A program made the translations under genes and the position numbers. Under the pieces are notes generated by a model. That model ran no database searches, was not told the origin of the DNA, and was given only the letters and a program-made list of their open reading frames with translations. This document shows, in pieces, positions 1 to 64,000 of a stretch of 64,000 nucleotides of DNA. The stretch is from an uncultured Gemmatimonadota bacterium (GTDB lineage: Bacteria; Gemmatimonadota; Gemmatimonadetes; Gemmatimonadales; Gemmatimonadaceae), in assembly GCA_902826615.1 (NCBI GenBank), contig CADEFN010000006.1, forward strand, positions 186,001 through 250,000, read 5' to 3'. Positions within the stretch are counted from its first letter, which is position 1. The number at the start of each line of letters is the position of its first letter.

Positions 1-98
1 TGGCAACCTCCCACCGTCGCCTCCGCCAGCCTGAGTCGTTCGTCGCCTGGCGGGGCGGTCTCTTCGTCATGACGGCGCGCCTCGCACGCGAACGGACG
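1..98. other. Window edge, no assignable gene
   Basis: Ninety-eight bases before the stop codon of the first gene. A minus-strand ATG lies at position 70 and would read out of the window, and a plus-strand frame ends in TGA near 72. Both are too short to assign. Confidence 0.3.
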
Positions 99-1343
99 TC
101 AATTGCGCTGGGGCTCTCGCCACTGGTCCGCGAGAAAATCCTGCCAGGTCATAGCTCGGATGCCGGCTCGCAGTCCGACCTCGCGCGATGCCTCACCACA
201 GATCAATAGTGGCTGGAAAGAGGGATGACGGCGGACAAACTCGAGAAGCCCCCTCAGGTCGCCGAGACCCACGTGACCTGTCTTTACTTCGATCGCCCAC
301 GAGCCCCATGAGCCATCGAGTACCGCGTCGACTTCGAGCGGTTCTTCGCGCCAGTACCGCACCCGCTGCCCCGCATTCCACGCGTGCGCCAGGCAGGCGT
401 TCTCCACCCGCGCGCCGAACAGCGCCGGGTCGGTCACGGTGTTACCCGCGCCTGATCCGCCCTGAGCCGCAAGGAGCGCGTTGCTCAAGATGACGAGTTT
501 GGGAGGGGCGGCACGCTGGCGCAGCATGCGTGTGGAGTATTTCTCGAGGCCAGCCAGGAGAAAGGCGTCTTCGAGTAGCGTCAGGTAGTGTGCGATGGTC
601 TCCAGTGCACCCGCATCATGGAGTTGTCCTTTCAATTTCTGAAGGGAGACCACCTGGGCTGGGGAGGCGACGGCGGCTGCGAAGACCTGGCGCAACAGGC
701 CCGGTCGCCGAATGTCATGCGCCGAAAGAAGATCGCGACCGATAGCGGGCTCGATGATCGCATCTCTCAGGTACGTGGCCTTTCGGACCGCATCCATTCC
801 TGACTTCACGAGGCCCGGATATCCTCCCCATTGCACGATCATCTCCACGGCGTCTGCAAGCGACATCTGAAACACATTGGCAAGTGATTGTGCGTTCCAG
901 TGGGGAAATACCAGGCGCTCGAATCGCCCGGCCAATGTCTCCCGCGATCCTCTCCCCAGATGGAGCGCCGAGGAGCCCGTGGCAATCACCTGGATCGGAA
1001 GCTTCCGCCGTCGCACCCGGTCCCATTGGCTCTTGAGCCTGGACGACCACTCTGGGAGCAAGTGCACTTCGTCGAGGAGGAGTACCTGTGGAGCCGTGGC
1101 AGCCCGTTGCTCGACCGCACTCCAGAGTTGCTCCCACCACCCGGGAATCATCGCCTCCGGCCCGTCGCAAGCGGCGTAGGTCGCCCGCGGCCCCAGCGAC
1201 TCGGCGAGGCGCAGCAACAGGTGGGTTTTTCCAACCTGCCGAGGACCGGCGATGAGTTGAATGCGCCCCGGGGCAGGCTCGTCCATGCGGTCCATGAGGA
1301 GGCCGAAGCCGCCGACCGGGTCCAGGCGGAGATTGTCAGGCAT
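99..1343 (-). CDS. AAA+ ATPase with DUF4143-type C-terminal domain
   Basis: A 414-residue ATPase of the AAA_14/DUF4143 group, a family of unknown cellular role often suspected to be toxin-like or regulatory. Visible are a Walker A motif GPRQVGKT (about residues 33-40), a Walker B VLLLDE (87-92) and a sensor-like IATGSS. The C-terminal half has the nuclease-like 'EVDAVLDG...AIEVK' pattern (E-x-D, then E-x-K) typical of DUF4143 tails. I chose the ATG at 1343. An upstream in-frame start at 1427 would add 28 residues without family resemblance and would read through a palindrome. The gene stands alone on its strand, divergent from the gene at 1475. The family call is fairly firm; no substrate can be named. 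Confidence 0.8.
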   Translation of the reverse strand: MPDNLRLDPVGGFGLLMDRMDEPAPGRIQLIAGPRQVGKTHLLLRLAESLGPRATYAACDGPEAMIPGWWEQLWSAVEQRAATAPQVLLLDEVHLLPEWSSRLKSQWDRVRRRKLPIQVIATGSSALHLGRGSRETLAGRFERLVFPHWNAQSLANVFQMSLADAVEMIVQWGGYPGLVKSGMDAVRKATYLRDAIIEPAIGRDLLSAHDIRRPGLLRQVFAAAVASPAQVVSLQKLKGQLHDAGALETIAHYLTLLEDAFLLAGLEKYSTRMLRQRAAPPKLVILSNALLAAQGGSGAGNTVTDPALFGARVENACLAHAWNAGQRVRYWREEPLEVDAVLDGSWGSWAIEVKTGHVGLGDLRGLLEFVRRHPSFQPLLICGEASREVGLRAGIRAMTWQDFLADQWREPQRN

Positions 1344-1346
1344 ACT

Positions 1347-1360
1347 CGAATAATTATTCG
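1347..1360. promoter_or_regulatory. AT-rich perfect 14-bp palindrome before the ATPase start
   Basis: CGAATAATTATTCG is a perfect palindrome starting 4 bases upstream of the ATPase ATG on the minus strand. It stands out in GC-rich DNA and sits where an operator or a start-masking hairpin would act. The regulatory role is inferred only from position and symmetry. Confidence 0.4.
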
Positions 1361-1474
1361 GATACACCCGACAAACAAGGACGCCAGGAAGCGGGGTGAG
1401 TGGGTACCAACAGCAGTCGAGGTCCACTTCTCGCTAGATTGGGGGAGACGGCGCCCCACAAGGAGTCCAATCCG

Positions 1475-1789
1475 ATGCAGAGCATTCTTCTCCCCCTCGT
1501 TCTTCTCTCCGGCCCCACGACATCCGAGATCTTCGGGGACGTGCGTGTGGGCGAGCAGTATGTCGCGCAGGCACCGGTTCAGCTGGTGTGCGGCGGCGAA
1601 ACCGTAAAGGGCACCACCGATCAGTCTGGGTCTTTCCGGCTCGCGTCCGGCACCGGCGGCAAGTGTGTCTTCAGTGTGACGTATAAAGGCGCGACAGCCT
1701 CCGTGGACGTGGTGGTGTTTGACAAACCGGCCCGCTACCGGCTGATGTTGGAGCCGAAAGACGGCGGGTACACCCTGCGCCGAGTCTGA
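1475..1789 (+). CDS. Small exported protein with carboxypeptidase-regulatory-like (Ig-fold) domain
   Basis: A 104-residue protein. It starts at an ATG preceded by AAGGAG about 10 bases upstream, which decides the start over an in-frame ATG at 1400. The N-terminus (MQSILLPLVLLSG) looks like a short signal peptide. The rest reads as one beta-sandwich of the CarboxypepD_reg/CnaB type: 'GDVRVGEQYVAQAPVQLVCGG', then T-D-x-S-G-x-F, then F-S-V-T-Y-K-G. Such domains bind or scaffold in the envelope and have no catalysis. It lies 3 bases upstream of a membrane protein gene, so the two are probably co-transcribed and may work together. Confidence 0.65.
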   Translation: MQSILLPLVLLSGPTTSEIFGDVRVGEQYVAQAPVQLVCGGETVKGTTDQSGSFRLASGTGGKCVFSVTYKGATASVDVVVFDKPARYRLMLEPKDGGYTLRRV

Positions 1790-1792
1790 CGC

Positions 1793-2710
1793 GTGGGGGA
1801 AAACGAGGGCGGCGACCGGCCCGTCAGGGACCACAAGGACTTCTGGGATATCCTCCAGATCGTCCTCTCGCCGGTCGGCGGCCTTCTGACCGCTATCGCT
1901 GTGGCCAGCCTCGGCTTTATCGGGTCGCGGACCATCGAACGTCAGCAGGCCAACGAAGCCAAACTGCGGCTCTACTCCGAGCTGATGACACGCCGGGAAG
2001 AGTCGGAGGCCACACTCCGCAAGGAGATGTTCCAGTCGATCATCGGCTCCTTCTTTGATACAGGGGCGGCGTCGCTGGACACCCGGCTCCTCAAGATGGA
2101 GCTCCTCGCCCAGAATTTTCACGAGGCGCTCAACCTGGTGCCGCTCTTTGAGCACATCCAGCGCGAGATCAACAGCTCCACCCTCAGTCGTGAAGCAAAA
2201 CGCGGCTACGAGTCGCGCCTTGGCAATCTGGCGCGCGAAGTGACACGCAAGCAGATGATTGTGCTCGAAGCAGGTGGAAAGCGTTTCGACTGGACGGTGG
2301 TGTTCAGTGACAGCCTCACCGCCGGGAAAAAGTCTGAACAGCTGGAGGATGTTGAGCTCGAGCTCGACGGCATCAAACGCCGTTTCCGGGTAACCCTCAC
2401 CTCGGCGGACCTCGAGCGGCGTGAGCTGGGAATTGCGCTGGAGATTGAGACGGCGCCTCAGCCCGGTGTGTCGGCGACTGCGGCCACGCGAAACTCCGTG
2501 GACTTTCCCCTGGGATTCTTCAGCACGCCAATGATCGACAACACGCGTCTCTCCAACGATCAGCGAGTGGCGGTCGTGCTCTCGGACATGAACGACTTCG
2601 GGGCGACGCTGAGCCTGGTCTATTTCCCCGGCTCACGTGCGTCGCTGCGTGAAAAGCCGTACTACGAGGAAATCCTGCGCAAGCTGGCCGACACCACCTC
2701 GATCCCCTGA
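1793..2710 (+). CDS. Membrane-anchored protein of unknown function
   Basis: A 305-residue protein with a GTG start 3 bases after the previous stop. One clear transmembrane segment (about residues 23-45, rich in V, L, A, G and I) follows a charged N-terminus. It is followed by a long, heavily charged, probably helical or coiled-coil region (about 45-160) and then a mixed region with many D, E and S residues. I recognise no domain. With the Ig-fold protein just upstream it forms a two-gene unit. A sensor or scaffold in the inner membrane is possible, but nothing in the sequence proves it. Confidence 0.6.
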   Translation: MGENEGGDRPVRDHKDFWDILQIVLSPVGGLLTAIAVASLGFIGSRTIERQQANEAKLRLYSELMTRREESEATLRKEMFQSIIGSFFDTGAASLDTRLLKMELLAQNFHEALNLVPLFEHIQREINSSTLSREAKRGYESRLGNLAREVTRKQMIVLEAGGKRFDWTVVFSDSLTAGKKSEQLEDVELELDGIKRRFRVTLTSADLERRELGIALEIETAPQPGVSATAATRNSVDFPLGFFSTPMIDNTRLSNDQRVAVVLSDMNDFGATLSLVYFPGSRASLREKPYYEEILRKLADTTSIP

Positions 2711-2713
2711 CGC

Positions 2714-3802
2714 CTAACGCGGGACGGCCCTGCTGGCCATCAGCTGGTCGATGTACGGGCCCAGACGGGACGGTGGCGGGTCGAGCGCAGCAGCTGCCTT
2801 GAGGTAGGGCACGAGATCACCGCTCAACGGGAGCGCGAGCTGCTGGCCCCGGTGCAGGGTGTACAAGACACCCTGCTCGGCGATGAGAGCGGCTGGCGGG
2901 CCACCGTAGGCCGCCGAGAGCCCGACATCGATCATGATGACCTTGCCGGCGTACCGTGGCAGGATGGTGCCGGGCGTCACGGTGTGACCGATGACCATGT
3001 GATCCGCGCCGAGGCGGGTAAGCACGGTATCCACGTGACTGGAAAGAAGGGCTTCGTCTCCACTGGCAAGACCGCGAAACCAGAGGGGTCCCTCTGCATC
3101 CTCGGCGATGTTGCCTTCTGCTGGTGGTTTGGTGGGATCGAGCACACGCCGAACGCCTTCGTTGATGTCCCGCAGTGGCATGGCGGCGTACTGCGGGCCA
3201 ATTCCGCCGTGGAGGAAGACCATGTTGTTGATCTTCACCACGGCGTTGTTGCCGCGAATCCATGAGGCGTAGCGACCATTGCCTTCAAAGGCCAGCCGGT
3301 GTTCCACCCAGCCTAACGGGTGGTCGCTGAGCCACTGCTTCTTGTAGGCCGGATCGGCACGTCGCGCCGAGTCGGAGAGCACGGCAAAGGCCCGTTCCTG
3401 GAGGGTGGCCGAGTTGCCGCTCTTGAAGGCGGCGTATTCACCGGGAGCGACGTATCGCAGGTCGCCGAGCACGTTCATGACTTCGTGGTTCCCGATGAGG
3501 GCATGCACGCGCCCTCCGGCCTTTTTTGCCTGACCGGCGAGTTCCATGAGGAGTTCCATCACCCGGCGTGAATCAGGACCGCGATCAGGGACGTCACCCG
3601 TCTGAACGAGGTGAGTTTTCCCCCCGATCCAGCGGGCCTTGTCGTCGACCACCTTGGCCTGGCGGAGCACCAGCACAAACTGCTCGTAGTCGCCGTGCAC
3701 ATCACCAACCGCCACCACCCGCTCCACACCGGTAAATGTGTCCTGCGCCCGAACCAGGGCAGGAACGCAGACAAGCAGGGAGAGCAGTGTTCGAATTTGC
3801 AT
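2714..3802 (-). CDS. Exported calcineurin-like Ser/Thr metallophosphatase
   Basis: A 362-residue phosphatase with a signal peptide (hydrophobic LLSLLVCVPALV, cleavage near ARA-Q). Metal-binding signatures are in order: GDVHGDY, GDVPDRGPDS (the GDxxDRG block), GNHEVMN, then an HGG block (FLHGGIG) and a late GHT block (VIGHT). This resembles Shewanella-like PPP phosphatases, which hydrolyse phosphoserine, phosphothreonine or phosphotyrosine with two metal ions. The export signal places it in the periplasm. The gene ends 3 bases from the convergent membrane-protein gene, and its TAG stop lies inside a CGTTAGG heptamer. Substrate unknown. Confidence 0.85.
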   Translation of the reverse strand: MQIRTLLSLLVCVPALVRAQDTFTGVERVVAVGDVHGDYEQFVLVLRQAKVVDDKARWIGGKTHLVQTGDVPDRGPDSRRVMELLMELAGQAKKAGGRVHALIGNHEVMNVLGDLRYVAPGEYAAFKSGNSATLQERAFAVLSDSARRADPAYKKQWLSDHPLGWVEHRLAFEGNGRYASWIRGNNAVVKINNMVFLHGGIGPQYAAMPLRDINEGVRRVLDPTKPPAEGNIAEDAEGPLWFRGLASGDEALLSSHVDTVLTRLGADHMVIGHTVTPGTILPRYAGKVIMIDVGLSAAYGGPPAALIAEQGVLYTLHRGQQLALPLSGDLVPYLKAAAALDPPPSRLGPYIDQLMASRAVPR

Positions 3803-3899
3803 GGGGGCGAGGGGCAGGCCCGGGTGAGGGGCGGGTGTGTCTGGCCTGCGCGATGATACTACTCCTGCCGCCCCCGCGCGATCCTCTGTGCCCCTCTGG

Positions 3900-6608
3900 T
3901 CAGCCTCCCTGAAGTGCCCCCGCCGGGTTGACGCGGGCCGCCCGCAAGGCTGGAATCCATCCTGCGAGCAGGGCGGTCGCCGCCAGGATCAGGACGATGC
4001 CCACGAACGTGATCGGATCGGCCGGACTCACTTCGAACAACATGGAGCGGAGCACTCGCCCGAATGCCAGCGCTGCGACCACACCGATGGTCAGCCCACT
4101 ACCGGCCAGCCATGCGGTGTCGCGCATGATCAGCAGGAGCACCGACCGACGGGCCGCGCCTAACGCCATGCGAACGCCGATCTCCTGCGTGCGCTGGGCC
4201 ACGGCAAACGACATCACCCCGTAAATGCCCATCACGGCGAGGGTGAGGGCGACGGCGGCAAAGAGCCCGAGGACCACCGCACTGAACTGCGCCTGTCCGC
4301 GCGCGGCGGCCACCCGTGTGCTCATCGGGCGCACATCGTAGACGGGCATGGTGGGTGCCACGCGACGAATCGCCTCGCGCACGGTACCGGCGAGCGCCGA
4401 GGGATCGCCGGTGGTGCGCACAAAGATCATCATGCGAGGGATACGTGCCTGCGAGTACGAGATGTAGGCGTCGGGGCGCGCAGTGGAGTCGATGGTGCCG
4501 TATCGGACATCGCCCACAATGCCGATGATCTCCGCACCCTTGTCAAAGCCGCCCTGATACACAGCCACACGCTTGCCGATTGGGTCCTCGCCCGGGAAAA
4601 ATTGGCGCGCCGCCGCCTCGTTGATGAGGACGACACGTGGACCACCCAGCCGATCGTCGTCGGTGAAGAGCCGTCCCCGTTTGAGCGGAACACGCATGGT
4701 GCGGAACCAGTCCGGCGAGGCCCAGTGAACGCCTACCATGGCATTGCCGGCGGCGGTCTGCGGGCGATCGGCGAAGGTGAGGATTGTCCCGTTGCATCCG
4801 TTGTTGAGGGGAGGGCAGTCGCTCAGCCCGACGTGCTCCACGCCGGGGATGGCCGCGATGGTCTCCTGCACCTGTTCGTAAAAGCCGGGCATGGAGTCAG
4901 GAGCGAAGTTCCCCTCCGGGACGGTGAGCCTGAGAGTGAGCACATTGCGCGAGTCGAAGCCCGGGTCGACACCGAGGAGTCGGGAAAGACTTCGAATCAT
5001 CAGCCCGGAGGCAGTGAGCAGCACCACAGCCAGTGCAACCTCGGTGACTACGAGCGCACGACGGCTGGTATTGAGCCCTCGGCTCTGTCCCCCGCCGCGT
5101 GTGCCCGCCTTCAAGTCGGTGACGAGATCGCTGCGTGTGGCCCTCAGCGCAGGAAAGAGCCCGAACACCAGCCCCACGCCGAGTGTGACAACGAGGGTGA
5201 AGAACAGCGCACGGCTGTCGAGGAAGGTCTGCTCGAGCCCGACAGCGCCGATGCCTCCTTCGAGTCCCTGCACCCGCAGCACTTCACTCGGGTTGAGTCC
5301 GGCTATCAGCCTGACGCCTAACCAGGCAACACCCAGGCTGGCTATTCCACCGAGGACAGCAAGCGTGAGGCTTTCCGTGATGAGCAGGCGAACCAATCGG
5401 CCACGTCGCGCTCCGACGGCAAGTCGTACGGCAATCTCACGTCGTCGTGTGAGGGCCCGCGCCACGAGCAGGTTCGCAAGATTCACACAGGCGATAAGCA
5501 GTACGAGTCCCACGGCCCCAAAGAGCACCAGCAGGGATCGTCGGAGGGCAGGGGCGGCTCGAATGGTGTCGAGTGACCGTGCGGTGGCGCTCCACGCCTG
5601 TGGCCGCTCGCTGGTAGAGAGCAAGCCCTCCTTCATGGGAAAGGCGTCGTAAATCCGTGGACCAATCAGCTCTGCTTCGCGTGTTGCGGTTGTCGCCGCC
5701 ACTCCCTCGTTCAGACGTCCAACAAGGGAAAACTCCAGGGACCACTCCTGATTGAGATCGTCCGCGTTTCGGGAGGTCAGATTCAACAGGACCTCGGCGC
5801 GGCCGGAGAGACCTTGAAAGCCGGGTGGAAGTACTCCCGCCACTTCCCATGGCGTGTTGTCGATGCTGATGGAACGTCCGACAATGCCGGGGTCCGCGGC
5901 AAATCGCCGTCGCCAGAGGGCGTCGCTGATGAGGGCGACACGCGCGGCGCCCGGCGCGTCGCCGAGTGAGGTGGGGAGGTCACGCCCGATTGCGACGTTG
6001 ACGCCGAGTGTGGAGAGGTAGGGTGCGGTCACCTCTTCGACGGCCATCCGTTCGGGATCGTTGCCGGTCAGGATGGCCTGCGTGCTGGAGTACAACGCAA
6101 GCGAGCGAAAACTCCGCTGGTTCTCCTGGTAGAAGCGATACTTCGGGTATGACCAGGGCTGCGTTGCGTTGTTGTCGGTCGTTTGCACGACATCCATGAG
6201 ACGCCCGGGCTCCGGAAAGGGGAGCGCACGGAGCAGGAGTGCGTCGATGGCGGAATACATGGCGGTGTTGGCCCCAATGCCGAATGCGATCGTGAGAATG
6301 GCCACGAGCGTGAAACCGGGCTGCCGCCGGAGTCCGCGCAGCGCATAGCGCACATCGTCTGCGGCGTCGCGCAGCCATTCGCGTGTGGCCAGCTTCGATG
6401 TCTTGCGCACGGCCGAGTCCACTAACATGCCCTCACTCTTCGCAACGCGACGCATGGCTTCGTCGCGGGCTGCCTCTGGTGTCCAACCCCGAGCCACCAG
6501 CCAGCGAACACGCTCGTCGACATGGAAGGCGAGTTCCTCGTTCATATCGGCGCGGGCGGCCTCTGGTGTGCCTTTGCCGAGATCGAAGTGACGTTTGCCG
6601 TGGCTCAT
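3900..6608 (-). CDS. ADOP-family orphan permease (FtsX/MacB-like)
   Basis: A 902-residue permease of the acidobacterial duplicated orphan permease type. It has a soluble N-terminal prefix (residues 1-80, '[17 protein letters not shown]'), then a first transmembrane helix and MacB-like periplasmic core, an FtsX block of three helices, a second periplasmic core and a second FtsX block near the C-terminus (VRMALGAAR, then '[21 protein letters not shown]'). The start at 6608 is set by the 4-bp ATGA overlap with the upstream PadR gene. No ABC ATPase is adjacent, which separates it from true MacB. Family members are suspected efflux or lipoprotein-handling parts; the substrate is unknown. Probably controlled by the overlapping PadR protein. 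Confidence 0.88.
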
Positions 6609-6940
6609 GAGGGCTTCACCCCGAGTATGGTGGTGAGCGCACGGGCGTACCGCTCGAGGTTGGCGCCTTCGGTGCGCAGGTGCGTCCGGCCAGCAGGAAG
6701 GAGTTTGTAGTACCTGGCGCGCCGGTTGTTTTCGGTCAGGCGCCATTCCGACCCGATGAATCCGCGTTCCTCCAGCCGGTGCAGGGCGTGATATAACGCG
6801 CCTTCATCGACGTCGAGTGAACCCCGCGATTGAGCTTCCAGCCAGGTGGTGATCTCGAAACCGTGCATCGGTTCCCAGGTCAGCGCTTTCAGGACCAGGA
6901 CGTCGAGTGTGCCTTTGAGGAGCGGCAGGGTGGGCGGCAT
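6605..6940 (-). CDS. PadR-family transcriptional regulator
   Basis: A 111-residue winged-helix regulator. The family signatures are visible: '[14 protein letters not shown]' in helix 1, 'GFEIT', '[17 protein letters not shown]' across the recognition helix and wing, and '[12 protein letters not shown]' in the wing. PadR proteins repress their own operon and respond to small ligands. The stop overlaps the start of the permease by 4 bp, so both are translated from one transcript. A 7-bp inverted repeat upstream (6952-6975) is the likely operator. Confidence 0.9.
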
Positions 6941-6951
6941 GATCGTTGGGG

Positions 6952-6975
6952 CCAGTGTTTACCCTTAGACACTGG
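6952..6975. promoter_or_regulatory. Likely PadR operator (CCAGTGT-N10-ACACTGG)
   Basis: A perfect inverted repeat with 7-bp arms starts 12 bases upstream of the padR ATG on the minus strand. PadR proteins typically bind a spaced dyad overlapping their own promoter, and the position fits autorepression. Assignment is by position and symmetry only. Confidence 0.55.
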
Positions 6976-7022
6976 GGGGAAGGGAAAGGTTGCTACCCAC
7001 CTCGCCTTCACCACGACAGACG

Positions 7023-7919
7023 TCAGGGCCAGAGGGCCCGGGTGGCCAGCTGACGGAACTCCGTGAGCAACTGTTGCGAGTGGAGGATGCCCGCGCGACC
7101 ACCACTCTCCAACTCAACGACGCGGAGCTCCGGCCAGTGACCCGCGACGAGATTAGTGCCATGCACGAAGGGATCGCCGAGGGAGGTGAGCGCCAGGGCG
7201 GGGGTTTGGCTCCGCTGCATCCGGTGGCCAGGCACCATCAGGGCGGGGAGGGACTGCAGCGCCGCGGCGAGCGCGCCGCGATTGTTCTGCGCCAGCAGTT
7301 CACTCGCTTGCCGGAGTGAGGTCGAGTCGGGCAGGTCGCCGTACCGCCAGGTGGCCAGCGCCCCCGCGCCGTCGCCGCTGCGCAATGCGTTGAGGAACGG
7401 TTCAGTCATCTGGGCAGCGTCGAGGGAATCGTGCCAAATGGCGGGTGCCACGAGTGTGAGGCTTGCAACCCGTGCGGGGTGGTCGAGCGCAAGGTTGATC
7501 GCGACAGCGCCGCCCAGCGAGTGGCCGATAACGTGGGCGGTCGGCTTACCCAACTGGTCGAGCAGGCCGACGACGTCGTCGACCCAATGGTGGCCATAAC
7601 CCGAGGCAGTGGCGGGCTTGCTGCTCTGGCCGAAGCCCCTGAGGTCAGGTACGATCACGCGAAAGTTGCGAGCGAGAGAATCAGCAAGAGGCGACCAGCT
7701 CTCAAGCCGCGCTCCGAAATCGTGCAGGAGCACGACCGGCTCGCCCTGGCCTATCTCGCGATAGTGGAGTGTGACGCCCCCTGAGGTGAAAAAGTGATCG
7801 TCAGCGGCGGCAAGGGCGGTTTGGGCCGAGTGCGCCGTTGGCGATAGGCCCCTGTATGCGGAGATCGCGGACGCTCCGAGCACAAAGGTCGAAGCGGCAA
7901 TGAGTAGTCGGGAATTCAT
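7023..7919 (-). CDS. Exported alpha/beta-fold hydrolase
   Basis: A 298-residue serine hydrolase. It has an N-terminal signal or anchor (SRLLIAASTFVLGASA), an oxyanion-loop sequence LLHDFGARLESW, the nucleophile elbow GHSLGG, a late acid (SLGDPF) and a C-terminal His in AGILHSQ. These form the usual Ser-Asp-His triad of epoxide-hydrolase or haloalkane-dehalogenase-like enzymes. The substrate cannot be read from sequence. I chose the ATG at 7919. A GTG at 7949 with an AAGG upstream is a real alternative and would add ten hydrophobic residues. Divergent from the gene at 8143. Confidence 0.78.
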   Translation of the reverse strand: MNSRLLIAASTFVLGASAISAYRGLSPTAHSAQTALAAADDHFFTSGGVTLHYREIGQGEPVVLLHDFGARLESWSPLADSLARNFRVIVPDLRGFGQSSKPATASGYGHHWVDDVVGLLDQLGKPTAHVIGHSLGGAVAINLALDHPARVASLTLVAPAIWHDSLDAAQMTEPFLNALRSGDGAGALATWRYGDLPDSTSLRQASELLAQNNRGALAAALQSLPALMVPGHRMQRSQTPALALTSLGDPFVHGTNLVAGHWPELRVVELESGGRAGILHSQQLLTEFRQLATRALWP

Positions 7920-8142
7920 GGGAAGGCAGAGCAGCGGGATACACAACACCCTGCCTTGTTATGCGCGTTCGGGGACTAACGCCCGACATATCCGGCCAAT
8001 CACCAGTCACTCATCGGCCTTCAGCGACCGTCCGGCGAAACGCCGAGTGTCGGAGCGGAATGGGGTCGACACCTTCAGCCAGGAACGACGCAGTGCTGTT
8101 CACGACTGGATCCATCCGCACACCGACCGAGGAGGACTCTCC

Positions 8143-9138
8143 ATGTTGCCCATGATGGCTGCTCTTGGATTTGCGACCCACTTGATGACCGTCCTCCCCG
8201 ACTCTGGTGAACTCCGGGGGGAGTCCCTGATGAATGCACTGCGCCATGGCGGCTACACCATCCTGCTGCGGCACGCCAGGACCGATCGCAGCCTGGTGAC
8301 CGGGATCGATACGGGCGTGGTGGAGCGAAGTGGGCAGCGGAACCTGAGCAGCGATGGCGTGCGCGACGCGAAGCTGATAGGGAGCGTGATCAGGAAGTAC
8401 GGGATACCGGTGGGTGAGATCCAATCAAGCCCCATGTATCGCACACGCGAGACAGCGGAGTTCGCCTTCGGCACACCAACCCTGACGCTTGACCTGCGGT
8501 CGCTCGAGCCAACCGAAGCACAGCGCGCCTTGATCATGGCGGCACCCAAACCCGGCACCAACCGCGCGCTCGTGACGCATCACTTTGTCATCGAGCGGCA
8601 TGTACCGGGGATTACTCCGGGGGCCATTGGGGAAAGCGAGGCGGCGGTGGTGCGGCTCAACCAGTCCGGCACACTCGAGCTGGCAGGGCGGATCCTGCTC
8701 CGCGACTGGGAAACGTTAGGTGGAGTGACTCCCACCCCGGCGGTGAACGCGGGGCACGTCGTTCCGGCCGTCGCCGCGCCAGCGTCCGGGGCGTCGTCCG
8801 TTGCGCTGCCCTTTACCACTGCCGGCCGCATAACGATGGCCTACCTGCAAGCGTTCAACAGTGGCGACACGGCGCAGATGCGGACCTTCCTGGAAGCCGC
8901 GATGGTGCCGAATCCCGCTCGCGCCATGGGTGAACGCCTCGCGAGTTATCAAACGCTCTTCGCCGACCTCGGCCCGCTGACCATCACCCAGGCAGGGGCC
9001 GGCACAGACGAGCAACTCGAGGCCCGGGCCTCGTCTCGCAAGGGAGAGGTTGTCATCACCGTGAAGGCCTCGGCGAGCCAGGGCGGCCGCGGGACGTCGA
9101 TCACCTTCGGCATGACGCAGGGCGGTCACCGCAAGTAG
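8143..9138 (+). CDS. Histidine-phosphatase-like protein with C-terminal NTF2-like domain
   Basis: A 331-residue protein beginning at an ATG with GAGGAGG about 8 bases upstream, which overrides longer in-frame starts. A signal peptide (MLPMMAALGFATHLM...) is likely. Residues about 25-200 show a histidine phosphatase pattern: LRHAR in place of the RHG motif, a downstream SPMYRTRETA block and a second His in THHFVIERH. After a linker of P, A and V, residues about 225-331 resemble the NTF2-like tail found on some serine hydrolases ('AYLQAFNSGD', 'MGERLASYQ'). The RHG glycine is alanine, so activity is uncertain. It is 8 bp from the next gene, which suggests co-transcription. Confidence 0.72.
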   Translation: MLPMMAALGFATHLMTVLPDSGELRGESLMNALRHGGYTILLRHARTDRSLVTGIDTGVVERSGQRNLSSDGVRDAKLIGSVIRKYGIPVGEIQSSPMYRTRETAEFAFGTPTLTLDLRSLEPTEAQRALIMAAPKPGTNRALVTHHFVIERHVPGITPGAIGESEAAVVRLNQSGTLELAGRILLRDWETLGGVTPTPAVNAGHVVPAVAAPASGASSVALPFTTAGRITMAYLQAFNSGDTAQMRTFLEAAMVPNPARAMGERLASYQTLFADLGPLTITQAGAGTDEQLEARASSRKGEVVITVKASASQGGRGTSITFGMTQGGHRK

Positions 9139-9146
9139 AGGCCGAC

Positions 9147-9965
9147 ATGACAAGCGCGTCCATTCATCAAGGCGCCGAGAGGCGCCCCATCGCGATCTGG
9201 AGTTCGGCACCCTATTGGGTCGTGCGATGGGGCGCGGCGCTCTGCTTCATTGGTCATGGGGCATTCGGCTTCATCACGAAAGCCGCCTGGCTTCCCTATT
9301 TCGCAGTGGCAGGTATTCCCGAGTCGTGGGCCTGGCGGCTCATGCCGCTGGTGGGCGCGGTGGACGTTCTCGCCGGGATGGCGGTGCTCTTTGCGCCCCG
9401 AAGGCTCCCGCTGGTGTACATGGCCTTCTGGGGGCTCTGGACGGCGTTGCTTCGTCCGCTGGCGGGGGAAAGCGTGTTCCAGACGCTGGAGCGGGCGGGC
9501 AACTACGGTGTGCCATTCGCGTTGCTGCTGCTCGCCGGCCTACCCCGAAGCTGGCGGGGACTGCTGGCTCCGGCCCCACCTGCGACGCCCGATGGCGCCG
9601 CCAGCTCGGCGTTCCGCCTAACGCTGCAGGCAAGCACCGTTCTCCTTCTTGCCGGGCATGGAGCCCTCGGGGTGCTGGCCAACTCCCTGCAGATCACGCT
9701 GTACGCTTCCATCGGGCTTTCGGCAGGCGCCGCGCAGCTGCTGGGCTGGTGCGAAATCGCGGTGGCGGCTCTGATCGCCGTTCGCCCAACCGTCTCGCTG
9801 CTGCTCTTCGTCGCCGTGTGGAAGGTGCTGACGGAGTCACTGTTTCTGGTCGCTGGACTGCCGCTTTGGGAGTTTGTTGAACGCGGAGGGAGTTACGCCG
9901 CCCCGGTGGCCTTGGCGTTCGCCATGATGACGACGCGCGATCGCGCCACCCTACGCCCTGGCTGA
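9147..9965 (+). CDS. Polytopic membrane protein with internal duplication (DoxX-like size)
   Basis: A 272-residue integral membrane protein with about eight predicted helices. It is an internal duplication. HGAFGF near residue 37 matches HGALGV near residue 172, and LERAGNYGVPFALLL near 116 matches VERGGSYAAPVALAF near 246. Each half therefore holds about four helices, as in DoxX/DUF417-like four-helix proteins. A cytoplasmic linker rich in A and P joins the halves at about residues 135-150. Function unknown. It follows the phosphatase-like gene by 8 bp. Confidence 0.7.
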   Translation: MTSASIHQGAERRPIAIWSSAPYWVVRWGAALCFIGHGAFGFITKAAWLPYFAVAGIPESWAWRLMPLVGAVDVLAGMAVLFAPRRLPLVYMAFWGLWTALLRPLAGESVFQTLERAGNYGVPFALLLLAGLPRSWRGLLAPAPPATPDGAASSAFRLTLQASTVLLLAGHGALGVLANSLQITLYASIGLSAGAAQLLGWCEIAVAALIAVRPTVSLLLFVAVWKVLTESLFLVAGLPLWEFVERGGSYAAPVALAFAMMTTRDRATLRPG

Positions 9966-10041
9966 GCGGCAGCATCGTTCAAGACCACGTGCGCGGCGGA
10001 CGACTAACGTGCGTGCTGGTACCGCAGCACGGAGGTGCTCG

Positions 10042-10527
10042 TTGTTATTCCATGCCGTAATCACCATACTCGTGTTCGGGGCAGCGTCCGCCACTGCCCC
10101 GCCACCGACGCAACCGGAGCGCGCCGAAGTTCTGGCCGTCGTGCAACGGATGTTTGACGGGATGCGACGCAGGGACAGCGCCTTGATGCAAAGCGCCTTT
10201 CTCCCAGGCGCTCGTCTCCTCGGCATGCGTCCGGCGCAGGGGGGTGGGGGTGGGACACGGGTGCAGGAGCTGACGGGGGAGGCTTTCGTTGCCTTCATGA
10301 TGCGCGACTCGAGGCCGGAGTGGACTGAACGCCTGTGGGACCCCGAGGTGCGCATCACGGGCACGCTGGCGACTGTTTGGGGTGCGTATGACTTCCATTT
10401 CGGCAAGACGTTCAGTCATTGCGGGACAGACGCCTTCCAATTGCTGCGCACGGCCGATGGGTGGCGCATCGTCTCGATCGCTGACACCTACGAGTCCGCC
10501 GGGTGTCCCTCTCGTCCGGTCCCGTAG
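10042..10527 (+). CDS. Exported NTF2-like (SnoaL/DUF4440-type) protein
   Basis: A small secreted protein of about 161 residues. After a signal peptide (LLFHAVITILVFGAASA) it has the typical cone-shaped NTF2-like pattern 'VLAVVQRMFDGMRRRDSALM', then 'FLPGARLLGM', and a C-terminal strand 'DAFQLLRTADGWRIVSIADTYE'. The TTG at 10042 is preferred because GGAGG lies 7 bases before it; a GTG at 10009 has no such site and adds a basic stretch. The domain can be catalytic or a binding module, and no catalytic residues are certain. The gene directly abuts the cytochrome/propeller gene. Confidence 0.7.
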   Translation: MLFHAVITILVFGAASATAPPPTQPERAEVLAVVQRMFDGMRRRDSALMQSAFLPGARLLGMRPAQGGGGGTRVQELTGEAFVAFMMRDSRPEWTERLWDPEVRITGTLATVWGAYDFHFGKTFSHCGTDAFQLLRTADGWRIVSIADTYESAGCPSRPVP

Positions 10528-11982
10528 ATGGCCACGTTCATGTTTGCGGGGTTCTGGGGCGCACTTCTCGGTGGAGCGCTTTCTCAGCTGACGTCGGCTC
10601 GCGTCATGCCGCCACCTGACACCTCTCGCCGTTTCGTACCGAAGCACATTCCCGTGCCCGCTGTCGCCTTGCCGCACACTCCGGCAGGTGGTCGCGCAGG
10701 GTCCGTGCGACAGACGCGAACGTGGGGACGCGACCCGCTTGCACTCCTTCCGGACGGTGCGGAAAAGCGAGGTTTCATCATCGACTGTACCGGATGCCAT
10801 CAGATGGATATGACGCGGGCGTTTCCAGCTGGTGCTCCGCGTGATGCGGCAGGGTGGCGCTCGGCCGTTGAACGGATGCTTGGCTTTGCGGGCGCGACGA
10901 CCGGCTTTCCCGTGATCGGGTCGCAGCGGGAGGCGTTGGGGACCGGCCTGTGGCTGCAGGAGCACTGGAGCGATCCTGCCCGCGTGCCACGCTATCAGCT
11001 CGCAGCAACGGCCGCACACGGGAAAGCCGACATACGCACCTGGCTCCTCGATGACGCAAACGATCTTCCGCACGATATTGCGGTGGACAGCGGTGGCCGC
11101 GTGGTGGTGACCGGCATGATGACTCACCAGATGCTGGTGCTCGATACCACAAATGGTGCCTGGCGTCGTGTGCCGATCCCGGTGCCTAACGCCAACCCGC
11201 GCGCGCTCGACATCGATGCCGCAGGCCGCTGGTGGGTGGCGCTGGGGCGGCCGCGAAAGGTGGCCCGGTACGATCCCCGAGTGCCAGAGGGAGAGTGGTT
11301 GGTGGCCGACGCCGGTGTGTACGCGCACAGCGTGGCGCTGGCACCGGATGGAAGTGCCTGGCTCAACGGTCACTTCTCTCGCGCACCGGAAGTGATTGCT
11401 CGCGTGGATACCGTGCGCCGAGTGGTGGAGAACGTGTCACTTCCCGCACATACCATGCTTTCAGACGATCCGGGTGGCCCGATTCCCTACGAACTGCGTG
11501 TCGCGCCTGATGGCACCGTGTGGACGTCCGAGTTGCAGGGGAATCGCCTTATCGGGTACCATCCCGGCAGCGGCGTCACGCGGGTGATCGAGATGCCGGA
11601 GCCACTCATGGGTCCGCGCCGTTTCGACGTGGCGTCGGATGGTTCACTGTGGGTGCCGGCCTACGCGGCAAACGAGTTGGTGCATCTCATGCCGGGTGCG
11701 AATGGCGCCGTGTCTGTTGAGCGATTTTCCCTGCCCGTGGCCAATCTCCTTCCGTACGTCGTGCGCATGGACCCGGTGCGGGGCGGACTCTGGCTAGGCA
11801 CCGGAGCGGGCGATGTGGTGCTGCACTTCGCGCCGCAGACCCGGACCTTCACATCGTATGCACTCCCCGAACCGGGAGCCCTCATCCGTCACCTGACCAT
11901 TGCCCCCGGGAGTGGTGACGTGTGGCTCGCGTACGGTGCCTCTCCCGGGATTGCGGCGAGGGTGGCGCGACTTCGTCCTTGA
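10528..11982 (+). CDS. Cytochrome c-type haem site fused to Vgb-like beta-propeller
   Basis: A 484-residue exported protein whose ATG directly follows the previous stop. The N-terminus has a hydrophobic segment (FMFAGFWGALLGGALS). At about residue 90 is a CTGCH motif, the CxxCH haem-c attachment site, within a small helical domain with a possible axial Met (HQMDM). From about residue 165 the protein is a propeller like virginiamycin B lyase: repeats of 'DIAVDSGGRVVVTG', 'DIDAAGRWWVALG', 'RVAPDGTVWTSEL', 'DVASDGSLWVPAY'. The propeller may sense or act on a ligand while the haem passes electrons. True streptogramin lyase activity is unproven. Confidence 0.75.
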   Translation: MATFMFAGFWGALLGGALSQLTSARVMPPPDTSRRFVPKHIPVPAVALPHTPAGGRAGSVRQTRTWGRDPLALLPDGAEKRGFIIDCTGCHQMDMTRAFPAGAPRDAAGWRSAVERMLGFAGATTGFPVIGSQREALGTGLWLQEHWSDPARVPRYQLAATAAHGKADIRTWLLDDANDLPHDIAVDSGGRVVVTGMMTHQMLVLDTTNGAWRRVPIPVPNANPRALDIDAAGRWWVALGRPRKVARYDPRVPEGEWLVADAGVYAHSVALAPDGSAWLNGHFSRAPEVIARVDTVRRVVENVSLPAHTMLSDDPGGPIPYELRVAPDGTVWTSELQGNRLIGYHPGSGVTRVIEMPEPLMGPRRFDVASDGSLWVPAYAANELVHLMPGANGAVSVERFSLPVANLLPYVVRMDPVRGGLWLGTGAGDVVLHFAPQTRTFTSYALPEPGALIRHLTIAPGSGDVWLAYGASPGIAARVARLRP

Positions 11983-12064
11983 CGTCGCGCGCTCCGACTG
12001 AAGGTTCTTCGCAGCCGATGCCCTCCTGAATCAGACCGGCCCTCGCTCCGTCAATCGACTCCAC

Positions 12065-15000
12065 ATGACCCACCGTATTCCATCGATCCTGCGTGTGACG
12101 CTCCTTGTCGCCTCCTTCGCTGCGACCAGTGCAGATGCCCAGACCCCGGCACGTCCGGCAGGTCGAGGGCTGCCACTCGAGGCCACGCGCAACCTTCGCT
12201 TCACGGCCACCAAGGGGTCGTGGATGTCGGTCGACGTGAGTCCGGATGGGCAGCGCATTGTGCTCGACCTCCTCGGCGACATCTACACCATTCCTGCAGC
12301 CGGGGGAGCGGCCACGCGCCTGACGAGTGGGCTCGCGCACGATGCGCAGCCGCGGTTCAGTCCTGATGGCAGACGGATTGCTTTCTTGAGCGATCGGAGT
12401 GGCGGCGACAACCTGTGGGTGATGAGCGCCGATGGGCGCGACACGGTACAGCTCTCGAAGACAACCGATGACATGTATGTCTCGCCCGAGTGGACACCGG
12501 ACAGCAAGTACATCGCGGTCACACGCTCGGTGCAGGGTGCACCGAAGATCTTTCTGTATCACGTGGACGGTGGCGCGGGCATTCAGGTGATTCGTGAGCC
12601 GGCGCCGATGTCGGCGATTGGTGCCACCTTCTCTCCTGATGGGCGGTATCTCTGGTACGCCACGCGTCAGGCCACGTGGACCTACAACGCCATCTTTCCG
12701 CAGTATCAGGTGGTGCAGTACGATCGCGAACTCGGGACCACGCAGGCGATGACCGCACGATACGGCTCGGGGTTCCGTCCCGCGGTCTCACCCGATGGCA
12801 AGTGGCTGACCTATGGCAGCCGCTACGAGGAGAAAACCGGTCTTCGTATTCGCGACCTGGCGACCGGCGACGAACGGTGGCTCGCGTATCCCATTCAGCG
12901 CGACAACCAGGAGTCGATGCTCGAAATCGATGCCTTGCCGGGGTACGACTTCACCCCGGATTCGCGGGCGATCGTGATGAGTTACGGGGGTGAGATCTGG
13001 CGGGTGCCGGTGGACGGGAGCGCGCCAGCGAAGATTCCGTTTTCGATCGAGGTGGATGTGGCGATCGGGCCGGAGGTGAAGTTCCAGTACCCGGTGGAAG
13101 ACACACCGACGATTGTGGCGACGCAGATTCGCGATGCGGTGCCGTCACCCGATGGACGCCGGGTGGCCTTGTCCGCGTTAGGCGATCTGTATGTCATGGA
13201 CCTCCCGTCGGGGACCCCGCGGCGCATCGCGGGGACACCGGAGGGAGAGTATCACCCGGCCTGGTCGCCCGATGGGCAGTGGGTTGCCTATGTCACCTGG
13301 AGTGGCGATGGTGGGCACATCAACAAGGTGCGTGCCGACGGGAGTGGTCAGGCCGTACGCCTCACGCGCGAGGCGGCCACGTACTACGGCACCCAGTGGT
13401 CGCCCGACGGGGCCCGCATTGTGGCGATGCAGGCGGATGCGCGTGAAATGCGGGAAAGTGTGCAGCGGTTTGGTGGAGGGCAGGGGGCGCGCTTTGTCTG
13501 GGTGCCCGCCGATGGCGGTGCGGCGACACGTATTCGCGCAGCGAGTTCGTTAGGCGACCCGCACTTCACGAGTGACGCAGGGAGGATCTTTGCCTACGGC
13601 GGTGGTGAGGGGCTGGTGTCTTTCCGCTGGGATGGAACAGACCTGCGGCAGCATGTCCGGGTGACCGGACAAGCGCCTCCGGGCGGTGGAGGACAGGCGC
13701 CCGCAGCCAGTACCGTCCGGATGGCGCCGCGGGGTGACCTGGCGCTGGCACAGGTGGGCTCGGACTTCTACGTGGTTGTAGTGCCTCTGGTGGGTGGACC
13801 GGTGCCGGTGATCTCGGTAGCTACCCCCGAGAATGCCGCCACGCCGGTGCGGCGACTCTCCGATATCGGTGGTGAGTTCCCAGCCTGGCAGGCGAATGGG
13901 CGCATTGTGCACTGGTCCATCGGCAACGCGCTGGTCACCTATGATCTCGATCGCGCGAAGGCGTTTGACGACTCGGTGACGGCGGCGAGACGCGCCGCGG
14001 CGCCGGCACCGGGCGACACCACCCGTCGCCCTGCCGCGCGCGACTCGGCCGCCACCTACAAGCCGACAGAAGTCCGCGTACAGGTCACGGGGCAGCGCGA
14101 CATTCCGCGCGGTGTGGTGGTGCTGCGTGGCGCAAAGATCATCACGATGAAGGGCGCCGAGATTATCAACGGAGGCGATGTGGTGATTCGGGACAACCGC
14201 ATCGTTGGTGTTGGCCGCCGGGGAAGTGTACCCCTCCCATCCGGGGCACGCATCATCAACATGAGCGGCAAGACGATTGTGCCGGGCTTTGTCGACACCC
14301 ACGCACACTTTCGCCACTCGCCCGACATTCACACGGCCCAACCCTGGGCCCTGCTCGCCAACCTGGCGTATGGGGTGACCACCACCCGCGATCCGCAGAC
14401 AGGATCGACCGACGTGTTGTCGTACGCCGACCGGGTGACCATCGGCGAGCTGGTTGGTCCGCGCATCTACTCGACGGGTCCCGGCGTCTTTGCGGCGGAG
14501 CGCATTCGCTCGCTCGACCAGGCGCGCAATGTCCTCAAGCGCTACAGCGACTACTACAACACCAACACCATCAAGATGTACGGGGCCGGCAATCGGCAGG
14601 TGCGGCAGTGGATCATCATGGCGGCGCGTGAGCTCAAGCTGATGCCAACCACCGAGGCGGGTCTCGCCTTCCGTTCCAACATCACGATGGCACTGGATGG
14701 CTACGCCGGTGTGGAACACAACCTCCCCATCACTCCGCTCTTCGACGACGTACTCAAACTCTTCGCTACCTCCGGAACGGTTTCGACCCCCACACTCCTC
14801 GTGACCTACGGTGGTCCCTGGGCCGAGAACTACTACTACACGCGCGAGAACCCTAACGGCGATCAGAAGCTGCGGCGTTTTACGCCCGATGATGATCTCG
14901 ACACCAAGACACGTCGTCGCGGGCAGGGGGCCGGGGGTTCACCCGGGCCTGCCGGCTGGTTCCTCGACTCCGAGTTCCATTTCAAGGAGCACGCAAAGGT

Positions 15001-15394
15001 CATTCGCGATCTGGTCGCCGCCGGTGGCAAGGCCGGGATCGGGAGCCATGGACAGCTCCAGGGCTTGGGATACCACTGGGAGTTGTGGACCGTGGCCTCG
15101 GGTGGGATGACCAATCACGAGGCACTGCGCGTCGCCACCATCATGGGCGCCACCGCGTTAGGTCTGGAAAAGGATCTGGGGTCGCTGGAGGCGGGAAAGC
15201 TGGCCGACCTCGTGGTGCTCGACGCCGACCCGCTGATCTCGATCCGCAACACCAACACGGTGCGTTTCGTGATGCGGAACGGGCGTCTGTACGACGGCAG
15301 CTCGCTCGATGAAACGTGGCCGCGCCAGCGTGCCCTGCCACCGCAGCCGTGGCGCCAGCCGGCGCCGCAGACAAACGCCGGACTGCGGCCTTGA
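12065..15394 (+). CDS. Exported TolB-propeller/amidohydrolase fusion
   Basis: A 1109-residue protein with a signal peptide ending near DAQT. The first 600 or so residues are a TolB/tricorn-type propeller with repeated 'SPDGRRIAF', 'SPDGRYLWY', 'SPDGKWLTY' and 'SPDGQWVAY' blades. The C-terminal 430 or so residues are an amidohydrolase: GFVDTHAHFRH (first two metal His), GVTTTRDP, GSHGQLQG and the typical tail GSLEAGKLADLVVLD. Members are called imidazolonepropionase-like or dipeptidase-like; the propeller may gate peptide access. It ends 1 bp from the convergent AraC gene. Substrate unknown. Confidence 0.85.
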   Translation: MTHRIPSILRVTLLVASFAATSADAQTPARPAGRGLPLEATRNLRFTATKGSWMSVDVSPDGQRIVLDLLGDIYTIPAAGGAATRLTSGLAHDAQPRFSPDGRRIAFLSDRSGGDNLWVMSADGRDTVQLSKTTDDMYVSPEWTPDSKYIAVTRSVQGAPKIFLYHVDGGAGIQVIREPAPMSAIGATFSPDGRYLWYATRQATWTYNAIFPQYQVVQYDRELGTTQAMTARYGSGFRPAVSPDGKWLTYGSRYEEKTGLRIRDLATGDERWLAYPIQRDNQESMLEIDALPGYDFTPDSRAIVMSYGGEIWRVPVDGSAPAKIPFSIEVDVAIGPEVKFQYPVEDTPTIVATQIRDAVPSPDGRRVALSALGDLYVMDLPSGTPRRIAGTPEGEYHPAWSPDGQWVAYVTWSGDGGHINKVRADGSGQAVRLTREAATYYGTQWSPDGARIVAMQADAREMRESVQRFGGGQGARFVWVPADGGAATRIRAASSLGDPHFTSDAGRIFAYGGGEGLVSFRWDGTDLRQHVRVTGQAPPGGGGQAPAASTVRMAPRGDLALAQVGSDFYVVVVPLVGGPVPVISVATPENAATPVRRLSDIGGEFPAWQANGRIVHWSIGNALVTYDLDRAKAFDDSVTAARRAAAPAPGDTTRRPAARDSAATYKPTEVRVQVTGQRDIPRGVVVLRGAKIITMKGAEIINGGDVVIRDNRIVGVGRRGSVPLPSGARIINMSGKTIVPGFVDTHAHFRHSPDIHTAQPWALLANLAYGVTTTRDPQTGSTDVLSYADRVTIGELVGPRIYSTGPGVFAAERIRSLDQARNVLKRYSDYYNTNTIKMYGAGNRQVRQWIIMAARELKLMPTTEAGLAFRSNITMALDGYAGVEHNLPITPLFDDVLKLFATSGTVSTPTLLVTYGGPWAENYYYTRENPNGDQKLRRFTPDDDLDTKTRRRGQGAGGSPGPAGWFLDSEFHFKEHAKVIRDLVAAGGKAGIGSHGQLQGLGYHWELWTVASGGMTNHEALRVATIMGATALGLEKDLGSLEAGKLADLVVLDADPLISIRNTNTVRFVMRNGRLYDGSSLDETWPRQRALPPQPWRQPAPQTNAGLRP

Positions 15395-15395
15395 C

Positions 15396-16229
15396 TCAGG
15401 TGAACGCCCGCTGATACTCACCGGGCGTCACCCCGATGGTCCGCAGGAAGTGCCGCGTCAGGTGCGCCTGGTCGGCAAAGCCGACGTCGAGCGCTGTCAT
15501 GGCGATCGGGTGACCCGCTGCCAGGCGGCGCTGCGCTTCCTGCAGCCGGCGGTTGAGGGAGTAGGCGTATGGCGAGACGCCATACGCACGGGAGAAGGCT
15601 CGCAGGAAGTGAAAGCGGCTGAGCCCCGCTAGCGACGCCATTTCGCGCAAGGTCACGCGCCGATCTCCGCTTTCATCCAGCGTCCGCCTGACGCGGGCCA
15701 AACCATCCTCGTGGTGCGGAGTCCCCGTTCGCGAGCTGGCCGGACTCTGGTGTATCGCGACGGCGTCGGCAAAGCGGCGGATGGTGAGCTGCAGTCCTCG
15801 TTCAGACACACCACCGGTGATGAGTCGCTTGTGCAGGCGCCGCATCTGTTCATGGAGACCGGCATCACGGAGGACACTGGCACCTCCCGGTTCTCGAACG
15901 CCAGCCGATGCGCAGCCCTCAAGCCACTGATCGGGTGTGAGGTAGAGGGCGCGGTATGTCCAGGCGTCATCGGCATGGCCCAGTGCTTCGTGCACCGTTC
16001 CCGGCGAGATGAAGAGGATGTCGCCTTCCCCGATGCTGGTATCCAGGCCACCACCCTGAAAGCGGATGTGGCCCCTCTCGACCATCCCCAGCACCACCTG
16101 ATCCTGAGCGTGGCGGGGGAAGACATGATGACGATACTGCGCGGCGAGCAGATCGACGCCGCCTAACAACGTGGAGTGGACGTAGGCGCGGCGCTCTCGG
16201 GCAATCGGCACAGGTGCGGGGGCGGTCAT
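15396..16229 (-). CDS. AraC-family transcriptional regulator
   Basis: A 277-residue regulator. Residues about 20-160 form an AraC-type cupin ligand-binding domain (GHIRF, then 'IGEGDILFISPGTVHEA'). Residues about 175-275 hold two helix-turn-helix units: 'VTLREMASLAGLSRFHFLRAF', and 'IAMTALDVGFADQAHLTRHF' with 'GVTPGEYQRAF'. It faces the TolB-amidohydrolase tail to tail. The target is unknown; no adjacent divergent gene suggests one. Confidence 0.88.
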   Translation of the reverse strand: MTAPAPVPIARERRAYVHSTLLGGVDLLAAQYRHHVFPRHAQDQVVLGMVERGHIRFQGGGLDTSIGEGDILFISPGTVHEALGHADDAWTYRALYLTPDQWLEGCASAGVREPGGASVLRDAGLHEQMRRLHKRLITGGVSERGLQLTIRRFADAVAIHQSPASSRTGTPHHEDGLARVRRTLDESGDRRVTLREMASLAGLSRFHFLRAFSRAYGVSPYAYSLNRRLQEAQRRLAAGHPIAMTALDVGFADQAHLTRHFLRTIGVTPGEYQRAFT

Positions 16230-16371
16230 GATGGATGATGGCAGGGGTGCGCAGCATCAGTCATCAGTTGACCGCAACCCGGTGCCGGGGCGGGGCGAAT
16301 GGAGCGCGCGGTGTGACGAACCGTCGTGCTCTGGTTCTACAGGTGGCGCAGGCCGCCGCGTTCTTCTTCCG

Positions 16372-19014
16372 CTAGTCGGACCGCAGCGCGACCGCCGCGT
16401 CCACGCGCGAGGCCCGCCAGGCCGGAAGCAGCGTGGCCAGCAGCGCCACCAGGCCGAGTCCGGCTGAGACACCGGCGATGGTCAGCGGATCACGCGGTGA
16501 GATGCCGAAGACCAGCGGCTTGAGGGCGCCAGCCAGCAGAAATGATCCTGCCACCCCGATCGCGATCCCTGCCAGGGCGAGCGCTCCTCCCTGGCGGAGG
16601 AAGTGGCCCACAATCTGCCCGCGGGAGGCGCCTAACGCCGAGCGCACGCCGATCTCCCGCACCCGTTCCCCCACCATCCCGGAAAGCACGCCAAAGATGC
16701 CGATCGCAGCCAGGACCAGCGCCGTCAGCGCAAACGACTGAAAGAGCTGCTGCGCAAAGCGGCGCTGCGTGGTCGACTCGGCGATCATCGCCGGGAGGGT
16801 CATCACCTGGGCGAGCGGGATGGACGGATCGACACGACCGACCGCTTGCCGGATGGAGGGTGTCACGGAGGCCGCATCGAGAGTGGTGTGCACCACCAGG
16901 CGAACCATGCCGTCGGCGTAGGAGTTCTGGTCGAGCGGGATGTACACCTGCCCGGACATCTCGGAGTCGAGCCCGCGATGCCGGACGTTCTTCACGACGC
17001 CAACGACCGTGCGCCATGGGCCGTCCATGCCACCCATCTTGGCGCGAGCGCCGATCGGGTTCCGGCCGGCAAAGTCGCGACGAACGATTTGCTCATTGAT
17101 GACCATGACCTTCTCACTCTGTGCATGGTCCGACGGATCGAGAAAGCGTCCCTGCACCAGGTGCAGCCCCATTGTGCGCATGTAGTCCGGTGTCACGGCA
17201 AACCGGAATGCATCGCCGTCTTCGGCTGCGTTCTGCCGTGGAGTCTGCTCCCAATGAATTCCCCATGCGTCGAAGTCGCTGGACATCGGGAGCTGCGAAG
17301 TGAGGCTGGCGTCGACAACACCGGGAATGGCTCGCACCGCCTCGTGCACGTTGCGCCACGCCAGGTGCACCTGCGCGTCGTCATCGTACCGCGGCCCACC
17401 AACACTCAGCGCCACGGTGAGACGATTGCTGGTGGCGAAGCCGGTGTCGACGGCGAGCAGGCGGTTGACACTCTGGACGAGAATGCCCGCGCCGCCAAGC
17501 AGGAGCAGCGTGAGCGCCATTTCCAGCACCACGATGCCACGACGCATGGCATCGTGTCCCCCGCGGGCAACTGTTCGTGACGAGGCCGCAAGACGTGCCC
17601 GCAATCCTTTCGTGTTCAGCAGCGACGCCGGGAGGAGGCCGCTCACCATGCCTAACGCCAGTGCCAGTACGCCGGCAAGCAGAGTTGTGGTGAGGCCGAT
17701 CCGCACCTGATCAATGCGAGGGAGGGAAGGCGGCGCCAGGGCGACGAGGGTGCCGATGGCACTATGCGCGAGCGCGAGACCGAAGAGAGCCCCAAGGAGT
17801 GAAACGAGCAACGCCTCGATCAGCATGCTTCGCGAGAGACGCCAGCGGCTTGCCCCGAGAGCAGAGCGGATGGTCATCTCGCCTCCGCGCTGGATGGTGC
17901 GCGCGACAAAGAGATTCGTCGCGTTGGCCATGGCAATGAAAAGCAGAAGCGCCGCGGCGCCGAGCAGGGCGTAGAGGGGCCCGCGAACACCTTCAGTCAT
18001 GTAGTCCCGCAGGCTCGCAACCGCCACACCGTTGAAGCCGTAGTCCGATGGGTATGCGGCGCGCATCCGTTCGAATGCCGCGGCCACGTCGCGTGCCGCA
18101 GTCGCCGGCGCGACGTCGGATTTGATCCGCGCCACGGCAAAGACGTGACGGCAACTCCTGCAGGCCTGGCCTAGCGTATCGAGGTAACGCAGCGGACGCA
18201 GCAGCTCGGCGCCGGGAGCAAGCACGTGTTCATGGCTGGCTGGCAGCACTCCCACGACCTCGTGCTCCACGTCGCCGAGGCGGATGGTGCGTCCGACAAT
18301 GGCCGAGTCACCTCCAAAGCGACGCTGCCACAGGTGGTGATCGAGCATGACCACGCGCGCACTTTCGGGTCGGTCGTCTTCGGGCAGGAATCCGCGTCCC
18401 AGTGCCGGCCGGACACCCATGACATCGAGCCAGCTGGCCGAGACCGAAAGGCCCGTCAACCGCTCGGCTTCGCCATCACCGGTGAGTGTTGGTGACCAGT
18501 TGGCGGATGCCGCCAGCGCCTGGAAGGAGGAGGTCTCCCGTCTGAGGTCACTGATGGTCGTGAAACCCATTCGCCCGAGGCTTCCATCGCCAAATCGTTC
18601 GCGCACCGTGACAATGCGATCGGCGTCGCGGAAGGGGAGTGCGCCCCAGAGCGCGGGACCGGCGACAGCGGCGATGGCGCACGCAGCCCCAACACCTAAC
18701 GCGAGCGTCAGGCTGGTGGTCAGCGTGAATCCGGGTGTGCGGACGAGGCGGCGCAGCGCCAGCGAGAGATCCAATCCGAAGTCTGTCATGAGGCCGCGCG
18801 AGAAGGGGATTGACTGATGGTCACGTTCGCGACGCAGGCTGGCCGCAATCGCCTCGCGCCAGAAACGCCGTCGCGCCGCACGCTGACCGGCCGGTGACGC
18901 GTTGGCCCTGTGGAACTCCTCGAGAAGGTCACCCACGAGGTACTCGCGCTCGTGCTGCGGAACACGCTGCTCCAGGAGCCAGAGGGCCAGCCGCGGCGGA
19001 CGTCGCACGGTCAT
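16372..19014 (-). CDS. ADOP-family orphan permease, second prefix type
   Basis: An 880-residue permease. Its N-terminal prefix (RLALWLLEQRVP, then EYLVGDLLEEF, about residues 1-75) differs from the prefix in the permeases at 3900 and 29209 and matches the second known ADOP prefix type. It then has the two MacB-core/FtsX halves: a first helix near 100, an FtsX block at about 380-500, a second core, and a final FtsX block with 'GVRSALGASRGQIVGHFLRQG' and 'LLATLLPAWRASRVDAAVAL'. The start at 19014 gives the 4-bp overlap with padR. No ATPase is nearby. Confidence 0.87.
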   Translation of the reverse strand: MTVRRPPRLALWLLEQRVPQHEREYLVGDLLEEFHRANASPAGQRAARRRFWREAIAASLRRERDHQSIPFSRGLMTDFGLDLSLALRRLVRTPGFTLTTSLTLALGVGAACAIAAVAGPALWGALPFRDADRIVTVRERFGDGSLGRMGFTTISDLRRETSSFQALAASANWSPTLTGDGEAERLTGLSVSASWLDVMGVRPALGRGFLPEDDRPESARVVMLDHHLWQRRFGGDSAIVGRTIRLGDVEHEVVGVLPASHEHVLAPGAELLRPLRYLDTLGQACRSCRHVFAVARIKSDVAPATAARDVAAAFERMRAAYPSDYGFNGVAVASLRDYMTEGVRGPLYALLGAAALLLFIAMANATNLFVARTIQRGGEMTIRSALGASRWRLSRSMLIEALLVSLLGALFGLALAHSAIGTLVALAPPSLPRIDQVRIGLTTTLLAGVLALALGMVSGLLPASLLNTKGLRARLAASSRTVARGGHDAMRRGIVVLEMALTLLLLGGAGILVQSVNRLLAVDTGFATSNRLTVALSVGGPRYDDDAQVHLAWRNVHEAVRAIPGVVDASLTSQLPMSSDFDAWGIHWEQTPRQNAAEDGDAFRFAVTPDYMRTMGLHLVQGRFLDPSDHAQSEKVMVINEQIVRRDFAGRNPIGARAKMGGMDGPWRTVVGVVKNVRHRGLDSEMSGQVYIPLDQNSYADGMVRLVVHTTLDAASVTPSIRQAVGRVDPSIPLAQVMTLPAMIAESTTQRRFAQQLFQSFALTALVLAAIGIFGVLSGMVGERVREIGVRSALGASRGQIVGHFLRQGGALALAGIAIGVAGSFLLAGALKPLVFGISPRDPLTIAGVSAGLGLVALLATLLPAWRASRVDAAVALRSD

Positions 19015-19328
19015 CCGTCGAGTTGTGCCAGGAGACCGCGCGACAACGCCCGCATGGCCTGCCATGCTTCGGCGATAGCCTGACGACCTTCGGGTAGTAC
19101 TTCGTAGTGGCGGCGGCGCCGTCCGCCCCGTTGCGGCAGGGGATCACCCACGCGCGACGCGACGTAACCCTTTTCTTCAAGACGTGTGAGGGCGGTGTAG
19201 ACGGCGCCGAGTGTAACGTCGCGCCCGGCACGCTCGGCGATCTCGCGCTGGACGGCGGCGCCAAAGCCTTCATCGCCCAGGCGCATGAGGGCGAGCATCA
19301 CGAGTTGTTCGAGGTCACCGAGGGGCAT
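19011..19328 (-). CDS. PadR-family transcriptional regulator
   Basis: A 105-residue winged-helix repressor starting at an ATG with GGAG about 10 bases upstream, which excludes a longer frame. Signatures: 'LGDLEQLVMLALMRLGDEGFG', 'LGAVYTALTRLEEKGYVAS' and 'GGRRRRHYEVLPEG'. It overlaps the permease gene by 4 bp, so the pair is translationally coupled. The upstream ATACGTAT palindrome is the likely site of autoregulation. Confidence 0.9.
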   Translation of the reverse strand: MPLGDLEQLVMLALMRLGDEGFGAAVQREIAERAGRDVTLGAVYTALTRLEEKGYVASRVGDPLPQRGGRRRRHYEVLPEGRQAIAEAWQAMRALSRGLLAQLDG

Positions 19329-19354
19329 GTTGTTTCTCCGTGAATCCAGAATAT

Positions 19355-19362
19355 ATACGTAT
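19355..19362. promoter_or_regulatory. Short palindrome ATACGTAT upstream of padR
   Basis: An AT-rich run (ATATATACGTATGG) about 27 bases upstream of the padR start, centred on a perfect ATACGTAT. It could be a PadR half-site pair overlapping a -10 element. Weak evidence on its own. Confidence 0.35.
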
Positions 19363-19623
19363 GGAGGGTGGGGCAAGGGCCCTCGGGCGGGGAGCAGCGC
19401 ACTGCCGGGCTGGCCTCTGTGCCGGCGCGTTGGCGCCGCGGCGTACGGCGGAGCCCGCCACTGAGGCTTGTCCTAGTGTTCAGCTGCAGAATCGCTTGGT
19501 ACCATGAGTGGTCGGCCGTACGACGTCGCGCGGACACTACCCGATGTCAGGTTCTGTTCGGCGTTCTCGCTATAGAAGTGAGTTCATCACGACCGCGGCT
19601 CACTCTCCTCTGCGCGAATCCAT

Positions 19624-20718
19624 ATGCCGTTCTCAGCAACTTCGTCGGCGCCTCTCTCGCAGTCACACGCCACGTTACAGGGTGGTCCTCGTTGCTCTCC
19701 GGTTGTTGACGGGGGAGAGCCGCTGCTTTTGCTCGGCGACGATCCCAGGCTGCTTCGCCTCCTGGAATTGGTGCGACGCGTGGCCGATACCGATGCCACC
19801 GTGCTCATCAATGGGGAGACTGGAACGGGCAAGGAGGTCGTCGCCCGGTTGCTCCATGGCGAGAGCCGTCGGCGCCGTGAGCCATTTCTCGCGGTGAATT
19901 GCGGGGCGATCCCCGAATCCCTTCAGGAAGCCGAAATGTTTGGTGCCACGCGTGGCGCCTTCACGGGGGCGGCGGCGTCGCGCGCCGGAGTGTTTGAGGC
20001 GGCAACGCGAGGCACGGTCTTTCTGGATGAAGTGGCGTCCATGGGCCACGCACTTCAGGTCGCGCTCCTTCGCGTCCTTCAGTCTGGCGAATTCACTCCC
20101 ATAGGATCGACGCAGTCGCGTGTGTCGGGGGCGCGTATCATCGCCGCCGCCAACGTTAACCTGCAGGCGCTCGTGGCATCGGGCCAGTTCCGATCCGACC
20201 TCTACTACCGGCTGAACGTCATCCAGCTCGATCTGCCGCCCCTGCGGGAGCGCCGCGGTGACATCGCCAAACTGGTTGCGCACTTTGCACAGACGTTCTG
20301 CGCGCGATACGGAAGGCCCCCGCTGACCTTCGCACCCGCGCTCCTGCATAGACTCTGCGCGCATGACTATCCCGGCAACGTGCGCGAGCTGCAGAACCTG
20401 GTGCATCGGCTTGTGCTGCTTGCCGGTTCGTCGTCACTCACGCTGAGCGATCTCCCTCACGATTTCCAGACCACCTCGCCGGCCCCGGTTCAGCCCGCGC
20501 GACTCTTCCGTCAGGCAAAGGCCTGTGTGGTTGAGGGATTCGAACGCGCATTTCTCTCGGCCGCCCTCGCGCGCAGTGGTGGCGTCATCGCTGACGCTGC
20601 ACGCGACACCGGACTCAGCGAGCGCGTCTTTCATGTGAAGGTGCGCAAGTACGCGCTTGCCACGCGTGCGCAGGAGCGCGCCGCACGCGACACTGAACCG
20701 AAGGTCACCCAGGCCTGA
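19624..20718 (+). CDS. Sigma-54 enhancer-binding protein without sensory domain (PspF-like)
   Basis: A 364-residue activator. It starts the sigma-54 AAA+ domain after only about 30 residues, so there is no receiver, GAF or PAS domain. Walker A GETGTGKE (64-71), the sigma-54 contact loop GAFTGA (111-116, intact), Walker B TVFLDE (131-136) and an arginine-finger region FRSDLYYRLN (189-198) are all present. A Fis-type helix-turn-helix occupies about 313-343. Such proteins hydrolyse ATP to open RpoN promoters and are usually held in check by a partner protein. The gene is followed at once by a terminator and by a candidate -24/-12 promoter for the next gene run, which it probably drives. Confidence 0.92.
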   Translation: MPFSATSSAPLSQSHATLQGGPRCSPVVDGGEPLLLLGDDPRLLRLLELVRRVADTDATVLINGETGTGKEVVARLLHGESRRRREPFLAVNCGAIPESLQEAEMFGATRGAFTGAAASRAGVFEAATRGTVFLDEVASMGHALQVALLRVLQSGEFTPIGSTQSRVSGARIIAAANVNLQALVASGQFRSDLYYRLNVIQLDLPPLRERRGDIAKLVAHFAQTFCARYGRPPLTFAPALLHRLCAHDYPGNVRELQNLVHRLVLLAGSSSLTLSDLPHDFQTTSPAPVQPARLFRQAKACVVEGFERAFLSAALARSGGVIADAARDTGLSERVFHVKVRKYALATRAQERAARDTEPKVTQA

Positions 20719-20729
20719 CCTGAAGGTCA
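20702..20729. promoter_or_regulatory. Three AGGTCA half-sites upstream of the sigma-54 promoter
   Basis: AGGTCA at 20702-20707, TGACCT at 20716-20721 and AGGTCA at 20724-20729. The two direct copies are 22 bp apart, close to two helical turns, and the last two form an inverted pair. They lie 12-40 bp upstream of the candidate -24 element, where an activator could bind. The inverted pair also forms the terminator stem, so the two readings compete. Confidence 0.35.
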
Positions 20730-20736
20730 GCCTTTT
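20712..20736 (+). terminator. Rho-independent terminator after the sigma-54 activator
   Basis: A GGC-C-TGACC stem, TGAA loop and GGTCA-GCC arm followed by TTTT, overlapping the stop codon of the activator gene. It separates the activator transcript from the following gene run. Confidence 0.6.
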
Positions 20737-20740
20737 CGGG

Positions 20741-20754
20741 GGCACGACCAACGC
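20741..20754 (+). promoter_or_regulatory. Candidate sigma-54 (-24/-12) promoter
   Basis: GGGCACG-ACCA-ACGC has the invariant GG at 20741-20742 and GC at 20753-20754 with exactly ten bases between them. The -24 half matches TGGCACG in six of seven positions; the -12 half matches TTGC only at GC. The predicted start is near 20766, about 60 bases before the next gene. Confidence 0.5.
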
Positions 20755-20828
20755 CTCCGCAGTGCCACGCGAACCCTAAGCCGTTACAGCAGTTCAGGTT
20801 GCACGCGAGATCGGCCCGAGCGCTGCCC

Positions 20829-21278
20829 ATGGTACCACACTTGCCATGGTATCAGTCAATGATCTCAACGTTCACACCTCCCGCGCTGCATATCGGCCTC
20901 ATCGGTCCGGCTCTGGCCGCTGACCTGACGCTGCTTCATCGCCTTGGACAACGCCATGTGCTGACGCTTGCCGCCGCACCGCAGAACATCTGGGCGTGCG
21001 AGGTCATGCAATCGATCCAGGTGGTGGTGCTGGAGTCGGGATCGGTCCGCGGTGACGTGTCGCAAACGGTCGCGGCTATTCGCCAGCGGCATCCCCATCT
21101 GCAGGTGGTGCTGGTGAACGGTGGCATTGACCAACTGCATCTTGCCGACGCCTTTCGTGCGGGCGCGACGGATTACTTCGCGACCCCCTGGAATGTAGAC
21201 CTGCTCGCCGAGCGCATTGAGGTACTGGCCGCGCGCGCGACGCATGACACTGACGCTGTCTCAGGAGAGACCCAATGA
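20829..21278 (+). CDS. Receiver-like protein lacking phosphorylation residues
   Basis: A 149-residue protein with the alternating strand/helix order of a response-regulator receiver: HIGLIG, then VVVLES at strand 3, QVVLVNGG at strand 4 and ATDYFATPW at strand 5. The phosphoacceptor Asp is Glu (about residue 69), the conserved Lys of the K-P pair is Thr (about 119), and the acidic pair after strand 1 is missing. It therefore cannot be phosphorylated in the normal way; Glu may mimic the active state. It is the first gene after the sigma-54-type promoter and overlaps the next by 4 bp. Starts at 20859 or a TTG at 20799 are possible. It could be the partner that controls the activator at 19624. 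Confidence 0.65.
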   Translation: MVPHLPWYQSMISTFTPPALHIGLIGPALAADLTLLHRLGQRHVLTLAAAPQNIWACEVMQSIQVVVLESGSVRGDVSQTVAAIRQRHPHLQVVLVNGGIDQLHLADAFRAGATDYFATPWNVDLLAERIEVLAARATHDTDAVSGETQ

Positions 21279-23707
21279 CTGCTGGCGCATCATCCATGAA
21301 TGGCGAGGCTCTCGCATGGCGTCCCGCCTCCCCGTTTCCGAGCGATCCGGAGTTCACGCCGGTCGCCGAAGCATCGCGCGACGCTGTGATGTCGCTCGAA
21401 ACGCCGTTCCTCAACGAGTATTCCGCAGGCGCGTTCGCTTCTCCGCGCACACCGCAGGCGACAGCGTTCGCCGAGTTGTATGAGTCGCTGCGTGACGAGG
21501 AATTCGACACCGCGGTGGCACGCGTCGCCGACGAAGCCTCGGCCATCGCCGAATCGTTGAGCTACGAGGGTGAAAACAGTGGTGGCTCGCGTGAGCGTCA
21601 ACGACAGGCCGCTCAGGGGTACCTCGACCGGATCGCAACAAGCGCCGAAGCCGCGCTGCGCCGGATGGACGAAGAAACGTCGGCCAGGGATCTCGCGGCG
21701 CTCAGCGAATCGGCGCTGAACGAGTACCTCGATACCATCGGGCAGCACGAAAGCGGCGCCCCCTCGCCCGTTGCGGAGGAGTTTGTCAAGAAGTGGATCA
21801 AGAAGGCGAAGCAAGCTGTCACCGGCGCCGTGAAGCTGGCGAAACGCGGCATCAAGGCGGTGACCGGCATGCTGCCACACACCTGGATCCTGCGTCGGCT
21901 GATTGGTCTCGTGCGACCCTTCCTGCACCGAGTGCTGCGCTTTGCGCTCGACAAGGTTCCTGTCGCGCTGCAACCCATTGCGCGTCAGTTGGCCGCCAAG
22001 GTCCTCGGATCGGATGTCGTGAAGGCCGCCACCACGTCGCAGGAAGCGGCCGCGGTCGATCCACGGGCCGTGGCCACCGAGATGGACACGATGGTCGCAG
22101 GCTATGTGGTGCAGGGCGAGTCTTTCACGCCTGGCGTGAATCTCGAGTCAATGTCCGAGGACCAGGCGTCATCATCGAGTCGCGACGCGCTCCGTGAGCT
22201 CGATCAGGCACGCGCGCAGTTCATCGATCGATTCGGCCGTTTGCGTCAGGGTGAGGACCCGACGCCCGCTGTTGAGCAGTTTGTCCCCGCCGTGCTTGGC
22301 GTACTGCGTCTGGCGCGCAACATCATCGGGCGTCCGCGCATTGTCTCGTTCTTGTCGGGGCACCTGGCTCGGCTGGTGCAACCTCATATTGGCGAGGCGA
22401 ACGCCAAGAAGCTCGCGGGTGCGCTTGTCGACGCAGGTCTGCGGCTCGTTCAGCTTGAAGGCGGGCAGTCGGCCGTGGCCGCGACGGCCGAAACCGTCGC
22501 CAGCACACTCGAAGACACGGTCGCGCGTCTTGCCGAGTCATTGCCCACGGACGAATGGGAGAGCCCCGCGCTGCTCGAAGCCTACAGCCGCGAAGCGTTC
22601 GACCATGCGGTTGCCGCCAACTTCCCGGATGACACGGTTCGTGGTGAACTGCACGAAGCGCACGAGGTGAAAGGGGTCTGGCGGCGTGCGGCCGGTCGTC
22701 GCTTCAAGCGCTACACACGCACTCCTTCCGTCGTGCTGACCCCCCGCATGGCGCAGTCCATTCCTTCCTTCAAGGGAGTGCCGCTGTCGACCATCCTGCG
22801 TGATCGCTTTGGGATCACAGGTCCGGTACGCGTGAATGTGCACCTCTATGAGGCGATTCCAGGCACCACGGTCGGCGCGATCACCCGTGGCGATGCAGGG
22901 AACGGCGGCCCGGCTGGCATTCCTCCTGTTGCACCTGCGACCTCCGCTGGCTCCACTACCGGGACCGCTGATCAGGCGACGCCCTCGCAAGGAGCACCCG
23001 CGAGTGAATTCGACGTCCACCCCCTCACCGAGACCACTGCGGGTCTGCTGCTGCAGGAACCGGGACTCGGTCGCCGCGTCGATGAGGCGTACCTCGAAAC
23101 ACCGCACGCACTCGCCGTCGGGCAGCGCCTCTTTCGCCTGGAGTTCGAGGCCGGAGAAGCCGTCGCACGGGGTACGCAGGTGCGCCGCTTCCGCTCGCGT
23201 GTGAATGCAGCACAGGGCAGCGTGGATGTGCTGATAAACTTCAGTGAAGCCACCGCGCAGGAGATCGCCACCGCACTCCGTCGCAAGGCACCTGCGGGCG
23301 TCGTGCTCAACCTCATCCGTCGCGCCTTCGAGCCGCAGGCGCGCGCCGAGGCAGAAGGCCCCAGTGATGCGGTGCAGCTGGTCTCCGATGTCGCGGGTGA
23401 AGACTCCGAGAGTTTCACGCGTCGCTGGGTCCGGAGACTCGGCGGGTCGTTGCGACGAGCAGTCCGCGGCTCAGCCGTGCGTGCTCTCGCGTCACATATC
23501 GAACGCAACTACGCACAGGTTGCCACCGACTTCGATGCGGCGGCCAACGCGGACGCCGATGGGGTCACGATCCGGCTGACGATGCGGGGCCTCCCCTGGC
23601 TTGCGGCCATCGGCTCACGGTCTCTCGAAAGCGTCGACAGCGAAGCGTTGACGCCGGCCGCACCTGCCTCGCTCGACATCAAGATCGTCCCGGGTTACGC
23701 CAAATGA
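21275..23707 (+). CDS. Large protein of unknown function with cationic helical region
   Basis: An 810-residue protein that I cannot place in a named family. It has no signal peptide. The N-terminal 60 residues are disordered-like with a PFLNE motif (about 44-48). Residues 172-225 are strongly basic and amphipathic (KKWIKKAKQAV, GAVKLAKRGIKAV, ILRRLIGLVRPFLHRVLRF), resembling a membrane-active peptide. A second hydrophobic-basic helical region lies at about 335-395. A mixed domain spans 480-540, a linker rich in A, P, T and S spans about 545-580, and a C-terminal domain of strands and helices follows. It overlaps both neighbours by 4 bp (ATGA), so it is made in step with them. Confidence 0.6.
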   Translation: MTAGASSMNGEALAWRPASPFPSDPEFTPVAEASRDAVMSLETPFLNEYSAGAFASPRTPQATAFAELYESLRDEEFDTAVARVADEASAIAESLSYEGENSGGSRERQRQAAQGYLDRIATSAEAALRRMDEETSARDLAALSESALNEYLDTIGQHESGAPSPVAEEFVKKWIKKAKQAVTGAVKLAKRGIKAVTGMLPHTWILRRLIGLVRPFLHRVLRFALDKVPVALQPIARQLAAKVLGSDVVKAATTSQEAAAVDPRAVATEMDTMVAGYVVQGESFTPGVNLESMSEDQASSSSRDALRELDQARAQFIDRFGRLRQGEDPTPAVEQFVPAVLGVLRLARNIIGRPRIVSFLSGHLARLVQPHIGEANAKKLAGALVDAGLRLVQLEGGQSAVAATAETVASTLEDTVARLAESLPTDEWESPALLEAYSREAFDHAVAANFPDDTVRGELHEAHEVKGVWRRAAGRRFKRYTRTPSVVLTPRMAQSIPSFKGVPLSTILRDRFGITGPVRVNVHLYEAIPGTTVGAITRGDAGNGGPAGIPPVAPATSAGSTTGTADQATPSQGAPASEFDVHPLTETTAGLLLQEPGLGRRVDEAYLETPHALAVGQRLFRLEFEAGEAVARGTQVRRFRSRVNAAQGSVDVLINFSEATAQEIATALRRKAPAGVVLNLIRRAFEPQARAEAEGPSDAVQLVSDVAGEDSESFTRRWVRRLGGSLRRAVRGSAVRALASHIERNYAQVATDFDAAANADADGVTIRLTMRGLPWLAAIGSRSLESVDSEALTPAAPASLDIKIVPGYAK

Positions 23708-24990
23708 GTGTGATGTCGCATCCCGCGCCGGCAGCGCGAGCAGCTCTGATCGAGCTCTCGCGCCAGCTGGAGCACTGGCGACTGGCCGCCGAGCGTCTGG
23801 TGGTGCCGGAGAGCATCGCGTCTCCGCAGGCATGGCAATCGCTGGAGCATTACCTCGGCGTGTCTCTGCGCAGCACCATTGCCACGGCCGCGGACCAACT
23901 CCGTGGACGTATCGCCGCGCTCGCTGAACGGTTGCGTGATGCGCCGCCCGAGGCGTTGCCGCGGCTGCGACGCGACCTGCTTGCCGTGCGGCAGCTCTAT
24001 CTGCGCACCGAGACCACCGTCGACTTCTTTGCCGATGCGCTGGCGACCCGGTCCACGGAACCGATGGGATCGTGGCTGCGCGCGTGCGATCACCTCGCTA
24101 CGCGTGCGATGGCCGAGGTGTTGCGCCCGCTCGGTCATCCCGTGCCTGCCGCCCTCACCTTTGCCGACAAAGGCGCGGGTGCGGCGATCTGGAAGATGGG
24201 TTTGCGTCTGTGGGACGGGAGCACCCGCAACCCGGTTGCGGCCATCAAGATGACGCGGCACAACCTGCTGCGTCCAACTGCCGCATTGCACGAAGTGGGA
24301 CACCAGATCGCACACGTCGTGGGCTGGAACACCGAGCTGCGCAATGCGTTGCAGCGAGCGTTAGGCGCGCATGGCGCTGATGTCGCCGATACCTGGGCCG
24401 CATGGGCGACAGAGATTGCCGGTGATGCGTTTGCGTTTGTGTTCACGGGCTACGGAGCCGTGTCCGCGTTGCACGACGTCGTGGATGGTGACGCCTCGAG
24501 TGCCTTTCAGATGATTCCAGGCGATCCGCATCCGGTGGCGCACCTCCGGGTGATGCTCGGCATTGCCATGTGCCGACGCGCCTTTGGCAGCGGACGCTGG
24601 GACCGTCTCGCGGAGGCGTGGAACGCCGTACATCCACTGTCGTTCGCGGATCGTGAGACCCGGCAGCTCATCGCACGGTCAACCCCGCTGCTGCCCGCGA
24701 TCGTTGAGCTGGTGCTCTACCGGCCCTATCGCGCATTCGGGGGCAAGGCCCTCGTGCAGCTCGTGAATCCCGAGCGCGTCTCCCCGGCGTCGCTGGAGCA
24801 GTTGCGGCGAGACATGGGGAGTGCAGGCCATCACTCCCGCCACTGGATCTGGGACGAGGCCATTCGGGTGCTCGCGCTCACGTCATACCACACCACCTCG
24901 GACACCGCGCACCTCCGAGAAGGGGTGCAGCAGCAGGATGCCGTCATGCGGCGTGTAGGCTCACATCGCGCCGTCACACTTCAACACTGA
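23704..24990 (+). CDS. Predicted zinc metallopeptidase (HEVGH)
   Basis: A 428-residue protein. Residues 196-200 read HEVGH, the HExxH zinc site with the catalytic Glu, within 'TAALHEVGHQIAHVVG'. About 37 residues later EIAGD (237-241) offers the third ligand, as in gluzincin-type peptidases. The first 150 residues are mostly helical. No signal peptide or membrane segment is seen, so it is either cytoplasmic or exported by an unknown route. It overlaps the 810-residue protein gene by 4 bp. It could process other products of the run. I recognise the motif, not the subfamily. Confidence 0.65.
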   Translation: MSVMSHPAPAARAALIELSRQLEHWRLAAERLVVPESIASPQAWQSLEHYLGVSLRSTIATAADQLRGRIAALAERLRDAPPEALPRLRRDLLAVRQLYLRTETTVDFFADALATRSTEPMGSWLRACDHLATRAMAEVLRPLGHPVPAALTFADKGAGAAIWKMGLRLWDGSTRNPVAAIKMTRHNLLRPTAALHEVGHQIAHVVGWNTELRNALQRALGAHGADVADTWAAWATEIAGDAFAFVFTGYGAVSALHDVVDGDASSAFQMIPGDPHPVAHLRVMLGIAMCRRAFGSGRWDRLAEAWNAVHPLSFADRETRQLIARSTPLLPAIVELVLYRPYRAFGGKALVQLVNPERVSPASLEQLRRDMGSAGHHSRHWIWDEAIRVLALTSYHTTSDTAHLREGVQQQDAVMRRVGSHRAVTLQH

Positions 24991-25003
24991 GAGGACCATT
25001 CAC

Positions 25004-25300
25004 ATGAGTACATCGGCCAGCACCACATCGCTTACCGTACCAACCAAGAGCCCGATTCCGCAGGCCTACACCGGCCTGCCCGATGCCCCGACGTTTGCCC
25101 GTTTGGCGTCGCGGCCCGACCGCGTCTTCCCGGATGCGCAGGCGTTTTTCAACGCGTGGCTTGACGCGCTTGTCGGCGACACCAGCGATGCCCGCGGGGT
25201 GCGCGTCGCCTTTGCTCCCATCGGGGCCAAACGCAAGGCCACGCGCCCGCGCGCAGCGGCAGCCCCGGCGGTCAATCCCCCTGGGACAAAAGCCAAGTAA
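25004..25300 (+). CDS. Small basic-tailed protein of unknown function
   Basis: A 98-residue protein with a good ribosome site (GAGAGG about 8 bases before ATG). Residues 15-65 are moderately conserved-looking with a helix (AQAFFNAWLDALVGD). The last 30 residues are a disordered basic tail (KRKATRPRAAAAPAV). It might be a chaperone, an adaptor or a targeting partner for its neighbours. No family recognised. Confidence 0.5.
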   Translation: MSTSASTTSLTVPTKSPIPQAYTGLPDAPTFARLASRPDRVFPDAQAFFNAWLDALVGDTSDARGVRVAFAPIGAKRKATRPRAAAAPAVNPPGTKAK

Positions 25301-25355
25301 CACCCGGTAATCACCGCCTCTCACTCGACCACTTCCTGCCGCTACTGGAGCCACC

Positions 25356-26546
25356 ATGTTCGTTCAACTTGCGACCGCCATCACCCCGCTGTTTACCAAG
25401 CCGGAGGACGCCGCCGAGCTGGTACTCAGCGGCTTCAATGGCACTCAGCTGGCCGACTTCCTCGAGCAGTACTGGGGTGTAGCCGTATCCTCCATGCGGC
25501 CCGCGTATGAGGCCGATACCAACGTCGTTGCCACCGACCTGGCCGCCATGGCGCGCTTCAATCGCTTTGAGCCGGCCGTGCTCCTGCCACCGCTGCCGCT
25601 CCCGGGTCCGGGTGGCACCGTGGTCGGCCCCGAGTTGTTTCACCACCTCGCGTACGCGTATGTGGTGGAGAACACCAAGGCGGTCGAGATCTTTCGGCGG
25701 GTGCTGATCGAGATGGCGACCGGCGAACGACTGTCCCTCGGTAGTCCGGCCACACAACGCTGGGCGCAGCTCACCGAGGAACTGTTCTTCACGCATCCAC
25801 GTGGCTATTGCATTCGCGGGGTGACCAGTGACCTGCGTCCCCGGCACGACGCCGTTCGACGAAACGCGTACCAGCGCCTCCTCGGCCTCGACCTGAATCA
25901 CGGACAGGAGGATGGCTCGCCCGTGCCGTATCCGCGTGCCGAGATCGCCAACCGTGATTTTGTCCCCTTGTTCGAGGCGCTGCTGCGCGAGGTGTGGCTC
26001 GGTGTGAAGAATCGCGCCAATCTGGTGGGCGAGGACGCGACTGATGACAACGCGATCGACACCTTGTTGCGGCGCTTGCGTGAGCTGCTCCTGGCTCGCC
26101 GTCTGGGTGGGGCGCTCACCCGCGAAGAGTATGACGCCGTGGGCATGATGTCGTGGATTCACCTCACGCTGATGTTCAACACCGCCATCACTGCTGATTT
26201 GCGCGCCGACGCCGCAGGGCCAGCGGATCGGCTGCGCCTCATCGGTCAGAAGGTGGGGATCGCTCCACACTCGCGGAGCGATGCGTTCCTGCAGCTCGCA
26301 CAGCCCATGTCGATTCTCCTCCGTGCCATCGAGTTCAACGCCATCCCCTCGGCGGCGTCGCTCTATAACGGTCCCTACACTGCGGACATGCTGACCCTGA
26401 TCACGCAGTGGTCCATCGCGACGGGCCAGAATCTCAAGGACACCACGGTGCGGGTGTCGGCGACCGAAGTGGTCGCACGGAGTGCCGCAACCACGGGCAG
26501 CAACGGGAGCGGACCGTCGCGTGTGTCCGCCTTCATGACCAACTAA
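25356..26546 (+). CDS. Helical protein of unknown function
   Basis: A 396-residue, mostly alpha-helical protein with few charged clusters and a single Cys. There is no signal peptide. Features include 'LFHHLAYAYVVENTKAVEIFRRVLIEM', 'LLRRLRELLLARRLGGALTREEYDAVG' and a disordered C-terminal tail rich in S, T and G. I recognise no domain. It lies 55 bp after the 98-residue gene and 30 bp before the protease fusion, on the same strand, so it belongs to the same run. Confidence 0.5.
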   Translation: MFVQLATAITPLFTKPEDAAELVLSGFNGTQLADFLEQYWGVAVSSMRPAYEADTNVVATDLAAMARFNRFEPAVLLPPLPLPGPGGTVVGPELFHHLAYAYVVENTKAVEIFRRVLIEMATGERLSLGSPATQRWAQLTEELFFTHPRGYCIRGVTSDLRPRHDAVRRNAYQRLLGLDLNHGQEDGSPVPYPRAEIANRDFVPLFEALLREVWLGVKNRANLVGEDATDDNAIDTLLRRLRELLLARRLGGALTREEYDAVGMMSWIHLTLMFNTAITADLRADAAGPADRLRLIGQKVGIAPHSRSDAFLQLAQPMSILLRAIEFNAIPSAASLYNGPYTADMLTLITQWSIATGQNLKDTTVRVSATEVVARSAATTGSNGSGPSRVSAFMTN

Positions 26547-26576
26547 CGTCACGCCCACGCCGGGAGGTATCAGACC

Positions 26577-29180
26577 ATGTATGACCGGATGATCGAGGCG
26601 GACGGCGAGTACTCGCCCTTCGTACGGAACGAGGCGCCGCGATACGCGCCATTCTCGGAAGGGCTCACGCCACACCCTGACCAACTCGACGCAGAGGACG
26701 AGTCGTGGGGAGAAGCGGAGGGGGAAGGGGCTCATCCTGACTGCACGGCCAGCGGCATCGGCATCTTCGGTGCGGATGACCGCTTGCCGGTCGCCAACAC
26801 GCAGGCCATTCCCTATCGCTGGGTCTGCCAGCTCTTTCTCAGGCAGGAAGACTCGAATGGCAACATCACGAACTCCGGCGCGACTGGTGTTCTGGTGTCA
26901 CCGCGCCATGTCCTCACGGTCGCGCACGCGGTCAAGGGCGCCAAGGCACCGGACCGCAGGGGACAGGTCGCGACGTACAAGTCCACACAGATTCGCGTCT
27001 CCCCCGCGCGGGACGGAAGCGTGAGGCCGTTAGGCACGCACAACGTCATCAAGATGCAAGTCTCGCCCAAGTGGGATCAGAAGAAGATGCCGGCGAGTTA
27101 TGACTTTGCCCTGCTGACGCTCGACAAGAAGATCGGCGACGACACCTTCAGCAATCTCGGTGGGGCCAAGTTGTGCTATTGGGGTGCCCTCTCCTGTAAA
27201 CACAACACGGTGGCGTATCGCGTGCCGGCTGCGACGCTCAACGGTGCGACGGCCGAAACGGCTGGCTATCCCAAGGACAAGGGAAACGGCGAGCAGATGG
27301 TGCACGTATCCGGCAGGCTCGATGGCGCCTACGACAAGACGCGCACGATGTTCTACACAGGTGATGCCTGCCAGGGGCAGAGTGGATCGCCGGTGTGGGT
27401 CACGGTCAAGGGTGAGCGGCTGCTGGTGGGCCTCCTGGTCAAGGTCACGCCACATCGCGCCATCGTGCTGCGCCTCACGCGTGAGGTCTCCAGACAGCTG
27501 CGCGCCTGGATGGGTACGGAATCCGAAGCCTTTGTTGAGCCGAAGGTTGCTACCCCCAAAGCCAGTCAGCCAGAAAGTGAATGGGAGCAACTCGACCAGG
27601 AGTGGAACGACGTAGAGCAGGAGACTGAGTCAACGGAAGAAGAGTTCGTCAGCGCACCGTCAGTCACGAAATGCCGCTGCGGGGGCTGCCCCGCGCGCGA
27701 AGCCGCCGGGGCGATGGACGAATGGGAAGAGCCGGAGTGGGAAGAGCCGGCGTCAGAGGACGAACAACCGTTGATGGAGGGCGAGGAGGAGTACGAGTCC
27801 TTCGATGCCTTGTCCGAGGACGAAAGCGTCGCACTCGACCAGGGTGAGTTCGACCAGCAAGCAGAGCATGAGGAGGTTGTCACCCCATTCCACGGCAATG
27901 CCGCAATTCCGTCGAAGGACAACCCCTCTCTGGTACTCCGCGCGGCGTCAGGGGGCGAGGTCGGCGTCGAACGCCAGTCGCCACCAGCGGTGCCGACCAT
28001 TCGCCGCTTTGCTGCGCTCACTGACGTGGCCGTGGCACCCGACCCGGGTATCTACCTGGCATCAGGGGCCTACAACGAAAACCCAACACTCACCACCTGT
28101 CTCACAACAGCCCTTCGGGGAATCCGGGGAGCGGGTGGTGTTCAGGTCGCCCTGGTTGACCTGACCAAGGGTCTGGGCAGTCCCGAGTTTGCGGGCGTGC
28201 GCCACACGCAATCAGTGGGGCTTGCCAGCATCGCCAAGCTCCTGCCGATGTATGCCGCGTTTCAGCTGCGCGCGCAGTTGCGGCGGCTCAAGGCGGCCAC
28301 CGGAGCCGCAACAGCGGCGGATCTCATTCGTGAGGCGCACACACGCTGGCGTGCCACCCAATCACCGGCAGCTGGTACCGCTGTCGCGCCGATTACCGGA
28401 CACCTCGGGCAGAAGGGCGAACTCTTCACATGGAAGGGACAAGCCATCGACCTCTTCTCTGCCTCACGCGTGCCTAACCTCGCGCAGGTGATGGATGACA
28501 CCGCGGTCGTGGCTCTGCGAAGCCGACCTCGGAGTATGCTGGGCACGGCATCGACCTGTGACAGCGCCCACGCGCTGCGGTCATACGAGTACAAGGGCGA
28601 GCAGACGATCCGGGAGCTGTCCTTTGTGCAGCGGATGCAGATGATGGTCGCCATCTCGGACAATGTCGCGGCCATGACGTGCATTGATGACCTGGGCTTT
28701 GCCTACATCAACAGTGTCATGGTGCAGTCCGGCCTGTGGCACCCGGCGCGGGGAGGACTCTGGCTCCGTGGCAACTACCGGAAGGGCACCTGGTGGAGAG
28801 CAAGTCCACTCGGCGGTGGAGGACAAGGGACCGCGGGAGCATTGGTCGCCTTTCTCACGCTACTGGCACGCGATCGGCTAGTCGATGCCGCGTCGAGCGC
28901 TGCCATGCGGCAGATGTTGGTCAAGAACGACTATCCATCCGTCCTGACGCGGTCACCGGTCGGAGGCGCCCTCAGTAGGGCCGGACGAGCGTCCACGATC
29001 CACTCCAAGCTCGGACTGCTCAGCAATGCCGTGTACGACGCGGCATTGGTCCAGCGAACTGAGGCCGGAAAGTCCCTGCACTACGCCGTGGCAATCCTGA
29101 ATGCGCCGACGGAGGCGATCATCGGTGCCGTCGCGGTGGCCGTCGACAACTGCATCAGGCAGAACAACGGGATTCCGTGA
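26577..29180 (+). CDS. Trypsin-like protease fused to beta-lactamase/DD-peptidase-like domain
   Basis: An 867-residue two-enzyme fusion. Residues 1-60 are a disordered acidic leader with PFVRNE (14-19). About 75-315 is an S1 serine protease: His117 in LTVAHAV, Asp176 in SYDFALL, Ser269 in GQSGSP. A very acidic linker (335-435) carries a CxCxxC knuckle (366-371). About 480-860 has the three penicillin-recognising motifs: SIAK (551-554), SDN (694-696) and KLG (811-813, where KTG is usual), with about 80 extra residues between the first two. No signal peptide. It could cut protein and peptidoglycan after release. The domain pair is clear; the substrate is not. Confidence 0.8.
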   Translation: MYDRMIEADGEYSPFVRNEAPRYAPFSEGLTPHPDQLDAEDESWGEAEGEGAHPDCTASGIGIFGADDRLPVANTQAIPYRWVCQLFLRQEDSNGNITNSGATGVLVSPRHVLTVAHAVKGAKAPDRRGQVATYKSTQIRVSPARDGSVRPLGTHNVIKMQVSPKWDQKKMPASYDFALLTLDKKIGDDTFSNLGGAKLCYWGALSCKHNTVAYRVPAATLNGATAETAGYPKDKGNGEQMVHVSGRLDGAYDKTRTMFYTGDACQGQSGSPVWVTVKGERLLVGLLVKVTPHRAIVLRLTREVSRQLRAWMGTESEAFVEPKVATPKASQPESEWEQLDQEWNDVEQETESTEEEFVSAPSVTKCRCGGCPAREAAGAMDEWEEPEWEEPASEDEQPLMEGEEEYESFDALSEDESVALDQGEFDQQAEHEEVVTPFHGNAAIPSKDNPSLVLRAASGGEVGVERQSPPAVPTIRRFAALTDVAVAPDPGIYLASGAYNENPTLTTCLTTALRGIRGAGGVQVALVDLTKGLGSPEFAGVRHTQSVGLASIAKLLPMYAAFQLRAQLRRLKAATGAATAADLIREAHTRWRATQSPAAGTAVAPITGHLGQKGELFTWKGQAIDLFSASRVPNLAQVMDDTAVVALRSRPRSMLGTASTCDSAHALRSYEYKGEQTIRELSFVQRMQMMVAISDNVAAMTCIDDLGFAYINSVMVQSGLWHPARGGLWLRGNYRKGTWWRASPLGGGGQGTAGALVAFLTLLARDRLVDAASSAAMRQMLVKNDYPSVLTRSPVGGALSRAGRASTIHSKLGLLSNAVYDAALVQRTEAGKSLHYAVAILNAPTEAIIGAVAVAVDNCIRQNNGIP

Positions 29181-29193
29181 CGCGGGTGAGAGT

Positions 29194-29221
29194 GTTGCGC
29201 GGTCGGCGTCAGCCGCGCAAC
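29194..29221. terminator. Hairpin between convergent genes
   Basis: A perfect 9-bp stem GTTGCGCGG/CCGCGCAAC with a 10-base loop between the convergent protease-fusion and ADOP genes, overlapping the ADOP stop. There is no T-run, so termination is only suggested by position. Confidence 0.4.
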
Positions 29222-31950
29222 GCTTCCACCGGGTCGGTCCCCGCGGCTCGCCGTGCGGGCAGGAGGGCGGCAAGGGTCGCGAAGGCGATCAGCACAACCG
29301 CCGCCAGCGCCAGCACCCACGGATCGGTCGGGCTCACCTCGAAGAGGAGCGCCACCAGTGTCCGGTTGACCACAAATGCCCCCAGCATGCCTAACGCGGC
29401 ACCGGTCAGTCCGAGCCGCAGCGAGTCGGTCATCACCATCCGCGACACACTCTGTCGTGTGGCGCCAAGTGCCAGACGAATGCCAATCTCCGCGCGCCGT
29501 TGTGACACGATGTACGACACCACACCATAGGTGCCCACAATACTCAGCGACAACGCGACGGCCGCCGCAATACCAAGGAGCACCATCACAAACGAGGTGC
29601 GTGCCATCGAACGCGACTTGACCTGATCCATGGTCCGCGGTTCCACAAACGGGACACGTGGATTGAGCTCGGCCAGGATCCCCCGAATGGCAGGCGCCAG
29701 GCCTGACGCGGACGATCCCGAAGTGCGCACGGTCCACGTCAGGTCGTTGAGATTGCCGGTACGCTGGTTGATGCGAAAGCCGGTTGGCGCGTAGAAGACC
29801 GCCTCAGTTGGAGGCCGATCGAGCGCCTCGGCGCGCAGCTCGGGGACAACGCCAACGATCTGATACCACTCCTTCGAATCGGCGCCATTGCTGTTGATCC
29901 CGCGCCCGATGGGATCCTGGCCTGGCCAGAGACGTTCGGCGAGGGCGGCGGTGACCACCACGGCCTGCGTGCGATCATCGACATCGCGCCAGGTGGGAAT
30001 GCGGCCGCGCACGCTGATCCGCAGCGACTCGAAGAACCCTGGCATCGCCGTTGGTGTCGATACACATGGGGTCGACTCGCCCGGCGCGTAGGGAGCGTCG
30101 GCACGCCAGACCGTAGTACACCCGGTGCCGAATCCCTCGAAGGGTGCGTACGACACACTCCCGACGTCCGCGACACCCGGCAAGGCACGAATGCGTTCTT
30201 CGAGCACCCGATGGAAGGCGAGGGCTTCTTCCCTCGTGTCGTACTCCGAAAAGGGGAGCGCGAGATTGAAGGCCAGCACATGGCTGGTGTCGAAGCCGGG
30301 GCGCACCTCGCGCAACCGACCAAAGCTGCGCAGCAAGAGCCCCGCGGCGGCCAGCAAGACCAGCGCCGTCGCGAGCTGTGAGACCACGAGAGTGCTGCGC
30401 ACGCGGCGCCGGCCACGGCTCGCCGTGCTCGAGCGGCCTTCGTCACGCATGGTGAGTGTGGTCTCGTCCCGGCGAAAGAGGGGCATTACACCGAAGACCA
30501 GTGCCACCAGCGCCGCCACCCCGATCGCAAAGGCAATGGCCCACGGACCAAGCGCAACAGACGACAGTCTCGGGATATCCGCTGGTGCAAGCGCGATTAC
30601 GCCTCGAAGGGCGGCCCATGAAAGCACCATCCCGAGCACACACGCCACCGTGCAGAGTGCCAGACTCTCGGCGATGTAGTGGACCGCCAGATGGCGGCGG
30701 TCAGCGCCGAGCGCGGTGCGTACCGCCACTTCACGTCGTCGTGCCTCGAAGCGCACCAGGAACAGGTTGGCCACATTGGCCGCGGCGATACTCATGACCA
30801 GGAGCACGGCGGCGAACAGCATCCACAAGGTGCGGGGCAGGGTGGGGCCAAGCACCTCCTCACGCAGGGGAGTGACACCCGCGCGGAAGTTGTATTGCTT
30901 CATGAAGCCGGCCGTGTACGCGTTAGGCACGACGTCGGGGAGTTGCGCCGTCAGTGTGGCCAGCTCGCGCTGGGCGTCGTCGGCCGTATGTCCGGGCCGG
31001 AGGCGCCCCACCCCGACGTATGGATGGTTGTTCCAGAACGGTCCAGCCGGGTCGAGCTTCATGGGAATCCAGAGATCCATGTCCACGCCATTCAGGCTGG
31101 CCGCCGCCGAAAAGGGGCCCGGAATCGGCAGTGTCAGTCCCGGCTCCGTGACGCCGATGACTTCGTACGCGCCGTCGCTGGTCTCGACGCGGCGGCCAAG
31201 AATCTCTGGATCGCCTCCAAATCGACGTTGCCAGTACGCGTACCCGAGCACGACCGCGCGTGCACTGTCCGGGCGATCGTCGTCAGCAGTGACGAGCCGC
31301 CCGAGTGCGGGGCGTGCACGCAGGACGTCGAAGATGGTGGAGGTGACCACGGCCAGGTCCACCACTTCGGCCTCCCGATCGCCCGTGACGACCGTTCCGC
31401 CGACCTGGTAGATGCCAAGATTTGCGAGCGTTTGGCTGTTCTTCCTGAAGTGGAAGTATCCGCCCGGTGAGACGCCCCATTTGCGCTCACCGCTGCCAGG
31501 GACGGTGGCAGGATGCAGCACGGCGACCAGTTCTTCGGGCTGCGAATACGGGAGCGGCCGCAACACCACACTGTCGAGCACCGTAAAGATCGCCGTCGAT
31601 GCGCCGATGCCGAGTGCCAGGGTGAGAACCGCGATGACAGAAAACGACGGAGTGCGGGAGAGTGTGCGAACGGAGCGCACCGTTTCGCGTCGCAGGGCGC
31701 TGAGCCACTCCATGGTTCGCATCTGCCGAAGGCCGGCCTCATCGATCGTAAGCGCATCGCGTTTGTAGGCGGCGGCATCGCCAAAACGGCGCTGCACCTC
31801 GGCAAGTGCTTCGTCCCGCGTCATTCCGTGTGCCATGAACTGCTCGATGCGCCCCTCGAGGTGAAAGCGGAACTCGGCGTCCACATCGGACGCCATGCGC
31901 CCGGATGTCGCCGGGAGCCTGAGGAGGCGTCGGAGGCGATCCTGCTTCAT
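29209..31950 (-). CDS. ADOP-family orphan permease
   Basis: A 913-residue permease with the same plan as the one at 3900: prefix (ASDVDAEFRFHLEGRIEQFMAHG, about residues 20-45), first helix and core, FtsX block at about 410-510, second core and a final FtsX block with 'GIRLALGATRQSVSRMVM' and 'LAALLPARRAAGTDPVEAL'. The start at 31950 gives a 4-bp overlap with padR. No ABC ATPase is adjacent. It converges with the protease fusion gene and has no obvious link to that run. Confidence 0.88.
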   Translation of the reverse strand: MKQDRLRRLLRLPATSGRMASDVDAEFRFHLEGRIEQFMAHGMTRDEALAEVQRRFGDAAAYKRDALTIDEAGLRQMRTMEWLSALRRETVRSVRTLSRTPSFSVIAVLTLALGIGASTAIFTVLDSVVLRPLPYSQPEELVAVLHPATVPGSGERKWGVSPGGYFHFRKNSQTLANLGIYQVGGTVVTGDREAEVVDLAVVTSTIFDVLRARPALGRLVTADDDRPDSARAVVLGYAYWQRRFGGDPEILGRRVETSDGAYEVIGVTEPGLTLPIPGPFSAAASLNGVDMDLWIPMKLDPAGPFWNNHPYVGVGRLRPGHTADDAQRELATLTAQLPDVVPNAYTAGFMKQYNFRAGVTPLREEVLGPTLPRTLWMLFAAVLLVMSIAAANVANLFLVRFEARRREVAVRTALGADRRHLAVHYIAESLALCTVACVLGMVLSWAALRGVIALAPADIPRLSSVALGPWAIAFAIGVAALVALVFGVMPLFRRDETTLTMRDEGRSSTASRGRRRVRSTLVVSQLATALVLLAAAGLLLRSFGRLREVRPGFDTSHVLAFNLALPFSEYDTREEALAFHRVLEERIRALPGVADVGSVSYAPFEGFGTGCTTVWRADAPYAPGESTPCVSTPTAMPGFFESLRISVRGRIPTWRDVDDRTQAVVVTAALAERLWPGQDPIGRGINSNGADSKEWYQIVGVVPELRAEALDRPPTEAVFYAPTGFRINQRTGNLNDLTWTVRTSGSSASGLAPAIRGILAELNPRVPFVEPRTMDQVKSRSMARTSFVMVLLGIAAAVALSLSIVGTYGVVSYIVSQRRAEIGIRLALGATRQSVSRMVMTDSLRLGLTGAALGMLGAFVVNRTLVALLFEVSPTDPWVLALAAVVLIAFATLAALLPARRAAGTDPVEALRG

Positions 31951-32291
31951 GCGGCACCTCCCTGCGCAGAGAGCACCATCCCGACGGCTTCGGTGTACCG
32001 TTGCCACCGCGACACCTCGGCCGTGAGCTGCCGGCGCCCGAGTGGTGTGAGTCGATAGAACTTGGCTTTGCGGTTGTTCTCGGTCAGGCGCCAGGTCGCG
32101 TCGACCCATCCACGGTGTTCGAGACGATGCAATGCCGGATAGAGCGCTCCTTCCTCGATCTGCAGTCGGTTCTCGGTGACCTGCTCGATCCAGCGCAGCA
32201 CACCAAGCCCGTGCTGCGGTCCCCAGCCCAGGGTCTTGAGGATGAGGAGATCGAAGGTGCCGCGCAGGAGTTCGAGTTCAGGATCAGGCAT
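31947..32291 (-). CDS. PadR-family transcriptional regulator
   Basis: A 114-residue PadR repressor: 'LLRGTFDLLILKTLGWGPQHG' at the N-terminus, 'EEGALYPALHRLEHRGWVD' at the recognition helix, 'TENNRKAKFYRLTPLG' at the wing. It overlaps the permease start by 4 bp. A perfect 8-bp inverted repeat lies 36 bases upstream, across a TTGACA/TATAAA-like promoter, which supports autorepression. Confidence 0.9.
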   Translation of the reverse strand: MPDPELELLRGTFDLLILKTLGWGPQHGLGVLRWIEQVTENRLQIEEGALYPALHRLEHRGWVDATWRLTENNRKAKFYRLTPLGRRQLTAEVSRWQRYTEAVGMVLSAQGGAA

Positions 32292-32326
32292 GGGAGTGGG
32301 CGACGTTGGACATGAGACACCGCTCG

Positions 32327-32349
32327 TTCACCTAAGGTTTATAGGTGAA
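32327..32349. promoter_or_regulatory. Likely PadR operator (TTCACCTA-N7-TAGGTGAA)
   Basis: A perfect dyad with 8-bp arms. On the minus strand it covers the TATAAA-like -10 at 32338-32343, with TTGACA at 32359-32364 as the -35 (spacer about 15). Binding here would block transcription of padR and the permease. Confidence 0.6.
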
Positions 32350-32416
32350 TGCAAATGGTGTCAAGTTTGCCCGGTGACAGGTATAGTTCCGCTTCGCCCG
32401 CCCCGACGCCGAGCAC

Positions 32417-33082
32417 TTGAAGCCACACGAACGACTCGCAGAAGCCACCACGCCAGACGGCACACGCCTCACGCTGTTGCGTCACGACGGAGCCTACGTG
32501 ATGCGCGCCAATGGTGCCGAACTCATGTCGACGCGGCGTTCGCACTCCGAAGCGGAGCTGGCGGCGCATGCCTGTGGTCCCCTGGCCTTCATGTCACAGG
32601 CTCAGGTGCTGATCGGCGGGCTCGGCTTCGGCTTCACCCTGCGCGCCGCGTTAGGCTTTCTGGCGCCTGATGCAAACGTGCTCGTGGCGGAGTTGCTTCC
32701 GGAGGTGATCGCGTGGAACCGGAATCCGGACTATGCGCTGGGCGGGGACGTGGTGGCCGATCCGCGCGTGACCGTGGTGCAAGCCGACGTGCACGATGTG
32801 CTGCGCTCCAATACGGCGAGTTTCGATGGCATCATGCTCGACGTCGACAACGGCGCCGACGCCTTCACGACCTCGGGGAATGCCTCGCTCTACGAAAGTG
32901 CCGGCATCGCGGCCACGGTTGATGCGCTCCGGCCTGGAGGACGCGTGGCCTGGTGGTCGGCGCATGAAGATCCCGGCTTTGTGCGTGCGTTACGACGTGC
33001 GGGGTTGCAGGTGGCAACACACCGTTCACGCACGCATACCACGTCCAAGACACGCCACTCGATCATTGTGGCACACCGGTAG
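32417..33082 (+). CDS. Spermidine-synthase-like SAM methyltransferase fold protein
   Basis: A 221-residue protein from a TTG start. It has the nucleotide-binding fold of spermidine synthases and related methyltransferases: 'VLIGGLGFGFTLRAAL' (motif I), an acidic 'VLVAELLPEVIAWNR' (end of strand 2), 'VVQADVHDVLR' and 'FDGIMLDVDNGADAF' (motif with Asp). In true spermidine synthase the active-site loop binds decarboxylated SAM and putrescine; I cannot confirm those residues. It stands alone, divergent from padR and convergent with the propeller gene. Confidence 0.7.
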   Translation: MKPHERLAEATTPDGTRLTLLRHDGAYVMRANGAELMSTRRSHSEAELAAHACGPLAFMSQAQVLIGGLGFGFTLRAALGFLAPDANVLVAELLPEVIAWNRNPDYALGGDVVADPRVTVVQADVHDVLRSNTASFDGIMLDVDNGADAFTTSGNASLYESAGIAATVDALRPGGRVAWWSAHEDPGFVRALRRAGLQVATHRSRTHTTSKTRHSIIVAHR

Positions 33083-33088
33083 CGTTCC

Positions 33089-34084
33089 CTAACCGCGGGG
33101 TGAATACCCCACGCCGTCAGAACCACCCCCGGTTGCGTAGGTCGCCGTGATGCGTGCCCGCGCGATGTCGACCAGCACCACCTGGTTGCTCCCCTTCAGC
33201 GTGACAATCGCGGTGCGCCCGTCTGGTGTGAGGGTCACTCCCTGCGGTGAGGCGGGCTGACCATTCACCGCCGCGACGTCGATGGTGGTGGTGATCCGTC
33301 GCGTCCCGACGTCGACCAGGTGAATGCGCTCGTCGCCGGGATCGGTGACCACCGCTGTCCTGGCGTCGGGGGTAATCGCGATGCGATAGGGCATTCCGAA
33401 ACCGGCGATCGTGGCTGTCACCGCTCCCGAGACCGGATCGATGATGTGTACGGTTTTCGACGTGTTGCCACCGGCCCAGACCTCGCGCCCGTCCGGGGTG
33501 ACGGCGATGCCTTCGACGAGGGTGCCCACCGAGTGCACACCCGTGCGTGTTCGCGTCGCCAGGTCAAACACGGAAATGCTCCCCGGGCTCACGTTGGTGA
33601 CAAAAGCTTTCTTGCCGTCGGCCGAGAGGGCGATCATATGCGAGAGCTTCGCGCCCGTTTCGATGGTGCCGGCCACCGAGCCGCTGGCAAAGTCGATCAA
33701 CGCAATCACACCGGTCGCCTCGGAGGTGAGGACGAGTTGCGTGTCGCCGGGCAGGAACGCGATGCCGTGGGGGCGTGTGAGTGTGCCGAGCTCGATGCGG
33801 CGTGCGATCGCGCGCGCGGGGACGTCGATCACCAGGAGTGACTTGCCGACCGCACCGCGATCTCCGTACTCGGCAATCACGGCCCATCGCCCATCGTGTG
33901 AGATGGCCACTTCGTGTGGCGCAACAGCGGTAGGGAAGGTGGCGAGCGATGTTCCGGTGGCCGCGTCGATGAGCGAGGCCGAACTCGCCGTCATGTTGGA
34001 GGAGACGATGGTGCCCTTGAGTCCCTGTCCGGTGAGCACGCCGGGGAGAAGGGTGAGCGCAAGCGACGCAATCGAGTACTTCAT
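33089..34084 (-). CDS. Exported YVTN-type seven-bladed beta-propeller
   Basis: A 331-residue secreted protein with a signal peptide (SIASLALTLLPGVLTGQG). It has repeated blades of the YVTN/surface-layer kind: 'LIDAATGTSLATFPTAVAPHEVAISHDGRW', 'VTPDGREVWAGGNTSKTVHIID', 'ITPDARTAVVTDPGDERIHLVD', 'LTPDGRTAIVTLKGSNQVVLVD'. Such propellers bind ligands or proteins in the periplasm; no catalytic residue is known. The TAG stop sits in GGTTAGG. Divergent from the two-component pair. Confidence 0.78.
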   Translation of the reverse strand: MKYSIASLALTLLPGVLTGQGLKGTIVSSNMTASSASLIDAATGTSLATFPTAVAPHEVAISHDGRWAVIAEYGDRGAVGKSLLVIDVPARAIARRIELGTLTRPHGIAFLPGDTQLVLTSEATGVIALIDFASGSVAGTIETGAKLSHMIALSADGKKAFVTNVSPGSISVFDLATRTRTGVHSVGTLVEGIAVTPDGREVWAGGNTSKTVHIIDPVSGAVTATIAGFGMPYRIAITPDARTAVVTDPGDERIHLVDVGTRRITTTIDVAAVNGQPASPQGVTLTPDGRTAIVTLKGSNQVVLVDIARARITATYATGGGSDGVGYSPRG

Positions 34085-34357
34085 CTGTCGTCTCCGGGTT
34101 GCAGGTCAATCACCTGACACAACGCGGCAAAGTACATGATGGCGAAAGGCAATGTCAGCCTGCGCCGTAGCCAGTTATCCCAACACGACCGATGCAACCG
34201 GCGGGGGGGAGCGGCTGGGACTGTCGGGGTGGCATCACCCGGTGAGTCGGTGCGGCCGTGGAACGACTGGCGCCACATGGAGACGACTCATCCCGGCGGC
34301 CTTTCGGCCACGCCCCTGATGGGACAAACTGCGGGGGTGTCCCTCCACCCTCCGACC

Positions 34358-35116
34358 ATGTCCCCAACCAACATTCTGATTGTCGACGACGAGGCCCTTG
34401 GCCGGGATTGTATCCGCTTTGCCCTCGACCCAATGCCGGGCTTTCAGGTGGTGGGCGAGGCGACCTGCGGGGAGGAGGCCATTCGCGACATTCGTCGGCT
34501 TGACCCGGACATCGTGGTGCTCGACATCCAGATGCCCGGCCTCTCCGGTTTCGATGTCATCCGTGAAATCGGCCCGGAGCGCATGCCGCCCACGGTCCTG
34601 GTTACGGCACACGATCGTTTTGCGCTGCAGGCCTTCGATGCCAGCGTGGTGGACTACGTCCTGAAGCCATTTGATGACGCGCGACTGGTCCGCGCGCTGG
34701 ACCGTGCACGCAGCATCCACGAGGGCCAGCGGACGCATCCTCCGGGGCTTCTTTCAGCAGTTAGTCACGCATCGCCGGGTGTGATGCGATACACACGACG
34801 CATCCTCGTGCGAAAGAACGACCGACTCTACTTCGTGCCGGTGCAGGAAATCGACTGGATCGAAGCCGCCGGCAACACCTTGCGCCTCAATGGCGGTGGG
34901 CGCACGCATGAGATCCGCATGACGCTGCAAGCGATCATGGACACACTGGACCCCGCGCTTTTTCTCCGCATCCACCGATCGACGGCTGTGCGGCTGGCAG
35001 CGATCAAGGAGATACAGCCCTGGTTCAGCGGGGACTACATGGTCATCCTCACCGACGGCCATCAGCTACGGCTGAGTCGCAGTTTCCGGGAGCGTGTGCT
35101 GCGGGTCCTTCACTAG
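34358..35116 (+). CDS. LytTR-family response regulator
   Basis: A 252-residue regulator. The receiver (1-120) has the acidic pair VDDE, phosphoacceptor Asp56 in VLDIQMP and Lys103 in VLKPFDD. A LytTR DNA-binding domain (about 155-250) shows 'RILVRKNDRLYFVPVQEIDWIEAAGN', 'HEIRMTLQAI' and FLRIHRS. The start at 34358 gives a canonical receiver N-terminus; a longer frame from 34136 adds unrelated sequence. The kinase gene follows 4 bp later. Target genes cannot be named; the divergent propeller gene is one possibility. Confidence 0.9.
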   Translation: MSPTNILIVDDEALGRDCIRFALDPMPGFQVVGEATCGEEAIRDIRRLDPDIVVLDIQMPGLSGFDVIREIGPERMPPTVLVTAHDRFALQAFDASVVDYVLKPFDDARLVRALDRARSIHEGQRTHPPGLLSAVSHASPGVMRYTRRILVRKNDRLYFVPVQEIDWIEAAGNTLRLNGGGRTHEIRMTLQAIMDTLDPALFLRIHRSTAVRLAAIKEIQPWFSGDYMVILTDGHQLRLSRSFRERVLRVLH

Positions 35117-35120
35117 CCCC

Positions 35121-36254
35121 ATGCCCGGCGCTCCAGTCAGTGCGACCCGAACGCTGCTCCTCAATCGGTGGACGATCAGCGGTGTCACCACCTTCATGGT
35201 CGTCGATGCCGTGCGAGAGGTGGCGGCGGGATCGGTCGTAGGTGCGTCGGCGTCATGGCTGATGCTCGTCTATCACAATGCGGCCTGGTGGCTGCCCTGG
35301 TATCTCATTGTGCCGGTGATCGGTGCGGCATCGGACCGTTGGAGTGTCCTTGGCCCTCGCCGCGCCGTCGCGGCCGCCGTGCATGTACTCCTGGCGCTTG
35401 GCGCGACACTCGGCCACGTGGTGGCGGTGAGTTTCCTGATGTCGCTGATGCCGGTTGCTCCGGATCGCTGGCCCGGTATGGTGCCCACGGCGGTGCGTCT
35501 GTTGCTCACATACGGGATGCTTGATCTGATGACCTATGTGGCGGCAGCTGCCATCTGGCATGCGGTGACCTGGTCGCGAGAGATGACACGGCGCGCTGAG
35601 GAGGCTCGCGTTCTTGTACAGCGCACAAGCGAGCTTGAACATGAGCTGACCGGAGCAACCCTCGACGCGTTGCGGGCACAGCTCAATCCACACTTCCTCT
35701 TCAACGCGCTCAATGCCGTGTCCGGACTCGTCCGCAGTGGTGACCGTGACCGGGCCGTGTCCGCTATTGCACAGTTAGGTGACCTGCTCCGCGAGACCCT
35801 TGCCGGAGAGGGAGCGCAGGAAGTCCCGCTGGCCGAGGAGGTCGCGCTGGTGCGCCGCTACCTCGCGATCGAAGAGATCCGGCTCGCCTCGCGCCTCCGC
35901 ATTGTCGTGACGGTCCCGGACGAAGCGGAGCAGTGTCCCGTTCCGTCATTGCTGCTCCAGCCACTGGTGGAAAACGCCATCCGGCACGGGATTGCGCGCT
36001 GGTCCGAGGGGGGAGATCTCACCATCTCGGCGCGGCAGGATGCACGGCACCTGACCATCGCCGTGCAAGATGTGCCTCGGGTCCCCCGCGTCGGACCACC
36101 CCAGGGAGTCACACGCGAGGGAATCGGCCTGGGGAATACCAGGCGACGGCTGGAGCGCCTGTATGGATCGCGCGCGTCGCTGCGCATCACGTTTGCCGAC
36201 GACGGGGGCTGCGTGGCGGAGGTTGCGCTCCCGCTCGGGGGTGCTGGCCGATAA
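35121..36254 (+). CDS. LytS/AlgZ-type sensor histidine kinase
   Basis: A 377-residue kinase. About four transmembrane helices occupy residues 15-150, followed by a coiled-coil-like linker (152-180). The His_kinase domain has the phosphorylatable His191 in LNPHFLFNALN. The ATPase part has 'PLVENAIRHGI' (N box) and 'GIGLGNTRRRLERLYG' (G box). It is the partner of the LytTR regulator 4 bp upstream. The signal is unknown because the sensor is only the membrane part. Confidence 0.9.
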   Translation: MPGAPVSATRTLLLNRWTISGVTTFMVVDAVREVAAGSVVGASASWLMLVYHNAAWWLPWYLIVPVIGAASDRWSVLGPRRAVAAAVHVLLALGATLGHVVAVSFLMSLMPVAPDRWPGMVPTAVRLLLTYGMLDLMTYVAAAAIWHAVTWSREMTRRAEEARVLVQRTSELEHELTGATLDALRAQLNPHFLFNALNAVSGLVRSGDRDRAVSAIAQLGDLLRETLAGEGAQEVPLAEEVALVRRYLAIEEIRLASRLRIVVTVPDEAEQCPVPSLLLQPLVENAIRHGIARWSEGGDLTISARQDARHLTIAVQDVPRVPRVGPPQGVTREGIGLGNTRRRLERLYGSRASLRITFADDGGCVAEVALPLGGAGR

Positions 36255-36274
36255 CCTCCGCCTGTTGCCGACAT

Positions 36275-37297
36275 TTACGGTGCCCGCGTCCAGGTAATCG
36301 TGGCGATGGTGGCCCAGTCGCCATCCTGTGCTTCCCAGGTCTGGACCAAACGGTTGGGATCAGCAAACGACCAGCGTAGACGCACCGGGACGGGATACGC
36401 GGTCGAGGTCGCACGTCCGCTCACGGTGAGGGTGGTGCCATCAATCGTGCCACCCAGCCGGAACCCCGACCCCTCCGAGTCGATCTGCGCACGATACCAG
36501 CGGCCGACGAAACGATCGAGGTAGAGGAATGACCGGAGTTCGTAACCGCTGGTACTCTGGAATCGCTCCTCAAGCATGCAGCGCGCTGCGGAGTGCGACA
36601 CGGTGGCGGTGCCCATGGGTCCAGCGGAGGTGGACAGGGTCCAGCGGCCGACGAGTGTGTCGAGTACGCGGTAGGCAGGGCGCGTGACACAGGAGTTCGG
36701 GACCGGTGCTGTTGGCTCCTGGTAACTGGTGGATTTGGCGTATCGTCCGTTGAAGTTGTTGGCAAAGGCGGCGCCCCCATTCTGGCTGAAGAGCCAGAGC
36801 TGCTGCACCGTGCCATCGGTATTCGCGGTCCACTGAAAGCGGCTGGCCAGGGACGGCCCATTCGGAATGACCCGGACCGTGTCCTGCATGGCCATGGTGC
36901 CCATGGTGGTGGGTTCTCCAAAGAGACGCAGCGTGAGGCCGCTCTGGTCGACGTAATCCTGCAGCCAGAGGCCGGTCAGCCGATCGAATCGGCTGAGGCT
37001 GCGGCCGGCGGTGCCGTTGAAGTTTTCGAGTATGGCGCACTCGCCGACTTCACGAGTGATGCGGCTGACCCCGGCAGAGTTGCCGGAGGCGCCGGTGATC
37101 GCCCAGTCGCCGATCCAGAAATCGAACAAACGAAAGCGCGCCGCGGCGCAGCTGCGTTGCAGCGGATCGTTGACATTGTAGACACCGGGCACCTGTGGGA
37201 CATCGGCGTCGGAACCGCCGGGATTGGTACCGCCACTGGCATCGCGACATGCCAGAGCCACGATCGAGCACAGGGACAAACGCAGGGCCGAAAGCAA
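36275..37297 (-). CDS. Putative lipoprotein with two DUF1579-like barrel domains
   Basis: A 340-residue exported protein. The N-terminus (LSLCSIVALAC, Cys17) is a plausible lipoprotein signal. Two related halves follow: 'FRLFDFWIGDWAITG' with 'LENFNGTAGRSLSRFDRLTGLWLQ', and 'YRVLDTLVGRWTLST' with 'LEERFQSTSGYELRSFLYLDRFVGRW'. Each half looks like a small beta barrel of the DUF1579 type. Function unknown. It converges with the kinase gene. Confidence 0.6.
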   Translation of the reverse strand: MLSALRLSLCSIVALACRDASGGTNPGGSDADVPQVPGVYNVNDPLQRSCAAARFRLFDFWIGDWAITGASGNSAGVSRITREVGECAILENFNGTAGRSLSRFDRLTGLWLQDYVDQSGLTLRLFGEPTTMGTMAMQDTVRVIPNGPSLASRFQWTANTDGTVQQLWLFSQNGGAAFANNFNGRYAKSTSYQEPTAPVPNSCVTRPAYRVLDTLVGRWTLSTSAGPMGTATVSHSAARCMLEERFQSTSGYELRSFLYLDRFVGRWYRAQIDSEGSGFRLGGTIDGTTLTVSGRATSTAYPVPVRLRWSFADPNRLVQTWEAQDGDWATIATITWTRAP

Positions 37298-37575
37298 ACG
37301 AACCTCCAGTCAGGGGTTCGGGAAATCCGTCCCTTTCAGGCAGGAAAGTCGCGCCGTTTGGTACGATGCCCACTAACAGCGGATCGAGCGCATCCGTCAA
37401 TTGTGCGCGTTCTGTTCATCCCCTTCCCACGCGGGCTGTCACGCGAATAGCGTACGCTGCCACCTGACACGACTATGGTTCGAACGTCGCACTCAGCGAA
37501 GTGGTTGTTCCTGGGTTTCGCGGACTACGAGTGCGACGCCGCACGGTGCCATCCACCCGTTCCTTGACTGTACCG

Positions 37576-38829
37576 ATGAGCATACGCCGCCTGAGGACCT
37601 ATGCGTCTGCCCTGTGCGTTGCGTGCAGCGACGCTTCGCAGGGTGTGACCCCTGCACCGCCCATCCCGCCAGGTCCGGTGTTCTCGCAGGTCGAGGCGGT
37701 GATTGCGCGGGAGGAACAACGCTTCATCGAAGTCCGGCGAGATCTGCACCGTCACCCGGAGTTGTCGGGCGAGGAACGTCGCACAGCCCAGGTTGTGCGC
37801 GATGCGCTTGGCGCACTCGGGCTCGAGGTTCGATCCGGGATTGGTGGGCATGGTGTGACGGCACTCTTGCGAGGCGCACGCCCGGGTCCCCTCGTCGCGT
37901 ACCGCGCGGACATGGATGCAGTGGCATCCGGCGCCACGGATCCGGTGGAGTTCCGGTCGGTCAACGCGGGTGTCCGCCACATCTGCGGTCACGACATTCA
38001 TGTGACCGTCGGTCTCGCCGTCGCGACGGCGCTTGCGCAGGTCCGCGATTCGCTGGCAGGCAGTGTACTGTTTGTCTTTCAGCCGGCGGAAGAACGCGCC
38101 ACGGGGGCGAAGGCCATGCTGGCAGCGGGTGTCTTCGAGACGGCGTTGCCAGCAGCCATCTACGGCCTCCACACGGCACCGTATGAGGCGGGGCGCGTGG
38201 CCTCGACGCCGGGCCCGATGATGGCCGGGCGGGATCGCTTTGAAGTGACCGTGACGTCGCCGGATGACATCGGGAACGCGGCGAGTGCAGTGCTCGCCCG
38301 CATCAACGCACTCTCCACCATCTCGGCGGCCTCACTCGGCATCTCTCAGCCGCCGGATTTCATTCTGGTGAATGCCTCAGCACCCCAAGTGAGCGGTACC
38401 ACGGCGCGGATTGCCGGGAGCGTGGTGCTGGCCAGCGCGGCGTCGCGTGCCCGCGTGCGAGCCCTGATTGCCGATGAGCTCCAGCGGTCACCGCCCGCCG
38501 GGGCACAGATTACGTCGATGTACGAGTCGCGCGCCATTGCGGGTGTGACAAACGATACACTGCTTGCCCGGGCCGCCATGGCAACGGCGCGCGCCGTCCT
38601 GGGTGACGCGAACGTCAGCACGGTCACGACCATCCCGCCAGCGTTCAGTGAGGACTTCGGGTCATTTCAGGAACGAGTGCCCGGCGTCTTCTTCTACCTC
38701 GGCGTGGCCAACAGCGAGCGGCGCTGGAACGGTGTGCCGCACGACGCCAACTACGTTGCGGACGAACGCGCCATATCGGTCGGCGCACGCCTCATGAGCC
38801 GGCTGCTGCTCTCGCATCTCCTGCAGTAG
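37576..38829 (+). CDS. M20-family amidohydrolase (aminoacyl/hippurate-type), lipoprotein-like
   Basis: A 417-residue metal-dependent amidohydrolase. The N-terminus (LRTYASALCVACSD) resembles a lipoprotein signal, so it probably acts in the periplasm. Family motifs: DLHRHPELSGEE, YRADMDA (metal Asp), CGHDIH (metal Cys/His), QPAEERATG (catalytic Glu pair), LHTAPYEAG and the late DFGSFQ. The usual dimerisation domain is present at about 220-330. Substrates are N-acyl amino acids or similar. The ATG at 37576 is chosen over 37501 because the signal starts there. Confidence 0.85.
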   Translation: MSIRRLRTYASALCVACSDASQGVTPAPPIPPGPVFSQVEAVIAREEQRFIEVRRDLHRHPELSGEERRTAQVVRDALGALGLEVRSGIGGHGVTALLRGARPGPLVAYRADMDAVASGATDPVEFRSVNAGVRHICGHDIHVTVGLAVATALAQVRDSLAGSVLFVFQPAEERATGAKAMLAAGVFETALPAAIYGLHTAPYEAGRVASTPGPMMAGRDRFEVTVTSPDDIGNAASAVLARINALSTISAASLGISQPPDFILVNASAPQVSGTTARIAGSVVLASAASRARVRALIADELQRSPPAGAQITSMYESRAIAGVTNDTLLARAAMATARAVLGDANVSTVTTIPPAFSEDFGSFQERVPGVFFYLGVANSERRWNGVPHDANYVADERAISVGARLMSRLLLSHLLQ

Positions 38830-38974
38830 TCGAGGCACGCTCTGGCGCGCGCCCGTGTGCTACGGGGCGCTATTGTTCTCAGTGGCGATGTCGCGTCGCC
38901 GGCCAGTGCTGCTGATTACGACCACAGGGGCATGTCGCATCTCGAGCTCCTGCACCCGTGACCATGGGGACGCT

Positions 38975-39463
38975 GTGCTGAAACGGTGGACAAGGCGAAT
39001 ACGCGGGGCGCTGGGCATGGGCTTGCTCTGGGCGATTGGCGGCTTCGCCATTGGTGGTGTCATCGAGCTGCTCGACAATGTCCTTCCCGGAGGGCTCCCC
39101 ATGGCGTCCGCCGTTGATATGTGGCCACAGACGCTGGCCCTGATCGCCTTTTTCGGCGGCGGGATCTTTGCCATCGTGCTCGGCATTGCCGGGGCTCGGC
39201 GTCGCTTTGATCAGCTGTCGATGCCCTGGTTTGCGGCGTGGGGCGCACTGGCAGGACTCCTGCTCGGGCTCCGGGCCGTCTCGGGCGGGGCGCCGCTGCT
39301 CTTTGTTTGTGTGCCGGTGCTGGGTAGCGCCGCCCTGGCTGCGGGGTCACTGGCGCTGGCCAGGCGGGCGGAACACCGTGAGCTGCTGGCGGCAGGTGCG
39401 GTAGCCGACGAAGTGGGACTCAGCGCGAGTGAAGCGAAGCAACTGCTGGGGCGCACGGACTGA
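38975..39463 (+). CDS. Small four-helix membrane protein, unknown function
   Basis: A 162-residue membrane protein from a GTG with GGGGA 6 bases upstream. It has about four hydrophobic segments (GLLWAIGGFAIGGVI, TLALIAFFGGGIFAIVLGI, WGALAGLLLGL, LFVCVPVLGSAALAAGSLAL) and a short cytoplasmic tail with 'GLSASEAKQLLG', which looks like a small helical binding motif. No family recognised. Confidence 0.55.
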   Translation: MLKRWTRRIRGALGMGLLWAIGGFAIGGVIELLDNVLPGGLPMASAVDMWPQTLALIAFFGGGIFAIVLGIAGARRRFDQLSMPWFAAWGALAGLLLGLRAVSGGAPLLFVCVPVLGSAALAAGSLALARRAEHRELLAAGAVADEVGLSASEAKQLLGRTD

Positions 39464-39484
39464 CCGTGTCGGCCCCCGTGGGGC

Positions 39485-39919
39485 TCAGCTGCGGTTGATT
39501 GACGAGAGCCCCAGTAGCCCCATGGCGGCGACCGCGGTGCCCATTACCGACGCGAAAAGCGCGAGCCCGATGGACGTGGCGCCCTGCCCGACGGGGAAGG
39601 TTCTGCGCGTGCCGTTGGTGGCGTAGGCCACTTCGATGCGCGATCCTGAGTCGAGGCCCTGCCAGAACCCTTTGCTGACCACCGTCCGCTCAACGCGATC
39701 CTCGCCACCTGTGGTCTTGAACCGATAGCTGATCACGAAGTCGGTGCCTTCGGAGGTCTCGACGGTGGTGCGTGAGGTCACCACGGCGGTTGCGCGTCCC
39801 CCGCTACGCTCGATCTCTCGATCGCGCTGCAGGGCGCCCCAGCCACTGATGGCTCCGCCGACCCCGAAGAGCAACATGAGGGCCGGAACCACCCAGGAGG
39901 TCACGCGTCGAATCGCCAT
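39485..39919 (-). CDS. DUF3592 membrane protein
   Basis: A 144-residue protein with an N-terminal helix (VVPALMLLFGVGGAISG), a beta domain with 'GGRATAVVTSRTTVE' and 'VISYRFKTTGGEDRVE', and a C-terminal helix (LALFASVMGTAVAAMGLL). This is the plan of DUF3592, a family of unknown role. It converges with the preceding gene. Confidence 0.75.
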   Translation of the reverse strand: MAIRRVTSWVVPALMLLFGVGGAISGWGALQRDREIERSGGRATAVVTSRTTVETSEGTDFVISYRFKTTGGEDRVERTVVSKGFWQGLDSGSRIEVAYATNGTRRTFPVGQGATSIGLALFASVMGTAVAAMGLLGLSSINRS

Positions 39920-39986
39920 ATGGAAGAAGACGAGGCTCGCGTATGGCCATCACGCCGGCGCCCCGGAGCGCTGGCGGTTCAGCCAG

Positions 39987-41240
39987 CTACCAGCTGAACC
40001 TGTCCACCTGGAATGGTGACAGTGCCTGGGGCGAGGACCCCCCGACCATGAGGTCCGCCATCACCTCTCCCGTCACCGGCGCCATGGTCACGCCGAGTGT
40101 GCCATGCCCTGTGGCCACAAAGGCGTTACTCAGTCCAGGCAGCGGTCCGAGGAGGGGCAGCCCGTCGGGGGTGAGGGGACGCATTCCCACCCACTCCACA
40201 CCCGCGTCCGGCGATGGCGCGCTTCTCAGGTACTGACCGACCCCGCGCCGAATTCCCACGAGACGTCGCCGGTCGAGCACCGTGTTCACACCCGAGAGCT
40301 CCATGGTTCCAGCAAACCGCACGTGCCCGTCAAATGGTGAGCAGGCGATTTTCGCTTCGGCCATGTAGAGCGGGCGCGTCAGCGCCACGTCGCCGCTGGG
40401 CACCGTAATGCTGTACCCTTTGGCTGCCTGTACCGGGAGACGCACGCCAGCCAGGCCAGCCACCGACGCGCTCCAGGCCCCTGCCGCGATGAGTACCTCG
40501 TCGATCGCTTCACCACCATCTGCCGTGAGCACGGCCTCCACGCGCCCATGACCGCGCTTGAAGCCCGTGATCGCCCGGCCCGCGTGTATCGTCACGCCCT
40601 GTGAGGCAAGCGCGGCGGCATACCCCGCGGTCAGCGACTCCGGGCGCACATGGGTGTCTTCGCCGATGAGGAGTCCACAGGCAAGGTCGTCACGCAGTTG
40701 TGGCTCCAGCGCGACCAGCGCCGCACTGCCTAACGGTTCGGGGATGCGATATCCGTACGGCTGCATGGCTTCCAGTTCACCGCGAACGGCTTCCATGTAG
40801 GCGGGACTCCTGAATACACAGAGGAGTCCGCGCTTGTGGTACTCAAATGACACGCCTTCGGCGGCAAGCTGATCGTACAAGGGCAGGGTGCGGGCATTCA
40901 GCGCCGCCACAGCGGCCAGTCCGCGGTCGTAGTCGGCGGCGTTGCAGTGCTTCCAGAAATGCCAGAGCCAGCGGGACATCCCCGGTACGGCGCTCGGCCT
41001 GACGTAGAGTGGGGAGGCCGGCTGCAGCATCCACTTGATCGACTTCCAGATCAGGCCGGGGGAGGGCACGGGGCCGGAAAGCGAAGGAACGATCCACCCG
41101 GCATTTCCGGCGGATGAACCGCTCCCGATGCCCCCCTGGTCGAAGACCACCACGTCGCGCCCCCGTTTTCTGAGCGCCCAGGCCGCGGCAAGCCCGATAA
41201 CACCGGCTCCAATGACTGCAGTCTTCTTTCTGGGGGGCAT
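39987..41240 (-). CDS. DadA-like FAD-dependent D-amino-acid dehydrogenase
   Basis: A 417-residue flavoprotein of the DAO/DadA family. It has the dinucleotide-binding GAGVIGLAAAWALRKRG near the N-terminus, then the acidic VVVFDQGGIGSGSS, a central substrate domain and the C-terminal 'GMRPLTPDGLPLLGPLPGLSNAFVATGHGTLGVTMAP' that closes the FAD site. Such enzymes oxidise D-amino acids, or related secondary amines such as D-hydroxyproline, and feed the respiratory chain. The start at 41240 is chosen because the fold begins there. It is divergent from the glucan operon and shares its intergenic region. Confidence 0.82.
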   Translation of the reverse strand: MPPRKKTAVIGAGVIGLAAAWALRKRGRDVVVFDQGGIGSGSSAGNAGWIVPSLSGPVPSPGLIWKSIKWMLQPASPLYVRPSAVPGMSRWLWHFWKHCNAADYDRGLAAVAALNARTLPLYDQLAAEGVSFEYHKRGLLCVFRSPAYMEAVRGELEAMQPYGYRIPEPLGSAALVALEPQLRDDLACGLLIGEDTHVRPESLTAGYAAALASQGVTIHAGRAITGFKRGHGRVEAVLTADGGEAIDEVLIAAGAWSASVAGLAGVRLPVQAAKGYSITVPSGDVALTRPLYMAEAKIACSPFDGHVRFAGTMELSGVNTVLDRRRLVGIRRGVGQYLRSAPSPDAGVEWVGMRPLTPDGLPLLGPLPGLSNAFVATGHGTLGVTMAPVTGEVMADLMVGGSSPQALSPFQVDRFSW

Positions 41241-41358
41241 GGCCGGGGAACCTCCGGTGCCGCCCCCCGCCGCGCAAGCGACTCCCGGCTCATAGCCCCC
41301 TTCCGCGTCCAGGCCCGACCGAACCGACTCCCGCCCTGTCCGGCCCCCGAGTCCGCTC

Positions 41359-41387
41359 TTGACACCAACTGAGGCGGGGGCAACTTT
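41359..41387 (+). promoter_or_regulatory. TTGACA promoter of the forward glucan operon
   Basis: TTGACA at 41359-41364, a 17-base GC-rich spacer and AACTTT at 41382-41387 as a weak -10. The downstream part overlaps the 23-bp operator, so a repressor bound there would block polymerase. Confidence 0.5.
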
Positions 41388-41406
41388 GTCCACGAATCGA
41401 ACAAAG
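41384..41406. promoter_or_regulatory. Likely ROK operator, copy B
   Basis: CTTTGT, eight bases (CCACGAAT), then CGAACAAAG. The same ends and length occur at 54996-55018 in front of the opposing operon. ROK (XylR/NagC) repressors bind such TTTGTT/AACAAA dyads, and one is encoded between the two copies. Confidence 0.65.
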
Positions 41407-41463
41407 CCTCGCCGCCCCATCCCCGGACGGCTCGGTACTCGCCCGTTCCAAGGACAGGCACGT

Positions 41464-44400
41464 ATGGGCCCCAATCGTTGCTCCGCCTCCGGTCGTCAGG
41501 GACTCCGCTGGGTCGCTGCCGCTGTTGCCGCGCTCACCCTCCTCTCGGCGGACACGCTGCATGCGCAGCGCATACAGGTGGTTTCTGACGCTGGTGGCTC
41601 GCGCCTCCAGGTCGACGGACGCGACTTCATGATCCAGGGGGTCAACTGGGACTACTTCCCCATTGGCCAGAACTACGCCTACAACTTCTGGGGTCAGTCC
41701 GACGACTTCATCAAGACCGCGCTCGATCGGGAGATGTCGCTCCTCAAGAGCATGGGTGTGAACGCCATTCGTCAGTACAACGGGGTGCCACCCAAGTGGG
41801 TGCGCTACATCTATGAGAACTACGGGATTTTCACGGTCCTCAATCATCCCCTCGGGCGATACGGCTACACCCTCAACGGCACCTACGCACAGAACACCGA
41901 TTACTCCAATCCCGCACTGCGCCAGGCACTCATCGCCGAGGTGACGGCACTGGTTGACGAGTTCAAGGGAACGCCCGGCGTGCTCATGTGGCTGCTGGGG
42001 AATGAGAACAACTACGGACTGGTCTGGAAGTCGGCCGAGACCGAGGGGCTCCCGGTGGGAGAACGCGATGGGGCCAAGGCGCGCTACCTCTATTCCCTTT
42101 TTGGTGAAACGATCCGCGCCATCAAGGCACGCGATACGGAACACCCGGTCGCCATGGCCAACGGCGACCTGCAGTACATCGACATCATCGCCGAGGAGAC
42201 CAAGGGCCTCGACATCTTTGGTACCAACGTCTACCGCGGGCTCTCCTTCGGTGACGCGTTCCAGCGCGTGAAGGACAAGCTGGGCGTGCCCATCATGTTC
42301 ACCGAGTTTGGGGCAGACGCCTGGAATGCCCGTGAGATGCGTGAGGACCAGCAATCGCAGGCCAAGTATCTCCTCGCCCAGTGGGAAGAGATCTATCAGC
42401 ACTCGGCAGGAAAGGGTGGCGTGGGTAACGCCATCGGCGGGCTCACCTTCCAGTGGACCGATGGGTGGTGGAAGGTGAAGCAGGAAGAGCGGCTCGATGT
42501 CCATGACACCGACGCCGGCTGGGGCAATCAGGCCTACCTCGATGATTGGTCGCCCGGTGACAACAACATGAACGAGGAGTGGTGGGGGATCACGGCCAAG
42601 GGGCCCGCCGATTTCCGCGGTCACTTCCAGTTGTTTCCTCGCGCGGCGTATTACGCGCTGCAGCGGGTCTACACGATGAATGCCTATGGCCCCGGTGTGG
42701 ACGTCCCCGCCATTCGCGCGCACTTCGCCGCCATTTCTCCCTCGGAGATGGAGCTCCGCGCCCGCGGCGACAAGGCGGCCCTCTCATCGAATGCTTCGGA
42801 GCGTGTGCGGCTGAGCTCCATGCGGTTGGAGCTTACCACCTTCAATACCGGCGGCCAGCGTATCTCCACGCCACCCAGTGGCGCCGCCAGCACCACGGCG
42901 CGTCCCGGGTTCGTCGGCTTCGACCGGATGGAATCGTACTTCGCCGAGCTGGTTGCCCACCCCGCACAGAACGTCTCGGCGAGCCTGGCGCTCAACATGC
43001 TTGGTCGCGTGCCTGACAACCCGATCGACGAAATCTTCTACGAAAATCGCGGGCGCAGCCGCAACGTGCAGCAAGCCGACGGGAGCACGCTCCGGCTTTC
43101 GGACATTGAACGGCTCAAGGTGTACCGGGCAAGTTTGTCGTGGGATGAGCGCAACTTCCGGCTCGACGGCTTCTACCGCACGGGTCACTACCACTGGGGC
43201 TACGAGGGCGACTTCTTCGGTATCTACCGCGAAGCCAACTACGGCCCCAACATCGACATCTACAACGGAGAAGCACCCCTTGGTGTCGAGTTTACCGGCA
43301 AGCGCGCCTTTGAAGGATTCAAGCTCGCCCTTGGTCCCGAACTCTGGTGGGGAGCCAACCCTGCCGTGGTGGCCAAATACCGCCGGAAGGTTGGTGACTT
43401 CGACGTGACGGGTGTCTACCAGGAAGACATCGCGCGGCAGGGCGCTGCTGCGTCGTCCTTTGCCGTTCCCATTCCGCCGGTGCGTATCGGCACGCTGCAC
43501 CTTGCCACCAGCAATGGGCCGATGGGGTTTGAAATCGGCGGCATCTGGGGCGGCAATACCAAGGTCGGGCAGGTGTTCCAGGTGGCAGACGGCGGCCCGG
43601 GCAACTATCGCATGCTGCAGGACCGCATCAAGGACTCGGACGCGTTAGGCGCCAAGGCCAAGGTCACGCTGTCGCGTGGACGCTGGAACTGGTACGCGCA
43701 GAGTGCTGCCATGGGGCTGGTGGCCGATGCCGGTCCCACGTCGACCATGACGTTCACGGGCTGGGGTCTGCGTGACAGCGGAAGTGGCAATCAGTGGAAC
43801 GCGCTCACCGGGGCGACCTACACCTGGGGGCGTTTCCAGATCGCGCCAAACTTCCTCTGGCAGAAGCCACTGGTTGGCCCGGTGCCCGTGGATGTGCCGG
43901 CGCCGGGGCGTCCGCGCAACATCCTCGCCGATCCCTTCTCGGTGCGTGCCAATCGCGAGCAGACGGCGGGCGAACTCCTCGTGAGTTTTGATCCGACGCC
44001 GGCCACCTTCATGTACGCGTGGGACGCCGACAATCGCGAGGATGCGCGGTTTGCGATGAACCTCGGATTCATCTTCCGCCATCTCCCCACCACACAGGAC
44101 GCCGCCATCGGTATCCTGGCCGACGGACGGACACTTTTTGCCTTCCCTGGTGCGGCGCCGGCACAGGACCTCTGGGAAGTGCGGTCGCGCATCGTGTCGC
44201 GTGTGTCGTCGGATCTGCGTCTGATCGCCAATCTGTACGGTGGCACCGCCCAGCCTAACGGCAACGACGGCCGGTTGCTCAAGCGGTATGGCGGCGACCT
44301 GCGCATGGCCAAGGGTCAGGTAAAGCTGATGGGTGCCGCCAAGTTCAACGACTGGGGTCCCTTCGACTACCACCGTGACTTCAACCTGACATACCCCACA

Positions 44401-44628
44401 CAACTCATGGGGGATCTGTCGTACTTCCTGGGCCTCCCCAGCTGGTTCAATGTGCCGGGGACACGCTTCGGGCTGCGTGGCACATGGCGGACACTTGATC
44501 GCTTCTCGCCGCGGTTCTGCCCCGAACGTTTGTCTGACGCCACGGGGAACGCCGTGTGCGACCCCACCGCACCCGCCAAGACCGGGCGTGAGTGGGAAAT
44601 CCGCTCCTATCTCACGGTTGGCTGGTAG
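41464..44628 (+). CDS. Glycoside hydrolase fused to a predicted outer-membrane beta-barrel
   Basis: A 1054-residue protein with a signal peptide ending near LHAQ. Residues about 45-430 are a clan GH-A-like TIM barrel (GH2/GH5-like): acid/base Glu181 in LGNENN and nucleophile Glu281 in FTEFGAD. From about 530 to the end it changes to alternating amphipathic strands rich in Y, W, F and G ('FRLDGFYRTGHYHWGYEG', 'RWNWYAQSAAMGL', 'YTWGRFQIAPNFLWQ') and ends in a terminal Trp after 'WEIRSYLTVGW', the usual signal for outer-membrane barrel assembly. It heads the forward operon, just behind the operator. It probably cuts glucan at the cell surface; whether the barrel is also a pore is unknown. Confidence 0.75.
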   Translation: MGPNRCSASGRQGLRWVAAAVAALTLLSADTLHAQRIQVVSDAGGSRLQVDGRDFMIQGVNWDYFPIGQNYAYNFWGQSDDFIKTALDREMSLLKSMGVNAIRQYNGVPPKWVRYIYENYGIFTVLNHPLGRYGYTLNGTYAQNTDYSNPALRQALIAEVTALVDEFKGTPGVLMWLLGNENNYGLVWKSAETEGLPVGERDGAKARYLYSLFGETIRAIKARDTEHPVAMANGDLQYIDIIAEETKGLDIFGTNVYRGLSFGDAFQRVKDKLGVPIMFTEFGADAWNAREMREDQQSQAKYLLAQWEEIYQHSAGKGGVGNAIGGLTFQWTDGWWKVKQEERLDVHDTDAGWGNQAYLDDWSPGDNNMNEEWWGITAKGPADFRGHFQLFPRAAYYALQRVYTMNAYGPGVDVPAIRAHFAAISPSEMELRARGDKAALSSNASERVRLSSMRLELTTFNTGGQRISTPPSGAASTTARPGFVGFDRMESYFAELVAHPAQNVSASLALNMLGRVPDNPIDEIFYENRGRSRNVQQADGSTLRLSDIERLKVYRASLSWDERNFRLDGFYRTGHYHWGYEGDFFGIYREANYGPNIDIYNGEAPLGVEFTGKRAFEGFKLALGPELWWGANPAVVAKYRRKVGDFDVTGVYQEDIARQGAAASSFAVPIPPVRIGTLHLATSNGPMGFEIGGIWGGNTKVGQVFQVADGGPGNYRMLQDRIKDSDALGAKAKVTLSRGRWNWYAQSAAMGLVADAGPTSTMTFTGWGLRDSGSGNQWNALTGATYTWGRFQIAPNFLWQKPLVGPVPVDVPAPGRPRNILADPFSVRANREQTAGELLVSFDPTPATFMYAWDADNREDARFAMNLGFIFRHLPTTQDAAIGILADGRTLFAFPGAAPAQDLWEVRSRIVSRVSSDLRLIANLYGGTAQPNGNDGRLLKRYGGDLRMAKGQVKLMGAAKFNDWGPFDYHRDFNLTYPTQLMGDLSYFLGLPSWFNVPGTRFGLRGTWRTLDRFSPRFCPERLSDATGNAVCDPTAPAKTGREWEIRSYLTVGW

Positions 44629-44636
44629 GGCCGATA

Positions 44637-44661
44637 CGCCGGTCGCACCTCGCGACCGGCG
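44637..44661 (+). promoter_or_regulatory. Intercistronic hairpin in the glucan operon
   Basis: A perfect 10-bp stem CGCCGGTCGC/GCGACCGGCG with loop ACCTC, placed between the barrel-fusion stop and the GH3 start. No T-run follows. It could protect or partly terminate the upstream message. Confidence 0.4.
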
Positions 44662-44665
44662 CCCG

Positions 44666-46942
44666 ATGCCGGTGCCGCGTGTGATGCACACAGCTTCTCC
44701 TCCTCCCGATGTGCCGCAGGCCGATGCGGCAGGGATCGAGGCACGTGTTGCCGATCTGTTGTCGAGGATGACGCTGGAAGAGAAGATCGGCCAGCTGGCG
44801 CAGGTCTCTGGCGGTCGTGATCACGTGCCGGACCACCTGCGGGATGCCATTCGTGAAGGCCGTGTGGGCGCCGTCCTCAATGAAGTGCACGTGGACGTGG
44901 TCAACGAGCTGCAGCGCATCGCGACCGAGGAGTCGCGCCTGGGCATCCCATTGCTCGTGGGGCGTGACGTGATTCACGGGTTCACAACCGTCTTCCCGAT
45001 CCCACTCGGCCAGGCGGCGAGTTTCGATCCGGATGGCGTGCAGCGTGCCGCGCGTGTGGCCGCCCTCGAAGCCGCGGCGCGCGGAATCAACTGGACCTTC
45101 GCGCCCATGATCGACATCTCCCGCGATCCGCGATGGGGGCGTGTTGCGGAGTCGTTAGGCGAGGATCCGTATCTCACGGCGACATTGGGCGCGGCCATGG
45201 TGCGTGGATTCCAGGGAGACCAATCATTGGGCCCCGGTCACCTGGCCGCCTGCGCCAAACATTTCGCAGGGTATGGCGCCTGCGAGAGCGGCCGTGACTA
45301 CGCCACGACCAGCATTCCCGAGCACGACCTCCGCAATGTGCATCTTCGTCCGTTTCACGCGGCGGTGCAGGCCGGAGTGGCGTCGATCATGACCTCGTTC
45401 AGCGACGTGAATGGTGTGCCCGCCACCGCCAACACCTTTCTGCTGACGCAGGTGTTGCGCGAGGAATGGGGCTTTGATGGCATGGTCGTGAGCGACTGGG
45501 ACTCCATCCGACAGCTCTCCGTGCATGGTCTCACCGAAGACGATCGCGGCTCGGCGCGCTTGGCGGCGTGCGCGGGAACCGACATGGAGATGGCGAGTCA
45601 CACCTACGCGCACCACCTCGCGTCGCTTGTACGAGATGGTGAGGTGCCGGAAGCGCGCATTGATGCCATGGCCGGGAATGTGTTGCGCACCAAGTTGCGA
45701 CTGGGGCTCCTCGAGCGGCCCTACACCAATCCAGCCGACTATCCGGCCGCGGCGAGTGCCGAACATCTGCAGGCAGCCCGTGATGCCGCTGCGGCGTGTA
45801 TGGTGCTCCTCAAGAACGAAGGGCACACACTCCCACTCGCTGCTGACCACCTCACCTCGCTGGCCATCATCGGCCCCCTGGCCGACGACGCCTACGAACA
45901 ACTCGGCACCTGGATCTTTGACGGCGACGCACAACACAGCGTCACCCCGCTCCGCGCCCTGCACGAACTGGTTGGGGATCGGGTCACACTGCGTTATGCA
46001 CGTGGATGCGCAACGACCCGCAGTCGCGACGATGCGGGATTCGCAGCGGCCGTGGAAACCGCCACACAATCGGATGCGGTGGTTCTCTTCCTTGGTGAAG
46101 AAGCCATTCTCTCGGGAGAAGCACACTGCCGCGCAGATATCGGTCTCCCCGGCAATCAGGAAGCTCTGGTGGAGGCCATCGCCGCCACCGGCAAACCCGT
46201 GATTCTTGTGCTCATGACAGGCCGTCCACTCGCCCTCGAGCGGGTCGCCGAGCGTTGTCATGCCATTCTCTGCGCCTGGCATCCCGGGACAATGGGTGGC
46301 CCCGCCATCGCCGACATTCTCTTCGGAAATGTCTCGCCATCGGCTCGTCTTCCGATCACCTTCCCGCGTGTCACGGGGCAAGTCCCCATCTACTACGCGC
46401 AGAAGGCCGGCGGCAAACCGCCCACACACGCTTCGTACATCCATATCGACAACATCGAGCCGCGTGCGCCACAACTCTCGGTGGGCAACACGTCCTTTCA
46501 CCTCGATGTGCTCTGGACTCCGCTCTGGCCTTTTGGGCACGGGCTGTCCTATACGACGTTCGAGTATCACGACATCAGCGTCAGTGCGGCCGTGGTTCCC
46601 ATGGAGGGCATGGTGACGGTCAGCGTTGAGGTGGTCAACACGGGACACCGCGACGGCGATGAGGTGGTACAGCTCTACATTCGCGACCTGGTAGCGTCGG
46701 TCACTCGGCCGGTGAAGGAGCTGCGAGCATACCGGCGCATCCATCTCACCTCGGGTGAGCGCCAGGTGATCGAATTCCACCTGACGGCTGCCGACCTCGC
46801 ATTTTATGGAGGCGCGATGCAGCGTATCACGGAACCCGGACGCTTCCGCGTCTGGATTGGCGGAAGTTCCGACGCGCAGCTCTACACCGAGTTCGAACTC
46901 AGGGGCGACACTCTCACGCTTCCGGCTTCTACCACATCATGA
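44666..46942 (+). CDS. GH3 beta-glucosidase with Fn3-like domain
   Basis: A 758-residue glycosidase of family 3. The N-terminal barrel (about 25-350) carries LLVGRDVIHG, AKHFAGYG and the nucleophile Asp277 in MVVSDWDS. The (alpha/beta) sandwich follows with LKNEGHTLPL, and an Fn3-like C-terminal domain with 'SVEVVNTGHRDGDEVVQLYI'. No signal peptide is seen, so it probably hydrolyses imported gluco-oligosaccharides in the cytoplasm. Starts at 44666 and 44684 are both possible; neither has a strong ribosome site. Overlaps the next GH3 gene by 4 bp. Confidence 0.88.
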   Translation: MPVPRVMHTASPPPDVPQADAAGIEARVADLLSRMTLEEKIGQLAQVSGGRDHVPDHLRDAIREGRVGAVLNEVHVDVVNELQRIATEESRLGIPLLVGRDVIHGFTTVFPIPLGQAASFDPDGVQRAARVAALEAAARGINWTFAPMIDISRDPRWGRVAESLGEDPYLTATLGAAMVRGFQGDQSLGPGHLAACAKHFAGYGACESGRDYATTSIPEHDLRNVHLRPFHAAVQAGVASIMTSFSDVNGVPATANTFLLTQVLREEWGFDGMVVSDWDSIRQLSVHGLTEDDRGSARLAACAGTDMEMASHTYAHHLASLVRDGEVPEARIDAMAGNVLRTKLRLGLLERPYTNPADYPAAASAEHLQAARDAAAACMVLLKNEGHTLPLAADHLTSLAIIGPLADDAYEQLGTWIFDGDAQHSVTPLRALHELVGDRVTLRYARGCATTRSRDDAGFAAAVETATQSDAVVLFLGEEAILSGEAHCRADIGLPGNQEALVEAIAATGKPVILVLMTGRPLALERVAERCHAILCAWHPGTMGGPAIADILFGNVSPSARLPITFPRVTGQVPIYYAQKAGGKPPTHASYIHIDNIEPRAPQLSVGNTSFHLDVLWTPLWPFGHGLSYTTFEYHDISVSAAVVPMEGMVTVSVEVVNTGHRDGDEVVQLYIRDLVASVTRPVKELRAYRRIHLTSGERQVIEFHLTAADLAFYGGAMQRITEPGRFRVWIGGSSDAQLYTEFELRGDTLTLPASTTS

Positions 46943-48747
46943 CACCAACAAACGACACACAGGCGTCCGCCGCATCGGTGGAATCACTCCTCGCCCGCAT
47001 GACGCTGGACGAAAAGCTCGGACAGATGATGCAACCCGAGCGCATGGCCGTCACGCCTGACGATGTCCGAACGCACTTTTTGGGTTCGATCCTGAGCGGC
47101 GGGGGATCGTGTCCGGGTGACAATCGCCCGAGTGACTGGATCGCGATGAATGACGCCTACTGGGCGGCGTCGATGAGCACCGAAGGGGGACGAACCCCTG
47201 TTCCACTCCTGTATGGCGTGGACGCGATTCATGGTCACGCCAATGTTCTGGGCGCGACGGTTTTTCCGCACAACATCGGTCTTGGGGCCACCGGCGATTC
47301 CGAGCTTCTCGAGCGCATTGCGCGAATCACGGCGCGTGAAGTGCTGGCGACCGGCGTTGACTGGACCTTTGCGCCAACCCTCGCCGTGGCCAACGATCTC
47401 CGCTGGGGACGGACCTACGAGAGTTACTCCGAAGATGCCTCCCTGGTCGCTCGTTATGCATCACGCTTTGTGCGCGGGCTGCAGGGCGATATGGGACGTG
47501 ATGGCGTGGTGGCATGCGCCAAACACTGGGTGGGTGATGGCGGGACCGATCTGGGATACGATCAGGGTGACACCATCCTCGACGAGGAAGCTCTCACCTC
47601 CACGCACATCGCACCCTATCTCCCGGCGCTCGCCGAGGGCGTGCTGACGGTGATGGCGTCGTTCAACAGCTGGAACGGCAACAAGTGCCATGGCCACCGA
47701 TACCTGCTCACCGATGTGCTCAAGGGACGTCTGGGCTTTTCGGGATTTGTCATTTCCGACTGGGATGGGGTGGACTACCTCCACGAGGACTACGCGACGG
47801 CCATCGCCATGGCGGTGAATGCTGGCGTGGACATGCTGATGGTCTCCGTGGAGTGGCGGGCCTGCCTTGCGCACCTCAAACAGCGTGTCGTGGATGGCAC
47901 CATCCCCATGGCGCGTATCGACGACGCGGTGCGTCGGATCCTCACGGTGAAAGAGCGCTTCGGACTCTTTGGCAAGGCGCGCCCTGCTGATCGGTACTGG
48001 TCACAGGTGGACTGCCTCGGCGCGGCGGACCATCGAGTGGTGGCGCGCGAAGCGGTGCGCAAATCACTGGTGTTGCTCAAGAACGACAACGCCATCCTGC
48101 CGCTCGCACCTGGCGCGAGAATTCTCGTGGCAGGAAGGAACGCCGACAACCTTGGTCACCAGTGTGGTGGTTTCACGGTCGCGTGGCAGGGGACCAGTGG
48201 CAACGAGTCTGTGCCAGGCGGCACCTCCATCTGGGGCGGCATTCGGGCGGCGGCCCCCGGTGCAACACTGAGCGTCGACGGCTCTGCTGCCAGCGCCGCG
48301 GCACACGATGTGGCCATCGTGGTGGTTGGTGAGCGACCCTACGCCGAAGGGATGGGTGACCTGCGAGGGCAGGAGACGATTGGAGCCGGTTCAGGTGCTG
48401 GTGGCAAAGCCAAACGACTGGCACCATACGGTGACTCTCTCTCTCTCAGTGTGTTGCACCCCGAAGACCTTGCCACCATTCGCGCCATTCGCGACAAGGG
48501 GATCCCGGTGGTGACGGTGCTGGTGTCGGGACGGCCGCTGGAAGTGAATGAGGAGCTGGCCCACTCTGCAGCGTTTGTCGCTGCATGGCTCCCGGGATCG
48601 GAGGGGGCAGGGGTGGCCGATGCGCTCTTTGGCACGCACCCCTTCCAGGGCACACTTCCCTTTGCGTGGCCGGCCACCGCCGAGGGCGCGACCTATCCGG
48701 CGCGCCGCGCGAGCTCGCTCTTTCCGTTGGGATTCGGCCTTCGCTGA
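46939..48747 (+). CDS. Second GH3 glucan glucosidase
   Basis: A 602-residue family 3 enzyme without the Fn3 domain, like exo-1,3/1,4-beta-glucanases. Motifs: LLYGVDAIHGH, CAKHWVGDGGT, nucleophile Asp274 in VISDWDGV, and LVLLKNDNAILPL. No signal peptide. Its start overlaps the previous GH3 stop (ATGA), so translation is coupled. It likely trims different oligosaccharides than its partner. Confidence 0.88.
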   Translation: MTPTNDTQASAASVESLLARMTLDEKLGQMMQPERMAVTPDDVRTHFLGSILSGGGSCPGDNRPSDWIAMNDAYWAASMSTEGGRTPVPLLYGVDAIHGHANVLGATVFPHNIGLGATGDSELLERIARITAREVLATGVDWTFAPTLAVANDLRWGRTYESYSEDASLVARYASRFVRGLQGDMGRDGVVACAKHWVGDGGTDLGYDQGDTILDEEALTSTHIAPYLPALAEGVLTVMASFNSWNGNKCHGHRYLLTDVLKGRLGFSGFVISDWDGVDYLHEDYATAIAMAVNAGVDMLMVSVEWRACLAHLKQRVVDGTIPMARIDDAVRRILTVKERFGLFGKARPADRYWSQVDCLGAADHRVVAREAVRKSLVLLKNDNAILPLAPGARILVAGRNADNLGHQCGGFTVAWQGTSGNESVPGGTSIWGGIRAAAPGATLSVDGSAASAAAHDVAIVVVGERPYAEGMGDLRGQETIGAGSGAGGKAKRLAPYGDSLSLSVLHPEDLATIRAIRDKGIPVVTVLVSGRPLEVNEELAHSAAFVAAWLPGSEGAGVADALFGTHPFQGTLPFAWPATAEGATYPARRASSLFPLGFGLR

Positions 48748-48771
48748 CCGGCCAAATCCCACACTAACACC

Positions 48772-48808
48772 CCGGGGCAGGTAGCCGTCAGGCGGTTGCC
48801 TGCCCCGG
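48772..48808. terminator. Strong terminator hairpin between the two glucan operons
   Basis: A 16-bp stem (CCGGGGCAGGTAGCCG with CGGTTGCCTGCCCCGG, two G-U pairs), loop TCAGG, followed by TTT on the plus strand. It lies at the meeting point of the convergent operons and overlaps the last codons of the transporter gene. It should stop the forward transcript. Confidence 0.65.
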
Positions 48809-50329
48809 TTTGCCACGCCGGCGCTCCAGTTCGTCGCGCACCTCGTGTGCCTTGGCCTCGGTGATGTTGTACGTCGCCAGCACCCAGATGGCGATGGCCG
48901 AGCAGACCGCCGGCACGCCAGCATCAAAGAGGCGCAGCAGGGTGATGGTGCGTTCGCCCTGTTCACCGGCGCGCGCCACATCGAAGCCGGTCGCGTTGAG
49001 GAGGTAGCCGCCGCCAGCAAGCGCGGCCGCCATTCCCAGCTTTACCACCCACCAGTAGATCGCGCCAAAGATCCCCTCACGCCGCTGGTGTGACTCGAGT
49101 TCATCCACGTCCACCACGTCGGCAATCATGGACCCCATGAGCGTGAACAACCCGCCAAGCCCGAATGAGAGCAGCGGCACCGGAACAAGAATCAGCAGCG
49201 GGTGCTCTGGGCTGTAGCAGAACCACTTGAGCACATACCCGACGATGGAAATGCCGGTGGAGACAAAGAAGGCCCGGCGCTTGCCGATTTTCGTCGCGAG
49301 CCAGGTGATGAAGAAGATGACGGCAAAAGTGGAGACGGCGCCGAGTGTGCCGGCATATCCAGCATAGCGTGCGCCCGCTTCCTGGTCACCGGCAAAGACG
49401 TAGTAAATGATGACGTACAGCTGGAACGACGAGATCATGATGAAGCTGTTGAAGACCAGGAAAGTGGCCGAACAGAGCTTCAGGAAAGGCCGCGACTTGA
49501 GAGTCGACGCAAACGTCCCGAAGAACTCGGAGATGTTGTGCTTGACGGCGTCCCATTTGGACACGGCCTTGGCGGTGGCGGCGTCGGCGACCTGCTGGAA
49601 TCGCTCGCGCAATGCCAGCGCCGGCACAATGCCCACCACAATCGCCAGCACGCCGATGGCGATCGCCAGACCACGGGCCCCCTGCACCTGATCGGGAAAC
49701 CAGGCCTTGTTGTTCATGATCCAGAGAAACCACGGTGACACGACGTAGGCGAGCTGACCGATGAAGTTCTGCACTCCCATCAGCCGCGTGCGTTCGTGAT
49801 AGTCCGGTGTCAGCTCGTAGCCGAGGGCCACCCACGGCGCGGCAAAGATGGTGTACCCGACGTAGAACACAATCGAGCCCACCAGAAACCAGGTGGCGTA
49901 GAAGGTCTCGGTCTTGCCGGCGGGCAGCTGCCAGAGCAGCGCGAAGGTGATGCCGGAGAGAATGGCGCCAACAAAGATGTAGGGACGCCGACGTCCCCAC
50001 CGCGAGCGGGTGTTGTCGGAGATGTGGCCCATCAGCGGGTCGATGAGCGCGTCGGTGAGCCGCGGCAGCGCGCCGAGGAGCCCGACCAGCGCCGGATCCA
50101 TCCCCAACCCGAGATTCAGGACGACGATCATGCCGCCGATCGCTGCGGCAAGCAGGTTGTTGACAAACGCTCCCATCCCGTAGGCCACCTTCTTCGGGAA
50201 GGAGATGCGGTCTTCAGGTTTGGTGTTGTAAACGATGAAGGGCTTGGCGGCGTCTTTCGATCCGAGCCGCGCATGCCATGCGGCGATCGCGGTGCGACCC
50301 CACGCGTTGAGGCGAGAGAAGGCGCTCAT
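48788..50329 (-). CDS. GPH-family sugar:cation symporter
   Basis: A 513-residue transporter with about twelve membrane helices. Family signs are 'KVAYGMGAFVNNLLAAAIGG' at the first helix, 'DALIDPLMGHISDNTRSRWGRRRPYI' in the loop after helix 2, and 'LGYELTPDYHERTRLMGVQN'. Glycoside-pentoside-hexuronide symporters import di- or oligosaccharides with Na+ or H+. It is the last gene of the reverse operon, with a 1-bp overlap (TGATG) with the GH16 gene, and probably imports the glucan fragments cut outside. Confidence 0.9.
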   Translation of the reverse strand: MSAFSRLNAWGRTAIAAWHARLGSKDAAKPFIVYNTKPEDRISFPKKVAYGMGAFVNNLLAAAIGGMIVVLNLGLGMDPALVGLLGALPRLTDALIDPLMGHISDNTRSRWGRRRPYIFVGAILSGITFALLWQLPAGKTETFYATWFLVGSIVFYVGYTIFAAPWVALGYELTPDYHERTRLMGVQNFIGQLAYVVSPWFLWIMNNKAWFPDQVQGARGLAIAIGVLAIVVGIVPALALRERFQQVADAATAKAVSKWDAVKHNISEFFGTFASTLKSRPFLKLCSATFLVFNSFIMISSFQLYVIIYYVFAGDQEAGARYAGYAGTLGAVSTFAVIFFITWLATKIGKRRAFFVSTGISIVGYVLKWFCYSPEHPLLILVPVPLLSFGLGGLFTLMGSMIADVVDVDELESHQRREGIFGAIYWWVVKLGMAAALAGGGYLLNATGFDVARAGEQGERTITLLRLFDAGVPAVCSAIAIWVLATYNITEAKAHEVRDELERRRGKPGQATA

Positions 50330-51114
50330 CAGCGGCGATAGATGCGAACCCAGTCCACACTCATCGTCTGCGGAAAGACGGTCGAACCATCAGGCGGGCC
50401 GACGTACCCACCACCCACCGCGAGATTCAGGATGATGTAGAAGGGGTGGTCAAAGACCCAGTCGCCCGGGACGTAGGTGCGTTTGATCTCGTGGTACAAC
50501 GTGCCATCCACCCGCCACTCGATGGAGGACTCATCCCATTCCACCGAGAACACATGGTAGGTGTCGTCAAAGCGGCCATTGTCCAGGGCAAAACGCCGGG
50601 TCATTCCTTTGCTGGCGGAGTAGCCCGGTCCATGCAGCGTGCCGTGTACCAGGCTGGGTTCCTGCCCGCGGTACTCGACGACGTCGATCTCGCCGGACTG
50701 CGGCCATCCCACAACATCCTCGTTGGCGCCCAACAACCAGAAAGCAGGCCAGATCCCTCGCCCTGACGGCATCTTGATGCGGGCCTCGAAGCGCCCGTAC
50801 TTGCGTTCGACCTTGCCCTGGGTGGTGATACGTGCCGAGGTATAGTTGCGCCCGCGGAAGCTCTCGAGACGGGCCGTGATGTTGAGGTGGCCGGCACCGT
50901 CGAGTGAGGCATTCGTCGCCCGGTCGGTGTCATACTCGAGCTGGGCATTACCCCAGTCTTCGCCGACGTCAAAACGCCAGTTGGTCTGGCTCGGCAGCGC
51001 ACCGGCCGCGCCGTTGAATTCATCTTCCCAGTCCAGCACCCAGGGGCCCGGGTCATCCTTGCATCCGGCGACGCTGGCCAGGGCGAGTGCGAAAAGGACG
51101 ACGCTTCTTTTCAT
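50329..51114 (-). CDS. GH16 beta-glucanase lipoprotein (laminarinase-like)
   Basis: A 261-residue enzyme. The signal FALALASVAGC has a good lipobox (Cys18). The jelly-roll carries the GH16 site GEIDVVEYRG with Glu142 (nucleophile), Asp144 and Glu147 (acid/base), preceded by 'FEARIKMPSGRGIWPAFWLLG'. This order is that of endo-1,3-beta-glucanases (laminarinases) and lichenases. As a lipoprotein it acts in the periplasm or at the outer membrane. ATG at 51114 is chosen because the lipoprotein signal starts there. Confidence 0.9.
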   Translation of the reverse strand: MKRSVVLFALALASVAGCKDDPGPWVLDWEDEFNGAAGALPSQTNWRFDVGEDWGNAQLEYDTDRATNASLDGAGHLNITARLESFRGRNYTSARITTQGKVERKYGRFEARIKMPSGRGIWPAFWLLGANEDVVGWPQSGEIDVVEYRGQEPSLVHGTLHGPGYSASKGMTRRFALDNGRFDDTYHVFSVEWDESSIEWRVDGTLYHEIKRTYVPGDWVFDHPFYIILNLAVGGGYVGPPDGSTVFPQTMSVDWVRIYRR

Positions 51115-51166
51115 GTCCGGGAGGTCTGGAGAGAGGCGCACAGGGCGCCGAAATGCAGCGGCTTGC

Positions 51167-52477
51167 CTAACGTGGCTTGACGCCAGGGAACAGGGACGGG
51201 TCTTTCAGGGCTGCGTCCAGCACCAGGGTGGCGGCGCCAAGCGCAATGGCGCGCGGCCCGAGCGCGCTGGTCATGATTTCACAGGTGGCGAGCGAACTCA
51301 CGAAGGTCCGGCGCAGCACCGTTTCGCGCAGCGGCACGAGCAGCCGCTCCCCTAGACGGGCAATGCCGCCCCCGATGATCACGGCGCCGGGGTTCATCAG
51401 GTTCAGCACACCAGCTACCGCAATCCCCAGGTACTCGGCGATGTCACGGGTCACTTGCACGGCGAGCGGGTCGTCGGCCAGGACGGCGTCTTCCCAGGTG
51501 GTAATGGTCAGCTCGCTCCGGTGCAGCACACTGTCCGGGTACTCGGGAAGGAGACGGCGCACCCGGTTCACCACGGCGCGCGCGCCAACAAAGGTCTGCA
51601 GGCAGCCGCGATTGCCGCAGTCGCAGGTGTCGCCCGAGAGATCGATGGTGAGGTGGCCGATTTCTCCGGCTACGCCACTGGCCCCGGCCGCAATACGACC
51701 CGACACCATGTGACCCGCACCAACACCCGTGGCCACCTTGATGTAGGTGAAGTCGTTGAAACGGCGCCCTTCACCCCACCACTGGTCGGCGAGTGCGCCG
51801 AGATTGGCGTCGTTGTCCACCAGCACCGGCACATTCCAGCGTTGGCCAAGGGACTCGAAGCCATGCCGACCCTTCCAGGCTGGAAGCACGTGCGTGGAGA
51901 GGCGCTCCTGATGACGCGGGTCGACGGGGCAGGGCACGGCGAACCCCAGACCTAACAGCTGCGTGCTGCTCCCGCCCCAGCGCGCGAGGCAACGGGTGCA
52001 CAGATCATCGATGAGCTGGCGCGTGCCTTCCGGGTCCTGACGCACGGGAAGGCTGGCACTTTCCCAGGCCAGAACCGCACCGCGGAGATCGGTCAGGACC
52101 ACCGACACGTGGGTGGCGCCCATGTCCACGCCGAGGATTACACAGGCCTCGTCTCTGAACTCGAGGACGATCGGGGGACGGCCTCCACTCGACTCTCCCT
52201 CACCCGCTTCGTCCACCAACCCCGTGGCGAGGAGGTAGGTGACGATCTCGGAAACGGTCGAACGTGAGAGTCCGGTGACACGAGCAATGTCTGCCCGTGA
52301 AATAGCCTTCTCCTTCCAGATGAGCCGGAGCACGGAGTCGGTCAGCGAGGCAGGGCGCCCCTCCTCGGCTGACTGGCGTGCTGGCGGTTTGGCGGGCGAA
52401 CGCCGCGTCGCATTCGCCGGCAACTCTCTGGACGGAGCCGCGAGCCCCGTCACACTACGCCTCTTGCGCTGGCCCAC
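51167..52477 (-). CDS. ROK-family transcriptional repressor (XylR/NagC type)
   Basis: A 436-residue regulator from a GTG start. A winged helix-turn-helix lies at about 45-100 ('AISRADIARVTGLSRSTVSEIVTYLL'). The ROK sugar-binding domain follows, with VDMGATHVSV (phosphate-1 loop), LVDNDANLGAL (substrate Asp) and the zinc motif CDCGNRGC. ROK repressors leave DNA when their sugar binds. It sits inside the reverse glucan operon. The matched 23-bp dyads in front of both operons are its likely sites. The stop TAG lies in a CGTTAGG heptamer. Confidence 0.9.
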   Translation of the reverse strand: MGQRKRRSVTGLAAPSRELPANATRRSPAKPPARQSAEEGRPASLTDSVLRLIWKEKAISRADIARVTGLSRSTVSEIVTYLLATGLVDEAGEGESSGGRPPIVLEFRDEACVILGVDMGATHVSVVLTDLRGAVLAWESASLPVRQDPEGTRQLIDDLCTRCLARWGGSSTQLLGLGFAVPCPVDPRHQERLSTHVLPAWKGRHGFESLGQRWNVPVLVDNDANLGALADQWWGEGRRFNDFTYIKVATGVGAGHMVSGRIAAGASGVAGEIGHLTIDLSGDTCDCGNRGCLQTFVGARAVVNRVRRLLPEYPDSVLHRSELTITTWEDAVLADDPLAVQVTRDIAEYLGIAVAGVLNLMNPGAVIIGGGIARLGERLLVPLRETVLRRTFVSSLATCEIMTSALGPRAIALGAATLVLDAALKDPSLFPGVKPR

Positions 52478-52501
52478 TCGGATCTCCGCGTCATGGTCGA
52501 C

Positions 52502-54931
52502 CTACTTGTGCAGCAGGACGTTGTCGACGAAAACCGTAGGGGTATCGCCCGCGAAGATCAACTGCGCCAGGTGGCCCCGGGTAACCAGGCCGGTGAAGGC
52601 GGTGAGGGGAATGTCAAAACGGACCCAGTTGCCGGTGGTCAGCGACGGGGTCGACGCGCGTGTGAAGGTGAGCTCGTGCTCCACGTCATCGCCGCCACCA
52701 AAGGCGCCGCCCGCACCGAAGTCGACGAGCTTTACCTTGAAGACCGCGGGGGCCGCCGTGGGTGCCGGCGTCCAGATGTCGAACGAAAAGTGGGTCATCG
52801 CCGAGGCATTGATCTGCTTGGACGTGAACTCGATGCCCACGAACACCATGTTCGAGTACTTCTTCACATCGTCGCCCGCGACCTTCACGTCGGCGACGTC
52901 GGCGGCGTCCCAGTCGGCCGACCAGGTATCGACGGTGACGTTGGTGTACGCGTTGCTGAAGAGCGAGATCACGTCACCCGGGGCGAAGGTTGGCGCCGGT
53001 GCCGCGGTGGCGGGCGCGCTCAGCGTGCCGCCGGTATAGAAGTAGACGTTGTCGACAAAGAAGGTCTTGAGGTCGCCCACCAGAATCATCTGCGCCAGAT
53101 GGGCTCGGCCTTTGAGGCCAGTGAAGGCCGTGAGGGGAACGTCGATACCAACCCAGCCGCCGGTGGTTAGTGGCGGAGTGGATGACGCCGTGATCGAGAT
53201 CTCGTGTTCGGAGTCGTCGCCACCATCGAAGGTCCCGTTAGGCCCGAAGTCGACGAGTTTGATGCGGAAGGACGCGGGTGCCGTGGTGGCGTCGGGAGTC
53301 CAGATGTCCATGTGGAACGAGGTCATCGGGGTCGCGTCGATCGGCTTGGACGTGAACTCGATGCCGGCAAAGACCACATTGCTGTACTTCCTGGTGTCGT
53401 TCCCCTGCACCTTGATGTCTTCCACGTCCGCCTGGTCCCATGGGGCCGACCAGGTGTCGACCGTGGCATTGGGGTAGGCGTTGCTGAAGAGGGAGATCAC
53501 GTTGCCGGCCGGAGCGGTTGGTGTCGGCGCAGCGGTGACCGGTGCGGTTGGGGCGGGGACTCGGTAGAAGTAGACGTTGTCGACGTAGATCGTCGGGCTC
53601 GACCCCGAAATGATCATCTGCGCGAGATTGCCTCGCGCCCTCAGCCCCGTGAATGCGGCGAGGGGAATGTCGAGGGAGTTCCACGATCCCGTACCTACCG
53701 CCGGTGTGGTGGTTCGCGAGAGTGCGACCTCGTGTTCAGAGTCGTCGCCACCGCCGAACACTCCGTTGGCGCCGAAGTCAACCAGCTTCACCCGGAATGC
53801 GCCCGCGTCCTGCGTCCAGACGTCGAGGTGGAGGAGGGTACTGGCTGACGCGTTGACGGTGCGGGAGAGGAACTCGATGCCTGCAAAGGAAAGCTTGGTG
53901 TACTTCTTGGCGGCGTCGCCACCCACCTGCACGTCGGCCACGTCGGCCTGGTCCCATGTGGCCGACCAGGTATCCACCGGCACGTTGGGGTAGGCACCGC
54001 TGAAGAGGGCGATGACGTCGGCGGCCGGGCGAGTGGGTGTGGGTGCGGCCGCGGTGGGCGGCGCGGCGGCCGTGAGGGAGACGGCGCCGGTGGCCTGGGT
54101 CGCGCCTAACGAAGCCGTGACTGACGCGGACCCGGCGCCAACGACCTGGATGGAGCCATCGGCGGCAACGCGCGCCACGGCCTCATTGGATGACCGGAAG
54201 GTGAAGTACGCCGGAGACGCCGTGACAACCTGATCGGTGCCGAAGACATCGAAGGTGACGGAGGTGCCGGAGACCTTGAAGGCCGACCCCACTTCGTCGC
54301 TGATGGTTGCCGCCGCGATCGCGGGGCGCGGGTTGCGAATGGTCGCGAGGTTCTCGAACTGGATCTCGTCAAACCAGATGGTGTTGCCGGCGCCGTTTTC
54401 GGCTCCTTCTGCAAAAAAGAAGGTGCCCTTCTCTCGCGCGAGCCGCGCGGCGAGGGGCACCGGAATGGCGTACTTCTTCCAGACGGTGGTGAGCTGCAGT
54501 TCGGTGCTTTGTGCCGAATACTGGGAGCTCCCGGAGTTGTCATTGCCAATGCCCGCTACGTCGAGTTTGGCGGGTGAGCTGGACCTGGCCCAGAAGGTGA
54601 GGGCGTTGTAGCTGGTGAGGTCGCGCGGGACGAAGGCCACAAACGCGCCGCCGGCATATCCACCCGACGCATCACCAGGCCCCGGAACGGTCACCCGGAT
54701 CGCGCTCGTTCCGCGCGCCTTGGTGGTCGGATCGATGGAGACGGCGTCGAGCTTGGAGCCACCGAATGGCTCGAAGTTCACCCCGATGAAGGTGTCGTCG
54801 AAGATCGACGACTCGGTGGGGAAGGCCGCGGGCTCGAGCGTTCCGAGGTCTCGTCCGCAGCCGGCCGCGCCGGCCAGGAGGGCAAGGGCGGTCGCCACAA
54901 AGCGAATGCGAGGCGGGCGAGACTGGTGCAT
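52502..54931 (-). CDS. Lipoprotein with three tandem carbohydrate-binding-like repeats
   Basis: An 809-residue lipoprotein (lipobox LLAGAAGC, Cys25). Residues about 40-195 are a jelly-roll CBM-like domain; 200-290 a bacterial Ig-like (BIG2-type) domain. Then come three copies of a domain of about 155 residues at 305-459, 477-633 and 653-808, each starting D/N-V-I-[AS]-LFS and with 'VDTWSA.W', VKLVDFG, 'GGGDD.EHE', IPL.AFTGL and VDNV. Linkers are P/A/T-rich. No catalytic site is seen; it probably binds glucan at the surface. First gene of the reverse operon, 24 bp before the ROK gene. Confidence 0.8.
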   Translation of the reverse strand: MHQSRPPRIRFVATALALLAGAAGCGRDLGTLEPAAFPTESSIFDDTFIGVNFEPFGGSKLDAVSIDPTTKARGTSAIRVTVPGPGDASGGYAGGAFVAFVPRDLTSYNALTFWARSSSPAKLDVAGIGNDNSGSSQYSAQSTELQLTTVWKKYAIPVPLAARLAREKGTFFFAEGAENGAGNTIWFDEIQFENLATIRNPRPAIAAATISDEVGSAFKVSGTSVTFDVFGTDQVVTASPAYFTFRSSNEAVARVAADGSIQVVGAGSASVTASLGATQATGAVSLTAAAPPTAAAPTPTRPAADVIALFSGAYPNVPVDTWSATWDQADVADVQVGGDAAKKYTKLSFAGIEFLSRTVNASASTLLHLDVWTQDAGAFRVKLVDFGANGVFGGGDDSEHEVALSRTTTPAVGTGSWNSLDIPLAAFTGLRARGNLAQMIISGSSPTIYVDNVYFYRVPAPTAPVTAAPTPTAPAGNVISLFSNAYPNATVDTWSAPWDQADVEDIKVQGNDTRKYSNVVFAGIEFTSKPIDATPMTSFHMDIWTPDATTAPASFRIKLVDFGPNGTFDGGDDSEHEISITASSTPPLTTGGWVGIDVPLTAFTGLKGRAHLAQMILVGDLKTFFVDNVYFYTGGTLSAPATAAPAPTFAPGDVISLFSNAYTNVTVDTWSADWDAADVADVKVAGDDVKKYSNMVFVGIEFTSKQINASAMTHFSFDIWTPAPTAAPAVFKVKLVDFGAGGAFGGGDDVEHELTFTRASTPSLTTGNWVRFDIPLTAFTGLVTRGHLAQLIFAGDTPTVFVDNVLLHK
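52508..53033 (-). repeat. Third protein-level repeat of the binding lipoprotein
   Basis: Residues about 653-808. DNA-level identity with the other copies is visible in blocks (VKLVDFG, EHE and AFTGL codons) but diverged, so the copies are old. Confidence 0.6.
53033..53503 (-). repeat. Second protein-level repeat of the binding lipoprotein
   Basis: Residues about 477-633, same motif order as the first and third copies. Confidence 0.6.
53555..54019 (-). repeat. First protein-level repeat of the binding lipoprotein
   Basis: Residues about 305-459, after the Ig-like domain; same motif order as the other two. Confidence 0.6.
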
Positions 54932-54995
54932 CTGGTCGCTCCGGTTGGTGCAGAAAGTCAGCTCAGCGGCCCGTCGTCAGCCTGAGCGCTGGCGG

Positions 54996-55018
54996 CTTTG
55001 TTTGATGAGCGAACAAAG
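54996..55018. promoter_or_regulatory. Likely ROK operator, copy A
   Basis: CTTTGT, eight bases (TTGATGAG), then CGAACAAAG: a 7-bp perfect dyad CTTTGTT/AACAAAG with the same length and ends as the copy at 41384-41406. It lies 65 bp upstream of the lipoprotein ATG and just downstream of a minus-strand -35. Confidence 0.7.
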
Positions 55019-55039
55019 AATGGGGGTCGGGGGAGGATG

Positions 55040-55045
55040 TGTCAA
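55040..55045 (-). promoter_or_regulatory. TTGACA -35 of the reverse glucan operon
   Basis: TTGACA on the minus strand, 21 bases upstream of the operator; the -10 would fall at the operator edge (CATTCT/ATTCTT). The arrangement copies that of the forward operon. Confidence 0.5.
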
Positions 55046-55264
55046 GAACGGGTCTCCATATAGAGGCGGACCAGTCTGGACGCCCGCGCCGGGGCCTGTC
55101 GTGACTGAGCCATGGGGGCTGGGGTCTGTCCTCGCAGTTGCCCGGGCGAGCCGACAAAACGCCGGCCAAACCCCCCGGGCGGTCGGGGGCAGAGGAGGTC
55201 GGGATGAGGCTCCCCTGACCGGGGGAGGTCTCGCATGGGGTTGTCGTACAGCGCACCTTCTGAG

Positions 55265-56488
55265 ATGCTGAAGCTGCCCTTTGCGTCCGCCACTCGGTTG
55301 GCACTCTGCGCGTCGCTCTTCCTGAGCTCCGCTTGTTCCGGAGGGAGCGCCGAAGTCGCGTCGATGGTTCGGGATAGTGCGGGCGTCACGATTGTTGAGA
55401 GTACCGCCCCGGCGACTCCTGGCCCCGCAGGGCAGGGGACCATCAAAGTCGACTCCGCACCCCTCTGGGACATCAACGGCGCTGAAGACGGGCGCGAGGA
55501 ACTCGCACCAAACACCAACATCACCCGGCTCCCCGGGGGCGCCATGGTGGTGGCGACGGGGCGGGAACTCCGCTGGTATGACGGGGAGGGCCGCTGGGTG
55601 CGCACGGTGGGGCGCGAAGGGAATGGCCCGGCTGAGTTTCGGCAGTTCGACTTGCTCAAGACCTTTGGCGACTCGGTCCTGGTCTACGACCTCGCACTCC
55701 GGCGTGTCACCGTCTTCGATTCGGCAGGAACACTCGGCAGGGTGACCACGATCGTGGGAACTGACTCCGCGGGTGCGTCATTTCCGCTCGACGTGCTGAA
55801 TGATGGCCGACTTTTGCTGGGCACCTATCCGCGTCCTGTTCCGGGTTCCGGTGTGCAGCGCGACCCCATCATCCTGCGTATTGCCACACCGGAAGGGGTT
55901 CCCGTCGCCTCGTTAGGTCGCTTTCCGCTGGACGAACAGGCCGTCGTCGCACTTCCGGAAGGCGGCGTCTCGATGCGGCGCGTCGTTTTCATGCGCAGTT
56001 CGTACTTCGCGCGTCACGAGACGAAGGTGCTGGTGGCGACGAACGAACGCTTCGGCTTCGACTGGTATGGTGCCGATGGCCGTTTGATGCGCTCAGTGCG
56101 CCGCAGCGCCACGCCGGTGCCCGTGACCGACGCCGAGGCCGTTGCGCAGATCGATGAATGGCTCGAAGGCTTTCCGGCGGGCCGGGAGGAACTCAAGGCA
56201 CAACGACGTCAGGAAATGCTCGACACCCCACGTCCTCAGACCAAACCACTGTATGCTAGGGTGGTTGTGGCGTCAAATGGTGAGGTGTGGGTTCAGGAGT
56301 ACGGCGAGCCACGCCAGGCCAGCCGGCCCTCCACCTGGTCGGTGTTCGACCCCGATGGCCGATGGCAAACGCAGGTGACGGTGCCGGCTGGTGTGACCCC
56401 GCTTGTCATTGGACCTGCTGATCTCCTCGCGACCTGGAACGACGCCGAGGGTGTCATCCATGTGCGCAAGTACGGCGTGCAACGCTGA
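55265..56488 (+). CDS. Six-bladed beta-propeller lipoprotein
   Basis: A 407-residue protein. The signal ends in LSSAC (lipobox Cys24). The body is a six-bladed NHL-like propeller: 'WDINGAEDGREEL', 'VRTVGREGNGPAEFRQ', 'VLVYDLALRRVTVFDSAG', 'VVVASNGEVWVQEY'. The G-R-E-G-N-G-P-x-E-F block is typical of large lipoprotein propeller families. Function unknown, probably binding. ATG at 55265 chosen from the signal. Confidence 0.75.
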   Translation: MLKLPFASATRLALCASLFLSSACSGGSAEVASMVRDSAGVTIVESTAPATPGPAGQGTIKVDSAPLWDINGAEDGREELAPNTNITRLPGGAMVVATGRELRWYDGEGRWVRTVGREGNGPAEFRQFDLLKTFGDSVLVYDLALRRVTVFDSAGTLGRVTTIVGTDSAGASFPLDVLNDGRLLLGTYPRPVPGSGVQRDPIILRIATPEGVPVASLGRFPLDEQAVVALPEGGVSMRRVVFMRSSYFARHETKVLVATNERFGFDWYGADGRLMRSVRRSATPVPVTDAEAVAQIDEWLEGFPAGREELKAQRRQEMLDTPRPQTKPLYARVVVASNGEVWVQEYGEPRQASRPSTWSVFDPDGRWQTQVTVPAGVTPLVIGPADLLATWNDAEGVIHVRKYGVQR

Positions 56489-56508
56489 GCACGTGAGGCG
56501 CCGCCGCG

Positions 56509-57546
56509 TCAGGACGGATTGGCGCTGACAACAACACGAAAGCCGATATGCGATGCTCCGGTATCGGGCGCGCCGGTACCACGCGCGCTCACCCGATAGC
56601 CCCGGCAGTACACATCGCTGCACAGGAACGAGCCACCCCGGATCACCCGTGTTGCGCCTGACGGGTTGGCGGGATCGCTGCCGGTCGTTGGGCCTGCCGG
56701 GTTGCGACTCGCGCCGGCTGATGCCCGACGGGCATAGGTGTCGGGCTGATACCAGTCGGCCGTCCATTGCCAGACGTTCCCCGACATATCGCGCAGACCA
56801 AACCCATTGGCGCCATAACTCCCCACCGCCACCGGCTCCGCGGGATGCGCTGGAAACGTCCCCGTATAGATGTGTGCCTGTGGATGCTCCGGATCATGCG
56901 CAGTGTTTCCCCACGCATGCGCGGCGCGCTCGAGCCCTCCCCGCGCGGCATACTCCCACTCGGCCTCAGTGGGCAGGCGGCCACCAGCCCATGTGGCGAA
57001 TGCGGTCGCATCTTCCCAGGCGATGTGCACCACCGGGAACTGCTCGCGACCGGCGATGTCGCTCCCCGGTCCCTTCGGATGCTGCCAGCTTGCGCCCGGC
57101 ACCCAGCGCCACCAGCGTGCAACATCACGCAGGTCCACCTCACCACTGGCTGGCGTAAAAACCAGGGAGCCGGGCACCAGCACCTCGGGCGGCGGGGGAG
57201 GTGTTCCCGGCGGAAGTTGCGCCATCAGCGCCGCGCGGTCAGGCACACGCTCCGCCACGGTGAGATATCCGGTGGCACGCACAAACTCGTGAAAGCGGGC
57301 GTTGGTCACCGGCGTCGTGTCCATGAAAAATCCGTCCACGGTCACGCGATGCACCGGCTGCTCATGCGCCAGGGCAAAGGGGCCATCATCTCCCATGGCG
57401 AACGTTCCGCCGGGAATCCACACCATTCCTGCCGGTGCAGGGCCCGGCGCCGTGGTCGTTGGCATCGGCTCGCGGTCGGCCGCACATCCTGCGGCGGCGA
57501 GGACGCACAGCAGAAGTGCGCAGGATGCACGTGGAGACACTCTCAT
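56509..57546 (-). CDS. Formylglycine-generating enzyme (sulfatase activator), lipoprotein
   Basis: A 345-residue FGE-sulfatase family enzyme. Lipobox VLAAAGC (Cys21). The fold starts at MVWIPGGTFAMG and includes TEAEWEYAARGG, 'GLRDMSGNVWQWTADWY' and RVIRGGSFLC. Both active-site cysteines are present, Cys309 and Cys314 (CSDVYC), the pair that binds copper and oxidises Cys to formylglycine in aerobic FGE. Many family members lack them, so this copy is likely active. Two CxPSR sulfatases follow divergently. The lipoprotein signal places it on the periplasmic side. Confidence 0.85.
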   Translation of the reverse strand: MRVSPRASCALLLCVLAAAGCAADREPMPTTTAPGPAPAGMVWIPGGTFAMGDDGPFALAHEQPVHRVTVDGFFMDTTPVTNARFHEFVRATGYLTVAERVPDRAALMAQLPPGTPPPPPEVLVPGSLVFTPASGEVDLRDVARWWRWVPGASWQHPKGPGSDIAGREQFPVVHIAWEDATAFATWAGGRLPTEAEWEYAARGGLERAAHAWGNTAHDPEHPQAHIYTGTFPAHPAEPVAVGSYGANGFGLRDMSGNVWQWTADWYQPDTYARRASAGASRNPAGPTTGSDPANPSGATRVIRGGSFLCSDVYCRGYRVSARGTGAPDTGASHIGFRVVVSANPS

Positions 57547-57615
57547 GCCGGTCGAATGTAGCGCCCGGTCGGGTTGTGGGGTAACGTTGCCCGATCAGCC
57601 CCTGGAGAGGCACAC

Positions 57616-58089
57616 ATGACGTCACGCTGGTGCATGATTCTGCTCGCGGTCAGCACTGCGTGCGCCAAGGCCCCGGAGTTCACCGACCCACAGCGCGCGG
57701 CAGTGGCTGACACCATTCGGCAGGAAGCCGACCGGGTCATCGCGGCGCTGGCGTCTCGCCAGGTGGACTCGCTGGCCGACCTCTTCACGAAGGACGCCGA
57801 CTTCGTGTATGTCGACAATGGTCGCATCTATCCCGACAACGCTGCGCTCAAGAAGGCGGCGACGCCCTTCTTTGGTCGCATCGGACGGGCGGGTGGGCGC
57901 TGGGAGCCAGCGCATGTGCTGGTGCTGGCACCCGATGCAGGCGCCTTCACCGGTGTCTTTCGCGCCGAGATGGCGGATACCGCTGGAGCTCCGCTCTGGA
58001 CCGATGGCAAGATCTGGACGTTTGTCTACCAGCGGCGTGCCGGACGCTGGCAGATTGTGCAAGCACATGAAGTCAACGCCAAGCCATGA
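57616..58089 (+). CDS. Small NTF2-like (DUF4440) lipoprotein
   Basis: A 157-residue lipoprotein (signal MILLAVSTAC). GGAGAGG lies about 8 bases before the ATG. The domain pattern 'IRQEADRVIAALASRQVDSLADLFTKDADFVYVDNGRIY' and the final 'WQIVQAHEV' fit DUF4440/SnoaL. It overlaps the first sulfatase start by 4 bp and faces the FGE gene across 69 bp, so it belongs to the sulfatase module. Role unknown. Confidence 0.7.
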   Translation: MTSRWCMILLAVSTACAKAPEFTDPQRAAVADTIRQEADRVIAALASRQVDSLADLFTKDADFVYVDNGRIYPDNAALKKAATPFFGRIGRAGGRWEPAHVLVLAPDAGAFTGVFRAEMADTAGAPLWTDGKIWTFVYQRRAGRWQIVQAHEVNAKP

Positions 58090-59618
58090 AGTGGTTGGCC
58101 TGCGGTTTGACCGTTGCGCTCGCGAGCCTGGCGTGCCGAGGAGAAGTACCACAACGCCTCAACATTCTCTTCATCGCCGTTGATGATTTGCGGCCGGCAC
58201 TCGGCGCGTATGGTGATTCCCTGGCGATCACGCCCAACATCGACCGGCTGGCGCGCAGTGGTGTGACCTTCCTGCAGGCACACGTGCAGCAAGCGGTCTG
58301 CAATCCGTCACGCGCCAGCATCATGACGGGGCTGCGACCCGATTCCCTCCGGGTGTGGGACCTCGACACGGACTTCCGGAAGACGGTGCCAGATGTCGTC
58401 ACGCTGCCCCAGCACTTTCGGCAACATGGGTACTTCGCCACCGTGGTCGGCAAGATCTACCACAATATCCTCCCGGATTCGCTGTCCTGGAGCGAACCCG
58501 AGATGAAGATCAAGGGTTTTCCCTACGACCCCGATGCGGTCTATCATCATCGCGACAACCTCGCCATTCAGGAGACACGCAAGGCCGCAGCCATCGCCGC
58601 GGGGCGTGAGGCGCGACATATCGACCAGTTCCGGCTCTGGTACCTCAAGGCCAACGCCACCGAGGCGGTCGATCTTCCCGACAGCGTGTACTACGATGGC
58701 GCCCAGACCAACTATGCGGTGCGCAAGCTGGCGGAGCTGAGCGCGCGCGGTGAACCGTTTTTCTTTGGCGTGGGCTACTATCGCCCGCACCTGCCTTTCA
58801 ACGCACCGCAGAAGTACTGGGACCTCTACGATCGTGCCAGCATTCCCCTCGCTCGCAGCGCGGAGGTGCCGCAGGGCGCGCCGGAGATGGCGATCAACAA
58901 CATGCGTGAGTTGCGGGGGTATGCCGACTTCTCACAGGTGGCGCATCCCTTCAAGGGCTCGGTGACCGAGGACGAGGCGCGACGACTCAAACATGGGTAC
59001 TACGCCTCCGTGAGTTACATCGACGCGCAAGTGGGGCGGCTGCTCGATGCGCTCGACAGTTTGGGCATCACGCAGAACACCATCGTTGTGCTCTGGGGCG
59101 ACCACGGTTACAAGCTGGGAGAGCACAACAGCTGGGCGAAGATGACCAACCACCTCATCGACACCCGGGCCCCCCTGATCGTGCGCGCCCCGGGCAAGGC
59201 CGCCCCCGGCACACGGCTCAACCAGATGGTGGAGTTTGTGGACATCTACCCGACGTTGAGTGAGCTGGCAGGACTCCCAACTCCAACGCACCTGCAGGGG
59301 ATGAGCGCTGTGCCGCTGCTTGCCGATTCGGCGCGCCCCTGGAAGACGGCGACATTCAGCCAGTTCCTGCGTCATGGCATCTGGGTCGGGCTCGACTCGC
59401 TGCCATATATGGGCTACAGCATTCGCACCGAGCGGTACCGGTATGCCACGTGGGAACAGTGGGAAACCAAACGCACGACAGCCAAAGAGCTCTACGATCA
59501 TCTGAACGATCCGGATGAAACACGTAATCTGGCCGCCGATCCCGCAATGGCCGCAACGATCGATTCACTCGAGGCGCGCCGTCTGGCAGGTTGGCGTGCG
59601 GCACGTCCCCTCCAGTAA
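58086..59618 (+). CDS. Sulfatase lipoprotein (iduronate-2-sulfatase-like)
   Basis: A 510-residue type I sulfatase. Lipobox ALASLAC (Cys17). Metal Asp pair in IAVDDLRP, formylglycine site VCNPSRASIMTG (Cys72, motif C-x-P-S-R), later WGDHGYKLGEHNSW (metal Asp/His). The layout resembles iduronate-2-sulfatases. It removes sulfate esters from glycans; the sulfated substrate is unknown. Cys72 must be converted by an FGE such as the one at 56509. Overlaps the DUF4440 gene by 4 bp. Confidence 0.88.
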   Translation: MKWLACGLTVALASLACRGEVPQRLNILFIAVDDLRPALGAYGDSLAITPNIDRLARSGVTFLQAHVQQAVCNPSRASIMTGLRPDSLRVWDLDTDFRKTVPDVVTLPQHFRQHGYFATVVGKIYHNILPDSLSWSEPEMKIKGFPYDPDAVYHHRDNLAIQETRKAAAIAAGREARHIDQFRLWYLKANATEAVDLPDSVYYDGAQTNYAVRKLAELSARGEPFFFGVGYYRPHLPFNAPQKYWDLYDRASIPLARSAEVPQGAPEMAINNMRELRGYADFSQVAHPFKGSVTEDEARRLKHGYYASVSYIDAQVGRLLDALDSLGITQNTIVVLWGDHGYKLGEHNSWAKMTNHLIDTRAPLIVRAPGKAAPGTRLNQMVEFVDIYPTLSELAGLPTPTHLQGMSAVPLLADSARPWKTATFSQFLRHGIWVGLDSLPYMGYSIRTERYRYATWEQWETKRTTAKELYDHLNDPDETRNLAADPAMAATIDSLEARRLAGWRAARPLQ

Positions 59619-59627
59619 CCTGTCCTG

Positions 59628-61070
59628 ATGCGATTTCCTGTTCGAACACTCGGACTTCTGTTTGCCTCGGTGCTGCTGTCCTGCGAGTCGCGGGAGCCGC
59701 AGCGTCCCAACATTCTGTTTGTCCTCGTCGACGATCTTCGCTGGGACGACATCGCGGCGTCTGGCCACCCCTTTGTCGAGACGCCCAACATCGACCGGCT
59801 TGCGCGTGAGGGCACACGCTTCCTCAACGCCTTTGCGGCAACCCCGCTTTGTTCGCCGAGCCGAGCGACGATCCTCACCGGGCAATACGCGCATACCAAC
59901 GGCATCATCGATAACACCGCGCGTGATTCGGCGAGCCACACCCTCCCCACCTTTGCCATACCGCTCTCGGCCGCTGGATACCAGACCGGGTTCTTCGGCA
60001 AGTGGCATATGGGCAACGACGACACCCCGCGTCGCGGGTGGACCCGGTGGGTGGCCATGCGCGGTCAGGGCGAGGCGGTGGACCCGCAGCTCAACATGGA
60101 CGGTACTCGGCGTGTCGTGCCGGGGTACGTCACCGATGTGCTCACCGATCAGGTCGTGGATTTTGTGCGGACGTCGGGCACACAGCCCTTCATGGCCTTC
60201 CTTGCGCACAAGGCGCTGCACCCGAATATCATGCAGTCCAACGACGGGACCAGGGGCCAGATGGCTGCCGGCCAGCCGGAGGGATTTGTTCCGGCGCCGC
60301 GTCATGTGGGGCGTTACGCCACGCCGACCATTCCCCGACGCCCTAACGCGCTACAGCCACCAACAGGCAGCAAGGCCCTCGCGCGCAGCATTCCGGGATT
60401 GCCCCCGCTATCACCGGCCACGGGTACCAGTGAACGCGACATCCGGGCGCGTCTGGAGATGTTGCTCGGCGTCGACGAATCACTTGGTCGGCTGATGGCG
60501 ACCCTCGACTCCATGGGCACACTCGACCGCACGATGATCATCCTGACGAGTGATCACGGGTACTTCTACGGCGAGCATGGGCTCGATCAGGAGCGACGCC
60601 TCGCCTACGAGGAGACGGCGCGTATCCCATTGCTGGTGCGGTATCCTCCAATGGCGCGCAGCGGAGCCACGCCGGCGCCGATGGTCCAGACGACCGACTT
60701 TGCCTCCACCATTCTCGAGGTGGCCGGCGTGGCCGACGCCGAGTCGCGCGATGGCCGCTCCCTGGTGCCGCTGCTCGTGGGAGAGGCGCCGGCAAACTGG
60801 CGAACGTCAATCCTGCTCGAGTACTGGACCGATATCGTCTTCCCGCGCACGCTCACCATGGGGTACCAGGCCGTGCGCACCGAACGCTACAAGTACATCC
60901 ACTACACCGAACTTGACGGGATGGATGAACTCTACGACTTGAGCACCGACCCGTTCGAGATGACCAACATCATCGAGACAGAGCAGGGCCGTGCCGCCCT
61001 TCCCGAATTGCAGCAGGAGCTTGGGCGATTGCGTGGTTCCGGGCCCTCGCTGGCGGCGCGTGCGCCGTGA
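59628..61070 (+). CDS. Sulfatase lipoprotein (arylsulfatase-like)
   Basis: A 480-residue type I sulfatase with lipobox SVLLSC (Cys19), metal pair FVLVDDLRWDD, formylglycine site LCSPSRATILTG (Cys75), GKWHMGN and TSDHGYFYGEHGL. Layout like arylsulfatase A or N-acetylglucosamine-6-sulfatases. It lies 9 bp after the first sulfatase and likely removes a second sulfate type from the same glycan. Convergent with the amidohydrolase gene. Confidence 0.88.
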   Translation: MRFPVRTLGLLFASVLLSCESREPQRPNILFVLVDDLRWDDIAASGHPFVETPNIDRLAREGTRFLNAFAATPLCSPSRATILTGQYAHTNGIIDNTARDSASHTLPTFAIPLSAAGYQTGFFGKWHMGNDDTPRRGWTRWVAMRGQGEAVDPQLNMDGTRRVVPGYVTDVLTDQVVDFVRTSGTQPFMAFLAHKALHPNIMQSNDGTRGQMAAGQPEGFVPAPRHVGRYATPTIPRRPNALQPPTGSKALARSIPGLPPLSPATGTSERDIRARLEMLLGVDESLGRLMATLDSMGTLDRTMIILTSDHGYFYGEHGLDQERRLAYEETARIPLLVRYPPMARSGATPAPMVQTTDFASTILEVAGVADAESRDGRSLVPLLVGEAPANWRTSILLEYWTDIVFPRTLTMGYQAVRTERYKYIHYTELDGMDELYDLSTDPFEMTNIIETEQGRAALPELQQELGRLRGSGPSLAARAP

Positions 61071-61071
61071 C

Positions 61072-62505
61072 CTAACGCCACTCCGCCGCTTGTGCAGCGG
61101 TGGCGGGCCCCAGCTTTCCTTCTACTGACTTGAGGAGTGCGGCCGCCTGGTAGACCTGGCCGCCCTTGATCACCTGCTGCACGTTGCGTGTGTTGCGAAT
61201 CTCGCGAAGGGGATTGCCACGCACGATCACCAGGTCGGCAAACTTCCCGGGCTCAACACTGCCCAGCCGATCGCCCAGGCCAAAGGCACGCGCGTTGTTG
61301 ATCGTCGCAATCTTGAGGGCGGCATGATTGGGAATGCCGGCCCGCGCGAAGGCATGAATCTCCCGGTGGGTTGAGAAGCCGGGGAGAAACTCGCCAGTGC
61401 TTGGGTAGTCGGTGCCTGAGGTGATGAGGTGGCCACCCCCCATGTCATAGAACTGCTTGATCTCGCGTGGCTTGATGCGATAGATCCGGTCGAACTGGTC
61501 GTTGATTCGCGCCGCGGGCTTCTTGTCGAACTCTTCGCGTGCGTAGGGTGCGAGGAAGCGTCGCTCGTCGCTCCACTTCTCGAAGAGTTCGTCGCGATTG
61601 GAGGCGTAGCCGAAGGCCGTCATGGTGGCGTCGAAGTTCACGCGGCGATCGATGAAGAGCTGCATGACGTCCTTCACCGCTTTCGACGAGAGGTCGAGGT
61701 TGACGTACGACGCGTAGGCCGACTGGGTCGCGGGCATGGCATCGCCACCCATGAAGTGTTCGATGCGGTCGATTCCCATGAGGATGGCATCACGCGGATT
61801 CACACTGCCGCGAAATCCGGAGTCGAGATGTCCCGTGACCGTGGCGCCATGGAAGTGTGCCCGTTCGATGAGCGCCTTGAGGGGGCCCGGACCGATGCCC
61901 TTGGCCTTGAACCCACGCACCCCGCGCGCCACCCACTTGTCGACGTCGGCGTACACGTCGGCCGCTGTCATCTCGGGATTCCACCCTGGTCGTGTGCTGC
62001 CGAAGTAGGCCCCCGAGTTCATGAGACGTGGCCCAGGCGTTTCGCCGCGTTCGATGCGGAGCCGCAGCGCCTGCATGTCTTCCGGATCGTACTCCCCGGC
62101 GGGGAAGGTGGTGGTCACGCCATTGGCGAGAAAGACCACCGGCTGCACCGTGGTTTCATCGCGTCGTTTGCCTCCGAAGAGGTTGACGTTGTAGTGGGCG
62201 TGCAGGTCAATGAAACCCGGGAGCAGATAGGCTTCGTCGTCGAGCTCGAGGACCTGTCGCGCGTTAGGCACGGGACCAGCGGCGAGCGAGGCGTCGACGG
62301 CGAAGATCTTCCCGGCGACCACCACGATTCCCGTGTTGCGGCGCACGGCATCGCTCACCGCATCAAAGAGCCAGCCTCCGCGAATCACCAGGGCGCCATC
62401 GGGCACCGTGCTCTGGGAGCTGGCAGGCGATGTGAGCCCCAGCAGACCCAGGAGGGTCAGGGAAAGGGCCTTGGCTGTATGGGGGACGGCTCGGAGCAAA
62501 CGCAT
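61072..62505 (-). CDS. Exported imidazolonepropionase-like amidohydrolase
   Basis: A 477-residue metal hydrolase with a signal peptide (ALSLTLLGLLGLTSPASSQ). Motifs: GFIDLHAHYNVN (metal His pair), GVTTTFPAG, VTGHLD, HLITSGTDYPS (metal Asp) and LGSVEPGKFADLVIV. It belongs to the amidohydrolase group acting on cyclic amides or dipeptides. Substrate unknown. Its TAG stop lies in a CGTTAGG heptamer. Confidence 0.82.
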   Translation of the reverse strand: MRLLRAVPHTAKALSLTLLGLLGLTSPASSQSTVPDGALVIRGGWLFDAVSDAVRRNTGIVVVAGKIFAVDASLAAGPVPNARQVLELDDEAYLLPGFIDLHAHYNVNLFGGKRRDETTVQPVVFLANGVTTTFPAGEYDPEDMQALRLRIERGETPGPRLMNSGAYFGSTRPGWNPEMTAADVYADVDKWVARGVRGFKAKGIGPGPLKALIERAHFHGATVTGHLDSGFRGSVNPRDAILMGIDRIEHFMGGDAMPATQSAYASYVNLDLSSKAVKDVMQLFIDRRVNFDATMTAFGYASNRDELFEKWSDERRFLAPYAREEFDKKPAARINDQFDRIYRIKPREIKQFYDMGGGHLITSGTDYPSTGEFLPGFSTHREIHAFARAGIPNHAALKIATINNARAFGLGDRLGSVEPGKFADLVIVRGNPLREIRNTRNVQQVIKGGQVYQAAALLKSVEGKLGPATAAQAAEWR

Positions 62506-62665
62506 CGGGCCTCGAAGGGGGGAGACAGAAGCCTACGCGCAAGGCGGACGCAGCGCTGCACAGTTGGCCGATCTTGAACCCCTGGGCGGGTTCGACTGAC
62601 GGTGGGCGGGGGGACTCCTGTCCGAGCCCTCACCCTACGTCGCGCCAGCGCTGCATTCCCGTCCT

Positions 62666-63202
62666 GTGACGTCCCCTCGCGATCGCCTCGCCGCCGCCCT
62701 CGCCGACCGCTACCGCCTCGACCGCGAGCTTGGCGCGGGCGGCATGGTCACCGTCTATCTCGCGCACGATCTCAAGCACGACCGCGACGTCGCCATCAAG
62801 GTCCTGCACCCCGACCTCGGCGCCGCGTTAGGCGGCGACCGCTTTCTCACCGAGATTCGAACAACCGCACGACTGCAGCATCCCCACATCCTGCCACTGC
62901 TCGACAGCGGGGAGGCGGATGGCCTGCTGTACTACGTGATGCCGCTGGTAACGGGCGAGACGCTCCGCGCGCGGCTGGAACGCGAGAAGCAGCTCCCGAT
63001 TGCTGACGCCGTCCGGATCGCGCGCGAAGTGGCGAGCGCGCTCGACTATGCCCACCGGCAGAATGTGATCGATCGCGACATCAAGCCGGAGAACATCCTG
63101 CTGCACGATGGCAGCGCCCTCGTCGCGGACTTCGCGATCGCACTGGCGGTGCAGAGCGCCGGCGGACAGCGGATGATCAGCGCAGCGCGGGTCGCCCCCT
63201 GA
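62666..63202 (+). pseudogene. Truncated, catalytically damaged Ser/Thr kinase
   Basis: A GTG-started reading frame of 178 residues with a bacterial Ser/Thr kinase N-lobe: 'RYRLDRELGAGGMVTVYLAHD' in two parts, VAIK (metal/ATP Lys) and 'EIRTTARLQHPHILPLLDSG'. The catalytic HRD is DRD (Asp136) and DFG is DFA (155-157). The frame stops in the activation segment, losing the whole C-lobe and sensor. It overlaps the end of the next gene by 26 bp. Best read as a decayed remnant; a deliberate pseudokinase fragment is less likely. Confidence 0.7.
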
Positions 63203-64000
63203 CGAGGAATGTGCCGGGCCGAGCCCCGGTGATGGCACCGTTCTCCAGCACCATCGTCCCATTCACGACCACATGTCGCACCCCCTCCGGGTAGTGGTGT
63301 GGGTCGAGGTACGACGAACGATCGCTGATCGCTGCGGCATCGAAGACGACGAGATCTGCTACCTGTCCCTCGGCCACGACGCCGCGATCCGTCACGCCGA
63401 GCCAGCGTGCGGAGTGGGAGGTCATCCGCTGCACAGCGCCCTCGAGCGTGATGACACCACGATCGCGCACGTAGCGCTCGAGCACCCGGGGGAATGAGCC
63501 GTAGCTGCGAGGATGCGGGTGCCCCCGGCTGGGGACCACCAGGTCGCCATCGGTCTCGATCATCGTGGCGGGGTGTTCGAGGAACCGTACCACGTCGCCC
63601 TCGTCCATGCCGTGGAAGATCCCGATGAATCCTCCGGCCCGCTGCAGTTCGATCAGCCCTTCGACCGCCCCTTCGATGGTAAGGGGAAGCCCGCGGGCCA
63701 CCAGGTAGTCGGCCAGGGTCTTCCCCGCGAGCGACGAGTCGTGCGTCACCTCCCGGAACTGGATGGAGGATGGCTCGGCGCCGGTCTGTCGCGGGAAGAT
63801 CTCGCGCATCTCACGCGCCAGGCGCCGGCGGGTGGCGGCATCGGCGACTCGTTTTCGGAAGGCCTCGGCACCGTCGGCCAGTGCCCACGCCGGGAACATG
63901 ACGTCGGAGTACGTGCTGTAAGCGGTGTATGGATAGATGTCGAAGGCCACCTCCTGTCCCGCGGCGCGCGCGGAGTCGAGCAGGGAGAGCATGGCGGTAC
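63177..64000 (-). CDS. N-acyl-D-amino-acid deacylase (3' part, runs off window)
   Basis: The C-terminal part of a D-aminoacylase/amidohydrolase 3 enzyme, open to the right edge. Seen: 'AFDIYPYTAYSTYSDVMFP', GIFHGMDEGDV, METD-like IETDGD (metal Asp), 'PHPRSYGSFPRVLERYV', 'VQRMTSHSARWLG' and 'EGQVADLVVFD'. Family enzymes release D-amino acids from N-acyl forms. The N-terminal metal motif (HxH) is outside the window. Confidence 0.8.
   Translation of the reverse strand, partial: TAMLSLLDSARAAGQEVAFDIYPYTAYSTYSDVMFPAWALADGAEAFRKRVADAATRRRLAREMREIFPRQTGAEPSSIQFREVTHDSSLAGKTLADYLVARGLPLTIEGAVEGLIELQRAGGFIGIFHGMDEGDVVRFLEHPATMIETDGDLVVPSRGHPHPRSYGSFPRVLERYVRDRGVITLEGAVQRMTSHSARWLGVTDRGVVAEGQVADLVVFDAAAISDRSSYLDPHHYPEGVRHVVVNGTMVLENGAITGARPGTFLVRGRPALR

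Follow-up and report, generated by a model that had tools for sequence, protein, structure and literature searches.

In V8-type enzymes, a particular His residue is important for Glu specificity, and the His-to-Thr mutant of BIGEP retains cleavage after Glu at a much slower rate (PMC5508998). PBP-A is a DD-carboxypeptidase/endopeptidase, which damages E. coli when it is made in the periplasm (PMC11189452). Protease-activated nuclease pairs are known from bacterial immunity, in Hachiman and AVAST (PMC12799240). The window, which means the whole 64,000-nucleotide stretch of soil-bacterium DNA analyzed here, encodes a predicted protein in which a trypsin-type protease and a PBP-like domain are present in one chain. 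It is an unusual combination of known parts. The features of this gene are as follows.

26577..29180, + strand: whole gene of the S1 protease/PBP-A-like fusion protein, 867 aa (ORF, Pfam, motifs)
26577..26666, + strand: N-terminal leader with an SPF tag at aa 13-15 (nt 26613-26621), without a hydrophobic signal segment
26742..27551, + strand: S1 (V8/glutamyl-endopeptidase-like) protease domain, aa 56-325, with His117, Asp176, and Ser269 (Pfam Trypsin/Trypsin_2, PDB 1p3c)
27534..27896, + strand: acidic linker, aa 320-440, with CxCxxC at aa 366-371 (27672-27689)
28017..29177, + strand: PBP-A/class-A-beta-lactamase-superfamily domain, aa 481-867 (Pfam Beta-lactamase2, PDB 4ewf and 2j7v)
28227..28238, + strand: SxxK motif, S551-I-A-K554
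28656..28664, + strand: SxN motif, S694-D-N696, whose Ser is not conserved in L019 (Ca. Solibacter) and G624 (Acidobacteriota)
29007..29015, + strand: KxG motif, K811-L-G813

Integrity and distribution of the fusion gene

The ORF starts with ATG, has a GGGAGG box about 10 nt 5' of it, and contains no internal stop. The G+C content by codon position follows the coding pattern across the S1 domain, the acidic linker, and the PBP-like domain. Pfam matches were observed to Trypsin (aa 82-284, 1.7e-9, 38.2 bits, gathering cut-off 20.6), Trypsin_2 (1e-6, 30.0 bits, gathering cut-off 27.6), and Beta-lactamase2 (aa 628-838, 4.7e-13, 49.4 bits, gathering cut-off 22). NCBIfam and PHROGs gave no significant match to the 867-aa protein. 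The earlier note had placed the S1 triad and the three C-terminal motifs in one chain, joined by a very acidic linker with a Cys knuckle. All these residues are present exactly at the positions given there, and the linker contains 39 D/E and five K/R in 121 residues, with C366-R-C-G-G-C371. The knuckle is missing from the linker of L019.

The S1-based alignment was scanned against 84,980 species genomes, which resulted in 79 loci. L019, a contig of a Ca. Solibacter metagenome-assembled genome, can be aligned over residues 72-867 and is 36% identical in its best segment. Its fusion gene (3162-6197) encodes 1011 aa with matches to Trypsin_2 and Beta-lactamase2 and an acidic linker. In L018, a Dormibacteraeota contig, the S1 part is 38% identical; the C-terminal part of the gene is not readable, because the contig ends within the gene, and the missing half was not found among 47 genomes around L018. 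The fusion did not turn up again in 298 genomes of its own phylum, in the 47 genomes around L018, or, L019 itself excepted, in 396 genomes of the phylum of L019. The fusion is rare, with one complete second case. Two S1-family proteins with long N-terminal extensions are also seen in other Gemmatimonadota (L002:832-2223 and L003:646-2223), beside a fliP-like flagellar gene on the opposite strand.

A frameshift joining two genes, which the earlier note had named as a fact that would overturn its reading, was not observed; the frame is intact, and the same two-domain order is present in another phylum. Because Ca. Solibacter has the same fusion in the same operon, and the frame is open with a coding pattern throughout, a frameshift or an assembly join of two genes can practically be dismissed. 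Full-length relatives were searched for in phages, plasmids, and viral contigs and none was found, so an origin of the fusion gene from a phage or a plasmid was dropped. Pfam holds the two domains only as separate models, there is no NCBIfam model for the pair, and neither the fusion nor the operon is described in the open-access literature searched, in agreement with the earlier note, which knew of no named family with this pair.

The S1 protease half and the acidic linker

The catalytic His, Asp, and Ser occur in the order characteristic of S1 proteases, with GxSG. The top PDB match of this half is 1p3c, a glutamyl endopeptidase, and the block GQSGSPVW is common to the S1 relatives. The His of Glu specificity (His213-type), which comes after the next strand, is kept in 79 of 86 readable relatives, as counted by reading the aligned tails. 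The 867-aa protein has Leu at this position, L018 and L019 have Ala, and the remaining exceptions are four Lokiarchaeal proteins. Since the specificity His is replaced by Leu or Ala, the substrate specificity has probably shifted in the fusion clade, although the loss is no proof of it because the BIGEP His-to-Thr variant still cut after Glu.

The long acidic linker is probably flexible. This raises a model in which the S1 half is mainly an activator, which would cut the linker or operon partners and thereby release or unmask the PBP-like half. In Hachiman and AVAST, proenzymes are activated through cleavage by trypsin-like proteases that are paired with, or fused to, effector enzymes (PMC12799240). 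The acidic linker and other Glu-rich proteins would be plausible substrates for the S1 half, whose family is V8-like, and the S1 domain has a weak match to LmuA. However, the specificity His is Leu here and Ala in L018/L019, in contrast to most readable relatives, and a gene for a metallo-beta-lactamase (MBL) nuclease is absent immediately upstream. The loss of the His makes cutting of Glu-rich linkers less likely, and a Glu-specific self-cleavage of the acidic linker is disfavored. The activator model is considered rather unlikely.

The PBP-like half

Five sequences, the 867-aa protein, L019, G624, L005, and L006, were used for the alignment and profile of the C-terminal half. There are 12 invariant columns, and as they include S551, K554, N696, K811, and G813, the motif set is not a chance occurrence. 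Against PDB, the profile matched 4ewf (8.4e-15, with most of the profile covered), PBP-A 2j7v (1.7e-13), and 4hes (3e-9). Together with the Pfam match, these place the C-terminal half in the serine beta-lactamase/PBP superfamily by sequence, as the earlier note had proposed; the other fact named there as overturning its reading, a C-terminal fold unlike serine beta-lactamases, was not observed either. AlphaFold2, with very shallow alignments of three and two sequences, gave mean pLDDT of 37.6 and 31.4; the PBP-like fold is thus assigned from sequence profiles only.

The motifs of the SxxK/SDN/KxG set are real, but the third one is KLG and not the canonical K[T/S]G. The set was also described as complete, which is correct for the 867-aa protein but not for its closest relatives, where the SDN triplet is VHN (Ca. 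Solibacter L019) or HHN (G624). The mechanism of the clade may be modified by this replacement of the SxN Ser. The PBP-like half might even be a pseudo-enzyme or a targeting domain, which binds D-Ala-D-Ala ends or similar structures and brings the protease to the wall. The lost Ser in these two relatives and the non-canonical KLG/KCG motif are consistent with such a role. It is nevertheless fairly improbable, as no variation is seen in the nucleophile Ser with its Lys, in the Asn of SxN, or in KxG, and the window protein has the full motif set.

In class A beta-lactamases, a Glu of the omega loop (Glu166-type) serves as the general base. No Glu is present in residues 696-775, where the omega-loop Glu is expected. 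Therefore, the C-terminal half appears to resemble PBP-A-type DD-peptidases more closely than beta-lactamases. A role in antibiotic resistance, with a beta-lactamase joined to the protease, would agree with the Beta-lactamase2 match and with PDB matches named beta-lactamase, but such an enzyme would have no Glu166-type general base, and PBP-A, which also has no such Glu, is a DD-peptidase. This function is disfavored and considered very improbable.

The operon and its exchangeable last slot

The fusion gene is preceded by the following genes.

19624..20718, + strand: sigma-54 activator (AAA and Fis-type HTH), probable regulator (Pfam Sigma54_activat, 2.7e-63)
21275..23707, + strand: 810-aa protein, an upstream member that is conserved and has two [ST]PF boxes
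23704..24990, + strand: 428-aa HExxH metallopeptidase-like protein
25004..25300, + strand: 98-aa small ORF, replaced by a gene for a 170-aa fn3 protein at this place in the Dormibacteraeota copy
25356..26546, + strand: 396-aa operon partner of no known family, with the same operon in other phyla

A receiver-like ORF is also present between the sigma-54 activator and the 810-aa gene. A sigma-54 promoter-like sequence, TGGTACCACACTTGC, is located between these two genes at 20830-20844 of the window, while at least one such match occurred in 23 of 100 shuffles. In L010 (1032) and L103 (10379), similar sites directly precede related clusters.

The operon, composed of the 810-aa, HExxH, 396-aa, and S1 genes, recurs in Gemmatimonadota, Acidobacteriota, Dormibacteraeota, and Actinomycetota. 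In the HExxH protein, H196, E197, H200, E237, and D241 are invariant in all eight homologues, which are from several phyla. In L018 and L019, homologues of the HExxH and 396-aa genes precede the S1 gene in the same order. Kribbella L021 and Nocardioides L024, which were found only via the S1 gene, have 810-like, HExxH-like (HETTH), and 396-like genes too.

The last slot of the operon is occupied by the S1/PBP-like fusion, a free PBP-like domain, an S1 protein followed by VanY or Amidase_2, or an unrelated 741-aa protein. In Kribbella, a short S1 gene is followed by a gene for a separate VanY protein (2.3e-14), and in Nocardioides by one for a separate Amidase_2 protein (1.6e-8); both proteins are SPF-tagged and have acidic stretches. 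The free-standing PBP-like domain of Acidobacteriota G624 is encoded behind the HExxH gene and another protein. The 741-aa protein, in Acidobacteriota G363 (L127:9656-11881), is encoded behind the 396-like gene and has two SPFL boxes and no recognized enzyme domain; its leader (about 55-56 aa) matches the leader of L018 at 38%. Conserved partners and a conserved leader are thus combined with an exchangeable enzyme domain, as in polymorphic effector operons.

Most slot proteins contain acidic stretches and carry an [ST]PF tag at the N-terminus. The tag is near the N-terminus in 8/8 cluster proteins (the S1 and wall-enzyme proteins of the four-gene operons, plus the 810-aa protein of the window) versus 6/713 other predicted proteins in the compared DNA, a comparison that overstates the surprise because the motif was chosen after seeing the sequences. 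Beyond the PF pair, the alignment of the tag is weak, and the tag was not seen on the free-standing PBP-like protein of G624. The match between the L018 and L127 leaders is independent of this choice. A module, LTNxxFxxRHPExxGR...L..EW..IR.T.VRP.L, is common to otherwise different effector proteins (L019:3162-6197, aa 130-180; L021:5786-7153; L024:5812-7956).

Wider clusters with the HExxH gene, in Gemmatimonadota and Proteobacteria, have other gene contents. A Rhizobium cluster encodes a protein with PG_binding_1, DUF2272, and Glucosaminidase, and an Ensifer cluster PG_binding_1 and GIY-YIG. Small acidic proteins at L010:1066-2109, L106:9943-10839, L120, and L125 form a family that corresponds to no Pfam family; MHDLDRTLNEFE... 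is followed in them by LLEVxNExELxxFLGxLI and by Gly-rich stretches. This family heads wider HExxH clusters with genes for BioF-like PLP, M20 dipeptidase, amidohydrolase-like, and sigma-54 activator proteins. On a Bradyrhizobium quebecense plasmid (L105), the HExxH homologue is beside S8 peptidase, patatin, phospholipase D, two CHAT, GMC oxidoreductase, and M4 genes.

Possible function

VanY is a family of D-Ala-D-Ala carboxypeptidases. The fusion is in the slot where its counterparts carry other wall-cutting enzymes; therefore, the fusion protein probably acts as an effector against the cell wall. The earlier note's idea that the protein could cut both protein and peptidoglycan is a reasonable one. 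The case for peptidoglycan as the target is strengthened by relatives with VanY or Amidase_2 in this slot, and the nonhomologous exchange with VanY may be regarded as the best contextual argument for a DD-peptidase role.

The protein would be a two-enzyme effector, with an S1 protease of the V8/glutamyl-endopeptidase branch at the N-terminus and, at the C-terminus, a DD-peptidase-like domain of the serine acyl-enzyme type whose nearest relatives are PBP-A and class-A-beta-lactamase-like proteins. A Sec-type signal is absent; the short N-terminal [ST]PF tag, which other operon products also have, is probably a mark by which the partners handle or release the protein. The effector would act outside the producer cell or inside the envelope of a target. 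There, the S1 half would cleave proteins of the envelope, and the PBP-like half would act on D-Ala-containing peptides of peptidoglycan by trimming or opening them, leading to wall damage. We infer that both halves are catalytic, that the C-terminal half acts on such peptides, and that the protein leaves the cell and harms other cells. That it is an effector of an undescribed polymorphic effector operon, with two activities that degrade the envelope, is, in our judgment, nearly an even call. More tentatively, the 810-aa/HExxH/396-aa set could be an undescribed system, in at least four phyla, that handles or exports SPF-tagged polymorphic effectors, with the fusion as one effector whose protease and DD-peptidase attack envelope proteins and peptidoglycan together.

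No Sec signal was identified, and neither secretion machinery nor an immunity gene was recognized by Pfam or PADLOC. As for cargo of an extracellular contractile injection system, no contractile injection cluster was found; the only trace in its own genome is an orphan tail sheath gene of the phage type (L013:14133-15269, at 426 kb of C1), with no other tail genes among the larger ORFs nearby, and this candidate is unsupported there.

CHAT and caspase-like genes are common in suicide systems, and more distant relatives in L105 and L128 are beside such genes. The effector could instead be self-directed, for envelope remodeling or programmed lysis of the producer rather than an attack on other cells. 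This would fit the sigma-54 activator adjoining the operon and the lack of a recognized immunity gene. We consider it unlikely, since exchanging the last slot while keeping a similar leader is more usual for weapons, and a self-directed protein has no known export partner either.

Each domain of the fusion is familiar, but their pairing in one chain falls under none of the Pfam and NCBIfam models seen. The setting weighs more than the pair: the operon is conserved, but its last slot is filled by unrelated peptidoglycan enzymes or by other proteins behind a common N-terminal tag. Should this prove to be an effector system that does without Sec signals, wall-degrading enzymes would have a new delivery route. 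The tag and the three partner genes make the idea testable in culturable Kribbella or Nocardioides.

Comparison with known systems

The locus resembles polymorphic effector/toxin systems in its conserved operon and leader and in the exchangeable enzyme slot, but differs from them in having no recognized delivery apparatus or immunity gene. With the nuclease-protease pairs of Hachiman, AVAST, and Lamassu (PMC12799240), it shares a trypsin-like protease joined to a second enzyme. In those pairs, however, the partner is an MBL-fold nuclease, of which the window operon has no gene, and the LmuA match concerns the S1 part only.

Related S1 domains are fused to other hydrolases in Polyangium, where two adjoining multi-enzyme proteins (L040:3222-6383 and 7536-9953) combine metallo-beta-lactamase, trypsin, and PG_binding_1, and trypsin and GH19, respectively. 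The former recalls the MBL nuclease-protease pairs (PMC12799240), but in a single chain. The Polyangium proteins differ from the fusion in their partner domains and in keeping the V8-type His, and no operon homologues were found nearby.

V8-type glutamyl endopeptidases (S1B, e.g., 1p3c) share the S1 triad and the GxSGSP motif and are the best PDB sequence match. In contrast to them, the fusion protein has Leu for the specificity His, an SPF tag without a secretion signal, and a second enzyme. PBP-A (Tll2115 of Thermosynechococcus elongatus, 2j7v) belongs to the same superfamily, with SxxK/SxN/KxG and no catalytic omega-loop Glu. It is a harmful DD-peptidase in the E. coli periplasm. PBP-A stands without a protease, and the domain of the fusion differs in its KLG motif and in a long insertion that follows the SxxK helix.

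Follow-up and report, generated by a model that had tools for sequence, protein, structure and literature searches.

A GH158-like glycosidase joined to a predicted outer-membrane β-barrel: a candidate enzyme-channel for β-1,3-glucan in Gemmatimonadota and other bacteria

Introduction

β-1,3-glucans such as laminarin make up a major share of the carbon in the sea and of the fibre arriving in the gut, and one gene of an uncultured Gemmatimonadota bacterium raises the question of how these polymers pass the outer membrane in bacteria without SusCD at the glucan locus. The gene lies in a 64,000-nucleotide stretch of contig CADEFN010000006.1 (the window, whose positions are used below). A sequence-only reading had described its product as a TIM-barrel glycosidase with both catalytic Glu, continuous with about 500 residues of aromatic amphipathic strands ending in Trp, which would anchor the enzyme in the outer membrane, perhaps as an enzyme-porin replacing a SusCD system. 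The following analysis combines profile and fold comparison of the two parts with the distribution and gene neighbourhood of the family.

The fusion protein and its glycosidase module

The fusion gene is an intact open reading frame on the + strand (41464-44628; ATG at 41464, stop at 44626-44628) that encodes 1054 residues in the order Sec signal peptide, clan GH-A TIM-barrel glycosidase and predicted 24-stranded outer-membrane β-barrel. The signal peptide occupies residues about 1-34 (...ALTLLSADTLHA-Q; 41464..41565, +) and is without a lipobox; a lipobox-like motif is found in just 5 of 100 N-termini of the family. The TIM barrel begins directly after the signal peptide and extends over residues about 36-430 (41569..42753, +). 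In the AlphaFold2 model the enzyme module stops near residue 430 and is followed by one helix and then strand 1 of the barrel, and enzyme-only relatives end at this same point.

The glycosidase with its two catalytic Glu stands as first described. PF02836 covers residues 47-299 (1.1e-8, 35 bits), other GH2 models of Pfam have no match in the protein, and the jelly-roll sugar-binding and Ig domains that precede the TIM barrel of GH2 enzymes are absent. The closest solved structures are instead those of the endo-β-1,3-glucanase families GH158 and GH157: the top solved-protein matches of a 114-relative profile are BuGH158 (6pal, 1.3e-7) and GH158(Pro) (9oro, 3.4e-5), Foldseek gives 7e-14 against 6pal, and VIA-align places GH157 9g4n (Z 29.0, rmsd 2.9, 309 aligned) and GH158 9p25 (Z 26.8, rmsd 3.5, 294 aligned) first, with GH2 and GH5 enzymes scoring just below. 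The GH158 similarity is significant in sequence and fold, yet the profile match is weak and the relation distant, at 14-22% identity. Asn180-Glu181 (GNE motif; 42001..42006, +) is the predicted acid/base and Glu281 (TEFG motif; 42304..42306, +) the predicted nucleophile, and all three residues are 100% invariant among 105 full-length sequences. The catalytic Glu of BuGH158 are E137, the acid/base, and E220, the nucleophile (PMC7157763); in the profile alignment Glu181 falls on E137, the Glu of a GNE motif, and Glu281 on E220, that of a TEWG motif, and one numbering offset, 22, fits both.

GH158 (6pal, 9oro) and GH157 (LaGH157, 9g4n) share with the fusion the clan GH-A fold, the matching Glu pair and an occurrence in β-1,3-glucan loci. 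BuGH158 differs in that its signal peptide is of type II and its C-terminal domain Ig-like (PMC7157763); the fusion lacks such a domain and has the predicted membrane barrel after its enzyme. Because the fold is common to the whole GH-A clan, enzyme specificity rests mainly on gene context, from which β-1,3-glucan would be the substrate, and the solved GH157 and GH158 enzymes do cut β-1,3-glucan.

The predicted C-terminal barrel

The strand-rich C-terminal part is present as first described, although at about 600 rather than 500 residues (448-1053; 42805..44622, +), and structure modelling returns it as an up-down barrel of 24 strands with Foldseek matches to solved outer-membrane barrels. The AlphaFold2 model from an alignment of 114 sequences (in which model numbering plus 33 gives the residue number) has a pLDDT of 85.8 and a pTM of 0.76, and the identical strands were already present in an earlier model from 30 sequences (pLDDT 68.4, pTM 0.48). 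Like outer-membrane barrels, the model has an even count of long up-down strands, short turns and long outer loops: the connections alternate between loops of median 26 residues on one side and turns of median 2 residues on the other (p = 2e-4). When the two faces are told apart by hydrophobicity, conservation is higher on the lumen side than on the lipid side (p = 7e-4), and the two-residue alternation of hydrophobicity in the C-terminal part averages 0.443 as against 0.343 (s.d. 0.024) in its own shuffles, whereas that of the enzyme part is not above its shuffles.

The Foldseek matches are to BtuB3G3 (8p98, 1.1e-7), C. jejuni MOMP (5ldv, 1.5e-7), PfeA (2e-7) and FepA (3e-7) and are attributable to the C-terminal part alone; the query was the whole fusion model, in which the enzyme dominates, and the barrel TM-scores are modest (target-normalised 0.31-0.35). 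A fold search with the shallow 30-sequence model showed TIM barrels only, and VIA-align on the better model lists the enzyme part only, so that its result leaves the barrel untouched. At the sequence level, Pfam, NCBIfam and PHROGs have no match over residues 430-1054, and the barrel alone finds no usable relative in Pfam and PDB sequences, even at E 10; a DUF6882 match at 5e-4 in some family members looks like noise. No Pfam match to the TonB plug (PF07715) or barrel (PF00593) was found in the fusion protein or in 68 C-terminal parts.

The C-terminal residue is Trp in this genome as first noted, but this is not a trait of the family: F or W ends just 10 of 91 relatives, the others lacking an aromatic β-signal, and position -3 is hydrophobic (I/V/L/F) in 82 of the 91. 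A C-terminal aromatic residue is usual, though not universal, among the outer-membrane barrels inserted by BAM. Anchoring in the outer membrane is supported on the structural side by the barrel model, and that location is the predicted one.

The even number of strands together with the short turns inside would place both chain ends, and hence the enzyme, in the periplasm. It bears on the alternative that the glycosidase is displayed outside the cell with the barrel as its translocator or stalk. Cleavage at the surface would fit the GH16 enzymes and binding lipoproteins encoded nearby, and the order of passenger then barrel resembles type V secretion; against this arrangement, which appears quite improbable, stand the predicted position of both termini on the short-turn side and the absence of a Pfam match to the 12-stranded autotransporter translocator (PF03797), the model having 24 strands.

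Several long loops of the barrel are near-invariant and rich in H, W, Y, D and E (43177-43278, residues 572-605; 43336-43362, residues 625-633; 44356-44388, residues 965-975), and RTGHYHWGYEGDFFG.YREANYGPN, GPELWWGANP and NDWGPYDYHRDFN are near-invariant loop motifs. The long loops are conserved as strongly as the enzyme, which is unusual for porin surface loops, and they could block the lumen instead of forming a path.

Distribution of the fusion

The same architecture was found elsewhere in Gemmatimonadota and in many other phyla. An essentially full-length fusion is present in 41 of 395 sampled Gemmatimonadota genomes, the source genome counted, the others being 57-72% identical, and 33 of 395 genomes of the phylum of Flavobacterium carry it over its full or nearly full length. 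At least 549 relatives were confirmed in a genome scan across bacteria and archaea; the best 80 of them span all or nearly all of the protein, and their records name Gemmatimonadota, Bacteroidota, Ignavibacteria, Calditrichia, Zixibacteria, KSB1, Eisenbacteria, Krumholzibacteriota, Delongbacteria and Thermoanaerobaculia. Among these 80 are isolates of Flavobacterium, Chryseobacterium, Cloacibacterium and Epilithonimonas. The identity of full-length relatives to the fusion protein across Gemmatimonadota, Bacteroidota and several FCB phyla is 49-73%, 49% being the lowest. Gut Bacteroides is represented by B. finegoldii, whose fusion (WP_022275059.1) is annotated "glycoside hydrolase family 2 TIM barrel-domain containing protein". 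A search of 12 diverse genomes gave a single copy in every one; a weak second match in the source genome (L002, residues 734-834) is a chance match to an unrelated membrane-protein reading frame.

The fusion is not a misassembly, because it is full length in so many genomes of the phylum, and the same full-length fusion in more than 100 independent assemblies and isolates rules out a misjoined one. The wider alternative, that the C-terminal part is a soluble β-sandwich or the reading frame misjoined, could draw on the lack of a Pfam or PDB sequence match for that part; it is scarcely credible in view of these assemblies and isolates, the 24-stranded up-down model and the matches to outer-membrane barrels.

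The locus and its probable operator

The fusion gene is followed after 37 bp by a gene for a BglX-like GH3 β-glucosidase with no signal peptide seen (44666..46942, +; PF00933/PF01915, NF011678 above cut-off), with which it probably shares an operon, and this gene overlaps by 4 bp that of a second GH3 enzyme (46939..48747, +; PF00933/PF01915). On the minus strand lie genes for a GPH-type MFS sugar symporter of the inner membrane (48788..50329; PF13347, 1.3e-66), a GH16 lipoprotein with lipobox VAGC (50329..51114; PF00722, 3.7e-25), a ROK-family repressor with an HTH (51167..52477; PF00480, 3.5e-51) and a modular lipoprotein with lipobox GAAGC (52502..54931), whose CBM11-like/Big_2 start is followed by repeats of about 150 residues.

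These oppositely directed units share a palindrome, a probable operator. One copy, CTTTGTCCACGAATCGAACAAAG (41384..41406), stands 57 bp ahead of the fusion ATG, and a second (54996..55018) about 65 bp ahead of the modular lipoprotein gene. The pattern CTTTGT-N11-ACAAAG, with at most one mismatch, has just two sites in the 5.9-Mb genome (a control pattern has 0), and the full form, CTTTGTTCGG-N3-CCGAACAAAG, is kept upstream of the fusion gene in most Gemmatimonadota relatives. Since the palindrome occurs only before these two genes and is kept in relatives, the two units appear to form a single small regulon, with the ROK-family protein the likely reader of the palindrome.

Elsewhere the window holds a tandem pair of sulfatase genes (58086-61070; PF00884 with SGSH_C), three MacB/FtsX-type permease genes, all on the minus strand (3900-6746, 16372-19065 and 29209-32109), and a reading frame of 867 residues in which a trypsin-like domain precedes a β-lactamase-like domain in one chain (26577-29180).

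Gene neighbourhood in relatives

Neighbours within 8 kb were counted in 56 full-length loci having at least 5 kb on each side. All but one of these well-flanked loci (55/56) contain one or more genes of the β-1,3-glucan set: GH16 is found in 50, a relative of the modular lipoprotein, the conserved partner of the fusion, in 46, GH149 in 30, MFS and GH17 in 22 each, GH3 in 12 and GH30 in 10. One GH149 neighbour was verified against the solved β-1,3-oligosaccharide phosphorylase 6hq6 (1595 bits), and three further neighbour genes have GH81 domains. A three-gene core of fusion, lipoprotein and GH16 in a row is found in Persicobacter and in B. finegoldii. The assignment of the fusion locus to β-1,3-glucan is supported by these neighbours.

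The B. finegoldii locus (L142, 11867-22903) holds the fusion, lipoprotein and GH16 genes together with a fimbrillin-family protein gene and bglX, on a record titled plasmid 29; as this record also carries rpsA and a valine-tRNA ligase gene, it is perhaps a mislabelled piece of chromosome.

The neighbourhood also weighs on a housekeeping role, in which the fusion would process self-made β-glucan (periplasmic glucan or exopolysaccharide) for export and not uptake. Its very strong conservation and the one copy in each of the 12 diverse genomes would suit such a role, which is nevertheless very unlikely: the partners, namely the MFS symporter, GH3 and the GH149 phosphorylase, are degradative or serve import, the recurrent neighbours identified include no glucan synthase, and the fusion occurs in a minority of sampled genomes.

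SusC/SusD systems and relatives without a barrel

The earlier proposal that the fusion replaces a SusCD system fits the window, where there is no SusD or plug match and no adjacent susC/susD pair, but across genomes amounts only to a tendency. Outside the window's stretch, about 17 SusD-like and 57 plug matches are present in the source genome, and SusC or SusD relatives lie near the fusion in 5 of 90 full-length loci, so that the barrel is not always the sole route; when 50 large unclassified neighbours were scanned with Pfam, no more TonB receptors came up among the 25 families listed.

Nine enzyme-only relatives (L112-L120) of about 450 residues have been found, several with a lipobox and others with a plain signal peptide. 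In a tree built from the enzyme module, their positions require 5 changes, at least 4 of them by well-supported branches; this scatter suggests that the barrel has been lost repeatedly, probably at least four separate times, and thus that enzyme and barrel are separable. SusCD adjoins two of them, L113 and L114, and the full-length relatives among which L114 falls in the tree have SusC/D genes as well. As a predictor of barrel loss, the presence of SusCD fails to reach significance (5/90 barrel loci against 2/8 enzyme-only loci; Fisher p = 0.10), and the association is suggestive. A joint loss of lipoprotein and barrel was considered and dropped, the lipoprotein repeats occurring in other proteins of the enzyme-only loci.

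These observations bear on the main rival reading, in which the barrel is an anchor in the outer membrane only, holding the glucanase on the inner side of that membrane beside another transporter and carrying no glucan itself. The highly conserved long loops may fill the lumen, SusC/D is present in a few of the barrel loci, and the source genome has many TonB-dependent receptors elsewhere. A 24-stranded barrel of some 600 residues, with a lumen more conserved than its lipid face, would however be a costly anchor given that a lipid anchor or a plain signal peptide serves in the enzyme-only relatives, and most loci, as well as the Persicobacter three-gene core, show no other outer-membrane channel. 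On balance an anchor alone seems unlikely, though it is the alternative to be taken most seriously.

A proposed mechanism

The reading that we favour, as somewhat probable, is that the fusion is an outer-membrane enzyme-channel for laminarin-like β-1,3-glucan, with the enzyme placed under a plug-less barrel. The protein would be exported by Sec and its barrel inserted into the outer membrane by the BAM machinery, with both chain ends facing the periplasm and the GH158-like glucanase hanging beneath the channel. Outside the cell the surface lipoprotein and the GH16 lipoprotein would bind and trim the glucan; chains or oligosaccharides would then cross the plug-less barrel, the conserved long loops and lumen providing a selective path, and the glucanase would cut chains as they emerge. 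By cutting on emergence the enzyme could hold an inward gradient without TonB. The MFS symporter would carry the products inward, to be processed in the cytoplasm by the GH3 enzymes or, in other loci, by a GH149 phosphorylase. Of this scheme, the fusion, its catalytic residues, the barrel, the gene partners and the common operator come from sequence or model, and membrane location, side of the enzyme, substrate and transport are inferred. A more far-reaching suggestion, put forward tentatively and with considerable doubt, is that such a TonB-independent importer with enzyme-driven uptake constitutes a third outer-membrane route in addition to SusCD and passive porins, one that is common throughout the FCB group and has escaped notice under its GH2 label.

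Relation to known systems

The fusion locus has in common with SusC/SusD importers a large outer-membrane barrel, a glycan-binding surface lipoprotein and glycosidases, all encoded together; it differs in that the fusion has no plug match, has 24 predicted strands and not 22, and has an enzyme in the place of the plug, and in that SusD models do not match the partner lipoprotein. PgaA/BcsC-type polysaccharide porins likewise join a periplasmic N-terminal module to a C-terminal outer-membrane barrel that handles glycan; unlike the fusion they have TPR repeats in place of an enzyme, 16 strands, and a role in export, not import.

The nearest idea to the fusion is the MFS-GH17 fusion of Formosa, in which a CAZyme is joined to a transporter in laminarin use and a coupling of cleavage and uptake was proposed (PMC6246565); that protein belongs to the inner membrane and carries GH17, in contrast to the outer-membrane barrel and GH158-like enzyme here. 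The porin FORMB_11920, which laminarin induces in Formosa, is another gene and is nitrogen-linked. CAZyme clusters that contain GH149 and no susCD have been described (PMC5827456). In a laminarin PUL of Muricauda, a "GH2 beta-glycosidase" is encoded upstream of GH17, GH30 and MFS, with GH16 and GH149 present (PMC13188888); judged by the locus description this protein probably belongs to the fusion family, and the passages on it treat it as a GH2 enzyme and mention no barrel. Searches of the open-access literature brought up no account of uptake by a glycosidase that is joined to an outer-membrane barrel.

Implications

The database name of the fusion, "GH2 TIM barrel", overlooks its barrel. 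Since a protein of about 1050 residues carrying the family 2 TIM-barrel annotation in such loci is a predicted outer-membrane protein, PUL predictions should not assume a soluble GH2 enzyme. A conserved protein that would combine channel and enzyme, in culturable Flavobacterium and Chryseobacterium and in gut Bacteroides, makes the passage of β-1,3-glucan through the outer membrane a directly testable question, and the architecture may represent an undescribed way of taking up algal or fungal glucans.
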